This document shows positions 1 to 64,000 of a stretch of 64,000 nt of DNA, one piece after another; positions within the stretch are counted from its first letter, which is position 1, and every line of letters begins with the position of its first letter. The translations under genes were made by a program, and so were the position numbers. The notes under the pieces were generated by a model. That model searched no databases. It was not told the DNA's origin and saw only the letters and a list, made by a program, of their open reading frames with translations. Location of the stretch: NCBI RefSeq assembly GCF_963576615.1, contig NC_088714.1:496001-560000 (forward strand), read 5' to 3'. This stretch comes from Watersipora subatra. Taxonomy: Eukaryota; Bryozoa; Gymnolaemata; Cheilostomatida; Watersiporidae.

Positions 1-2050
1 ACATAGTTGGTTCATCACATGCTACACGGCAGCATTGTCAGCATGTTATCACTGATCACTACAGACTCGTTCTTGCTGATACCAACTCTGTATGCTATAG
101 AGAATATACTAATTGCACCAGTCAATATGTAGCTAGAACTATCAGTTTTATTTATTTACAAATTGTTACTGATTATAACTAAAATTTTTCACACTTGCTC
201 AACACCTACAACCTTTTAAACCAGCACAAATTGTTACATCATCAAATTCTATTCATAGTAAAGGGCAGTAAGAGTACATTATTTGTAGGTCATGAACTCT
301 GCACAAATTAGTCATGTCATAGATTTTGTTGAAATAGCGCATTCACATGCAACAACAGAAGCTGCTTTTTTTAAGATTAGGAAGTTGTTCTCCTCTGTTG
401 TCAGTTCTGATTACCAGACAGCCATCGCTGCCTGCTGCTTTATTAAAATAAAAGTTTTGTAGAATGTCAGCAGTTCAATGATGATGCTAATGCTGTATAC
501 TTACCAATTTGCTATTTAATTTCTGCTTTGAATTGAATTAGATTATTTAAGGCCAAAGAGTCTTGGACTTGTTAACAATTACATTGATAAAAGATGATAA
601 CTCATAAATCGCTACTAATTTTATTTTAGAATTTGACTTTGTTGAAACTAGCATCCAGAATGATATCATCATACTCCCTATTTCGCTGTCAGAGTAAATA
701 TTGCGAAATATACAACCATAAATATAAAAGGCCCCCAGACGGTACAAAATGTATGTGAGGATGTTAAATTTGCTTCTTGTTGTAACTAGTGACCAATTGA
801 GTTGTTACTTTGTGTTCAAGCAGATCTTTGGAAAAATTAATGAAAATTTTAGAAAAGTAAATTAGCACAGTTTGTTTCTCTACGGCTAGAATTGGGACTC
901 GCTGATTTCAAGGTGATCCTACTAACTTATGTAGAACTTACAACATTGTCAGCAGCTCATCCATAGACCTCTGAGTTGTGTGATCTGATATCATTAGTAG
1001 GCTGTTTAGTTTCAAATGAGCTGAAATATTATTTTGGGTGTGTTGACATAAAACATTCATTTTCCAGTTTGTAATTCATTGTAATTGTCAATATTAAAGA
1101 GATATGATTTGATTCTATCTGTTTGTAAAAACTTAACTCTGTTAGCCTTATGAAACGAAATCTTCAAAATCTGATAGAATGTTTCTCCACAAGCTCAACA
1201 AACAATTTCTCTTTTTCTGCGCTTTCTAATTTCAGTTCCTCAATCACTACTCTAACCAACTCTACTGACACTGCAAGGCCCAGTCTCATCCAGCGTTTTT
1301 GAGACTATGAAAATGACAGCAATCTCAGGACATACGCACTAGCACTACCCGACACACCGACTATCGACTCTATGACAAACACTAGGATCAACTTGATAAA
1401 TACTTGTATTTGGAATGAAGCAACTTAAGCTGACTCAACTACTTGTAACTATATACAGACATAGACTCTAGTAATAGACAAGATGACCCAGACTACGTAC
1501 ATTATACAGACTTTTTAGTACTTGGCCTCGCAGCTCCTACATGCCTGTTTTACTTCATTCCTAACATTTCTACTGTATTAAATATAACTACTGTTTATTC
1601 CCTCAACTAGTATAGTCTCTGTCTAACTAATCACCATGTGCTGCTCTTGATTATAAAACTGACATTTATCTACCTCAGGTACCTCAGAGAGTTGAATTAG
1701 AGCAAACAACAATGTCGAAAAGAAGCAGTTTGGATTAAAACCGAAGGTTCCAGAAGGTTCCAAAGAAATTATTTTAGCATGTAAGTTTGGTTTACTTCAA
1801 CGATTGAATTTAAAGAAATATCACAATTTGTAATGCAAAGTTCATAAAGTTATGCTAAAGGTTTTGTAAGCATAAGAACTTTGGTAGAACCTCCATATAC
1901 TAGTATAACTAGTAGCATAAGAGGGAAGTTGGTGCCGTAAGCCTCAGATGCGTCAGGTTCTTTGCGGGGAGGGCAGGTACAATCCCATTAGTTCATTGGG
2001 AACCTTAGCTAATTTTATCTGAACATCAGTCTGAGTATACTAACGTTCAC

Positions 2051-2109
2051 TTTTTGTGGAGCAGTAGTCAAGACTGTAGGTTGCAGTCTTGACTACTGCT
2101 CGGCAAAAA
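2051..2109. repeat. Long inverted repeat (hairpin), spacer before copy A
   Basis: Two arms of about 25 bases separated by a 9-base loop. The inner 17 bases of each arm (GAGCAGTAGTCAAGACT and its complement) pair perfectly in this copy, and outer T and A tracts extend the stem with one mismatch and one wobble pair. The same element precedes the 17/18-bp repeat in all five complete spacers. Confidence 0.85.
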
Positions 2110-2172
2110 ATGGTAAACCAGAAGACCCAGGTAACCATAAGACCCAGGTAAACCGTAACAACCAGGTAAACC
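2110..2172. repeat. 17/18-bp tandem repeat (about 3 copies)
   Basis: Short direct repeat with unit close to AACCATAAGACCCAGGT, directly after the hairpin. It has about three copies here against about nine in the spacers before copies E and F, so it varies in number between units. Confidence 0.75.
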
Positions 2173-2969
2173 ATAAGAACCCTATAGTAAAACCAGCAAG
2201 AAAGTAGTACTATCATGAAAGAAAGTTTGTTATGGAAAAGGATAAGTAAGGAATGATATAATAGGACATGAATATTGAAACAGATCAGGTGATACGAGTA
2301 AAAAGAGCAGGTATCATTGTGAACGGTAGCACACACGGACATACAAGGCTACTGGCATAGAAGTATAGAGTGACGGAGGAATGATGAAAGGAAAGATATG
2401 GAATTTGATGAGAGAACTGAGAAAGCAGTGAGGACATTCTGTTGATGAAGTGTTTATAGCATTAGGACCATGTAGGTCTTTAGGGGTTGCGCACTGCATA
2501 GATTAGGGATTAAAAAGCATTGATTGCAACAGCACGAATAACAAAGCAAGCACCTGCGTCACCTGTCTAGTTGCTGCAATCTAATTCCAGTTAGGTAAAC
2601 ACTGAAATAATAATATTGTAATAATGTTAATATCCGGTATTTGGCATTTCTTGGAAGAGCAAGTGTGTGAGGAGGGTCTTTGAGTATAATTAATTCGGTT
2701 GAAAATGAAATGTTTGTAGTTTTCACTTTGATAGTGTTACAGCCATGAAATTAAGTAATAGAAATTGAATTTCTAATAAATGTGAGGCTGCAACTGCCGA
2801 GGTGAATAGAAATAGAATAGAGATATTTGAGCTCTTTACCCGTCAAGTCTTTATGCATTTCTTTATTATCTTTTCTCATGTTGAAGTTGAGGCTTACAGA
2901 AGGCGTCACGCGACTACCGGTCTACTATAGCGCCCATGAGAACTGGTTGTTAGCCTAGCGTAGTGCTTC

Positions 2970-3836
2970 CACACTGGCCCAACCAGGTGTCACCACTCTA
3001 TGGACTGACACACCCAGGTGTCACCACTCTATGGACTGGCACACTCAGGTGTCACCACTCTATGGACTGGCACACTCAGGTGTCACCACTCTATAGACTG
3101 GCACACTCAGGTGTCACCACTCTAAGGACTGGCACACTCAAGTGTCACCACTCTATGGACTGGCACACTCAGGTGTCACCACTCTATGGACTGGCACACT
3201 CAGGTGTCACCACTCTATGGACTGGCACACTCAGGTGTCACCCATCTATGGACTGGCACACTCAGGTGTCACCACCCCATGGACTGGCACACTCAGGTGT
3301 CACCACTCTATGGACTGGCACACTCAGGTGTCACCACTCTATGGACTGGCACACTCAGATGTCACCACTCTATGGACTGGCACACTCAGGTGTCACCACT
3401 TTATGGACTGGCACACTCAGGTGTCACCACTCTATGGACTGGCACACTCAGGTGTCACCACTCTATGGACTGGCACACTCAGGTGTCACCACTCCATGGA
3501 CTGGCACACTCAGGTGTCACCACTCTATGGACTGGCACACTCAGGTGTCACCACTCTATGGACTGGCACACTCAGGTGTCACCACTCTATAGACTGGCAC
3601 ACTCAGGTGTCACCACTCTATGGACTGGCACACTCAGGTGTCACCACTCTATAGACTGGCACACTCGGGTGTCACCACTCTATGGACTGGCACACTCAGG
3701 CGTCACCACTCTATGGACTGGCACACTCAGGTGTCACCACTCTATGGACTGGCCCACTCAGGTGTCACTATACTATAGACTGGCACACTCAGGTGTCACT
3801 ATACTATAGACTGGCACACCCAGGTGTGATGATACT
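2970..3836. repeat. 31-bp minisatellite, about 28 copies (unit A)
   Basis: Tandem array of a 31-bp monomer that starts TATGGACTGGCACACTCAGG and ends in a GTGTCACCACTC-like stretch. Most monomers differ by zero to two bases; the common variants are CCCACC for CACACTC and AGATG for AGGTG. Each standard monomer contains the E-box CAGGTG and the short inverted repeat GGTG-T-CACC. It lies about 1.2 kb upstream of the TATA box of copy A. As 31 is not a multiple of 3 and the monomer has no stop in any frame, it creates long but meaningless open frames. Confidence 0.95.
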
Positions 3837-3958
3837 ATGTAAACTCAGTATTTATTACTTTCAACTGACTCTTGTAAATACTCTCTACTACTTTTCTCTC
3901 CTACTTATCCTCATCCATATTCATATCTGACACTGTTTTTATATTCCTAATATTCTGA

Positions 3959-4065
3959 AGCTAAAACTCCTGCTGTCAGTAGTATCACTGCACATTGTAG
4001 CCAGATACGCGTATACGCAGGTATAACTTTCCAACCTGCATTCATTGCCATTGGCTGTCAAGATA
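3959..4065. other. Insertion of about 107 bp specific to unit A
   Basis: The flanking sequence is nearly identical to the spacer before copy E (around 46860-46880), but that spacer and the others lack this segment. An AAACTC-like motif occurs at both ends, which could be a short target-site duplication. It contains the 10-base palindrome GCGTATACGC. No coding potential or known element is recognised. Confidence 0.6.
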
Positions 4066-5048
4066 AACTCTCTAATATATAGTCTCAGTTAGAGAATACA
4101 AAAGTTTCTCTCAAATTTGGTAAAAATTGTTTGTTTTATTAAGTTTCAGCAACTAAGCAGAAATCAAGTTAAATTGTACTATTTTGTAAGTCTAACATTG
4201 ATAGTATTGCAGTCATGAAATTAAGTTACCAAAATTACCAACTCGATGTAAGGCTACAATAGCCTGTGTTTCCAGAGACAGCTCTGTCTTGTTTAGTAAT
4301 TGGAAACATATACATGTATAACATGATTGTTATTATTAGCTTAAATGAACCAATCAGATAAGTATAAAATTCGAGAAATGACAATAGCCAGCAGGTGTCA
4401 CAATTGCCAGTATGTGTTAATAGTAAAACTAAAGATCTACTGAGTGCTATGACTGGTGAACTTACATATGGCAAAAGTAAATATTATGTGACAATTTGCT
4501 TTTCTGAAGAACAGTTTATCGAGCTCTTACCTGCATTGATTAGGATGCTTTCCTAGTCTTTACCTGCGTCACTTCCTCTAACTGTCTAGTGTCTACACAC
4601 CAGCTTGGAAATTCCTACTTGTTCTCCTCACATATTTAAAATGCTAAACTAGGAGGGCTGACCTAAGGGGTGACATCATACCTCACACAAAAAAAGGGTT
4701 TCCTGCGTATTTTCAGCCAGTTTGTAACCCTGAGCCAGCTAGCACAGGAATATCGTCAGTCACACTTTCGCAATGGTGAACTTTGTCATGTTTTTAAAAA
4801 GCTACTTAAAATCCTGATTAATGATGTCCTATATAGTTTGTCTAGCAACATGTAGTTGGAGTTCTTCCACCTGTCATAGGAAGAGATAGAGTAAGGATGA
4901 TTAATGTTAAATATAGGGGTGGATTAAGTCATATTTTTGCAAAAGACTACCAATTTAACAGAATCTACTCGTGTCTATAAATATATTAACAACTCCTACA
5001 TCAACAGGCTTACATCCACCCCTTTTTCACTCATCACACACACTCTAG

Positions 5049-5056
5049 TATAAAAG
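5049..5056 (+). promoter_or_regulatory. TATA box of copy A
   Basis: TATAAAAG lies 69 bp before the ATG and is conserved at the same distance in copies A, B, D, E and F. A start site about 30 bp downstream would give a 5' UTR of about 40 bases. The sequence around it is among the better conserved spacer segments. Confidence 0.75.
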
Positions 5057-5117
5057 CAAGGAGCCATACAGCTGATGACATTATCAAATAGACACACCAA
5101 GTAACACACAAGCAAAA

Positions 5118-8100
5118 ATGGGATCTCTAAAATATTTTTTCCATTCGTAAGTACCATCTCTGAGACAGTCTAGAGAGATCAGTTATAAATAATGTCTACT
5201 TCTGTTATTAATTATCACATGTGAATACATTTTAGTATCTTCATTCTGTGTTATGGTGAGATGGTGGTTACATCTGCTGCACTTTGTTGTAGGTTACTAA
5301 TAGCAGAAGTACTTCTACTGACTCTGAACATACAGGTAGGTCCAGATTTCAAATTCTATTGACTCTGCTGCGGCCTCAACTATAATTTACCACTTCCATG
5401 TCATAAACACATATCCATCTGTCCTATATACTTATATATTGGCTACCTATTATAGTATAAACCTATTGGTATATGTTTTGTAGGTCACAATATCACAAGG
5501 GTATGTATACTTTGGAGAACCATATTACTCTAATCAACTGGTATCAACGTTATGAGAGGTTTCGGGTTGCATGATGATTCTCAGTGTAAATACCTGTAGA
5601 TGACACTTTGGTGAAGGTGCTACATTGCTGCTGATGCTGCCGTGTATGGTAGGGACTATCATCATTACTATTAGTCATAGTTCTTCTGTGTTTTGTAGAA
5701 CATCAGATGGAGAACGTAACATTACAGGTAAGCAGTGATTCTTTCTTTTCCTACTATCAACAAATACAATATCAATTTTATCATGCGCTGCCGTATAAGA
5801 ATAGCTGCCGGTTCAGCAGAATCTTAGCATTTTTAACTAAATATTCAGTTAGATTAATTGGTTAGCAAATTGTCAACCCGAGTCTATCCATTTGCATTCA
5901 TATTATTTGTTGACAGCTGAGATGATTGAGAGAGAACGAGCTGAGAAAAGATTCAGCAATACGATATTTAGCCGTAGCACCGGAAATGAGTTCATCGACA
6001 ATTCAAATGCCTCTTCGTCAGCACAAACAGATGCTGCCATACTAAGGAGCATCGTTGATCAGTGAGTGCATTTCTTTATATCCATGACGTTCATAGGGGT
6101 CTTCAGTGAGATGATCAGAGAGGTGTTCATAGAGGTGTTCATAGATCTTCCTAGAGGTCTTCATAGAGTTATTCAGAGTGGTCTTCATAGAAGTGTTCGG
6201 TATATAGAAATAGAGTGGTGTTGGTTATAAGCCTTCAGAACATTCAACATCAACTGGTTTCGAATCTGTTTGGCTGTCTCTGACTCTTTGGTAAAGAAGG
6301 TACAACTTTTATATTCTTGTAGGACTGGAATCAATGTAACAACAAGTTTTGATGCTAATGGCAATCCAGTTGATCCAGGTGAGTCTTTCACTCAAAAAAC
6401 TAAAATTATTCTTATGTTAATAAACTGAAGTTTATGATCGAAATACCTCCTAAGCAAGATCTAAACCCTCTGACAACATTTATTTACAGAAGTAATGCAG
6501 GTGTCAGCCGAGCTACGTACATCTTGTGAATATGACCAAGCCAACTCACTGCCTTGCAGCAGTGGCTATAGAGAGCCAACAGCGAGATGTACAAATAGGC
6601 AAGAAGGCAGAAAAACATGGGGAATGTCTGGAACTCCATACACCAGAATTCTACCCGCTGCTTACCAAGATGGTACGTACCATTTTCCTTCTTAACTAAA
6701 GTTTCTTTTTAACTTTGATATTATTAGAATGTTAGGCTATTTGAATTAGTTATATATTGTAAGTTTACCTTTTTATGATTGGGCAATTTTCTACCCAATC
6801 AAACTGTTCAATGTCTACCGTACAATTTTTCAGGTGTCAGTGATCTTCGTAAACTCGAACACTTTTCCCGACAACCTCTGGCTTCCCCAAGAACAATCTC
6901 GACAACAGTAACTACCACTGAATTAATTCTGGACTTTGAGGGGTTCAATGCTGAGATCATGCAGTGGGGTCAATTCACAGCCCACGAGTTCACTCATCTC
7001 TCTGAAGTAGAACGTAAGTTTGACTCGTTGTGTGAAATATATAGAAAGCTTACAATCATAGTAGGTTAAGATCAATTTCAATGTTTTGAGTAAACTTGTC
7101 TTAACATTTTGTGTGACTTACTTTCAACGCATAATCTGCTGATTAGTAGATACATAACTGGAAACATGAAGCTTGTTGCATTACTGAGGAGCAAAATATT
7201 TTATCACAATTTTAGAAGAAACCGAGTGCTGCCCTGATCACATATTCGCGTCAAGAAATGGAACCACAGTGCAGCCGACAGAAGAAGACTTGGAGGCTAT
7301 CAGACAGGAGTTAAAGGAAACTAAAAAAGATGTATGCATGCAAGTGGAGACAAAGAATGACACTCACTACGGAGGGTATCTTTGTATGACTCAACGACGC
7401 TCTAGCCCCGCCCCTTTGCACGACTGCTCTTTAGGTATGTCCATTTTACAACTCGTGGCCTTGAACTTTCATAGCATTCTCTCAGTGAAAGTTTCCTGAA
7501 TTACGCGAATAATAAGCTTCATTTCTGTAGCTCAGAACTTACTTCTAGGTAGAGGGACAGAGGCAAACCTGATTTTCCTTGAGTTTATCGTTCAAATTGG
7601 TTGTATATCAACATGCGTGGTGCTTGTTACAGGTCCAAGACAGCAGATGAACAGTATTACTCATGTCTTCGACGCATCTGCCATCTATGGCAGTTCTCAA
7701 GAGGAGCTAGACAGTCTCAGAGATTCTACAGGTGGAAAAATGAAAACCCAGACTGTTAATGGTACAATACTACCCCCACCAGATAATAGCAGGTGTCCTG
7801 TGGCACGAAAGGCTGCTAACAAATGTCCATTTCTTGGAGGAGATACAAGGATTAATACGACTCGTGAGTACTTGTTATAACACTACTAACTTGCTGAAAT
7901 ACTCTTCTCACCTGAAGCTAGTTCTGTGATATTTAACCATGTAAACTATATATTTAAATTCTCTTACAGCCAACCTGGTCTCAACTCATACGGCCTTCCT
8001 TGTCAAGCACAACCAGATAGCCGAGAGACTGAGCAGCATCAACCCTCACTGGGACCATGAACGTCTCTTCCAGGTTAGTTACTAGCAGCTTCTGACAACC

Positions 8101-10686
8101 TTATTTGATGTACATTCGATATGTAATCATTAACTCAGCAACAATGCTACAAATATTGATGTCTTTGTGGGGCAACTTAATAATTTTTGGTTCAGTAAAC
8201 GCATGTCTTATGTTTGTCTAGGAATATGTTTGTCTCATATTCCTAAAATATATATTCCTAAAATATATATTTTAGGAATATGAGTAAGCAATTCCTAAAA
8301 TAAGTTAAACTTTTCTACAGGAAACGAGGAAGATTATATCAGGTATCCAAAGCAGCACACACTACTATGAATATCTTCCACTCATCATTGGCAATGAGAC
8401 AATAAGCAAGTACGAGTTGAACAACTACACAGGATTTGACCATGAAGTCAACCCTTCCTCACTGTAAGTGTCATTCTAAATGTACTCTCAGTTACTTCTA
8501 CTTAGTTCAGGAGGGGCACTTCATCACCACCCTCAATGACCTACATGTAGGGTCCTCAGGCTATAACTACTTGCTTGCTTAATAAAGCTCTTTAAATTGT
8601 TCAGTTCCAAATCAGATCCTATGTGACACAATACATATGAGTTTATAACAGAATGACATTGCCTTTGCTTACAGGAATGAGTTGGCACACGCAGCTTTCA
8701 GATTCGGACATTCGACAGTAGGTGGCAGGTTCTCCGTTCTCAAAGATGATGGTTCAGAAGACTTCTTAGACCTTACACAGAACTTCAACAATCCTGATCT
8801 TCTCTATGATGGAGGTGAGATCTCATACTGACTGACATATTTATCAACTAGTAGATGCGGATGGCACTACAGGAAGTTGATAGTGATAGCTAATTATACC
8901 GCTTAATTTATCCCTTCTAATAATAGTCATTCATGTTACAGGTTACCAGCAGTGTCTTAAAGGTCTACAGAAAGATGTACCATGGTTGGTTGACAGGAAC
9001 TACCCAGTAGCAGTGAGTATTTTCTTTATAGACATCTAGTACCTCTATTTATGTCAAGTTCATTGCAATCAGCTGTCTATTGCCATACAATGGTTGCGAC
9101 CTCGTCCAAACCTGACAGTTTGCTCTTGAATATTTAGATGAGAGACACCCTGTTTGCTGTCAAAAAGGATATCGTTTCATTGAACATCAACAGAGGAAGA
9201 GATCATGGTTTTCCCCCTTACGTGGCATACAGGTATGGTAGAGCTCAGTGGTGTTTCTCTCAATACCAATAGTCTGTTTATTCATAAATGTCTCTATTAC
9301 CATCTCAACCAACACCTTGACCTCTCTTTTTACTTCATATTGAGACAGAGCTATAAAATAATAGATGTAAATATTTAGATAATAAACAAGTAGAATATAA
9401 GAATTCACTATACTGCTAAGTCGATAGACAAGATACTCCTTCTATACATGACATTGTCTTATTTTATTATAGACGTCACTATGGGCTGAGTATTCCACGA
9501 ACATTTGAAGATCTCAAGGACACACACCCTGAAGAAGTTGTAGAGGCCCTACGTAAAGTTTATACAACTGTCACTGATGTAGAACTCTATATCGGAGGTA
9601 AATAACTACATCATTCACTTATTCGGCTGTAAAGTCATCACTGAGTATGACCAGTGGTCCATTTTATTGGCTTTGGTTCAGAATAATCATAAAGTTTTAA
9701 CTAACTTTTAGGTATCACAGAAAAGCCACTCACCGGAGCTTCTGTCGGAGAACTCTTTGCCAATATCATAGGTGATGGATTTGCCAGAATTAGGAATGGA
9801 GACAGACTCTTTTTTGAAAGCCCAGAGAGCGGCCTCACTCAAGGTAAATATATTCACCTCTAGTTTCTCCTCAGTTTTTAGTTTTGATATTATCACTTTA
9901 GATTTGTCCTCTCATTGTTCACAAAATTCAAAAAATGTGAGCTAGATTATACAACTATTGGAGATGAAAAGTACAAGTTTACATAGAAAGGTGATGACTA
10001 ACTTTGCTCTAGAGTAACTGAGTCTAACCATCCTAAGTCTTCTGATATTTACTGCTCTCACGGCTCTCCTTTTTCTCTTGCAGCTCAAATAGACAGCATC
10101 AAGGGATACAAATACAACAAGTTCTTATGTGACATCGGAGGCATGGCTAACATAAGCAGCAACGCTTTCATCATCGCTGGACGGTGAGTCGATTTTATCT
10201 TTTAAAATGCTGTCGAGAATGTTGACATCATAGCATACAGCCTGTGAGCCACAATACTCTATGCAGTCATTTTTATTGTTGTTTGTTTGAATTACAGAAA
10301 AGGAGCGACTACAGTTGAATGTGACAGCCTTCCAGAACTTGACTTGGAGCTCTGGAGAGAAAACACTCAGTCACCCCCTCAGTGCAATTGGAGGGTTACT
10401 AACGAAGGACCCTGTTGCTTTGGTAGGTTACTGTCTCACTTACCCACAAATCTTCTGCTGAATTTGCAACACGAGAAACCATTCTGTTTTCTACCAAATA
10501 AACAGAGTCTAACTGGACATGATCCGTTTTGTAGGCAGCCAAACTTTGACAAGAACCTGTGAAGGAGATGTCGGTTGCCTCTGTGAAGGCTCTGATACCA
10601 TCGAGGAACCATGCACTTGTGTCACGCCTGACTGTGTGAAGAGTTTATGGCGCAGATGTTTAAGCAAGCTGAGAGAGAGATGGTAG
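5118..10686 (+). CDS. Secreted animal heme peroxidase, copy A (20 exons, intact)
   Basis: Peroxidasin/myeloperoxidase-superfamily enzyme, 772 codons. Exons: 5118-5146, 5293-5335, 5484-5500, 5699-5727, 5917-6061, 6323-6378, 6490-6672, 6834-7013, 7216-7434, 7633-7863, 7970-8073, 8321-8463, 8675-8814, 8942-9012, 9138-9232, 9473-9597, 9712-9843, 10084-10183, 10298-10422, 10535-10686; all junctions are GT-AG and in phase. Residues 1-24 form a hydrophobic signal peptide. The peroxidase domain covers about 110-690: MQWGQFTAHEF with distal His218, FDASAIYGSS (calcium loop and YGS motif), GGDTRIN with Arg373, FRFGH with proximal His472, and NINRGRDHG. The usual heme-bonding Asp and Glu are Ala217 and Thr376. 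Residues about 700-772 are Cys-rich and resemble a thrombospondin type 1 repeat. Several N-glycosylation motifs fit secretion. Substrate unknown; peroxide-driven oxidation in the matrix or defence is inferred from the family. Confidence 0.92.
8220..8283. repeat. AT-rich palindromic insertion in intron 11 of copy A
   Basis: Copies B, D, E and F lack this stretch of about 60 bp. It includes a perfect 30-base palindrome at 8252-8281 (half-site ATATTCCTAAAATAT) and a second direct copy of the half-site to its left. It lies inside an intron and does not touch the splice sites. Confidence 0.8.
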
Positions 10687-11179
10687 AGAGACCAGAATAT
10701 TCATGCTAATCCATCTACTGCCTTCCGTGCCATCATCTTGTACCTTATATACAATTTTTTACTGCAGTAAAAGTTTGTTGAACTAAAGGTTTTATTTTTT
10801 TAGAATACGCAAAGTTACTTAGTGTAGACAAATAGAAATAATTTTGTATAAGAGAATCGTACCTAGGCCAACCGCAATGCCACCATTTCTTAACTCAGTT
10901 GTATCTCATTGCTCAAAAAAGACATTTCTTTCCCATACAAATCATAGGTGATTGATATTTGAGTGCTTTATATCTCTATGACCAAATCTAGCAGAATATA
11001 TTTTTACACATCATTATGTCTATTGTAAGTTGTTCACTTACCCTCTCATTCATGTTCATAATTATTTATTACCTGTTTATAAAGCAATTATATATTATTG
11101 TTTTATTGTTTTTGGCTCAAGACCTCATCCTGTGATTTTATCAGTAATATGTTTCTTGTACCAACGATGATAGGTCATC

Positions 11180-11185
11180 AATAAA
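11180..11185 (+). promoter_or_regulatory. Candidate poly(A) signal, copy A
   Basis: AATAAA about 490 bp after the stop codon, conserved after copies A, B, C and E. No closer canonical AATAAA was found, so the 3' UTR may be about 0.5 kb, or a variant signal nearer the stop may be used. Confidence 0.4.
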
Positions 11186-11932
11186 CTATAATATTACTCT
11201 AAAGTCTCCTGACCCGAGCTTGTTTACCATTCATATAATCATCTTATTATCTAACTAGGCTCTTGTGTAGAACATAGTTGGTTCATCACATGGGTACGGC
11301 AGCATTGTCAGCATGTTATCACTGATCACTACAGACTCTCCTTTGCTGATACCAACTCTGTATGCTATAGAGAATATACTAATTGCACCAATTAATATGT
11401 AGTTAGGAGGATCAATTATATTCATTCATAACCTGTTATTGATTCTAGCTAAATTTTTTTACACTTGCTCAACACCTACAACATTTTAAACCAGCACAAA
11501 TTGTTACATCATCAAATTCTAATCATAATAAAGGGCAATAAGAGTACATTATTTATAGGTCATGAACTCTGCACAAATCGGTGATGTTAAAGTTCTTGTT
11601 GAAATAGCCCATTCACTCGTACCAACAGAAGCTGCCTTTCTTAAGATTAGGAAGTTGTTGCCAGTTCTGATTACCAGACTGTAACCGCTGCCCGCTGCTT
11701 TCTTCAAATATAAGTTTTGTAGAAAGTCAGCAGTTCAATACTGATGCTAAAGCTGCTTACTTACAATTTTGCTACTTAACTTCTGTTTTTAATTGAGTTG
11801 TTAGATTATTTTAGGCCGAAGACTCGTGGACTTGTTAATAATGACATTGATAAGAGATGATAACTCATAAACCTCTACCAATTTTATTTTAGAGTTAGTT
11901 GAGATTTATGATTTATGATCTCTTATGATTTC

Positions 11933-11976
11933 TGATATAATTCTGGATGCTGAAACTAGCATCCAGAATGATATCA
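11933..11976. repeat. 44-bp inverted repeat, A-B spacer
   Basis: Stem of 19 pairs with one mismatch (inner arm ATTCTGGATGCT) around a 6-base loop, GAAACT. Present also at 33649-33692, 44162-44205 and 54670-54713. The leftmost spacer of the window has only the loop and right arm. Confidence 0.85.
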
Positions 11977-13320
11977 TCATACTCCCTATTTCGCTGTCAG
12001 TGTAAATATTGCAAAATATACAACCATAAATATAGAAGGCACCCAGACGATACCTAAAGTGAGTGAGGATGTTAAATTTGCTACTTATTGTAACTAGTGA
12101 CCAATTGAGTTGTTACTTTGTGTTTACGCAGATCCTTAGGGAGACTAATGAAAGACTTAAAAAGTAAATTAACCAAAATGGTTTCACTAAAACTAGAATT
12201 AGGAGTCGCTGATTATAAAGTGATCCTACTAACATGTGTAGAACTTAGAACATTGTCAGCAGATCTTCCATAGACCTCTGAATTGTGTGATCTGACAATT
12301 TTAGTAGGCTGTTTAGTTTCGAATGAGCTCACATATTCTTTTTTGTGTTGACATAAAAGATTCATTTTCCAGTTTGTAAGTTATTGTAATTGTCAATATT
12401 AAAGAGATATGATTTGACTAAATCTGTTTGTAAACATTGAACTCTGTTTTCCCTTTGACAGGAAGTCTTAAAATTCTGATACAATGTTTCTTCACAAGCT
12501 CATCAAACAATTTCTCTTTCAATGCACTTTCCAACACCAGTTCCTCAACCACTACTCCAACTAACTCTACTGACACTGCAAGGTCCAGTCCCATGTGACG
12601 TTTCCGAGACTACGGGAATAACAACTTCAGGACATACGCACTAGCACTACCCGACACACCGACTAATGATACTATGACAAACATTAGGATCAACTTGATA
12701 AATACTTGGAATGAAGGGACTCAAGCTGACTCAAATACTTGTAACTATACACAGACTTTGACTCTAGTAATAGACAAGATGACCCAGACTCCGTACATGA
12801 CACCGACTCTTTGGGACTTGACCCTGCAGCTCCTACATGCCTGTTTTACTTCATTCCTAACATTTCTACTGCATTAAATATAACTACTGTTTATTCCCAC
12901 AACTAGTTTGGTTTCCGTCTATCTAATCACCAAGTGCTGTTTTTGATTATAAAACTGACGGTTATCTACCTCAGAGTGTTAAATTCAAGCAAGAAATAAC
13001 ATCGAAAAGAAGCAGTTTGGGTTAAAACCAAATTTTTCAAAGAAATTGCTTTAGCATGTAAGCATGTAACATGTAGTATTTAAGAAATATCACAATTTTT
13101 AATGAAAAGTTCATAAAGTTATCTTGAAGGTTTTGTAAGCATAAGAACTTTGGTAGAACCTCCAAGTGCTAATATAACTAGTAGCATAAGAGGGCAGTTG
13201 GTACCGTAAGCCTCAGATATGTCAGGTTTTTTGCGGGGAGGGCAGGTACAATCCCATTAGTTCATTGGAAAATTTAGCTAAGTTTAACTGCGCATTAGTC
13301 TGAGTATCTTAAAACTAACC

Positions 13321-13379
13321 TTTTTGCGGAGCAGTAGTCAAGACTTTAGGTTGCAGTCTTGACTACTGGTCAGCAAAAA
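13321..13379. repeat. Long inverted repeat (hairpin), spacer before copy B
   Basis: Same 25-base-arm hairpin as at 2051-2109, with a few arm differences (CTGGTCAGC in place of CTGCTCGGC on the right), shared with the spacer before copy D. Confidence 0.85.
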
Positions 13380-14226
13380 ATGATAAACCATAAGACCCAG
13401 GTAACCATAAGAGCCAGGTAAACCATAACAACCAGGTAAACCATTACAGCCATATAGTAAAACTAGCAAGAAAGAAGTACTATCATAAAGGAAAGGCTGT
13501 TATGGAAAAAATAAGTAAGGAATGATATAATAGGACATGAATATTGCAACAGATCAGGTGATACGAGTAAAAAGAGCAGGTATCATTGTGAACGATAGCA
13601 CACATAGACATTCAAGGCTAGAGGTATAGCTCTATAGTGTGGCCGAGGAACAGTGATGGGAAAGATGTAAATATTGGATGAGAGAACTGAGAAAGCAGTG
13701 AAGACATTCTGTAGAAGAATTGTTTATAGCATTAGGACCATGGTGGTTTTAGGGGTCGCGCACTGCATAGATTAGGGATTAAAAAGCATTGATTGCAACA
13801 GCACGAATACCAAAGCAAGCACCTCCGTTACCAATCTAATTCCAGTTATGTAAACGCTGAAATAATAATATTGCAATAATATTAATGTGTTGTTGAAGTT
13901 GGCATTTCTTGGAAGAGCAAGTATGTGAGGAGGGTTTTGAGTATGATTAATTCAGTCGAAATTGACAGTTATTGTAGTTTTTAGTTTGATAGTGTCACAG
14001 CCATGAAATTAAGTAATAGAAATTGGATTTCTAATAAATGTGAGGTTGCAACTGCCGAGGTGAATAGAAATATAATAGAGATATCTGAGCTCTTTATCGG
14101 TCATGTCTTTAGGCATCCCTTTTTTATCTTTTCTCATGTTGAAGTTGAGGCTTACAGAAGGCGTCGCGCGACCACCGGTCTACTATAGCGCCCCGTGGGA
14201 ACTGTTTGTTGGCTCAGTGTAGCGCT

Positions 14227-14945
14227 TCCACACTGGCCCACCCAGGTGTGACCACTCTATGGACTGGCCCACCCAGGTGTCACCACTCTATGGACTGGCA
14301 CACTCAGGTGTCACCACTCTATGGACTGGCCCACTCAGATGTCACCACTCTATGGACTGGCCCACCCAGGTGTCACCACTCTATGGACTGGCCCACTCAG
14401 ATGTCACCACTCTATGGACTGGCACACTCAGGTGTCACTACACTATGGACTGGCACACTCAGGTGTCACCACTTTATGGACTGGCCCACCCAGGTGACAC
14501 CACTCTATGGACTGGCACACTCAGGTGTCACCACTCTGTGGACTGGCACACTCAGGTGTCACCACTCTATGGACTGGCCCACTCAGATGTCACCACTCTA
14601 TGGACTGGCCCACCCAGGTGTCACCACTCTATGGACTGGCACACTCAGGTGTCACCACTCTATGGACTGGCACATTCAGGTGTCACTACACTATGAACTG
14701 GCCCACTCAGATGTCACCACTCTATGGACTAGCACACTCAGGTGTCACCACTCTATGGACTGGCACACTCAGGTATCACCACTCTATGGACTGGCACATT
14801 CAGGTGTCACTACACTATGAACTGGCACACTCAGGTGTCACCACTCTATAGACTGGTCCACTCAGATGTCACCACTCTATGGACTGGCACACTCAGGTGT
14901 CACTACACTATGGACTGGCACACTCAGGTGTCACTATACTATGTA
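14227..14945. repeat. 31-bp minisatellite, about 23 copies (unit B)
   Basis: Same monomer as in unit A, with many CCCACCCAGG and CTCAGATG variants interspersed. The first monomer carries AGGTGTGA, identical to a T-box half-site. It ends in degenerate ACTACACTATG-type monomers shared with unit D. Confidence 0.95.
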
Positions 14946-16045
14946 AACTCAGTATTTATTATTTTCAACTGACTCTTATTATAAACACTCTCTACTACCT
15001 TTTTCTCCTACTTATCTTCCTCCATATTCATATCTGACACTGTTTTTATATTCCTAATATTCTGAAACTCTCTAATATATAGTCTGAGTTAGTGAATACA
15101 AAGGTTTTTTTACAGTTTACCAAAAATTTGTTTGTTTTATTAAGTTTCAGCAATTAAGCCGAAATCAAGTTAAATTTTACTATTTTGTAAGTCTGACATT
15201 GCTAGTATTTTAGTAAAGAAATTAATTTACCAAAATTACCAACTCGATGTAAGGTTACAATAGCCTGTGTTTCCAGAGACAGCTCTGTCTTGTTTAATAA
15301 TTGGAAACATATACATGTATAACATGATTGCTATTATTAGCTTAAATGAGCCAATAAGATAAGTATAAAATTCTAGAAATGACAATAGCCAGCAGGTGTC
15401 ACAATTGACACAAGCCAGCATGTGTTCCTAGTAAAACTAAAGATCTACTGAGTGCTATGACAGGTAAACTTACATATGGCGAAAGTAAATATTATGTGAA
15501 AACCTGTTTTTTTGAAGAACAGTTTATCGAGCTCTTACCTGCATTGATTAGGATGCTTTCCTAGTCTCTACCTGCGTCACTTCCTCTAACTGTATACACA
15601 CCGGCTTGGAAATTCCTACTTGTTCTCCTTTCATATTTAAATGTTAAACTAGGAGTGCTGACCTAAGGGGTGACATCAGACGCCACACAAAGAAAGGGAT
15701 GCCTGCGTATTTTCAGCCAGTTTGTAATCCTGAGCCAGCTAGCACAGGAATAGCGTCAGTCACACTTTTGCAATGGTGAACTTTGTCATGTTTTTAAAAA
15801 GCTCCTTGAAATCCTGATTAATGATGTCCTATATAGTTTGTCTAGCAACATGTAGTTGGAGTTCTTCCACCTGTCATAGAAGAGATAGGATAAGGATGAT
15901 TAATGTAAAATATAGGGGTGGATTGAGTCATATTTTTGCTAGAAGACTACCAATTTAACAGAATCTACTCGTGTCTATTATATATTAACAACTCCTACAT
16001 CAACAGGCTTACATCCACCCCTTTTTCACTCATCACACACTCTAT

Positions 16046-16053
16046 TATAAAAG
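16046..16053 (+). promoter_or_regulatory. TATA box of copy B
   Basis: TATAAAAG 69 bp before the ATG of copy B, in the same context as in the other units. The promoter looks unharmed although the reading frame behind it carries a stop. Confidence 0.7.
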
Positions 16054-16114
16054 CAAGGAGCCATACAGCTGACGACATTATTAAATAGACACACCAAGTA
16101 ACAAGCAAGCAAAA

Positions 16115-19100
16115 ATGGGATCTCTAAAATATTTTTTCCATTCGTAAGTACCATCTCTGAGACAGTCTAGAGAGATCAGTTATAAATAATGTCTACTTCT
16201 GTTCTCAATTAACACATGTGAATACATTTTAGTATCTAAATTCTGTGTTATGGTAAGATGGTGGTTACATCTGCTACACTTTGTTGTAGGTTACTAATAG
16301 CAGAAGTACTTATACTGACTCTAAACATACAGGTAGGTCAAGAGGTCAAATTTTATTAACTTTGCTGCCTCAACTATAATTTACCTATTCCATGTCATAA
16401 ACACGTATCATCCATCTGTCCTATATACTTATATATTTGTTACCCATAGTATAAACCTATTGGTATATGTTTTGTAGGTCACAATATCACAAGGGTATGT
16501 ATACTTTGGAGAGCCATATTACTCTAATCAACTGGTATCAACGTTATGAGAGGTTTCGGTTGCATGATGATTCTCAGTGTAAATACCTGTAAATGAAACT
16601 CTGGTGAAGGTGCTACATTACTGCTGACGCTGCCGTGCATGGTAGTTAGAGACTATCATTAATACTATTAGTCATAGTTCTTCTGTATTTTGTAGAACAT
16701 CAGATGGAGAACGTAACATTACAGGTAAGCACTGGTTCTTTTTTTCCTACTATCAACCAGTACAATATCAATTTTATCATACGCTGCCGTATAAGAATAG
16801 CTGCCAGTTCAGCAGAATCTTAGCATTTTTAACTAAATATTCATTAAGATTAACTGGTTAGCAAATTGTCAACCCGAGTCTAGCTACCCATTTGCATTCA
16901 TATTATTTGTTGACAGCTGAGATGATTGAGAGAGAACGAGCTGAGAAAAGGTTCAGCAATACGATATTTAGCCGTAGCACCGGAAATGAGTTCATCGACA
17001 ATTCAAATGCTTCTTTGGCAGCACAAACAGATGCTGCCATACTAAGGAGCATCGTTGATCAGTGAGTACATTTCTTTATATCCATGACAACGGCGTTCAT
17101 AGAGATGTTCAGTGAGATGGTCAGAGTGGTGTTCATAGAAGGATCTTCATAGAGGTCTTCATAGAGTTAATCAGAGTGGTCTTCATAGAAGTGTTTGGTA
17201 TATAGAAATAGAATGGTGTTGGTTATAAGCCTTCAGAACATTCAGCATCAACTGATTTCGAATCTGTTTGGCTGTCTCTGACTCTTTGGTAAAGAAAGTA
17301 CAACTTTATATTCTTGTAGGACTGGAATCAACGTAACAACAAGTTTTGATGCTGATGGCAATCCAGTTGATCCAGGTGAGTCTTTCACTCTAAAAGCTAA
17401 AATTATTCTTATGTTAATAAACTGAAGTTTAGGATCAAAATACCTCCTAAGCAGAATCTAAACCCTCTGACAACGTTTATTTACAGAAGTAATGCAGGTG
17501 TCAGCCGAGCTACGTACATCTTGTGAATATGACCAAGCCAACTCTCTGCCTTGCAGCAGTGGCTATAGAGAGCCAACAGCGAGATGTACAAATAGGCAAG
17601 AAGGCAGGAAAACATGGGGAATGTCTGGAACTCCATACACCAGAATTCTACCCGCTGCTTACCAAGATGGTACGTACCATTCTCCTTCTTAGCTAAAGTC
17701 TATTTTTAACTTTGATGTTATTAAATATTAACCTATTTGAATTAGTCATATATTGTAAGTTTACCTTTCTATGATTGGGCAATTTTCTACCCAATCAAAC
17801 TGCTCAATGTCTATCGTACAATTTTTCAGGTGTCACGGATCTCCGTACACTCGAACACTTTTCCCGACAACCTCTGGCTTCTCCAAGAACAATCTCAACA
17901 ACAGTAACTACCACTGAGTTAATTCTGGACTTTGAGGGGTTCAATGCTGAGATCATGCAGTGGGGTCAATTCACAGCCCACGAGTTCACTCATCTCTCTG
18001 GAGTAGAACGTAAGTTTCACTCGTTGCTTAAAATATACATGTATAAAAAGCTTACAATCATCGTAGGTTAAGATAAATTGCAATGTTTTGAGCAAATTTG
18101 TCTTAACATTTTGTGTGACTTACTCTCGACGCATCACCTGCTGATTAATAGATACATAACTGTAAACATGAAGCTTGTTACATTACTGAAGAACAAAATA
18201 TTTTATCACAATTTTAGAAGAAACCGAGTGCTGCCCTGATCATATATTCGCGTCAAGAAATGGAACTGCAGTGCAGCCGACAGAAGAAGACTTGGAGGCT
18301 ATCAGACAGGAGTTAAAGGAAACTAAAAAAGATGTATGCATGCAGGTGGAGACAAAGAATGACACTCACTACGGAGGATATCTTTGAATGACTCAACGAC
18401 GCTCTAGCCCCGCCCCTTTGCACGACTGCTCTTTAGGTACGTCCTCTTTACAACTCATGGCCTTGAACTTTCATAACATTCTCTCAGTGAAAGTTTCCTG
18501 AATAAAGCGAATAATAAGCTTCATTACTGTAGCTCAGGAGTAACTTGTGGATGGGGGGGGTGAGAGGCAAACCTGATTTTCCTTGAGTTTATCATTCAAA
18601 CTGGTTGTATATCAACATGTATGGTGCTTTTTACAGGTCCAAGACAGCAGATGAACAGCATTACTCATGTCTTCGATGCATCTGCCATCTACGGCAGCTC
18701 TCAAGAGGAGCTAGACAGTCTCAGAGATTCTACAGGTGGAAAAATGAAAACCCAAACAGTTAATGGTACAGTACTACCCCCACCAGATAATAGCAGGTGT
18801 CCTGTGGCACGACAGGCTGCTAACAAGTGTCCATTTCTTGGAGGAGATACAAGGATAAATACGACTCGTGAGTACTTGTTATAACGCTACTAACTTGCTG
18901 AAATACTCTTTTCACCTAAAGCTAGTTTTGTGATATTTAACCGTGTAAACTATATATTTAAATTCTCTTACAGCCAACCTGGTCTCAACTCATACGGCCT
19001 TCCTTGTCCAGCACAACCAGATAGCCGAGAGGCTGAGCATCATCAACCCTCACTGGGACCATGAACGTCTTTTCCAGGTTAGTTACTAGCAGCTTCTGAC

Positions 19101-21624
19101 AACCTTATTTGATGTACATTCGATGTGTAATCATTAACTCGCAACAATGCTACAGATATTGATGTCTATGTGGGGCAACTTAACAACTGATTCAGTAAAC
19201 GCATGTCTTATGTTTGTCTCCGTGTGAGTAATCAAGTCCTAAAATAAGTTAAACCTTTCTACAGGAAACGAGGATGATTATATCAGGTATCCAAAGCAGC
19301 ACACACTACTATGAGTATCTTCCACTCATCATTGGCAATGAGACAATAAGCAAGTACGAGTTGAACAACTACACAGGATTTGACCATGAAGTCAACCCTT
19401 CCTCACTGTAAGTGTCACTCTAAATGTACTCTCAGTTACTTCTACTTAGTTCAGGAGGGGCACTGCATCACCACCCCCAATGACCTACATGTAGGGTCCT
19501 CAGGCTATAACTACTTGCTTGCTTAATAAAACTCTCTAATTCATTCAGTTCCAAATCAGATCCTATATGACACAATACATATGAGTTTATAACAGTATGA
19601 CATTGCTTTTGCTTTCAGGAATGAGTTGGCACATGCAGCTTTCAGATTCGGACATTCGACAGTAGGTGGCAGATTTTCCGTTCTCAAAGATGATGGTTCA
19701 GAAGACTTCTTAGACCTTACACAGAACTTCAACAATCCTGATCTTCTCTATGATGGAGGTGAGATCTCATACTGACTGACATATTTATCAACTAGTAGAT
19801 GCGGATGGCACTACAGGAAGTTGATAGTGATAGCTGATTATACTGCTTAATTTATCCCTTCTAATAATAGTCATTCATGTTACAGGTTACCAGCAGTGTC
19901 TTAAAGGTCTACAGAAAGATGTACCATGGTTGGTTGACAGGAACTACCCAGTAGCAGTGAGTATTTTCTTTATAGACATCTAGTACCACTATTTATGTCA
20001 AGTTCATTGCAATCAGCTGTCTATTGCCATACAATGGTTGCGACCTCGTCCAAACCTGACAATTTTGCTTTTGGATATTTAGATGAGAGACACCCTGTTC
20101 GCTGTCAAAAAGGATATCGTTTCATTGAACATCAACAGAGGAAGAGATCATGGTTTTCCTCCTTACGTGGCATACAGGTATGGTAGAGCTCAGTGGTGTT
20201 TCTCTCAATACCAATAGTCTGTTTATTCATAAATGTCTCTATTACCATCTCAACCAACACCTTGACCTCTCTTTTTACTTCATATTGAGACAGAGCTATA
20301 AAATAATAGATGTAAATATTTAGATAATAAACAAGTAGAATATAAGAATTCACTATACTGCTGAGTCGATAGACAAGATACTCCTTCTATACATGACATT
20401 GTCTTATTTTATTATAGACGTCACTACGGGCTGAGTATTCCACGAACATTTGAAGATCTCAAGGACACACACCCTGAAGAAGTTGTAGAGGCCCTACGTA
20501 AAGTTTATACAACTGTCACTGATGTAGAACTCTATATCGGAGGTAAATAACTACATCATTCACTTATTCGGCTGTAAAGTCATCACTGAGTATGACCAGT
20601 GGTCCATTTTATTGGCTTTGGTTCAGAATAATCATAAAGTTTTAACTAACTTTTAGGTATCACAGAGAAGCCACTCACCGGAGCTTCTGTCGGAGAACTC
20701 TTTGCCAATATCATAGGTGATGGATTTGCCAGAATTAGGAATGGAGACAGACTCTTTTTTGAAAGCCCAGAGAGCGGCCTCACTCAAGGTAAATATATTC
20801 ACCTCTAGTTTCTCCTCAGTTTTTAGTTTTGATATTATCACTTTAGATTTGTCCTCTCATTGTTCACAAAATTCAAAAAATCGAGGTAAATTTGGCAACT
20901 ATGGAAGATGAAGAGTACAAGTTTACATAGAAAGGTGATGGCTAACTTTGCTCTAGAGGTTTATTTTATTATAATGCCTCTGGTATTAACTGCTCTCATG
21001 GCTCTCCTTTTTCTCTTACAGCTCAGATAGACAGCATCAAGGGATACAAATACAACAAGTTCTTATGTGATATCGGAGGCATGGCTAACATAAGCAGCAA
21101 CGCTTTCATCATCGCTGGACGGTGAGTTGAATTTATCTTTTAAAATGCTGTCGAGAATGTTGACATCATAGCATACAGCCTGTGAGCCACAATACTCTAT
21201 GCAGTCATTTTTATTGTTGTTTGTTTGAATTACAGAAAAGGAGCGACTACAGTTGAATGTGACAGCTTTCCAGAACTTGACTTGGAGCTCTGGAGAGAAA
21301 ACACTCAGTCACCCCCTCAGTGCAGTTGGAGGGTTACTAACGAAGGACCCTGTTGCTTTGGTAGGTTACCGTCTCACTTACCCACAAATCTTCTGCTGAA
21401 TTTGCAACACGAGAAACCATTCTGTTTTCTACCTGATAAACAGAGTCTAATTGGACATGATCCATTTTGTAGGCAGCCAAACTTTGACAAGAACCTGTGA
21501 AGGAGATGTCGGTTGCCTCTGTGAAGGCTCTGATACCATCGAGGAACCATGCACTTGTGTCACTCCTGACTGTGTGAAGAGTTTATGGCGCAGATGTTTA
21601 AGCAAGCTGAGAGAGAGGTGGTAG
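16115..21624 (+). pseudogene. Heme peroxidase copy B, broken by a stop in exon 9
   Basis: Same 20-exon layout as copy A with splice sites preserved; landmark exons are exon 8 at 17830-18009 (distal His), exon 9 at 18218-18436, exon 10 at 18637-18867, exon 11 at 18974-19077, exon 12 at 19265-19407 and exon 13 at 19619-19758 (proximal His). In exon 9 the codon for Cys284 is TGA (18385-18387) where A, C, D, E and F have TGT. Translation would end before the calcium loop, Arg373 and the proximal His, so no working enzyme is expected. The rest of the frame is open and the promoter is intact, so the change is recent, a segregating allele, or a read error. The 5' part is closest to copy D. Confidence 0.85.
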
Positions 21625-22756
21625 AGAGGCCAGAATAATCATGTTAATTCATCTACTGCCTTCCGTGCCATCATCTTGTAACTTATATACAATTTTTTAC
21701 TGCAGTAAAAGTTTGTTGAACTAAAGGTTTTATTTTTTTAGAATACGCAAAGTTACTTAGTGTAGACAAATAGAAATAATTTTGTATAAGAGAATCGTAC
21801 CTAGGCCAACCGCAATGCCACCATTTCTTAACTCAGTTGTATCTCATTGCTCAAAAAAGACATTTCTTTCCCATACAAATCATAGGTGATTGATATTTGA
21901 GTGCTTTAAATCTCTATAACCAAATCTAGCAGAATATATTTTTACACATCATTATGTCTATTGTAAGTTGTTCACTTACCCTCTCATTCATGTTCATAAT
22001 TATTTATTACCTGTTTATAAAGCAATTATATATTATTGTTTTATTTTTTTTGTTTCAAGACCTCATCCTGTGATTTTATCAGTAATATGTTTCTTGTACC
22101 AACGATGATAGGTCATCAATAAACTATAATATTACTCTAAAGTCTCCTGACCCGAGCTTGTTTACCATTCATATAATCATCTTATTATCTAACTAGGCTC
22201 TTGTGTAGAACATAGTTGGTTCATCACATGGGTACGGCAGCATTGTCAGCATGTTATCACTGATCACCACAGACTCTCCTTTGCTGATACCAACTCTGTA
22301 TGCTATAGAGAATATACTAATTGCGCCAATTAATATGTAGTTAGGAGGATCAATTATATTCATTCATAACCTGTTATTGATTCTAGCTAAAATTTTTCAC
22401 ACTTGCTCAACACCTACAACATTTTAAACCAGCACAAATTGTTACATCATCAAATTCTAATCATAATGAAGGGCAGTAAGAGTACATTATTTATAGGTCA
22501 TGAACTCTGCACAAATCGGTGATGTTAAAGTTCTTGTTGAAATAGCCCATTCACTCGTAACAACAGAAGCTGCCTTTCTTAAGATTAGGAAGTTGTTGCC
22601 AGTTCTGATTACCAGACTGTAACCGCTGCCCGCTGCTTTCTTCAAATATAAGTTTTGTAGAAAGTCAGCAGTTCAATACTGATGCTAAAGCTGCTTACTT
22701 ACAATTTTGCTACTTAACTTCTGTTTTTAATTGAGTTTTCGAATTGAGAGATTAAT
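21625..22756. other. Shortened spacer between copies B and C
   Basis: This matches the first 1.1 kb of the A-B spacer, including the candidate poly(A) signal at 22118-22123, and then stops at about 22737. The hairpins, minisatellite, promoter and exons 1-8 expected next are absent. Bases 22738-22756 match neither side cleanly and look like filler at a deletion junction. Confidence 0.8.
22118..22123 (+). promoter_or_regulatory. Candidate poly(A) signal, copy B
   Basis: AATAAA about 490 bp after the stop codon, at the same place as in copy A. Confidence 0.4.
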
Positions 22757-23463
22757 TATTCGCGTCAAGAAATGGAACTGCAGTGCAGCCGACAGAAGAA
22801 GACTTGGAGGCTATCAGACAAGAGTTAAAGGAAACTAAAAAAGATGTATGCATGCAAGTGGAGACAAAGAATGACACTCACTACGGAGAGTATCTTTGTA
22901 TGACTCAACGACGTTCTAGCCCCGCCCCTTTGCATGACTGCTCTCTAGGTATGTCCATTTTACAACTCGTGGCCTTGAACTTTCATAGCATTCTCTCAGT
23001 GAAAGTTTCCTGAATAAAGCGAATAATAAGCTTCATTACTGTAGCTCAGGAGTAACTTGTGGGTGGGGGGAAAGAGGCAAACCTGATTTTCCTCAAGTTT
23101 ATCATTCAAACTGGTTGTATAGTAACATGTGTGGTGCTTGTTACAGGTCCAAGACAACAGATGAACAGCATTACTCATGTCTTCGATGCATCTGCCATCT
23201 ACGGCAGCTCTCAAAAGGAGCTAGACAGTCTCAGAGATTCTGCAGGTGGGAAAATGAAAACCCAAACTGTTAATGGTACAGTACTAGCTCCACCAGATAA
23301 TAGCAGGTGTCCTGTGGCACGACAGGCTGCTAACAAGTGTCCATTTCTTGGAGGAGATACAAGGATTAATACAACTCGTGAGTACTTGTTATAACGCTAC
23401 TAACTTGCTGAAATACTCTTTTCACCTAAAGCTAGTTCTGTGATATTTAACCATGTAAACTAT
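22757..23463 (+). pseudogene. Heme peroxidase copy C, left fragment (part of exon 9, exon 10)
   Basis: The fragment begins inside exon 9 (to 22948) and continues with exon 10 (23147-23377), which encodes the FDASAIYGSS calcium loop and the GGDTRIN motif. Promoter, signal peptide, exons 1-8 and the distal His are gone: compared with the intact layout about 6.4 kb is missing. The fragment ends in intron 10, where the LTR element starts. The remaining exons are still open, so the loss is recent. This copy cannot make a peroxidase. Confidence 0.9.
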
Positions 23464-24293
23464 TGTAAAGGATCTGACTCCGGTAGCTGAGTCAGCTTTA
23501 CGTCCTAACAAGGGAGTCGCAACCTGGGCTACTGGCTGACCTTGTCCGAGGCCTGATTGACCTGCCTGTGGCGGTCAAGTCAGTCCAAGACAAGAATCTA
23601 GTAGTCAGGCTTGCTCTGAAACCAAACCCCCGGCCTGCCTCTGGATCTCTATCCCAGGCTAGTCTGGATCCACTAATGGCTGGTCTTAAGACTGGATCTC
23701 TAGTGCCATGGCACACCTGATCGAGTCTAGACAAGGCCGTGGATCGCCTCCTAGCCTTCTTAGAGTCACCCTGGCAGTTCCGTCTGTTGGTTGCACTGAG
23801 TCTGCTTATACAATCGGTGAGCCAACCAGGCAGGCGTCAATAGAAGCAGTTCGTATGAGTATATAGCAGTTTATTATCGATATCTTTAATACAAGTATGC
23901 ACAAGTATGAGTGGAATCAAGCACACCTCTGCCTGCCTACCGCGCTGGCTTATATAGCCAGCGCCTATCGTTTAACTCCGCCTACTGATCTATTTATAGC
24001 ACAAAGGAATTGCCAGATACAACATGATGGTTATGTAACAAAAAGGCAGTTCAGTAATACAAGGGCAGTTCAGTTATATAATAAAAAGGCAGTTCAGTAA
24101 TACAAGGGCAGTTCAGTTATATAATAAAAGGGCAGTTCAGTAATACAAGGGCAGTTCAGTGATACAGTTATATAATAATAAAAAGGCAGTTCAAGCATGC
24201 AATAAGGGAAGTTCGAGAGGTTCGGTTAAACGACAGTGCGGATATATATGTGAGTGCAGTAATTAGTACACAGGCATGTCCCGGTCCTCCACA
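23464..24293 (-). repeat. LTR (3' LTR of the element)
   Basis: 830 bp, starting TGTAAAGG and ending CTCCACA on the + strand, so both strands show TG...CA ends. No difference was noticed from the LTR at 28777-29606. It contains an internal tandem repeat at about 24038-24193. Confidence 0.92.
24038..24193. repeat. Tandem repeat inside the LTR
   Basis: About three to four copies of a roughly 40-bp unit built from AAGGCAGTTCAGTAATACA and GGGCAGTTCAGTTATATAAT stretches. The same block lies in the other LTR at about 29351-29506. Confidence 0.8.
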
Positions 24294-24304
24294 CTCTCCC
24301 CCCC
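24294..24304 (-). other. Polypurine tract of the element
   Basis: Read on the - strand, GGGGGGGAGAG directly abuts the TGTGGAGG start of the 3' LTR, the normal place for plus-strand priming in LTR elements. The same tract recurs at 29607-29617 beside the other LTR, in the partial copy. Confidence 0.85.
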
Positions 24305-24338
24305 AATTGTTCGGCCAGGGGTGAACAATTAAGTGAAC

Positions 24339-27260
24339 TCAGTGGAAACGCCGCGCTTGTGTTCTCAACCTCTGAGCTTCTACCCGGCATTCCTCGGCCA
24401 TCCGGATATAACGTCGGTATTGGTCCTCTTCTCTTCCCGCTCTACGGTTGTACTCTTCTCGCCGGGCCCGTGTGTTCTCGATGGCCCTGGTTACCCTGTT
24501 GCTGGTAGGTTCCTTGGTCTTGCCATCGGCTTCGGTGTATACCCCAGCGATGTCGTCCGCATTGATGTGGATCTCCAGGGCAGTCTCGCTTTCTCCCGCT
24601 ATCTCTGTCCCAGCTCCCTTAGGCGGTATGTTTATTTCCGGATTGATGAGTCTTGCTTCCTTCCGTTTTACTCTTGGGATTACGTACCCTCGAGACAAAG
24701 GCCTTTGGACCCGCTCCTCTCTTCCTTCGGTGGCTCGGCATCGGTTTAAATGGACGCGGAGGTCGGCTGGTCCGTCTCTCCTGTTGTCCTGGAGGGTCTC
24801 CGGTTCAGTACACCCCCTTTCTTCTGGTGACTCTGTCCTGGGTCGTTTTTGCCCCATCCCTCTACCTCGTACCCACCCGTTCCCATCCTTTATGGGAAGG
24901 CAGGTTCCAAACGGGGGGTACTCTGTCCATTTCATGTATGTACAAAAATCGGTGTACCACTCCTGATCTACTTGGTATACAATAGTAGGGTGTAGTCCGG
25001 AATCCTTGGCTTTCTTTTGATGCTTGTATATACTAAAGAATGATGATGAGTTTTTCTGACATTTGCACCAGTAGCGCCAAAAGTGTTGCCGAATATGTCT
25101 CCTTACTACCCTACCGTCCTTGTTTTTGAAACCACAGAGTCTGCACTCTCCCTTCTGGCGGTCTTCCTCGGCCTCCATCTTTGCGTAGGAAGTGGGGGAG
25201 TACCAGATATCCTCGGCTACTCCGTCGAGGGTTTCTCGGCTTTTTCTTCTCTCGGGCGGTCCGTTCACTTTTTTCTGATCGATCGGAATCGTTGTTAGTT
25301 TTATCGAGCAGGCTTGTACTGGTCCTGGTCGCGGTTGAGTATTCAGTCGGCGCCTCTGGCTAGTCTCTAGCGGAGGGCCACCCTGGAGTGGTTTACCTCT
25401 GCTCCTGACTTGGGAACTCTGGCCCTCAGAAGTTTGCCTGGCCTGTTTTGGCTTGGCTTTGTCCTGGGGCGCCCTGTTCCCTATCATTTGCACCATCCTG
25501 GTAGTGGTTATCGCCGGTTCTACTGGCCTCGCTCCCTTATAGGCAATGGGTGCGATATTTTCCTTGGTTATACTATTCCCAGGTAGTTTTACCTGATCGA
25601 CGTCTTGGTTTCCTGCCGTTATCTCAGTTCCTTCCAAGATCTCGTCCAATTCTGTTAATAATACCTGCAGTTCTGGATCCCCGATGGCGTTGGTTTCATC
25701 TGGAGTTGGTCTCATATTCGTGATATAGGTTTGTGGAGAGAGCTGGTTCTTCGTTAGTGCGCAACGGTTGAAGTGACTGGAGGCTGTCTCAGTTTCATAA
25801 GATGGCCGCTTTCCGGTCCTACCGTGCTCTCGTTCCTGAATTTGTCTGTCCGCTTCTGCCTCCTTGAGAGGTCCCAACCGGTGGGGGGGTTGTCTGACCG
25901 GCCTGGCACCCTCCATCAGAGGTATGCTGTGGGCGATTCGGTCGGTCCTTCCTACGTCGCCATCATACTTGCTAAACACGTCCTGGTACCTGGTCAGAAG
26001 ATGGGCCAGGCTCTGCTTCTCTCCTTTGTGCCGGCATCCTGGGAGGGCCTGCTGATATAGCTCAACCAGGTGACCCGGAACGGCTTCCCCCGTCCTTACA
26101 GTGGCACACCCCACTCCTGATTCGTCGAGGCTCCCGTGTTCCGGCCCAGACCAGAGATCCGTCTGTATGTCCTCTTCTTCCACAGCCGTGTATGAGCCAA
26201 TGACGTGTCCGGCGCCCAACTCTATCGGTTGACGTCCGGGGTTCAGGCATCGTATGGTGACATCACCACCCTCTCCAGGCCTGTTCAGGCTGCATGCCAC
26301 GGGTAGATGTGGATCAGAGCCCTCTATCAAGCCCATCGGCACGTAATTTCTGGCGGAGATCTTCCCCGTCACTCTTACCTCTGACAAGGGAGGGATAGTA
26401 ACTTTCTTCCAGGCGTGAACGTTGGACACCATTATCCTCCCGTATTTGTCGGTGCAAGTAAGTTGCCTATTCCCTAGGGAAATGACGGGTCGGCCGAATT
26501 CAATCTGACACTTGTGGGAGGTCAGGAAAGGCATACCCAGAATAGCGTCTTCGCTGATCTGGCTTACGAGAAAGTTCTCCTCTATAGCCACGTCCCTGAT
26601 CCGTCCGGTTAGCCTTATCAGTCCATAAAACTGGAGCTTGCTACCATCTGCCATGAGTCCATACCGGTCATTCTCTTCTAACTGCACCCTCACTCGCTCC
26701 GGCATTCTGTCGAACACCTTTTTGGAGAGTAGGTTAGTGTTGCAGCCGGTGTCTATGAGGAACAGGAGGTCTTGCCTCTCTACCTTCCCCGGTAGGAAGT
26801 AGCTCGACCTATGGGGTTTTTCCAGAGCTCCAACTCTTGGCAACCCTTCCCCCGTTGTGGCGGTATCGAGCATCTCTTCCGATTTTTTCCTCCTCGGACG
26901 TCCCCTAGGCCTATCCGGTGGTGGACTCTTTTCGAGCTGGTCCTCCAGGCTTTCCTCGGGAGTAGCTGGCCTTGTGCTCTCCCCGTACCGGCCTGTCGGA
27001 CCCGACACCGGACTCGTGGGTTGGCCTAGATTCCCTCCTTGGAGATGGCCGCCTCGGGTCGGCCCCCGTCTCGGGGGTTCGGCTTCATCCCAGCCCTTTT
27101 CGTCTCTGGGTCTATGGTACTCCGGTCTCTGGAGATGCTCCGCCATTGCTGGGTCCTCGTTCCATCCCGATCCGGTTGATACGGATCTCCTGAACGGATC
27201 AGCGCCGGTGGGGCCATCTCTCTCTGACCTAACCTGTCTAGGCTTACGGCGGGGTTCCAT
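24339..27260 (-). CDS. Pol-like frame of the LTR element (protease and a C-terminal zinc-finger-like region)
   Basis: Open frame of 973 codons in a fossil element. About residues 155-270 form a retropepsin-type aspartic protease (LIDTGCN near 167, later AILGMPF). A segment resembling the approach to reverse transcriptase in Ty3/Gypsy elements follows, but no reverse transcriptase, RNase H or integrase core was recognised. The C-terminal third is highly charged and has a Cys/His-rich stretch near residues 700-730 (CRLCGF, HIRQH, WCKC) that resembles a C2H2 finger. Role of that part unknown. The element is judged incomplete. Confidence 0.75.
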   Translation of the reverse strand: MEPRRKPRQVRSERDGPTGADPFRRSVSTGSGWNEDPAMAEHLQRPEYHRPRDEKGWDEAEPPRRGPTRGGHLQGGNLGQPTSPVSGPTGRYGESTRPATPEESLEDQLEKSPPPDRPRGRPRRKKSEEMLDTATTGEGLPRVGALEKPHRSSYFLPGKVERQDLLFLIDTGCNTNLLSKKVFDRMPERVRVQLEENDRYGLMADGSKLQFYGLIRLTGRIRDVAIEENFLVSQISEDAILGMPFLTSHKCQIEFGRPVISLGNRQLTCTDKYGRIMVSNVHAWKKVTIPPLSEVRVTGKISARNYVPMGLIEGSDPHLPVACSLNRPGEGGDVTIRCLNPGRQPIELGAGHVIGSYTAVEEEDIQTDLWSGPEHGSLDESGVGCATVRTGEAVPGHLVELYQQALPGCRHKGEKQSLAHLLTRYQDVFSKYDGDVGRTDRIAHSIPLMEGARPVRQPPHRLGPLKEAEADRQIQEREHGRTGKRPSYETETASSHFNRCALTKNQLSPQTYITNMRPTPDETNAIGDPELQVLLTELDEILEGTEITAGNQDVDQVKLPGNSITKENIAPIAYKGARPVEPAITTTRMVQMIGNRAPQDKAKPKQARQTSEGQSSQVRSRGKPLQGGPPLETSQRRRLNTQPRPGPVQACSIKLTTIPIDQKKVNGPPERRKSRETLDGVAEDIWYSPTSYAKMEAEEDRQKGECRLCGFKNKDGRVVRRHIRQHFWRYWCKCQKNSSSFFSIYKHQKKAKDSGLHPTIVYQVDQEWYTDFCTYMKWTEYPPFGTCLPIKDGNGWVRGRGMGQKRPRTESPEERGCTEPETLQDNRRDGPADLRVHLNRCRATEGREERVQRPLSRGYVIPRVKRKEARLINPEINIPPKGAGTEIAGESETALEIHINADDIAGVYTEADGKTKEPTSNRVTRAIENTRARREEYNRRAGREEDQYRRYIRMAEECRVEAQRLRTQARRFH

Positions 27261-27736
27261 CTGGGTCGCAAGCTCCCTTCTTCCTGATCTGTACAGCGTT
27301 GGTCTCTCGAGAGCTTCAGTTACCCCTGAATCTGCTCTCTGTCCCGACCCTTGCTGTCCAGATCGCTCGGGGTGCTCGGCCCTAGTGGGACCTCCCTTCC
27401 GCCCTGGCCTTTCTGGTTCTCTGGTACGTCCGTAAACTCTTCGTTTTTCGTCCAGTCTCTGGATCTGGTGGAGGTACTGCCGCTGCGCCTGTTTGGCCGC
27501 CCGCGGTGAGTCCCGGGGGCTCGCCTCGCGTCCCTCTTCCTCCTCGTCCAGTTCCCATAGACTTTGGTATGGGTTGTAGACGGGAATCGTTTCTACCGGG
27601 GGTCTCTTGACTGGTGCCGTCGTTTTAGTCGGATGCTGCCAACCCTCCGGATCAACTCCAGATTCCCTTTGACTTGTATTGTTACGTTGTCTGTGTTTTT
27701 CGTGTCCGAGTGCCCTTGTGCAGCCAGCAGGTAGAC

Positions 27737-28705
27737 CTACTGCTGCGGGCCGTAGGCGTTTCCCTGGTCCTGCCTATAGGATGTCCTCTGATTTGCCTGC
27801 CTCCGCGGACAACTTCTCCTCTGGTGGCCTTCCTGGTTGCACCCCCAGCATCTCGCCATTTCCTTTTTCTTCGTCCCGCTTTCTGTAATAGACTGCGGTC
27901 GATGGATATACAATTTTAACTTGGCCACTTCTTTGGCTAGGTCCGTCACCGAGGTCAACAGCAGCTCGAGGGTATTCGGGGTAGTCCTAGCCACCACAAT
28001 CGGCTCTTCGGGGCCCTGTTCTCCCTCGCCCTGTCCTGTCTCGTCTGGCTGGACTGCCCTGACGTCCGACCTGACGGGTTGGGCTTGGTGAGACGCCATA
28101 CTAGGTCGAACCTGTAAGTACTCGTTCCCTGCTCTCACGGCTGCCTCCAACGTAGGAGTAGGCACCGCTAGCAGATGTCGCTGCAAATACACATTGCCCA
28201 GCGTACTACAGAACGTGTCTACGGCCATCTCCTCTTTTAGGCGATCTGACATTTCCCCAAACGCGATGTCGGTCAGCTTCTCTATTTGGGTGGCGTGCTC
28301 AAATAGCGTTGCTTGCTGGTCCTTTTTTAGGCCCTGCAGTTTGGCTCTGGCTTCCTTGGGTGTCAGTCCAAACCTGGCCCGGAGGTTGTTAAATACGCCG
28401 TGTATGGTCTGCCCGTGTCCACAGTCCTTAGCCTGCCCTCGCAGTCTCTCTCGGATGTGTAACAGCGCGGACCCTGGCCCCCAGTCATTTGCAACGGCTA
28501 CATCGTTGAACTGTCTGATGAAGGCCTCTACATCGCTATTCCCGTCATATTCTGGGGCTCTGAATGTTTCTCTTGGTGCAGGGGGTCCCTGTGTTCTCTG
28601 GTTGACGAGCAGTCTTTCCAAGACACCTGTCAGTCGCTCTAGACCTCCTAGTCCCTCCGTTCGGAGAGCTTCCGGTCTTTCCGCGCTGCGAGTCCGTCTG
28701 GTCAT
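27737..28705 (-). CDS. Gag frame of the LTR element
   Basis: 322-codon frame just downstream of the primer-binding site. The middle looks like a retrotransposon Gag capsid region (about residues 50-200), and near the C-terminus lies one CCHC zinc knuckle, CWGCNQEGHQRRSC, typical of nucleocapsid. Position and content fit the Gag protein of a Ty3/Gypsy element. Confidence 0.85.
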   Translation of the reverse strand: MTRRTRSAERPEALRTEGLGGLERLTGVLERLLVNQRTQGPPAPRETFRAPEYDGNSDVEAFIRQFNDVAVANDWGPGSALLHIRERLRGQAKDCGHGQTIHGVFNNLRARFGLTPKEARAKLQGLKKDQQATLFEHATQIEKLTDIAFGEMSDRLKEEMAVDTFCSTLGNVYLQRHLLAVPTPTLEAAVRAGNEYLQVRPSMASHQAQPVRSDVRAVQPDETGQGEGEQGPEEPIVVARTTPNTLELLLTSVTDLAKEVAKLKLYIHRPQSITESGTKKKEMARCWGCNQEGHQRRSCPRRQANQRTSYRQDQGNAYGPQQ

Positions 28706-28757
28706 ACCTGCGTCGTCTTTTTAGTCCCTGTTAGTCGTCCTGTTGTGGGTTAAGCAA

Positions 28758-28775
28758 ATCCCACTGCTGCCACCA
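28758..28775 (-). other. Primer-binding site, probably tRNA-Leu
   Basis: On the - strand TGGTGGCAGCAGTGGGAT begins one base after the 5' LTR. From memory it is the complement of the 3' end of animal tRNA-Leu (AAG/UAG type) with at most one mismatch. This fixes the direction of the element and which LTR is the 5' one. Confidence 0.75.
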
Positions 28776-28776
28776 G

Positions 28777-29606
28777 TGTAAAGGATCTGACTCCGGTAGC
28801 TGAGTCAGCTTTACGTCCTAACAAGGGAGTCGCAACCTGGGCTACTGGCTGACCTTGTCCGAGGCCTGATTGACCTGCCTGTGGCGGTCAAGTCAGTCCA
28901 AGACAAGAATCTAGTAGTCAGGCTTGCTCTGAAACCAAACCCCCGGCCTGCCTCTGGATCTCTATCCCAGGCTAGTCTGGATCCACTAATGGCTGGTCTT
29001 AAGACTGGATCTCTAGTGCCATGGCACACCTGATCGAGTCTAGACAAGGCCGTGGATCGCCTCCTAGCCTTCTTAGAGTCACCCTGGCAGTTCCGTCTGT
29101 TGGTTGCACTGAGTCTGCTTATACAATCGGTGAGCCAACCAGGCAGGCGTCAATAGAAGCAGTTCGTATGAGTATATAGCAGTTTATTATCGATATCTTT
29201 AATACAAGTATGCACAAGTATGAGTGGAATCAAGCACACCTCTGCCTGCCTACCGCGCTGGCTTATATAGCCAGCGCCTATCGTTTAACTCCGCCTACTG
29301 ATCTATTTATAGCACAAAGGAATTGCCAGATACAACATGATGGTTATGTAACAAAAAGGCAGTTCAGTAATACAAGGGCAGTTCAGTTATATAATAAAAA
29401 GGCAGTTCAGTAATACAAGGGCAGTTCAGTTATATAATAAAAGGGCAGTTCAGTAATACAAGGGCAGTTCAGTGATACAGTTATATAATAATAAAAAGGC
29501 AGTTCAAGCATGCAATAAGGGAAGTTCGAGAGGTTCGGTTAAACGACAGTGCGGATATATATGTGAGTGCAGTAATTAGTACACAGGCATGTCCCGGTCC
29601 TCCACA
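28777..29606 (-). repeat. LTR (5' LTR of the element)
   Basis: 830 bp, same ends and length as the LTR at 23464-24293 with no difference noticed. The primer-binding site lies on its left side, so transcription of the element would start here and run leftwards. Confidence 0.92.
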
Positions 29607-30193
29607 CTCTCCCCCCCAATTGTTCGGCCAGGGGTGAACAATTAAGTGAACTCAGTGGAAACGCCGCGCTTGTGTTCTCAACCTCTGAGCTTCTACCCGG
29701 CATTCCTCGGCCATCCGGATATAACGTCGGTATTGGTCCTCTTCTCTTCCCGCTCTACGGTTGTACTCTTCTCGCCGAGCCCGTGTGTTCTCGATGGCCC
29801 TGGTTACCCTGTTGCTGGTAGGTTCCTTGGTCTTGCCATCGGCTTCGGTGTATACCCCAGCGATGTCGTCCGCATTGATGTGGATCTCCAGGGCAGTCTC
29901 GCTTTCTCCCGCTATCTCTGTCCCAGCTCCCTTAGGCGGTATGTTTATTTCCGGATTGATGAGTCTTGCTTCCTTCCGTTTTACTCTTGGGATTACGTAC
30001 CCTCGAGACAAAGGCCTTTGGACCCGCTCCTCTCTTCCTTCGGTGGCTCGGCATCGGTTTAAATGGACGCGGAGGTCGGCTGGTCCGTCTCTCCTGTTGT
30101 CCTGGAGGGTCTCCGGTTCAGTACACCCCCTTTCTTCTGGTGACTCTGTCCTGGGTCGTTTTTGCCCCATCCCTCTACCTCGTACCCACCCGT
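29607..30193 (-). mobile_element. Partial second copy of the LTR element (3' end of its internal part)
   Basis: Nearly identical to 24294-24880: polypurine tract and the last part of the pol-like frame. It ends abruptly against intron 12 of peroxidase copy C, with only GT shared at the junction. Such LTR-internal-LTR-internal order is known from recombination between LTRs of the same family. Confidence 0.88.
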
Positions 30194-32403
30194 ACTCTCA
30201 GTTACTTCTACTTAGTTCAGGAGGGGCACTGCATCACCACCCTCAATTACCTACATGTAGGGTCCTCAGGCTATAACTACTTGCTTGCTCCATAAAGTTC
30301 TCTAAATCATTCAGTTCCAAATCAGATCCTAAATGACACAATACATATGAGTTTATAACAGTATGACATTGCATTTGCTTTCAGGAATGAGTTGACACAC
30401 GCAGCTTTCAGATTCGGACATTCGACAGTAGGTGGCAGGTTCTCCGTTCTCAAAGATGATGGTTCAGAAGACTTCTTAGACCTTACACAGAACTTCAACA
30501 ATCCTGATCTTCTCTATGATGGAGGTGAGATCTCATACTGACTAACATATTTATCAACTAGTAGATGCGGATGGCACTACAGGAAGTGGATAGTGATAGC
30601 TAATTATACTGCTTAATTTATCCCTTCTAATACTAGTCATTCATGTTACAGGTTACCAGCAGTGTCTTAAAGGTCTACAGAAAGATGTACCATGGTTAGT
30701 TGACAGGAACTACCCAGTAGCAGTGAGTATTTTCTTTATAGACATCTAGTACCGCTATTTATGTCAAACTCATTGCAATCAGCTGTCTATTGTTATATTC
30801 ATGCAAACCTACAATGGTTGTGACCTCGTCCAAACCTGACAGTTTGCTCTTGAATATTTAGATGAGAGACACTCTGTTTGCTGTCAAAAAGGATATCGTT
30901 TCATTGAACATCAACAGAGGAAGAGATCATGGTTTTCCTCCTTACGTGGCATACAGGTATGGTAGAGCTCAGTGGTGTTTCTCTCAATACCAATAGTCTG
31001 TTCATTCATAAATGTCTCTATTACCATCTCAACCAACACCTTGACCTCTCTTTTTACTTCATATTGAGACAGAGCTATAAAATAATAGATGTAAATATTT
31101 AGATAATAAACAAGTGGAATATAAGAATTCACTATACTGCTGAGTCGATAGACAAGATACTCCTTCTATACATGACATTGTCTTATTTTATTATAGACGT
31201 CACTACGGGCTGAGTATTCCACGAACATTTGAAGATCTCAAGGACACACACCCTGAAGAAGTTGTAGAGGCCCTACGTAAAGTTTATACAACTGTCACTG
31301 ATGTAGAACTCTATATCGGAGGTAAATAACTACATCATTCACTTATTCGGCTGTAAAGTCATCACTGAGTATGACCAGTGGTCCATTTTATTGGTTTTGG
31401 TTCAAAATAATCATAAAGTTTTAACTAACTTTTAGGTATCACAGAGAAGCCACTCACCGGAGCTTCTGTCAGAGAACTCTTTGCCAATATCATAGGTGAT
31501 GGATTTGCCAGAATTAGGAATGGAGACAGACTCTTTTTTGAAAGCCCAGAGAGCGGCCTAACTCAAGGTAAATATATTCACCTCTAGTTTCTCCTCAGTG
31601 TTCAGGTTCAAATATATTACTTTAGATTTGTCCTCTTATTGTTCACAAAATTCAAAAAATCGAGGTAAATTCGGCAACTATGGAAGATGAAGAGTACAAG
31701 TTTACATAGAAAGGTGATGGCTAACTTTGCTCTAGAGGTTTATTTTATTATAATGCCTCTGGTATTAACTGCTCTCATGGCTCTCCTTTTTCTCTTACAG
31801 CTCAAATAGACAGCATCAAGGGATACAAATACAACAAGTTCTTATGTGACATCGGAGGCATGGCTAACATAAGCAGCAACGCTTTCATCATCGCTGGACG
31901 GTGAGTTGAATTTATCTTTTAAAATGCTGTCATGAATGTTGACATTACAGCGTATAGCCTGTGAACCACAATACTCTATGCAGTTACTTTTATTGTTGTT
32001 TGTTTGGATTACAGAAAAGGAGCGATTACAGTTGAATGTGACAGCCTTCCAGAACTTGACTTGGAGCTCTGGAGAGAAAACACTCAGTCACCCCCTCAGT
32101 GTAGTTGGAGGGTTACTAACGAAGGACCCTGTTGCTTTGGTAGGTTACCGTCTCACTTACCCACAAATCTTCTGCTGAATTTGCAACACGAGAAACCATT
32201 CTGTTTTCTACCTGATAAACAGAGTCTAATTGGACATGATCCATTTTGTAGGCAGCCAAACTTTGACAAGAACCTGTGAAGGAGATGTCGGTTGCCTCTG
32301 TGAAGGCTCTGATACCATCGAGGAACCATGCACTTGTGTCACTCCTGACTGTGTGAAGAGTTTATGGCGCAGATGTTTAAGCAAGCTGAGAGAGAGGTGG
32401 TAG
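30194..32403 (+). pseudogene. Heme peroxidase copy C, right fragment (exons 13-20)
   Basis: Resumes within intron 12 and carries exons 13 (from 30385) to 20, from the proximal-His motif FRFGH to the Cys-rich tail. Exons 11 and 12 (equivalent to 18974-19407 in copy B) are absent between the two fragments, so the gene would be dead even without the element. Splice sites and reading frames of the remaining exons are intact. Differences from the intact copies include NELTHAAF for NELAHAAF and SVRELF for SVGELF. No promoter remains, although the LTR lies just upstream. Confidence 0.88.
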
Positions 32404-32896
32404 AGAGGCCAGAATATTCATGTTAATTCATCTACTGCCTTCCGTGCCATCATCTTGTACCTTATATACAATTTTTTACTGCAGTAAAAGTTTGTTGAAC
32501 TAAAGGTTTTATTTTTTTAGAATACGCAAAGTTACTTAGTGTAGACAAATAGAAATAATTTTGTATAAGAGAATCGTACCTAGGCCAACCGCAATGCCAC
32601 CATTTCTTAACTCAGTGGTATCTCATTGCTCAAAAAAGACATTTCTTTCCCATACAAATCATAGGTGATTGATATTTGAGTGCTTTATATCTCTATGACC
32701 AAATCTAGCAGAATATATTTTTACACATCATTATGTCTATTGTAAGTTGTTCACTTACCCTCTCATTCATGTTCATAATTATTTATTACCTGTTTATAAA
32801 GCAATTATATATTATTGTTTTATTGTTTTTGTCTCAAGACCTCATCCTGTGATTTTATCAGTAATATGTTTCTTGTACCAACGATGATAGGTCATC

Positions 32897-32902
32897 AATA
32901 AA
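32897..32902 (+). promoter_or_regulatory. Candidate poly(A) signal, copy C
   Basis: AATAAA about 490 bp after the stop, same context as after copies A and B. Confidence 0.35.
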
Positions 32903-33648
32903 CTATAATATTACTCTAAAGTCTCCTGACCCGAGCTTGTTTACCATTCATATAATCATCTTATTATCTAACTAGGCTCTTGTGTAGAACATAGTTGGTT
33001 CATCACATGGGTACGGCAGCATTGTCAGCATGTTATCACTGATCACTACAGACTCTCCTTTGCTGATACAAACTCTGTATGCTATAGAGAATATACTAAT
33101 TGCGCCAATTAATATGTAGTTAGGAGGATCAATTATATTCATTCATAACCTGTTATTGATTCTAGCTAAATTTTTTTACACTTGCTCAACACCTACAACA
33201 TTTTAAACCAGCACAAATTGTTACATCATCAAATTCTATGCATATAAAGGGCAATAAGAGTACATTATTTATAGGTCATGAACTCTGCACAAATCGGTGA
33301 TGTTAAAGTTCTTGTTGAAATAGCCCATTCACTTGTAACAACAGAAGCTGCCTTTCTTAAGATTAGGAAGTTGTTGCCAGTTCTGATTACCAGACTGTAA
33401 CCGCTGCCCGCTGCTTTCTTCAAATATAAGTTTTGTAGAAAGTCAGCAGTTCAATACTGATGCTAAAGCTGCTTACTTACAATTTTGCTACTTAACTTCT
33501 GTTTTTAATTGAGTTGTTAGATTATTTTAGGCCGAAGACTCGTGGACTTGTTAATAATGACATTGATAAGAGATGATAACTCATAAACCACTACCAATTT
33601 TATTTTAGAGTTAGTTGAGATTTATGATTTATGATCTCTTATGATTTC

Positions 33649-33692
33649 TGATATAATTCTGGATGCTGAAACTAGCATCCAGAATGATATCA
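33649..33692. repeat. 44-bp inverted repeat, C-D spacer
   Basis: Same sequence as at 11933-11976: 19-pair stem with one mismatch and a GAAACT loop. Confidence 0.85.
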
Positions 33693-35036
33693 TCATACTC
33701 CCTATTTCGCTGTCAGTGTAAATATTGCGAAATATACAACCATAAATATAGAAGGCACCCAGACGATACCTAAAGTGAGTGAGGATGTTAAATTTGCTAC
33801 TTATTGTAACTAGTGACCAATTGAGTTGTTACTTTGTGTTTACGCAGATCCTTAGGGAGACTAATGAAAGACTTAAAAAGTAAATTAACCAAAATGGTTT
33901 CACTAAAACTAGAATTAGGAGTCGCTGATTATAAAGTGATCCTACTAACATGTGTAGAACTTAGAACATTGTCAGCAGATCTTCCATAGACCTCTGAATT
34001 GTGTGATCTGATAATTTTAGTAGGCTGTTTAGTTTCGAATGAGCTCACATATTCTTTTTTGTGTTGACATAAAAGATTCATTTTCCAGTTTGTAAGTTAT
34101 TGTAATTGTCAATATTAAAGAGATATGATTTGACTAAATCTGTTTGTAAACATTGAACTCTGTTTTCCCTTTGACAGGAAGTCTTAAAATTCTGATACAA
34201 TGTTTCTTCACAAGCTCATCAAACAATTTCTCTTTCAATGCACTTTCCAACACCAGTTCCTCAACCACTACTCCAACTAACTCTACTGACACTGCAAGGT
34301 CCAGTCCCATGTGACGTTTCCGAGACTACGGGAATAACAACTTCAGGACATACGCACTAGCACTACCCGACACACCGACTAATGATACTATGACAAACAT
34401 TAGGATCAACTTGATAAATACTTGGAATGAAGGGACTCAAGCTGACTCAAATACTTGTAACTATACACAGACTTTGACTCTAGTAATAGACAAGATGACC
34501 CAGACTCCGTACATGACACCGACTCTTTGGGACTTGACCCTGCAGCTCCTACATGCCTGTTTTACTTCATTCCTAACATTTCTACTGCATTAAATATAAC
34601 TACTGTTTATTCCCACAACTAGTTTGGTTTCCGTCTATCTAATCACCAAGTGCTGTTTTTGATTATAAAACTGACGGTTATCTACCTCAGAGTGTTAAAT
34701 TCAAGCAAGAAATAACATCGAAAAGAAGCAGTTTGGGTTAAAACCAAATTTTTCAAAGAAATTGCTTTAGCATGTAAGCATGTAACATGTAGTATTTAAG
34801 AAATATCACAATTTTTAATGAAAAGTTCATAAAGTTATCTTGAAGGTTTTGTAAGCATAAGAACTTTGGTAGAACCTCCAAGTGCTAATATAACTAGTAG
34901 CATAAGAGGGCAGTTGGTACCGTAAGCCTCAAATATGTCAGGTTTTTTGCGGGGAGGGCAGGTACAATCCCATTAGTTCATTGGAAAATTTAGCTAAGTT
35001 TAACTGCGCATTAGTCTGAGTATCTTAAAACTAACC

Positions 35037-35095
35037 TTTTTGCGGAGCAGTAGTCAAGACTTTAGGTTGCAGTCTTGACTACTGGTCAGCAAAAA
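35037..35095. repeat. Long inverted repeat (hairpin), spacer before copy D
   Basis: Same hairpin and same variant as at 13321-13379. Confidence 0.85.
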
Positions 35096-35943
35096 ATGAT
35101 AAACCATAAGACCCAGGTAACCATAAGAGCCAGGTAAACCATAACAACCAGGTAAACCATTACAGCCATATAGTAAAACTAGCAAGAAAGAAGTACTATC
35201 ATAAAGGAAAGGCTGTTATGGAAAAGAATAAGTAAGGAATGATATAATAGGACATGAATATTGCAACAGATCAGGTGATACGAGTAAAAAGAGCAGGTAT
35301 CATTGTGAACGATAGCACACATAGACCTACAAGGCTAGAGGTATAGCTCGATTCTGTGGTCGAGGAACAGTGATGGGAAAGATGTAAATATTGGATGAGA
35401 GAATTGAGATGCAGTGAAGACATTCTGCAGAAGAATTGTTTATAGCATTAGGACCATGGTGGTTTTTAGGGGTCGCGCACTGCATAGATTAGGGATTAAA
35501 AAGCATTGATTGCAACAGCACGAATACCAAAGCAAGCACCTCCGTTACCAATCTAATTCCAGTTATGTAAACGCTGAAATAATAATATTGCAATAATATT
35601 AATGTGTTGCGGAAGTTGGCATTTCTTGGAAGAGCAAGTATGTGAGGAGGGTTTTGAGTATGATTAATTCAGTCGAAATTGACAGTTATTGTAGTTTTCA
35701 GTTTGATAGTGTCACAGCCATGAAATTAAGTAATAGAAATTGGATTTCTAATAAATGTGAGGTTGCAACTGCCGAGGTGAATAGAAATATAATAGAGATA
35801 TCTGAGCTCTTTATCGGTCATGTCTTTATGCATATCTTTTTTATTTTTTCTCATGTTGAAGTTGAGGCGTACAGAAGGCGTCGCACGACCACCGGTCTAC
35901 TATAGCGCCCCGTGGGAACTGTTTGTCGGCTCAGCGTAGCGCT

Positions 35944-36383
35944 TCCACACTGGCCCACCCAGGTGTGACCACTCTATGGACTGGCCCACCCAGGTGTCAC
36001 CACTCTATGGACTGGCACACTCAGGTGTCACCACTCTATGGACTGGCCCACTCAGATGTCACCACTCTATGGACTGGCCCACCCAGGTGTCACCACTCTA
36101 TGGACTGGCCCACCCAGGTGTCACCACTCTATGGACTGGCACACTCAGGTGTCACCACTCTATGGACTAGCACACTCAGGTGTCACCACTCTATGGACTG
36201 GCACACTCAGGTATCACCACTCTATGGACTGGCACATTCAGGTGTCACAACACTATGAACTGGCACACTCAGGTGTCACCACTCTATAGACTGGTCCACT
36301 CAGATGTCACCACTCTATGGACTGGCACACTCAGGTGTCACTACACTATGGACTGGCACACTCAGGTGTCACTATACTATGTA
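35944..36383. repeat. 31-bp minisatellite, about 14 copies (unit D)
   Basis: Same monomer and the same first and last variant monomers as in unit B, but about nine monomers fewer, so the difference looks like internal loss or gain. Confidence 0.95.
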
Positions 36384-37483
36384 AACTCAGTATTTATTAT
36401 TTTCAACTGACTCTTATTATAAACACTCTCTACTACCTTTTTCTCCTACTTATCTTCCTCCATATTCATATCTGACACTGTTTTTATATTCCTAATATTC
36501 TGAAACTCTCTAATATATAGTCTGAGTTAGTGAATACAAAGGTTTTTTTACAGTTTACCAAAAATTTGTTTGCTTTATTAAGTTTCAGCAATTAAGCCGA
36601 AATCAAGTTAAATTTTACTATTTTGTAAGTCTGACATTGCTAGTATTTTAGTAATGAAATTAATTTACCAAAATTACCAACTCGATGTAAGGTTACAATA
36701 GCCTGTGTTTCCAGAGACAGCTCTGTCTTGTTTAATAATTGGAAACATATACATGTATAACATGATTGCTATTATTAGCTTAAATGAGCCAATAAGATAA
36801 GTATAAAATTATAGAAATGACAATAGCCAGCAGGTGTCACAATTGACACAAGCCAGCATGTGTTCTTAGTAAAACTAAAGATCTACTGAGTGCTATGACA
36901 GGTAAACTTACATATGGCGAAAGTAAATATTATGTGAAAACCTGTTTTTTTGAAGAACAGTTTATCGAGCTCTTACCTGCATTGATTAGGATGCTTTCCT
37001 AGTCTCTACCTGCGTCACTTCCTCTAACTGTATACACACCGGCTTGGAAATTCCTACTTGTTCTCCTTTCATATTTAAATGTTAAACTAGGAGTGCTGAC
37101 CTAAGGGGTGACATCAGACGCCACACAAAGAAAGGGTTGCCTGCGTATTTTCAGCCAGTTTGTAATCCTGAGCCAGCTAGCACAGGAATAGCGTCAGTCA
37201 CACTTTTGCAATGGTGAACTTTGTCATGTTTTTAAAAAGCTCCTTGAAATCCTGATTAATGATGTCCTATATAGTTTGTCTAGCAACATGTAGTTGGAGT
37301 TCTTCCACCTGTCATAGAAGAGATAGAAAAAGGATGATTAATGTAAAATATAGGGGTGGATTGAGTCATATTTTTGCTAGAAGACTACCAATTTAACAGA
37401 ATCTACTCGTGTCTATTATATATTAACAACTCCTACATCAACAGGCTTACATCCACCCCTTTTTCACTCATCACACACTCTAT

Positions 37484-37491
37484 TATAAAAG
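37484..37491 (+). promoter_or_regulatory. TATA box of copy D
   Basis: TATAAAAG 69 bp before the ATG, in the conserved promoter context. Confidence 0.75.
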
Positions 37492-37552
37492 CAAGGAGCC
37501 ATACAGCTGATGACATTATCAAATAGACACACCAAGTAACAAGCAAGCAAAA

Positions 37553-40500
37553 ATGGGATCTCTAAAATATTTTTTCCATTCGTAAGTACCATCTCTGAGA
37601 CAGTCTAGAGAAATCAGTTATAAATAATGTCTACTTCTGTTCTCAATTAACACATGTGAATACATTTTAGTATCTAAATTCTGTGTTATGGTAAAATGGT
37701 GGTTACATCTGCTACACTTTGTTGTAGGTTACTAATAGCAGAAGTACTTATACTGACTCTAAACATACAGGTAGGTCAAGAGGTCAAATTTTATTAACTT
37801 TGCTGCCTCAACTATAATTTACCTATTCCATGTCATAAACACGTATCATCCATCTGTCCTATATACTTATATATTTGTTACCCATAGTATAAACCTATTG
37901 GTATATGTTTTGTAGGTCACAATATCACAAGGGTATGTATACTTTGGAGAGCCATATTACTCTAATCAACTGGTATCAACGTTATGAGAGGTTTCGGTTG
38001 CATGATGATTCTCAGTGTAAATACCTGTAAATGAAACTCTGGTGAAGGTGCTACATTACTGCTGACGCTGCCGTGCATGGTAGTTAGAGACTATCATTAA
38101 TACTATTAGTCATAGTTCTTCTGTATTTTGTAGAACATCAGATGGAGAATGTAACATTACAGGTAAGCACTGGTTCTTTTTTTCCTACTATCAACCAGTA
38201 CAATATCAATTTTATCATACGCTGCCGTATAAGAATAGCTGCCAGTTCAGCAGAATCTTAGCATTTTTAACTAAATATTCATTAAGATTAACTGGTTAGC
38301 AAATTGTCAACCCGAGTCTAGCTATCCATTTGCATTCATATTATTTGTTGACAGCTGAGATGATTGAGAGAGAACGAGCTGAGAAAAGGTTCAGCAATAC
38401 GATATTTAGCCGTAGCACCGGAAATGAGTTCATCGACAATTCAAATGCTTCTTTGGCAGCACAAACAGATGCTGCCATACTAAGGAGCATCGTTGATCAG
38501 TGAGTACATTTCTTTATATCCATGACAACGGCGTTCATAGAGATGTTCAGTGAGATGGTCAGAGTGGTGTTCATAGAAGGATCTTCATAGAGGTCTTCAT
38601 AGAGTTAATCAGAGTGGTCTTCATAGAAGTGTTTGGTATATAGAAATAGAATGGTGTTGGTTATAAGCCTTCAGAACATTCAGCATCAACTGATTTCGAA
38701 TCTGTTTGGCTGTCTCTGACTCTTTGGTAAAGAAAGTACAACTTTATATTCTTGTAGGACTGGAATCAACGTAACAACAAGTTTTGATGCTGATGGCAAT
38801 CCAGTTGATCCAGGTGAGTCTTTCACTCTAAAAGCTAAAATTATTCTTATGTTAATAAACTGAAGTTTATGATCAAAATACCTCCTAAGCAGAATCTAAA
38901 CCCTCTGACAACGTTTATTTACAGAAGTAATGCAGGTGTCAGCCGAGCTACGTACATCTTGTGAATATGACCAAGCCAACTCTCTGCCTTGCAGCAGTGG
39001 CTATAGAGAGCCAACAGCGATATGTACAAATAGGCAAGAAGGCAGGAAAACATGGGGAATGTCTGGAACTCCATACACCAGAATTCTACCCGCTGCTTAC
39101 CAAGATGGTACGTACCATTCTCCTTCTTAGCTAAAGTTTCTTTTTAACTTTGATATTATTAGAATGTTAGGCTATTTGAATTAGTCATATGGGGTATTGT
39201 AAGTTTACCTTTCTATGTTCGGTAATTTTTCGCCCTATCAAACTGCTCATTGCATATCATACAATTTTTCAGGTGTCAGTGAGCGTCGTACACTCGAACA
39301 CGTTTCTCGCCAACCTCTGGCTTCCCCAAGAACAATCTCGACAACAGTAACTACCACTGAGTTAATTCTGGACTTTGAGGGGTTCAATGCTGAGATCATG
39401 CAGTGGGGTCAATTCACAGCCCACGAGTTCACTCATCTCTCTGAAGTAGAACGTAAGTTTGACTCGTTGTGTGAAATATATAGAAAGCTTACAATCATAG
39501 TAGGTTAAGATCAATTTCAATGTTTTGAGTAAATTTGTCTTAACATTTTGTGTGACTTACTTTCAAAGCATAATCTGCTGATTAGTAGATACATAACTGT
39601 AAACATGAAGCTTGTTATATTACTGAAGTGCAAAATATTTTATCACAATTTTAGAAGAAACCGAGTGCTGCCCTGATCACATATTCGCGTCAAGAAATGG
39701 AACCGCAGTGCAGCCGACGGAAGAAGACTTGGAGGCTATCAGACAGGAGTTAAAGGAAACTAAAAAAGATGTATGCATGCAGGTGGAGACAAAGAATGAC
39801 ACTCACTACGGAGGGTATCTTTGTATGACTCAACGACGCTCTAGCCCCGCCCCTCTGCACGACTGCTCTTCAGGTATTTCCATTTTACAACTCGTGGCCT
39901 TGAACTTTCATAACATTCTCTCAGTGAAAGTTTCCTGAATAACGCGAATAATAAGCTTCATTTCTGGAGCTCAGAACTTACTTCTAGGTAGAGGGACAGA
40001 GGCAAACCTGATTTTCCTTGAGTTTATCGTTCAAATTGGTTGTATATCAACATGCGTGGTGCTTGTTACAGGTCCAAGACAGCAGATGAACAGTATTACT
40101 CATGTCTTCGACGCATCTGCCATCTACGGCAGCTCTCAAGAGGAGCTAGACAGTCTCAGAGATTCTACAGGTGGGAAAATGAAGACCCAGACTGTTAATG
40201 GTACAGTATTACCCCCACCAGATAATAGCAGGTGTCCTGTGGCACGAAAGGCTGCTAACAAATGTCCATTTCTTGGAGGAGATACAAGGATTAATACGAC
40301 TCGTGAGTACTTGTTATAACGCTACTAACATGGTAAAATACTCTTCTCGCCTGAAGCTAGTTTTGTGATATTCAGCTGTGAAAAATATATATTTAAATTC
40401 TCTTACAGCCAACCTGGTCTCAACTCATACAGCCTTCCTTGTCAAGCACAACCAGATAGCCGAGAGACTGAGTAGCATCAACCCTCACTGGGACCATGAA

Positions 40501-43060
40501 CGTCTCTTCCAGGTTAGTTACTAGCAGCTTCTGACAAACTTGTTTGATGTACATTCGATATGTAATCATTAACTCAGCAACAATGCTACAGATATTGATG
40601 TCGATGTGGGGCAACTTAACAACTGGTTCAGTAAATGCATGTCTTATGTTTGTCTCCGCGTGAGTAAGCAATTCCTAAAATAGGTTAAACTTTTCTACAG
40701 GAAACGAGGAAGATTATATCAGGTATCCAGAGCAGCACACACTACTATGAATATCTTCCACTCATCATTGGCAATGAGACAATAAGCAAGTACGAGTTGA
40801 ACAACTACACAGGATTTGACCATGAAGTCAACCCTTCCTCACTGTAAGTGTCATTCTAAATGTACTCTCAGTTACTTCTACTTAGTTCAGGAGGGGCACT
40901 TCATCACCACTCTCAATGACCTACATGTAGGGTCCTCAGGCTATAACTACTTGCTTGATTAATAAAGCTCTTTAAATTGTTCAGTCCCAAATCAGATCCT
41001 ATATGACACAATACATATGAGTTTATAACAGAATGACATTGCCTTTGCTTTCAGGAATGAGTTGGCACACGCAGCTTTCAGATTCGGACATTCGACAGTA
41101 GGTGGCAGGTTCTCCGTTCTCAAAGATGATGGTTCAGAAGACTTCTTAGACCTTACACAGAACTTCAACAATCCTGATCTTCTCTATGATGGAGGTGAGA
41201 TCTCATAATGACTGACATATTTATCAACTAGTAGATGCGGATGGCACTACAGGAAGTTGATAGTGATAGCTGATTATACTGCTTAATTTATCCCTTCTAA
41301 TACTAGTCATTCGTGTTACAGGTTACCAGCAGTGTCTTAAGGGTCTACAGAAAGATGTACCATGGTTGGTTGACAGGAACTACCCAGTAGCAGTGAGTAT
41401 TTTCTTTATAGACATCTAGTACCGCTATTTATGTCAAGTTCATTGCAATCAGCTGTCTATTGCCATACAATGGTTGCGACCTCGTCCAAACCTGACAGTT
41501 TGCTTTTGAATATTTAGATGAGAGACACCCTGTTTGCTGTCAAAAAGGATATCGTTTCATTGAACATCAACAGAGGAAGAGATCATGGTTTTCCTCCTTA
41601 CGTGGCATACAGGTATGGTAGAGCGCAGTAGTGTTTCTCTCAATACCAATAGTCTGTTCATTCATAAATGTCTCTATTACCATCTCAACCAACACCTTGA
41701 CCTCTCTTTTTACTTCATATTGAGACAGAGCTATAAAATAATATATGTAAATATTTAGATAATAAACAAGTAGAATATAAGAATTCACTATACTGCTGAG
41801 TCGATAGACAAGAGACTTTTTCTATACATGACATTGTCTTATTCTATTATAGACGCCACTACGGGCTGAGTATTCCACGAACATTTGAAGATCTCAAGGA
41901 CACACACCCTGAAGAAGTTGTAGAGGCCCTACGTAAAGTTTATACAACTGTCACTGATGTAGAACTCTATATCGGAGGTAAATAACTACATCATTCACTT
42001 ATTCGGCTGTAAAGTCATCACTGAGTATGACCAGTGGTCCATTTTATTGGTTTTGGTTCAAAATAATCATAAAGTCTTAATTAACTTTTAGGTATCACAG
42101 AGAAGCCACTCACCGGAGCTTCTGTCGGAGAACTCTTTGCCAATATCATAGGTGATGGATTTGCCAGAATTAGGAATGGAGACAGACTCTTTTTTGAAAG
42201 CCCAGAGAGCGGCCTCACTCAAGGTAAATATATTCACCTCTAGTTTCTCCTCAGTGTTCAGGTTCGAATATATTACTTTAGATTTGTCCTCTCATTGTTC
42301 ACAAAATTCAAAAAATGTGAGCTAGATTATACAACTATTGGAGATGAAGAGTACAAGTTTACATAGAAAGGTGATGGCTAACTTTGCTCTAGATGTTTAT
42401 TTTATTATAATGCCTCTGGTATTAACTGCTCTCATGGCTCTCCTTTTTCTCTTACAGCTCAGATAGACAGTATCAAGGGATATAAATACAACAAGTTCTT
42501 ATGTGACATCGGAGGCATGGCTAACATAAGCAGCAACGCTTTCATCATCGCTGGACGGTGAGTCGATTTTATCTTTTAAAATGCTGTCGAGAATGTTGAC
42601 ATTACAGCGTATAGCCTGTGAACCACAATACTCTATGCAGTCATTTTTATTGTTGTTTGTTTGGATTACAGAAAAGGAGCGACTACAGTTGAATGTGACA
42701 GCCTTCCAGAACTTGACTTGGAGCTCTGGAGAGAAAACACTCAGTCACCCCCTCAGTGCAGTTGGAGGGTTACTAACGAAGGACCCTGTTGCTTTGGTAG
42801 GTTACCGTCTCACTTACCCACAAATCTTCTGCTGAATTTGCAACACGAGAAACCATTCTGTTTTCTACCTGATAAACAGGGTCTAATTGGACATGATCCA
42901 TTTTGTAGGCAGCCAAACTTTGACAAGAACCTGTGAAGGAGATGTCGGTTGCCTCTGTGAAGGCTCTGATACCATCGAGGAACCATGCAGCTGTGTCACT
43001 CCTGACTGTGTGAAGAGTTTATGGCGCAGATGTTTAAGCAAGCTGAGAGAGAGATGGTAG
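37553..43060 (+). CDS. Secreted animal heme peroxidase, copy D (20 exons, intact)
   Basis: Same exon order and intron phases as copy A, with no stop noticed; landmarks are exon 8 at 39273-39452 (distal His in GQFTAHEF), exon 9 at 39655-39873 and exon 13 at 41055-41194 (proximal His). Copy-specific residues include Cys for Arg in the exon 4 segment, AICTN for ARCTN in exon 7, and the exon 8 start GVSERRTLEHVSRQP shared only with copy E. The exon 9 donor is GTATTT, weaker than GTATGT in A, C, E and F. The heme-bonding Asp and Glu are Ala and Thr as in copy A. Exons 1-7 are closest to copy B and exon 8 to copy E, so this copy is a mosaic. Enzyme role as for copy A. Confidence 0.9.
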
Positions 43061-44161
43061 AGAGACCAGAATATTCATGTTAATCCATCTACTGCCTTCC
43101 ATGTCATCATCTTGTACCTTATATACAATTTTTTACTGCAGTAAAAGTTTGTTGAACTAAAGGTTTTATTTTTTTAGAATACGCAAAGTTACTTAGTGTA
43201 GACAAATAGAAATAATTTTGTATAAGAGAATCGTACCTAGGCCAACCGCAATGCCACCATTTCTTAACTCAGTTGTATCTCATTGCTCAAGAAAGACATT
43301 TCTTTCCTATACAAATCATAGGTGATTGATATTTGAGTGCTTTACTTCTCTATGACCAAATCTAGCAGAATATATTTTTACATATCATTATGTCTATTGT
43401 AAGTTGTTCACTTACCCTCTCATTCATGTTCATAATTATTTATTACCTGTTTATAAAGCAATTATATATAATTGCTTTATTGTTTTTGGCTCAAGACCTC
43501 ATCCTGTGAAATTATCAGTAAACTCTTTTTTATAGTAACTATGATATAATATTGTTATCAGCAGACTCTCCTTTGCTGATACCAACTCGGTATGCTATAG
43601 AGAGTATACTACTTGCGCCAATCAATATGTAATTAGGAGGATCAATTATATTCATTCATAACCTGTTATTGATTCTAGCTAAATTTTTCTCACTTGCTCA
43701 ACACCTACAACATCTTAAACCAGCACAAATTGTTACATCATCAAATTCTATTCATAATAAAGTGCAATAAGAGTACATTATTTATAGGTCATGAACTCTG
43801 CACAAATCGGTGATGTTAAAGATCTTGTTGAAATAGCCCATTCACTCGTAACAACAGAAGCTGCCTTTCCTAAGATTAAAAAGTTGTTGCCAGTTCTGAT
43901 TGCCAGACTGTAACCGCTGCCCGCTGCTCTATTCAAATATAAGTTTTGTAGAAAGTCAGCAGTTCAATACTGATGCTAAAGCTGATTACTTTCAATTTTG
44001 ATACTTAACTTCTGTTTTTAATTGAGTTGTTAGATTATTTTAGGCCGAAGACTCGTGGACTTGTTAATAATGACATTGATAAGAGATGATAACTCATAAA
44101 CCTCTACCAATTTTATTTTAGAGTTAGTTGAGATTTATGATTTATGATCTCTTATGATTTC

Positions 44162-44205
44162 TGATATAATTCTGGATGCTGAAACTAGCATCCAGAATGA
44201 TATCA
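44162..44205. repeat. 44-bp inverted repeat, D-E spacer
   Basis: Same stem and loop as at 11933-11976. Confidence 0.85.
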
Positions 44206-45560
44206 TCATACTGCTTATTTCGCTTTCAGAGTAAATATTGTAAAATATACAACCATAAATATAGAAGGCACCCAGACGATACCAAAAGTAAGTGAGGATG
44301 TTGAATTTGCTGCTTATTGTAACTAGTGACCAATTGAGTTGTTATTTTGTGTTTAAGCAGATCCTTGGGGAGACTAATGAAAATCTTAAAAAATATATTA
44401 ACCAAAATGGTTTCTCTAAAACTAGAATTAGGAGTCGCTGATTATAATGTGATCCTACTAACATGTGTAGAACTTAGAACATTGTTAGCAGCTCTTCCAT
44501 AGACCTCTGAATTGTGTGATCTGATAATTTTAGTAGGCTGTTTAGTTTCAAATGAGCCCACATATTCTTTTTTGTGTTGACATAAAACATTCATTTTCCA
44601 GTTTGTAATTTATTGTAATTGTCAATATTAAAGAGATATGATTTGACTAAATCTGTTTGTAAAAACTGAACTCTGTTTTCCCTTTGATAGGAAGTCTTAA
44701 AATTTTGATACAATGTTTCTTCACAAGCTCATCAAACAATTTCTCTTTCACCGCACTTTCCAACACCAGTTCCTCAACCACTAATCCAACTAACTCTACC
44801 GACACTGCAAGGTCCAGTTCCATGTGACGTTTCCGAGACTACAGGAATAACAACTTCGGGACATACGCACTAGCACTACCTGACACACTGACTATCGACT
44901 CTATGACAAACACCAGATCTGACTTGATAAATACTTGGAATGAAGGGACTCAAGCTGACTCAACTACTTGTAACTATACACAGACATAGACTCTAGTAAT
45001 AGACAAGATGACCCAGACTACGTACATTATACAGACTTTTTAGTACTTGGCCACACAGCTCCTACATGCCTGTTTTACTTCATTTCTAACATTTCTACTG
45101 TATTAAATATAACTACTGTATATTCCCTCAACTAGTATAGTCTCTGTCTATCTAATCACCATGTGCTGCTCTTGATTATAAAACTGACAGTTATCTACCT
45201 CAGGTACGTCAGAGAGTTGAATTAGAGCAAACAACAATGTTGAAAAGAAGCAGTTTGGGTTAAAACCGAAGGTTCCAGAAGGTTCCAAAGATATTATTTT
45301 AGCACGTAAGCATGTAGCATTTAAAAAGGTTACAATTTTTAATGAAAAGTTCATAAAGTTATCCTAAAGGTTTTGTAAGCATAAGAACTTTGGTAGAACC
45401 TCCATATACTAGTATAACTAGTAGCATAAGAGGGCAGTTGGTACCGTAAGCCTCAGATATGTCAGGTTTTTTGCGGGGAGGGCAGGTACAATCCCATTAG
45501 TTCATTGGAAAATTTAGCTAAGTTTAACTGTGCATTAGTCTGAGTATCTTAAAGTTAACC

Positions 45561-45619
45561 TTTTTGCGGAGCAGTAGTCAAGACTACAGGTTGCAGTCTT
45601 GACTACTGCTCGGCAAAAA
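45561..45619. repeat. Long inverted repeat (hairpin), spacer before copy E
   Basis: Arms 45561-45585 and 45595-45619 pair over 25 positions with a single G-G mismatch, around the loop ACAGGTTGC. Confidence 0.9.
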
Positions 45620-45621
45620 AT

Positions 45622-45787
45622 GGTAAACCATAAGACCCAGGTAACCATAAGACCCAGGTAACCATAAGAACCAGGTAAACCATAAGAACCAGGTAAACCA
45701 TAACAACCAGGTAAACCATAAGGCCCAGGTAACCATAAGAATTAGGTAAACCATAAGAACCAGGTAAACCATAACAACCAGGTAAAC
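45622..45787. repeat. 17/18-bp tandem repeat, about 9 copies
   Basis: Units of 17 bp (AACCATAAGACCCAGGT) and 18 bp (AAACCATAAGAACCAGGT) mixed, directly after the hairpin. On the - strand it reads as a collagen-like or hydrophobic peptide depending on frame, which is a by-product of the repeat. Confidence 0.88.
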
Positions 45788-46593
45788 CATTACAGCCATA
45801 TAGTAAAACCAGCAAGAAAGAAGTACTATCATAAAGGATAGGTTGTTATGGAAAAGGATAAGTAAGGAATGATATAATAGGACATGAATATTGCAACAGA
45901 TCAGGTGATACGAGTAAAAAGAGCAGGTATCATTGTGAACGATAGCACACATAGACATACAAGGCTAGAGGTATAGCTCTATAGTGTGGCCGAGGAACAG
46001 TGATGGGAAAGATATAAATATTGGATGAGAGAACTGAGAAAGCAGTGAAGACATTCTGTAGAAGAATTGTTTATAGCATTAGGACCATGTAGGTTTTTAG
46101 GGGTCGCGCACTGCATAGATTAGGGATTAAAAAGCATCGATTGCATCAGCACGTATACCAAAACAAGCACCTGCGTCACCTATCTAGTTGCTCCAATCTA
46201 ATTCCAGTTAGTTAAACGCTGAAATAGTAATTATATTGCAATAATATTAATGTGTTGCGGAAGTTGGCATTTCTTGGAAGAGCAAGTATGTGAGGAGGGT
46301 TTTGAGTATGATTAATTCGGTTGAAATTGACAGTTATTGTAGTTTTCAGTTTGATAGTGTCACAGCCATGAAATTAAGTAATAGAACTTGAATTTTTAAT
46401 AAATGTGAGGATGCAACTGCCGAGGAGAATAGAAATATAATAGAGATATCTGAGCTCTTTATCGGCCATGTCTTTATGCATCTCTTTATTTTTCTCTTCT
46501 CATGTTGAAGTTGAGGCTTGCAGAAGGCGTCGCATGACCACCGGTCTACTATAGCGCCCCAAGGGAACTGTTTGTCGGCCCAGTGTAGCGCTT

Positions 46594-46753
46594 CCACACT
46601 GGCCCACCCAGGTGTGACCCCTCTAGGGACTGGCACACTCAGGTGTCACCACTCTATGGACTGGCACACTCAGGTGTCACCACTCTATGGACTGGCACAC
46701 TCAGGTGTCACCACTCTATGGACTGGCCCACCCATGTGTGACTATACTATGGA
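46594..46753. repeat. 31-bp minisatellite, about 5 copies (unit E)
   Basis: Shortest array of the window. Its first monomer reads AGGTGTGACC and its last ATGTGTGACT, and the flanks are like those of unit F. Confidence 0.93.
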
Positions 46754-47851
46754 AACTCAGCATATATTATTTTCAACTGACTCTTATAAATACTCTCTAC
46801 TACTTTTCTCTCCTACTTATCCTCATCCATATTAATATCTGACACTGTTTTTATATTCCTAATATTCTGAAACTCTCTAATATATAGTCTCAGTTAGAGA
46901 ATACAAAAGTTTCTCTCAAATTTGGTAAAAATTGTTTGTTTTATTAAGTTTCAGCAACTAAGCAGAAATCAAGTTAAATTGTACTATTTTGTAAGTCTAA
47001 CATTGATAGTATTGCAGTCAGGAAATTAAGTTACCAAAATTACCAACTCGATGTAAGGCTACAATAGCCTGTGTTTCCAGAGACAGCTCTGTCTTGTTTA
47101 GTAATTGGAAACATATACATGTATAACATGATTGTTATTATTAGCTTAAATGAACCAAGCAGATAAGTATAAAATTGGAGAAATGACAATAGCCAGCAGG
47201 TGTCACAATTGCCAGTATGTGTTAATAGTAAAACTAAAGATCTACTGAGTGCTATGACTGGTGAACTTACATATGGCAAAAGTAAATATTATGTGACAAT
47301 TTGCTTTTCTGAAGAACAGTTTATCGAGCTCTTACCTGCATTGATTAGGATGCTTTCCTAGTCTTTACCTGCGTCACTTCCTCTAACTGTCTAGTGTCTA
47401 CACACCAGCTTGGAAATTCCTACTTGTTCTCCTCACATATTTAAAATGCTAAAATAGGAGGGCTGACCTAAGGGGTGACATCATACCTCACACAAAAAAA
47501 GGGTTTCCTGCGTATTTTCAGCCAGTTTGTAACCCTGAGCCAGCTAGCACAGGAATATCGTCAGTCACACTTTCGCAATGGTGAACTTTGTCATGTTTTT
47601 AAAAAGCTACTTAAAATCCTGATTAATGATGTCCTATATAGTTTGTCTAGCAACATGTAGTTGGAGTTCTTCCACCTGTCATAGGAAGAGATAGAGTAAG
47701 GATGATTAATGTTAAATATAGGGGTGGATTAAGTCATATTTTTGCAAAAGACTACCAATTTAACAGAATCTACTCGTGTCTATAAATATATTAACAACTC
47801 CTACATCAACAGGCTTACATCCACCCCTTTTTCACTCATCACACACTCTAG

Positions 47852-47859
47852 TATAAAAG
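47852..47859 (+). promoter_or_regulatory. TATA box of copy E
   Basis: TATAAAAG 69 bp before the ATG, same context as in copy A. Confidence 0.75.
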
Positions 47860-47920
47860 CAAGGAGCCATACAGCTGATGACATTATCAAATAGACACAC
47901 CAAGTAACACACAAGCAAAA

Positions 47921-50900
47921 ATGGAATCTCTAAAATATTTTTTCCATTCGTAAGTACCATCTCTGAGACAGTCTAGAGAGATCAGTTATAAATAATGTCT
48001 ACTTCTGTTATTAATTATCACATGTGAATACATTTTAGTATCTTCATTCTGTGTTATGGTGAGATGGTGGTTACATCTGCTGCACTTTGTTGTAGGTTAC
48101 TAATAGCAGAAGTACTTCTACTGACTCTGAACATACAGGTAGGTCCAGATTTCAAATTCTATTGACTCTGCTGCGGCCTCAACTATAATTTACCACTTCC
48201 ATGTCATAAACACATATCCATCTGTCCTATATACTTATATATTGGCTACCTATTATAGTATAAACCTATTGGTATATGTTTTGTAGGTCACAATATCACA
48301 AGGGTATGTATACTTTGGAGAACCATATTACTCTAATCAACTGGTATCAACGTTATGAGAGGTTTCGGGTTGCATGATGATTCTCAGTGTAAATACCTGT
48401 AGATGACACTTTGGTGAAGGTGCTACATTGCTGCTGATGCTGCCGTGTATGGTAGGGACTATCATCATTACTATTAGTCATAGTTCTTCTGTGTTTTGTA
48501 GAACATCAGATGGAGAACGTAACATTACAGGTAAGCAGTGATTCTTTCTTTTCCTACTATCAACAAATACAATATCAATTTTATCATGCGCTGCCGTATA
48601 AGAATAGCTGCCGGTTCAGCAGAATCTTAGCATTTTTAACTAAATATTCAGTTAGATTAACTGGTTAGCAAATTGTCAACCCGAGTCTATCCATTTGCAT
48701 TCATATTATTTGTTGACAGCTGAGATGATTGAGAGAGAACGAGCTGAGAAAAGATTCAGCAATACGATATTTAGCCGTAGCACCGGAAATGAGTTCATCG
48801 ACAATTCAAATGCCTCTTCAGCAGCACAAACAGATGCTGCCATACTAAGGAGCATCGTTGATCAGTGAGTGCATTTCTTTATATCCATGACGTTCATAGG
48901 GGTCTTCAGTGAGATGATCAGAGAGGTGTTCATAGAGGTGTTCATAGATCTTCCTAGAGGTCTTCATAGAGTTATTCAGAGTGGTCTTCATAGAAGTGTT
49001 CGGTATATAGAAATAGAGTGGTGTTGGTTATAAGCCTTCAGAACATTCAACATCAACTGGTTTCGAATCTGTTTGGCTGTCTCTGACTCTTTGGTAAAGA
49101 AGGTACAACTTTTATATTCTTGTAGGACTGGAATCAATGTAACAACAAGTTTTGATGCTAATGGCAATCCAGTCGATCCAGGTGAGTCTTTCACTCTAAA
49201 AACTAAAATTATTCTTATGTTAATAAACTGAAGTTTATGATCGAAATACCTCCTAAGCAAGATCTAAACCCTCTGACAACATTTATTTACAGAAGTAATG
49301 CAGGTGTCAGCCGAGCTACATACATCTTGTGAATATGACCAAGCCAACTCACTGCCTTGTAGCAGTGGCTATAGAGAGCCAACAGCGAGATGTACAAATA
49401 GGCAAGAAGGCAGGAAAACATGGGGAATGTCTGGAACTCCATACACCAGAATTCTACCCGCTGCTTACCAAGATGGTACGTACCATTCTCCTTCTTAACT
49501 AAAGTTTCTTTTTAACTTTGATATTATTAGAATGTTAGGCTATTTGAATTAGTCATATATTGTAAGTTTACCTTTCTATGTTCAGTAATTTTTCACCCTA
49601 TCAAACTGCTCATTGCATATCATACAATTTTTCAGGTGTCAGTGAGCGTCGTACACTCGAACACGTTTCTCGCCAACCTCTGGCTTCCCCAAGAACAATC
49701 TCGACAACAGTAACTACCACTGAGTTAATTCTGGACTTTGAGGGGTTCAATGCTGAGATCATGCAGTGGGGTCAATTCACAGCCCACGAGTTCACTCATC
49801 TCTCTGAAGTAGAACGTAAGTTTCACTCGTTGTGTGAAATATATAGAAAGCTTACAACAATCATAGGTTAAGATCAATTTCAATGTTTTGAGTAAATTTG
49901 TCTTAACATTTTGTGTGACTTACTCTCGATGCATCATCTGCTGATTAGTAGATACATAACTGTAAACATGAAGCTTGTTATATTACTGAAGAGCAAAATA
50001 TTTTATCACAATTTTAGAAGAAACCGAGTGCTGCCCTGATCACATATTCGCGTCAAGAAATGGAACCGCAGTGCAGCCGACGGAAGAAGACTTGGAGGCT
50101 ATCAGACAGGAGTTAAAGGAAACTAAAAAAGATGTATGCATGCAGGTGGAGACAAAGAATGACACTCACTACGGAGGGTATCTTTGTATGACTCAACGAC
50201 GCTCTAGCCCCGCCCCTTTGCACGACTGCTCTTTAGGTATGTCCATTTTACAACTCGTGGCCTTGAACTTTCATAGCATTTTCTCAGTGAAAGTTTCCTG
50301 AATAACGCGAATAATAAGCTTCATTTCTGTAGCTCAGAACTTACTTCTAGGTAGAGGGACAGAGGCAAACCTGATTTTCCTTGAGTTTATCGTTCAAATT
50401 GGTTGTATATCAACATGCGTGGTTCTTCTTACAGGTCCAAGACAACAGATGAACAGTATTACTCATGTCTTCGACGCATCTGCCATCTACGGCAGCTCTC
50501 AAGAGGAGCTAGACAGTCTCAGAGATTCTACAGGTGGAAAAATGAAGACCCAGACTGTTAATGGTACAGTATTACCCCCACCAGATAATAGCAGGTGTCC
50601 TGTGGCACGAAAGGCTGCTAACAAATGTCCATTTCTTGGAGGAGATACAAGGATTAATACAACTCGTGAGTACTTGTTATAACGCTACTAACATGGTAAA
50701 ATACTCTTCTCGCCTGAAGCTAGTTTTGTGATATTCAGCTGTGAAAAATATATATTTTAATTCTCTTACAGCCAACCTGGTCTCAACTCATACAGCCTTC
50801 CTTGTCAAGCACAACCAGATAGCCGAGAGACTGAGCAGCATCAACCCTCACTGGGACCATGAACGTCTCTTCCAGGTTAGTTACTAGCAGCTTCTGACAA

Positions 50901-53423
50901 ACTTATTTGATGTACTTTCGATGTGTAATCATTAACTCAGCAACAATGCTACAGATATTGATGTCGATGTAGGGCAACTTAACAACTGGTTCAGTAAATG
51001 CATGTCTTATGTTTGTCTCCGCGTGAGTAAGCAATTCCTAAAATAGGTTAAACTTTTCTACAGGAAACGAGGAAGATTATATCAGGTATCCAGAGCAGCA
51101 CACACTACTATGAATATCTTCCACTCATCATTGGCAATGAGACAATAAGCAAGTACGAGTTGAACAACTACACAGGATTTGACCATGAAGTCAACCCTTC
51201 CTCACTGTAAGTGTCATTCTAAATGTACTCTCAGTTACTTCTACTTAGTTCAGGAGGGGCACTGCATCACCACCCTCAATGACCTACATGTAGGGTCCTC
51301 AGGCTATAACTACTTGCTTGGTTAATAAAGCTCTTTAAATTGTTCAGTCCCAAATCAGATCCTATATGACACAATACATATGAGTTTATAACAGAATGAC
51401 ATTGCCTTTGCTTTCAGGAATGAGTTGGCACACGCAGCTTTCAGATTCGGACATTCGACAGTAGGTGGCAGGTTCTCCGTTCTCAAAGATGACGGTTCAG
51501 AAGACTTCTTAGACCTTACACAGAACTTCAACAATCCTGATCTTCTCTATGATGGAGGTGAGATCTCATACTGACTATCATATTTATCAACTAGTAGATG
51601 CGGATGGCACTACAGGAAGTGGATAGTGATAGCTAATTATACCGCTTAATTTATCCCTTCTAATACTAGTCATTCATGTTACAGGTTACCAGCAGTGTCT
51701 TAAGGGTCTACAGAAAGATGTACCATGGTTGGTTGACAGGAACTACCCAGTAGCAGTGAGTATTTTCTTTATAGACATCTAGTACCTCTATTTATGTCAA
51801 GTTCATTGCAATCAGCTGTCTATTGCCATACAATGGTTGCGACCTCGTCCATACCTGACAATTTTGCTTTTGAATATTTAGATGAGAGACACCCTGTTCG
51901 CTGTCAAAAAGGATATCGTTTCATTGAACATCAACAGAGGAAGAGATCATGGTTTTCCTCCTTACGTGGCATACAGGTATGGTAGAGCTCAGTGGTGTTT
52001 CTCTCAATACCTATAGTCTGTTCAGTCATAAATGTCTCTATTACCATCTCAACCAACACCTTGAGCTCTCTTTTTACTTCATATTGAGACAGAGCTATAA
52101 AATAATGTATGTAAATATTTAGATAATAAACGAGTGGAATATAAGAATTTATTATACTGCTGAGTCGATAGACAGGAGACTCCTTCTATACATGACATTG
52201 TTTTACTCTATTATAGACGTCACTACGGGCTGAGTATTCCACGAACATTTGAAGATCTCAAGGACACACACCCTGAAGAAGTTGTAGAGGCCCTACGTAA
52301 AGTTTATACAACTGTCACTGATATAGAACTATATATCGGAGGTAAATAACTATATCATTCACATATTCGGCTGTAAAGTCATCACTGAGTATGACCAGTG
52401 GTCCATTTTATTGATTTTGGTTCAGAATAATCATAAAGTTTGAACTAACCTTTAGGTATCACAGAGAAGCCACTCACCGGAGCTTCTGTCGGAGAACTCT
52501 TTGCCAATATCATAGGTGATGGATTTGCCAGAATTAGGAATGGAGACAGACTCTTTTTTGAAAGCCCAGAGAGCGGCCTCACTCAAGGTAAATATATTCA
52601 CCTCTAGTTTCTCCTCAGTGTTCAGGTTCGAATATATTACTTTAGATTTGTCCTCTCATTGTTCACAAAATTCAAAAAATCGAGGTAAATTCAGCAACTA
52701 TGAAAGATGAAGAGTACAAATTTACATAGAAAGGTGATGGCTAACTTTGCTCTAAAGGTTTATTTTATTATAATGCCTCTGGTATTAACTGCTCTCATGG
52801 CTCTCCTTTTTCTCTTACAGCTCAGATAGACAGCATCAAGGGATATAAATACAACAAGTTCTTATGTGACATCGGAGGCATGGCTAACATAAGCAGCAAC
52901 GCTTTCATCATCGCTGGACGGTGAGTTGAATTTATCTTTTAAAATGCTGTCGAGAATGTTGACATTACAGCGTATAGCCTGTGAACCACAGTACTCTATG
53001 CAGTTATTTTTATTGTTGTTTGTTTGGATTACAGAAAAGGAGCGACTACAGTTGAATGTGACAGCCTTCCAGAACTTGACTTGGAGCTTTGGAGAGAAAA
53101 CACTCAGACACCCCCTCAGTGCAGTTGGAGGGTTACTAACGAAGGACCCTGTTGCTTTGGTAGGTTACCGTCACACTTACCCACAAATCTTCTGCTGAAT
53201 TTTCAACACGAGAAACCATTCTGTTTTCTACCTGATAAACAGGATCTAATTGGACATGATCCGTTTTGTAGGCAGCCAAACTTTGACAAGAACCTGTGAA
53301 GGAGATGTCGGTTGCCTCTGTGAGGGCTCTGATACCATCAAGGAACCATGCACTTGTGTCACTCCTGACTGTGTGAAGAGTTTATGGCGCAGATGTTTAA
53401 GCAAGCTGAGAGAGAGATGGTAG
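47921..53423 (+). CDS. Secreted animal heme peroxidase, copy E (20 exons, intact)
   Basis: Same 20-exon layout with no stop noticed; exon 8 at 49636-49815 (distal His), exon 13 at 51418-51557 (proximal His), and exon 16 beginning at 52217. The N-terminus starts MESLKYFF instead of MGSLKYFF. The 5' half and its upstream region are nearly identical to copy A, exon 8 is of the GVSERR type shared with D, and everything from exon 16 to beyond the stop appears identical to copy F. Ala and Thr replace the heme-bonding acids, as in all copies. Enzyme role as for copy A. Confidence 0.9.
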
Positions 53424-53915
53424 AGAGACCAGAATATTCATGCTAATCCATCTACTGCCTTCCGTGCCATCATCTTGTACTTTATACACAATCTTTTACT
53501 GCTGTAAAAGTTTGTTGAACTAAAGGTTTTATTTTTTTAGAATATGCAAAGTCACTTAGTGTAGACAAATAGAAATAATTATGTATAAGAGAATCTTACC
53601 TAGGCCAACCACAATGCCACAATTTCTTAACTCAGTTGTATCTCATTGCTCAAGAAAGACATTTCTTTCCCATACAAATCATAGCTGATTGATATTTGAG
53701 TGCTTTACTTCTCTATGACCAAATCTAGCAGAATATATTTTTACACATCATTATGTCTATTGTAAGTTGTTCACTTAGCCTCTCATTCATGTTCATAATT
53801 ATTTATTACCTGTTTATAAAGCAATTATATATTATTGTTTTATTGTTTTTGGCTCAAGACCTCATCCTGTGATTTTATCAGTATAATGTTTTTGTACCAA
53901 CGATGATAGGTCATC

Positions 53916-53921
53916 AATAAA
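53916..53921 (+). promoter_or_regulatory. Candidate poly(A) signal, copy E
   Basis: AATAAA about 490 bp after the stop codon, same context as after copies A, B and C. Confidence 0.4.
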
Positions 53922-54669
53922 CTATAATATTACTCTAAAGTCTCCTGACCCGAGCTTGTTTACCATTCATATAATCATCTTATTATCTAACCAGGCTCAT
54001 GTGTAGAACATAGTTGGTTCATCACATGCTACACGGCAGCATTGTCAGCATGTTATCACTGATCACTACAGACTCTTTCTTGCTGATACCAACTCTGTAT
54101 GCTATAGAGAATATACTAATTGTACCAATCAATATGTAGTTAGGAGGATCAATTATATTCATTCATAACCTGTTATTGATTATAACTAAAATTTTTCACA
54201 CTTGCTCAACACCTACAACCTTTTAAACCAGCACAAATTGTTACATCATCAAATTCTATTCATAGTAAAGGGCAGTAAGAGTACATTATTTGTAGGTCAT
54301 GAACTCTGCACAAATTAGTCATGTCATAGATTTTGTTGAAATAGCGCATTCACATGCAACAACAGAAGCTGCCTTTCCTAAGATTAGGAAGTTGTCGCCA
54401 GTTCTGATTACCAGACTGTAACCGGTGCCCGCTGCTCTATTCAAATATAAGTTTTGTAGAATGTCAGCAGTTCAATACTGATGCTAAAGCTGCTTACTTA
54501 CAATTTTGCTACTTAACTTCTGTTTTTAATTGAGTTGTTAGATTATTTTAGGCCGAAGACTCGTGGACTTGTTAATAATTACATTGATAAGAGATGATAA
54601 CTCATAAACCTCTACCAATTTTATTTTAGAGTTAGTTGAGATTTATGATTTATGATCTCTTATGATTTC

Positions 54670-54713
54670 TGATATAATTCTGGATGCTGAAACTAGCATC
54701 CAGAATGATATCA
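54670..54713. repeat. 44-bp inverted repeat, E-F spacer
   Basis: Same stem and loop as at 11933-11976. Confidence 0.85.
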
Positions 54714-56066
54714 TCATACTCCCTACTTCGCTGTCAGAGTAAATATTGCAAAATATACAACCATAAATATAGAAGGCACCCAGACGATACCAAAAGTAGG
54801 TGAGGATGTTGAATTTGCTGCTTATTGTAACTAGTGACCAATTGAGTTGTTACTTTGTGTTTAAGCAGATCCTTGGGGAGACTAATGAAAATCTTAAAAA
54901 GTATATTAACCAAAATGGTTTCTCTAAAACTAGAATTAGGAGTCGCTGATTATAATGTGATCCTACTAACATGTGTAGAACTTAGAACATTGTCAGCAGC
55001 TCTTCCATAGACCTCTGAATTGTGGGATCTGATAATTCTAGTAGGCTGTTTAGTTTCAAATGAGCTCACATATTCTTTTTTGTGTTGACATAAAACATGC
55101 AAATTTCCCAGTTTGTAATTTATTGTAATTGTCAATATTAAAGAGATATGATTTGACTAAATCTGTTTGTAAAAACTGAACTCTGTTTTCCCTTTGATAG
55201 GAAGTCTTCAAATTCTGATACAATGTTTCTTCACAAGCTCATCAAACAATTTCTCTTTCACTGCACTTTCCAACACCAGTTCCTCAACCACTACTCCAAC
55301 TAACTCTACCGACACTGCAAGGCCCAGTCCCATGTGACGTTTCCGAGACTACGGGAATAACAACTTCGGGACATACGCACTAGCACTACCCGACACACCG
55401 ACTATCGACTCTATGACAAACACTAGGATCAACTTGATAAATACTTGGAATGAAGCAACTCAAGCTGACTCAACTACTTGTAACTATACACAGACTTCGA
55501 CTCTAGTAATAGACAAGATGACCCAGACTACTTATATTATACAGACTTTTTGTGACTTGGCCTCACAGCTCCTACATGCCTGCTTTATTTCATTTCTAAC
55601 AGTTCTACTGTATTAAATATAACTACTGTTTATTCCCCCAACAAGTTTGGTCTCTGTCTATCTAATTACCATGTGCTGTTCTTGATTATAAAACTGACAG
55701 TTATCTACCTCAGAGAGTTGAATTAGAGCAAACAACAATGTCGAAAAGAAGCAGTTTGGGTTAAAACCGAAGGTTCCAAAGAAATTATTTTAGCATGTAA
55801 GTTTGGTTTACTTCAAAGATTGAATTTAAAGAAATATCACAATTTGTAATGCAAAGTTCATAAAGTTATCCTAAAGGTTTTGTAAGCATAAGAACTTTGG
55901 TAGAACCTCCATATACTAGTATAACTAGTAGCATAAGAGGGCAGTTGGTACCGTAACCCTCAGATATGTCAGGTTTTTGCGGGGAGGGCAGGTACAATCC
56001 CATTAGTTCATTGGAAAATTTAGCTAAGTTTAACTGTGCATTAGTCTGAGTATCTTAAAGTTAACC

Positions 56067-56125
56067 TTTTTGCGGAGCAGTAGTCAAGACTACAGGTTGC
56101 AGTCTTGACTACTGCTCGGCAAAAA
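56067..56125. repeat. Long inverted repeat (hairpin), spacer before copy F
   Basis: Same as at 45561-45619, with 25-base arms, one mismatch and a 9-base loop. Confidence 0.9.
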
Positions 56126-56127
56126 AT

Positions 56128-56295
56128 GGTAAACCATAAGACCCAGGTAACCATAAGACCCAGGTAACCATAAGAACCAGGTAAACCATAAGAACCAGGT
56201 AAACCATAGCAACCAGGTAAACCATAAGACCCAGGTAACCATAAGAACCAGGTAAACCATAAGAACCAGGTAAACCATAACAACCAGGTAAACCA
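56128..56295. repeat. 17/18-bp tandem repeat, about 9 copies
   Basis: Same mixed 17/18-bp units and nearly the same length as the array before copy E. Confidence 0.88.
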
Positions 56296-57104
56296 TTACA
56301 GCCATATAGTAAAACCAGCAAGAAAGAAGTACTATCATAAAAGATAGGTTGTTATGGAAAAGGATAAGTAATGAATGATATAATAGGACATGAATATTGA
56401 AACAGATCAGGTGATACGAGTAAAAAGAGCAGGTATCATTGTGAACGATAGCACACATAGACATTCAAGGCTAGAGGTATAGCTCTATAGTGTGACCGAG
56501 GAACAGTGATGGGAAATATATGAATATTTGAGAAGAGAACTGAGAAAGCAGTGAAGACACTCTATAGATGAATTGTTTATAGCATTAGGACCATGTAGGT
56601 TTTTAGGGGTCGTGCACTGCATAGATTAGGGATTAAAAAGCATCGATTGCATCAGCACGTATACCAAAACAAGCACCTGCGTCACCTGTCTAGTTGCTCC
56701 AATCTAATTCCAGTTAGGTAAACGCTGAAATAATAATAATATTGCAATAATATTAATGTGTTGTGGAAGTTGGCATTTCTTGGAAGAGCAAGTATGTGAG
56801 GAGGGTTTTGAGTATGATTAATTCGGTTGAAATTGACAGTTATTGTAGTTTTCAGTTTGATAGTGTCACAGCCATGAAATTAAGTAATAGAACTTGAATT
56901 TTTAATAAATGTGAGGATGCAACTGCCGAGGAGAATAGAAATATAATAGAGATATCTGAGCTCTTTATCGGCCATGTCTTTATGCATCTCTTTATTTTTC
57001 TCTTCTCATGTTGAAGTTGAGGCTTGCAGAAGGCGTCGCACGACCACCGGTCTACTATAGCGCCCCATGGGAACTGTTTGTCGGCCCAGTGTAGCGCTTC
57101 CACA

Positions 57105-57288
57105 CTGGCCCACCCAGGTGTGACCCCTCTACGGACTGGCCCACCCAGGTGTCACCAATCTTTGGACTGGCACACTCAGGTGTCATCACTCTATGGACTG
57201 GCACACTCAGGTGTCACCACTCTATGGACTGGCACACTCAGGTGTCACCACTCTATGGACTGGCCCACCCAGGTGTGACTATACTATG
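57105..57288. repeat. 31-bp minisatellite, about 6 copies (unit F)
   Basis: Short array with the same AGGTGTGACC first monomer as unit E and a GGTGTGACTATAC-type last monomer. Confidence 0.93.
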
Positions 57289-58398
57289 GAAACTCAGCAT
57301 TTATTACTTTCAACTGACTCTTATAAATACTCTCTGCTACCTTTCTCTCCTACTTATCCTCATCCATATTCATATTTGACACTGTTTTTATATTCCTAAT
57401 ATTCTGAAACTCTCTAATATATAGTCTCAGTTAGTGAATACAAAGGTTTTTCTAAAATTTACTAAAAATTTGTTTGTTTTATTAAGTTTCAGCAACTAAG
57501 CAGAAATCAAGTTAAATTTTACTAATTTTGTAAGTCTGACATTGCTAGTATTTTAGTCATGAAATTAAGTTTCCAAAATTACCAACTCAATGTAAGGCTA
57601 CAAGAGCCTGTGTTTCCAGAGACAGCTCTGTCTTTTTTAGTAATTGGAAACATATACATGTATGACATGATTGTTATTATTAGCTTAAATGAACCAATCA
57701 GATACGTATAATATTTTAGAAATGACAATAGCCAGCAGGTGTCACAATTGACATATGCCAGCATGTGTTCTTAGTAAAACTAAAGATCTACTGAGTACTA
57801 TGACAGGTGAACTTACATATGGCGAAAGTAAATATTAAGTGAAAACTTGCTTTTCTGAAGAACAGTTTATCGAGCTCTTACCTGCATTGATTAGGATGCT
57901 TTCCTAGTCTCTACCTGCGTCACTTCCTCTAGCTGTCTAGTGTCTACACACCAGCTTGGAAATTCCTACTTGTTCTCCTCACATATTTAAAATGCTAAAC
58001 TAGGAGGGCTGACCTAAGGGGTGACATCATACCTCACACAAAAAAAGGGTTTCCTGCGTATTTTCAGCCAGTTTGTAACCCTGAGCCAGCTAGCACAGGA
58101 ATATCGTCAGTCACACTTTCGCAATGGTGAACTTTGTCATGTTTTTAAAAAGCTCCTTAAAATCCTGATTAATGATGTCCTATATAGTTTGTCTAGCAAC
58201 ATGTAGTTGGAGTTCTTCCACCTGTCATAGAAGAGATACAGTAAGGATGATTAATGTTAAATATAGGGGTGGATTAAGTCATATTTTTGCAAAAAAGACT
58301 ACCAATTTAACAGAATCTACTAGTGTCTGTAAATATATTAACAACTCCTACATCAACAGGCTTACATCCACCCCTTGTTCACTCAACACACACTCTAG

Positions 58399-58406
58399 TA
58401 TAAAAG
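58399..58406 (+). promoter_or_regulatory. TATA box of copy F
   Basis: TATAAAAG 69 bp before the ATG, conserved context. Confidence 0.75.
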
Positions 58407-58467
58407 CAAGGAGCCATATAGCTGATGACATTATCAAATAGATACACCAAGTAACACGCAAGCAAAA

Positions 58468-61400
58468 ATGGGACCTCTAAAATATTTTTTCCATTCGTAA
58501 GTACCATTTCTGAGACAGTCTAAAGAGAGTTATAAATAATTTCTACTTCTGTTATTAATTATCACATGTGAATACATTTTAGTATCTAAATTCTGTGTTA
58601 TGGTGAGATGGTGGTTACATCTGCTGCACTTTGTTGTAGGTTACTAATAGCAGAAGTACTTCTACTGACTCTGAACATACAGGTAGGTCAAGATGTCAAA
58701 TTCTATTGACTCTGCTGCGGCCTCAACTATAATTTACCACTTCCATGTCATAAACACATATCCATCTGTCCTATATACTTATATATTTGTTACCCATAGT
58801 ATAAACCTATTGGTATATGTTTTGTAGATCACAATATCACAAGGGTATGTATACTTTGGAGAACCATATTACTCTAATCAACTGGTATCTGCGTTATGAG
58901 AGGTTTCGGGTTGCATGATGATTCTCAGTGTAAATACCTGTAGATGACACTTTGGTGAAGGTGCTACATTACTGCTGATGCTGCCGTGTATGGTAGGGAC
59001 TATCATCATTACTATTAGTCATAGTTCTTCTGTGTTTTGTAGAACATTAGATGGAGAACGTAACATTACAGGTAAGCACTGATTCTTTCTTTTCCTATTA
59101 TCAACAAGTACAATATCAATTTTATCATGAGCTGCCGTATAATAATAGCTGCCGGTTCAGCAGAATCTTAGCATTTTTAACTAAATGTTTAGTTAGAATG
59201 ACTGGTTAGCAAATTGTCAACTCGAATCTAGCTATCTATTTGCATTCATATTATTTGTTGACAGCTGAGATGATTGAGAGAGAACGAGCTGAGAAAAGGT
59301 TCAGCAATACGATATTTAGCCGTAGCACCGGAAACGAGTTCATCGACAATTCAAATGCCTCTTCGTCAGCACAAACAGATGCTGCCATACTAAGGAGCAT
59401 CGTTGATCAGTGAGTACATTTCTTTATATCCATGATAACGACGTTCATAGAGATGTTCACTGGGATGGTCAGAGAGGTGTTCATAGAGGGATCTTCATAG
59501 AGGTCTCCATAAAGTTATTCAGAGTGGTCTTCACAGAGGTGTTCATAGAGGCGTTTGTATATAGAAATAGAGTGGTAATGGTTATAAGCCTTCAGAACAT
59601 TCAGCATCAACTGATTTCGAATCTGTTTGGCTGTCTCTGACTCTTTGGTAAATAAGGTACAACTTTTATATTCTTGTAGGACTGGAATCAATGTAACAAC
59701 AAGTTTTGATGCTAATGGCAATCCAGTTGATCCAGGTGAGTCTTTCACTCTATAAACTAAAATTATTCTTATGTTAATAAACTGAAGTTTATGATCGTAA
59801 GTAATACCTACTAAGCAAGATCTAAACCCTCTAACAACGTTTATTTACAGAAGTAATGCAGGTGTCAGCCGAGCTACGTACATCTTGTGAATATGACCAA
59901 GCCAACTCTCTGCCTTGCAGCAGTGGCTATAGAGAGCCAACAGCGAGATGTACAAATAGGCAAGAAGGCAGGAAAACATGGGGAATGTCTGGAACTCCAT
60001 ACACCAGAATTCTACCCGCTGCCTACCAAGATGGTACGTACCATTCTCCTTCTTAGCTAAAGTCTATTTTTAACTTTGATGTTATTAAATATTAACCTAT
60101 TTGATTTAGTTATATATTGTAAGTTTACCTTTTTATGATAGGGCAATTTTCTACCCAATCAAACTGCTCAATGTCTATCATACAATTTTTCAGGTGTCAG
60201 TGATCTCCGTACACTCGAACACTTTTCCCGACAACCCCTGGCTTCCCCAAGAACAATCTCGACAACAGTAACTACCACTGAGTTAATTCTGGACTTTGAG
60301 GGGTTCAATGCTGAGATCATGCAGTGGGGTCAATTCACAGCCCACGAGTTCACTCATCTCTCTGAAGTAGAACGTAAGTTTCACTCGTTGTGTGAAATAT
60401 ATAGAAAGCTTACAATCATAGTAGGTTAAGATCAATTTCAATGTTTTGAGTAAATTTGTCTTAACATTTTGTGTGACTTACTCTCGATGCATCATCTGCT
60501 GATTAGTAGATACATAACTGTAAACATGAAGCTTGTTACATTACTGAAGAGCAAAATATTTTATCACAATTTTAGAAGAAACCGAGTGCTGCCCTGATCA
60601 CATATTCGTGTCAAGAAATGGAACCGCAGTGCAGCCGACGGAAGAAGACTTGGAGGCTATCAGACAGGAGTTAAAGGAAACTAAAAAAGATGTATGCATG
60701 CAGGTGGAGACAAAGAATGACACTCACTACGGAGGGTATCTTTGTATGACTCAACGACGCTCTAGCCCCGCCCCTTTGCACGACTGCTCTTTAGGTATGT
60801 CCATTTTACAACTCGTGGCCTTGAACTTTCATAGCATTCTCTCAGTGAAAGTTTCCTGAATAACGCGAATAATAAGCTTCATTTCTGTAGCTCAGAACTT
60901 ACTTCTGGGTAGAGGGACAGAGGCAAACCTGATTTTCCTTGAGTTTATCGTTCAAATTGGTTGTATATCAACATGTATGGTGCTTGTTACAGGTCCAAGA
61001 CAGCAGATGAACAGTATTACTCATGTCTTCGACGCATCTGCCATCTATGGCAGCTCTCAAGAGGAGCTAGACAGTCTCAGAGATTCTACAGGTGGGAAAA
61101 TGAAAACCCAGACTGTTAATGGTACAATACTACCCCCACCAGATAATAGCAGGTGTCCTGTGGCACGACAGGCTGCTAACAAATGTCCATTTCTTGGAGG
61201 AGATACAAGGATTAATACGACTCGTGAGTACTTGTTATAACGCTACTAACATGGTAAAATACTCTTCTCACCTAAAGCTAGTTTTGTGATATTCAGCTGT
61301 GAAAAATATATATTTAAATTCTCTTACAGCCAACCTGGTCTCAACTCATACGGCCTTCCTTGTCAAGCACAACCAGATAGCCGAGAGACTGAGTAGCATC

Positions 61401-63902
61401 AACCCTCACTGGGACCATGAACGTCTCTTCCAGGTTAGTTACTAGCAGCTTCTGACAAACTTATTTTATGTACATTCGATATGTAATCATTAACTCAGCA
61501 ACAATGCTACAGATATTGATGTCTATGTGGGGCAACTTAACAATTATTGGTTCAGTAAACGCATGTCTTATGTTTGTCTCCCCGTGAGTAAGCAATTCCT
61601 AAAATAAGTTAAACTTTTCTACAGGAAACGAGGAAGATTATATCAGGTATCCAGAGCAGCACACACTACTATGAATATCTTCCACTCATCATTGGCAATG
61701 GGACAATAAGCAAGTACGAGTTGAACAACTACACAGGATTTGACCATGAAGTCAACCCTTCCTCACTGTAAGTGTCACTCTAAATGTACTCTCAGTTATT
61801 TCTACTTAGTTCAGGCGGGGCACTTCATCACCACCCTCAATTACCTACATGTAGGGTCCTCAGGCTATAACTACTTGCTTGTTTAATAAAGCTCTTTAAA
61901 TTGTTAAATTCTAAATCAGATACTATGTGACACAATACATATGAGTTTATAACAGAATGACATTGCCTTTGCTTACAGGAATGAGTTGGCACACGCAGCT
62001 TTCAGGTTCGGACATTCGACAGTAGGTGGCAGGTTCTCCGTTCTCAAAGATGACGGATCAGAAGACTTCTTAGACCTTACACAGAACTTCAACAACCCTG
62101 ATCTTCTCTATGATGGAGGTGAGATCTCATACTGACTGACATATTTATCAACTAGTAGAGGCGGATGGCACTACGGGAAGTGAACAGTGATAGCTAATTA
62201 TACTATAAATTTATCCCTTCTAATACTAGTCATTCATGTTACAGGTTACCAGCAGTGTCTTAAGGGTCTACAGAAAGATGTACCATGGTTGGTTGACAGG
62301 AACTACCCAGTAGCAGTGAGTATTTTCTTTATAGACATCTAGTACCTCTATTTATGTCAAGTTCATTGCAATCAGCTGTCTATTGCCATACAATGGTTGC
62401 GACCTCGTCCAAACCTGACAGTTTGCTTTTGAATATTTAGATGAGAGACACCCTGTTTGCTGTCAAAAAGGATATCGTTTCATTGAACATCAACAGAGGA
62501 AGAGATCATGGTTTTCCTCCTTACGTGGCATACAGGTATGGTAGAGCTCAGTGGTGTTTCTCTCAATACCAATAGTCTGTTCATTCATAAATGTCTCTAG
62601 TACCATCTCAACCAACACCTTGAGCTCTCTTTTTACTTCATATTGAGGCAGAGCTATAAAATAATATATGTAAATATTGTTTTACTCTATTATAGACGTC
62701 ACTACGGGCTGAGTATTCCACGAACATTTGAAGATCTCAAGGACACACACCCTGAAGAAGTTGTAGAGGCCCTACGTAAAGTTTATACAACTGTCACTGA
62801 TATAGAACTATATATCGGAGGTAAATAACTATATCATTCACATATTCGGCTGTAAAGTCATCACTGAGTATGACCAGTGGTCCATTTTATTGATTTTGGT
62901 TCAGAATAATCATAAAGTTTGAACTAACCTTTAGGTATCACAGAGAAGCCACTCACCGGAGCTTCTGTCGGAGAACTCTTTGCCAATATCATAGGTGATG
63001 GATTTGCCAGAATTAGGAATGGAGACAGACTCTTTTTTGAAAGCCCAGAGAGCGGCCTCACTCAAGGTAAATATATTCACCTCTAGTTTCTCCTCAGTGT
63101 TCAGGTTCGAATATATTACTTTAGATTTGTCCTCTCATTGTTCACAAAATTCAAAAAATCGAGGTAAATTCAGCAACTATGAAAGATGAAGAGTACAAAT
63201 TTACATAGAAAGGTGATGGCTAACTTTGCTCTAAAGGTTTATTTTATTATAATGCCTCTGGTATTAACTGCTCTCATGGCTCTCCTTTTTCTCTTACAGC
63301 TCAGATAGACAGCATCAAGGGATATAAATACAACAAGTTCTTATGTGACATCGGAGGCATGGCTAACATAAGCAGCAACGCTTTCATCATCGCTGGACGG
63401 TGAGTTGAATTTATCTTTTAAAATGCTGTCGAGAATGTTGACATTACAGCGTATAGCCTGTGAACCACAGTACTCTATGCAGTTATTTTTATTGTTGTTT
63501 GTTTGGATTACAGAAAAGGAGCGACTACAGTTGAATGTGACAGCCTTCCAGAACTTGACTTGGAGCTTTGGAGAGAAAACACTCAGACACCCCCTCAGTG
63601 CAGTTGGAGGGTTACTAACGAAGGACCCTGTTGCTTTGGTAGGTTACCGTCACACTTACCCACAAATCTTCTGCTGAATTTTCAACACGAGAAACCATTC
63701 TGTTTTCTACCTGATAAACAGGATCTAATTGGACATGATCCGTTTTGTAGGCAGCCAAACTTTGACAAGAACCTGTGAAGGAGATGTCGGTTGCCTCTGT
63801 GAGGGCTCTGATACCATCAAGGAACCATGCACTTGTGTCACTCCTGACTGTGTGAAGAGTTTATGGCGCAGATGTTTAAGCAAGCTGAGAGAGAGATGGT
63901 AG
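58468..63902 (+). CDS. Secreted animal heme peroxidase, copy F (20 exons, intact)
   Basis: Same layout as copy A with no stop noticed; exon 8 at 60194-60373 (GVSDLRTLEHF start, distal His), exon 13 at 61979-62118 (proximal His), exon 16 from 62696. Copy-specific residues include MGPLKYFF at the start, Ile for the first Val of exon 3, TLDGERN for TSDGERN in exon 4, and IGNGT for IGNET in exon 12, which still leaves a possible N-glycosylation motif. Intron 15 is 160 bp against 240 bp in copy E. From exon 16 to the window end the sequence appears identical to copy E. Heme-bonding acids are replaced by Ala and Thr as in the other copies. Confidence 0.9.
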
Positions 63903-64000
63903 AGAGACCAGAATATTCATGCTAATCCATCTACTGCCTTCCGTGCCATCATCTTGTACTTTATACACAATCTTTTACTGCTGTAAAAGTTTGTTGAACT
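63903..64000. other. 3' flank of copy F, cut by the window end
   Basis: About 100 bp of flank that matches the flank of copy E without a noticed difference. The spacer probably goes on beyond the window. Confidence 0.8.

Follow-up and report, generated by a model that had tools for sequence, protein, structure and literature searches.

Ester bonds between heme and protein have been described as the unique feature of the peroxidase-cyclooxygenase superfamily (PMC4420034, PMC6411640). An initial annotation of one window of the genome of Watersipora subatra (G000:C7:496001-560000, a stretch of 64,000 nucleotides analysed as a whole; assembly of 784 Mb in 239 contigs) proposed that an entire family of peroxidase genes has replaced both of the acidic residues that form these bonds in mammalian peroxidases. 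The locus thus raises the question of what has become of these proteins, that is, whether they are likely to be working peroxidases holding their heme without ester bonds, peroxidases that bind it covalently elsewhere, proteins that have abandoned heme, or the product of faulty gene models.

Results

The reference gene of our analysis, copy A (5118..10686, + strand), is an intact heme peroxidase gene of 20 exons encoding 772 residues, with GT-AG boundaries at all introns. Its model, like all gene models discussed here, is a prediction from genomic sequence, and it was reproduced exactly by our purpose-written splice-aware aligner. In a Pfam scan, PF03098 was the only family above its cut-off (467.5 bits against a cut-off of 25, E 7.3e-140, profile positions 1-530 of 530), EAD10 scoring 12.7 bits and hence below its own. 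A phmmer search of PDB entries identified MPO (5.6e-64) and LPO (6.6e-61) as the best solved relatives, with weaker matches to Dictyostelium peroxinectin A (1.5e-52), DUOX (2.2e-22) and COX (1.7e-14); by sequence score, copy A is far nearer to MPO and LPO than to COX (family 4), which has no row in the tree described below. The Pfam scan of copy A revealed neither the leucine-rich-repeat and Ig domains of peroxidasin (family 2) nor the C-terminal NADPH-oxidase region of dual oxidase (family 7), and the integrin-binding KGD/RGD motif of peroxinectin (family 3) is absent from its sequence. A hydrophobic N-terminus suggests that the protein is secreted. Exons 19-20 (10298-10686) encode a Cys-rich C-terminal tail of about 60 residues which resembles a thrombospondin repeat by eye and has no Pfam match.

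When copy A was re-read, the motifs and numbering given in the initial annotation (GQFTAHEF, GGDTRINTT, His472) turned out to be exact. Exon 8 (6834..7013, + strand) encodes GQFT-A217-H218-E219-F, with Ala217 (6980-6982) at the site of MPO Asp94, the distal His218 (6983-6985), and Glu219 (6986-6988) at a calcium-ligand site. Exon 10 (7633..7863, + strand) encodes the calcium loop Thr310-Ser316 (7659-7679, + strand) as well as GGDT-R373-I-N-T376-T, comprising Arg373 (7848-7850), Asn375 (7854-7856), Thr376 (7857-7859) and Thr377 (7860-7862). Exon 13 (8675..8814, + strand) contributes Arg469 (8700-8702) and the proximal His472 (8709-8711), and exon 15 (9138..9232, + strand) contributes Arg549 and Asn546 (9183-9185), the partner of the proximal His. 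The phmmer alignment with MPO is ungapped at both blocks ('wgqftahef' versus 'WGQLLDHDL' and 'gdtrinttp' versus 'GDTRSSEMP'), so that Ala217 corresponds to Asp94, Glu219 to Asp96, Thr376 to Glu242 and Thr377 to Met243. Met243, Arg333 and Arg424 of MPO, and the single residue numbers of the calcium loop, complete the site assignments used here. Alignment to MPO had been named in the initial annotation as a check on its claim, and it places Ala and Thr, and no acid, at the two ester positions. The roles of MPO Gln91, Asp94, His95, Asp96, Arg239, Glu242, His336 and Asn421 are those described in PMC3533774.

The initial annotation had also named a wrong exon 8/9 or 10/11 junction as a possible flaw. 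The Ala217 codon (GCC), however, is located 31 bases upstream of the end of exon 8 and the Thr376 codon (ACG) four bases upstream of the end of exon 10; both are thus inside exons and stay the same whichever acceptor is used for exon 9 or 11, and a junction artefact is rejected.

Copy A belongs to an array in which eight units (Z, A, B, D, E, F, G and H) are full-length and agree in the length of every exon. A ninth unit, C, is broken; seven of the nine are intact, the introns are of the GT-AG type, and Z, G and H are three further full copies just outside the window. Copies D (37553..43060), E (47921..53423) and F (58468..63902), all on the + strand, are intact and share the Ala/Thr state of copy A. 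So does copy B (16115..21624, + strand), which has the full exon set and whose frame is interrupted early, at residue 284 (18385-18387); this single premature stop within an otherwise full-length frame suggests that B is a recent pseudogene. Copy C survives as a remnant of exons 9 and 10 only (22749..23377, + strand), in which the Thr motif is present, and as 3' exons from about exon 13 onwards (30380..32400, + strand); its exon 8 was not found. Ala in A, B, D, E and F and the Thr motif in all six copies of the window, as initially annotated, are thereby confirmed. The two halves of copy C flank an insertion with repeated ends. The insertion resembles an LTR retroelement (- strand, 23459 to about 30200, the right end being estimated), with two 300-base repeats that are 99% identical and spaced 5313 bases apart, and with gag/pol-like frames recognized by reading. 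Between array units, a 31-bp minisatellite of ~14 to 28 copies was observed at 2973-3827, 14232-14934 and 35949-36372, and it may have helped unequal exchange in the peroxidase array.

Nine more distant loci of the same clade (hereafter the C7 clade), located on the same chromosome, show the same loss. The nearest paralogs, at 19.40 and 19.57 Mb, are 73 and 74% identical to copy A over the compared stretch, and seven others lie between 18.53 and 18.99 Mb, two of which were compared to A and exhibit 56 and 55% identity. At least 18 loci of the clade were found, a lower bound since the genome searches score the best candidates only; 17 are readable at both motifs, copy C being readable only at the Arg motif (Thr). 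It is true that B carries a stop, that C is broken and that the models were predicted from the genome, and one might thus attribute the altered residues to mis-splicing, pseudogenes or an assembly error. However, the position of both codons inside exons, the seven intact units with their identical exon lengths and GT-AG introns, the same state in nine more distant loci, and the purifying selection described below refute an artefact at the level of the sequence, and we assign this explanation a very small probability.

Throughout the 17 loci readable at both motifs, among the at least 18 found, the Asp site is occupied by Ala (17/17), and the Glu site by Thr in 15, by Gln in one (19.40 Mb) and by Val in one (19.57 Mb). 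Where families 1-3, the chordate peroxidases, peroxidasins and peroxinectins, have the signature GQxxDHD, 16 of the 17 loci read GQFxAHE and one GQFIAHD; where these families have RxxE, the loci read RINT (15/17), RINQ (1/17) or RINV (1/17). Gln214, the distal His218 and the catalytic Arg373 are retained in 17/17 loci, Arg469 and His472 in all 14 loci with the proximal exon covered (three of the 17 being left out), and Asn546 and Arg549 in all 11 loci with that exon covered (six being left out). The Thr/Asp/Ser calcium loop is kept in the C7 clade. From the mapped rows, on which these counts, the tree and the comparison with bacterial columns described below all draw, we dropped exons that matched copy A at less than 28% identity or spanned fewer than 15 residues, as well as insertions relative to copy A. 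Locus P1893 was left out of the proximal counts, the Gly/Tyr at its Arg/His positions representing a false exon, since the true exon lies beyond the stretch retrieved. What had been claimed for the window, namely the family-wide loss of both ester acids along with retention of the distal His, Arg373 and the proximal His472, hence extends to every locus readable at these sites. Judged by its sequences, this is a peroxidase family that has kept its catalytic residues and lost both heme-ester acids, and it is a large, well-conserved case of ester-residue loss, similar losses having been reported in a few other animals.

The Asp-to-Glu change beside the distal His, to which the initial annotation had likewise drawn attention as touching a calcium ligand, is real in 16 of the 17 loci, residue 219 being Asp in the remaining one. 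The change is probably tolerated, since the calcium loop is kept and Dictyostelium PoxA binds its ion via Asn-102, which adjoins the distal His-101 (PMC5787809). As residue 219 is the calcium-ligand position, Glu219 was set aside as a substitute ester residue. More generally, the heme might still be bound covalently by a different pocket residue. The clade does conserve several acidic positions, and covalent heme bonds of the superfamily form autocatalytically with H2O2 (PMC5377774). Yet apart from residue 219 (Glu, or Asp in one locus) no acid is found at or immediately beside either ester position, and no such relocated bond is described in the literature surveyed, so that we regard this explanation as quite improbable.

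Other peroxidase genes of the same genome were read at the same sites. Both acids are kept in a peroxidasin-like gene at C4:11.18 Mb (DHD and RANE) and in C10a at 44.40 Mb (DHD and RSNE). Asp is kept and Glu replaced in C8:28.27 Mb (L027/L028; DHD and RVNI, Glu to Ile) and in C10b at 44.52 Mb (L031/L032; DHD and RCNV, Glu to Val), and loss of Glu alone is thus not rare in this genome. The distal exon of C8 was dropped by the row filter, and its distal motif was taken from a separate read. A C5 gene at 57.33 Mb has DHD at the distal motif, its Arg motif lying outside the reading; a DUOX-like gene, named by its motifs, at C4:8.48-8.50 Mb has RGNE, and a C3 gene at 69.98 Mb has RAHE at the Arg motif. 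Several other C5 peroxidase genes lie outside this comparison at both ester sites. Of the genes with a reliable reading of the distal motif (the C7 clade, the peroxidasin-like gene, C10a, C8, C10b and the C5 gene at 57.33 Mb), those of the C7 clade alone lack Asp.

In a maximum-likelihood tree of 29 rows, which included 13 of the 17 C7 rows (the array being represented by units A, D, F and H only), the 13 C7 rows form one group with support of 100/100, the Asp-only C8 is located beside this group with moderate support (84/92), and C10a, with both acids, is joined with the Asp-only C10b (100/100). The placement of C8 is tentative, because the C8, C10 and C5 rows are partial and the spliced rows were templated on copy A. 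Since the 17 loci constitute one clade, they represent one origin and not 17 events. The simplest reading would be that this genome has seen two or more losses of Glu and a single loss of Asp, the latter dating to the root of the C7 clade and possibly postdating that of Glu.

The ratio dN/dS (Nei-Gojobori), mostly 0.1-0.2 overall, ranges from 0.07 to 0.27 across the 28 pairs formed by the eight full array units (the stop codon of B being skipped) and from 0.06 to 0.41 among the seven genes at 18.5-19.0 Mb (21 pairs), and is 0.15 between the genes at 19.40 and 19.57 Mb; synonymous change has reached saturation where copy A is compared with the remaining paralogs. Ala217 is encoded by GCC, GCT and GCG, and each of the four Thr codons is used for Thr377. 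Since the same residues persist through several synonymous codons, both appear to be held by selection; site 376, for its part, shifts among Thr, Gln and Val. This is the pattern that we would expect of working enzymes whose residue 376 no longer bonds heme.

To place the loss in a wider context, one genome per species was scanned for 84,980 prokaryote species with peptide patterns that avoid both ester sites, which yielded at least 593 matching stretches and at least 565 relatives. The best 80 of these at least 565 were all read; they are the most query-similar relatives and not a random sample, and the eukaryotes compared are this genome and PDB entries. None of these 80 bacterial relatives has lost both acids: Asp is present in 78, Glu in 79 (the other having Asp) and Gln in 79, while the distal His, Arg, proximal His and partner Asn are present in all 80. 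Of the two rows without Asp, one (L108) aligns poorly there. The finding that none of the 80 lacks both residues speaks against chance or error, as does the recurrence of the state in 17 separately placed loci, with the proviso given above that these share one origin. Of the 117 columns with at least 90% conservation in the 80 bacteria, copy A departs from 35, and the clade is thus divergent in general, the ester sites not being its sole departures; Gln214, His218, Arg373, Arg469, His472, Asn546 and Arg549 are all absent from those 35 columns. Scans of IMG/VR found no relative.

Two further positions distinguish the clade. Residues 373-378 are R-I-N-X-T-P in each of the 17 loci, which hence contain an N-X-T sequon (7854-7862 in copy A) in which X is the vacated Glu ester site, where the peroxidasin-like gene reads R-A-N-E-Q and C8 reads R-V-N-I-Q. 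Likewise, His426 (exon 12, 8321-8463) is fixed in the 17 loci, residue 426 being Thr in the peroxidasin-like gene, in C8 and in 76 of the 80 bacteria (best 80 of at least 565). His426 and the sequon at 375-377 could reflect a more deeply changed pocket. Located beside the catalytic Arg, the sequon might even block the pocket if it were used, but a Pro directly after a sequon, here Pro378, disfavours glycosylation.

Such departures raise the possibility that the proteins are pseudoperoxidases without useful heme binding, serving as secreted structural or binding glycoproteins. The loss of both ester sites is in line with this view, as is the departure of copy A from 35 of 117 columns that are otherwise conserved. 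In C. elegans HPX-2, moreover, a change of the catalytic Arg lowers pathogen resistance in part, and less than deletion does (PMC6368334); part of the role is thus retained, and such proteins can also act without catalysis. The seven catalytic and heme-contact residues kept wherever they were read and the low dN/dS argue against it, however, and DUOX domains without peroxidase activity have lost their His residues too (PMC4420034, PMC4654585). We thus consider a pseudoperoxidase rather unlikely.

Discussion

Our findings suggest that the members of the C7 clade are, as we consider likely, secreted and probably glycosylated enzymes of the peroxidase-cyclooxygenase superfamily which have lost the ester bonds, kept the cavity and hold their heme non-covalently; a low redox potential and weak halide oxidation would then be most likely. 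The initial annotation had considered non-covalent heme with an altered redox potential or, alternatively, another activity. The former appears to be the best inference, because the heme site is otherwise conserved and because the potential tracks the number of esters (PMC5787809), whereas nothing in our analyses supports the latter. In the series presented in that study, the potential is -0.276 V with one ester, -0.183 to -0.128 V with two, and +0.005 V in MPO with its third bond; the series includes no natural enzyme that lacks the esters while its cavity is otherwise intact, and no Asp-only enzyme, and the Asp-only state of C8 and C10b is not in its list of studied enzymes.

In the mechanism that we propose for these non-covalent peroxidases, heme b would be held by His472-Asn546 and by propionate contacts to two Arg residues, and His218 and Arg373 would cleave H2O2 to yield Compound I. 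With the esters absent, the Fe(III)/Fe(II) potential would fall below -0.276 V, the value of the Dictyostelium enzyme with its single ester. The enzymes would oxidise bromide and chloride poorly and would favour iodide, thiocyanate or one-electron donors of the phenol/tyrosine type, for use as in secreted-matrix cross-linking or defence. The zero-ester state would have a single origin, at the root of the clade, and would then have been multiplied by tandem duplication. Human peroxidasin 1, with both residues present, oxidises bromide well and chloride not (PMC5377774), and CyanoPOX, whose Asp and Glu are present and may be unreacted, is active with heme that is non-covalent in the crystal (PMC11776367). 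In line with a working peroxidase, HPX-2, which by description lacks the covalent residues, depends in part on its catalytic Arg (PMC6368334). Mollusc shell-matrix peroxidases (PMC4094399) were weighed as a functional parallel and rejected, since nothing ties this genome to molluscs.

The C7 clade shares with MPO and LPO (family 1) the domain family, Gln, distal His, Arg, proximal His, Asn, two Arg residues and the calcium loop, but differs from MPO in that Asp94 is replaced by Ala, Glu242 by Thr, Gln or Val, Asp96 by Glu (Asp in one locus) and Met243 by Thr. Dictyostelium DdPoxA (PDB 6ERC) has likewise lost the ester Asp (Ile) while keeping the catalytic residues and changing calcium ligands; it retains Glu-236 and one ester, however, whereas the C7 clade has neither residue (PMC5787809). 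By description, HPX-2, like BLI-3 and MLT-7, is without the residues for covalent heme and keeps both His and Arg (PMC6368334). The salmon-louse proteins LsPxtl-1 (first domain; GGxxAHD/RxxH) and LsPxtl-2 (GMxxAHD/RxxL) exhibit the same Ala and no Glu, but the Gln is gone as well (G-G, G-M), in contrast to its retention in 17/17 loci of the C7 clade (PMC10579435). The nematode short peroxidasins, eight genes as of PMC3533774 and all from nematodes, consist of the peroxidase domain alone, and neither Asp nor Glu is conserved; as described there, they are also without Gln, which sets them apart from the C7 clade with Gln214 in 17/17 loci. COX and DUOX (families 4 and 7) are stated exceptions to the GQxxDHD signature (PMC4420034), from which the C7 clade also departs, but they are weak matches to copy A (1.7e-14 and 2.2e-22 versus 5.6e-64 for MPO), which has no NADPH-oxidase part.

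The printed nematode and copepod precedents thus weaken the novelty of a double ester loss as such. No printed description of the C7 peroxidase clade was found among the matches listed in the open-licence PMC literature. What is distinctive in this clade is the retention of Gln, a residue associated with halide binding, together with the catalytic residues and the calcium loop across 17/17 loci. Also distinctive are its scale, the graded ester series within one genome, and the invariant N-X-T over the vacated Glu site.

It is tempting to speculate further, in a direction that we hold to be possible but doubtful, that the genome contains an ester ladder in which loss of the esters retuned the heme and drove the spread to at least 18 loci, the N-X-T sequon having replaced the Glu bond site. 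If so, the two-ester enzymes would be the C4 peroxidasin-like protein and C10a, the Asp-only enzymes C8 and C10b, and the zero-ester enzymes those of the C7 clade, the catalytic residues being intact at every site that could be read; C8 (Ile) and C10b (Val) would represent the mirror image of Dictyostelium PoxA, and the C7 clade would have spread because its heme went from halide oxidation to low-potential one-electron chemistry. The genome appears, in any case, to offer zero-ester and Asp-only points beside two-ester paralogs. Such paralogs, being proteins shaped by selection and not point mutants, may serve to probe the roles of the ester bonds in redox tuning, halide oxidation, heme retention and peroxide resistance.
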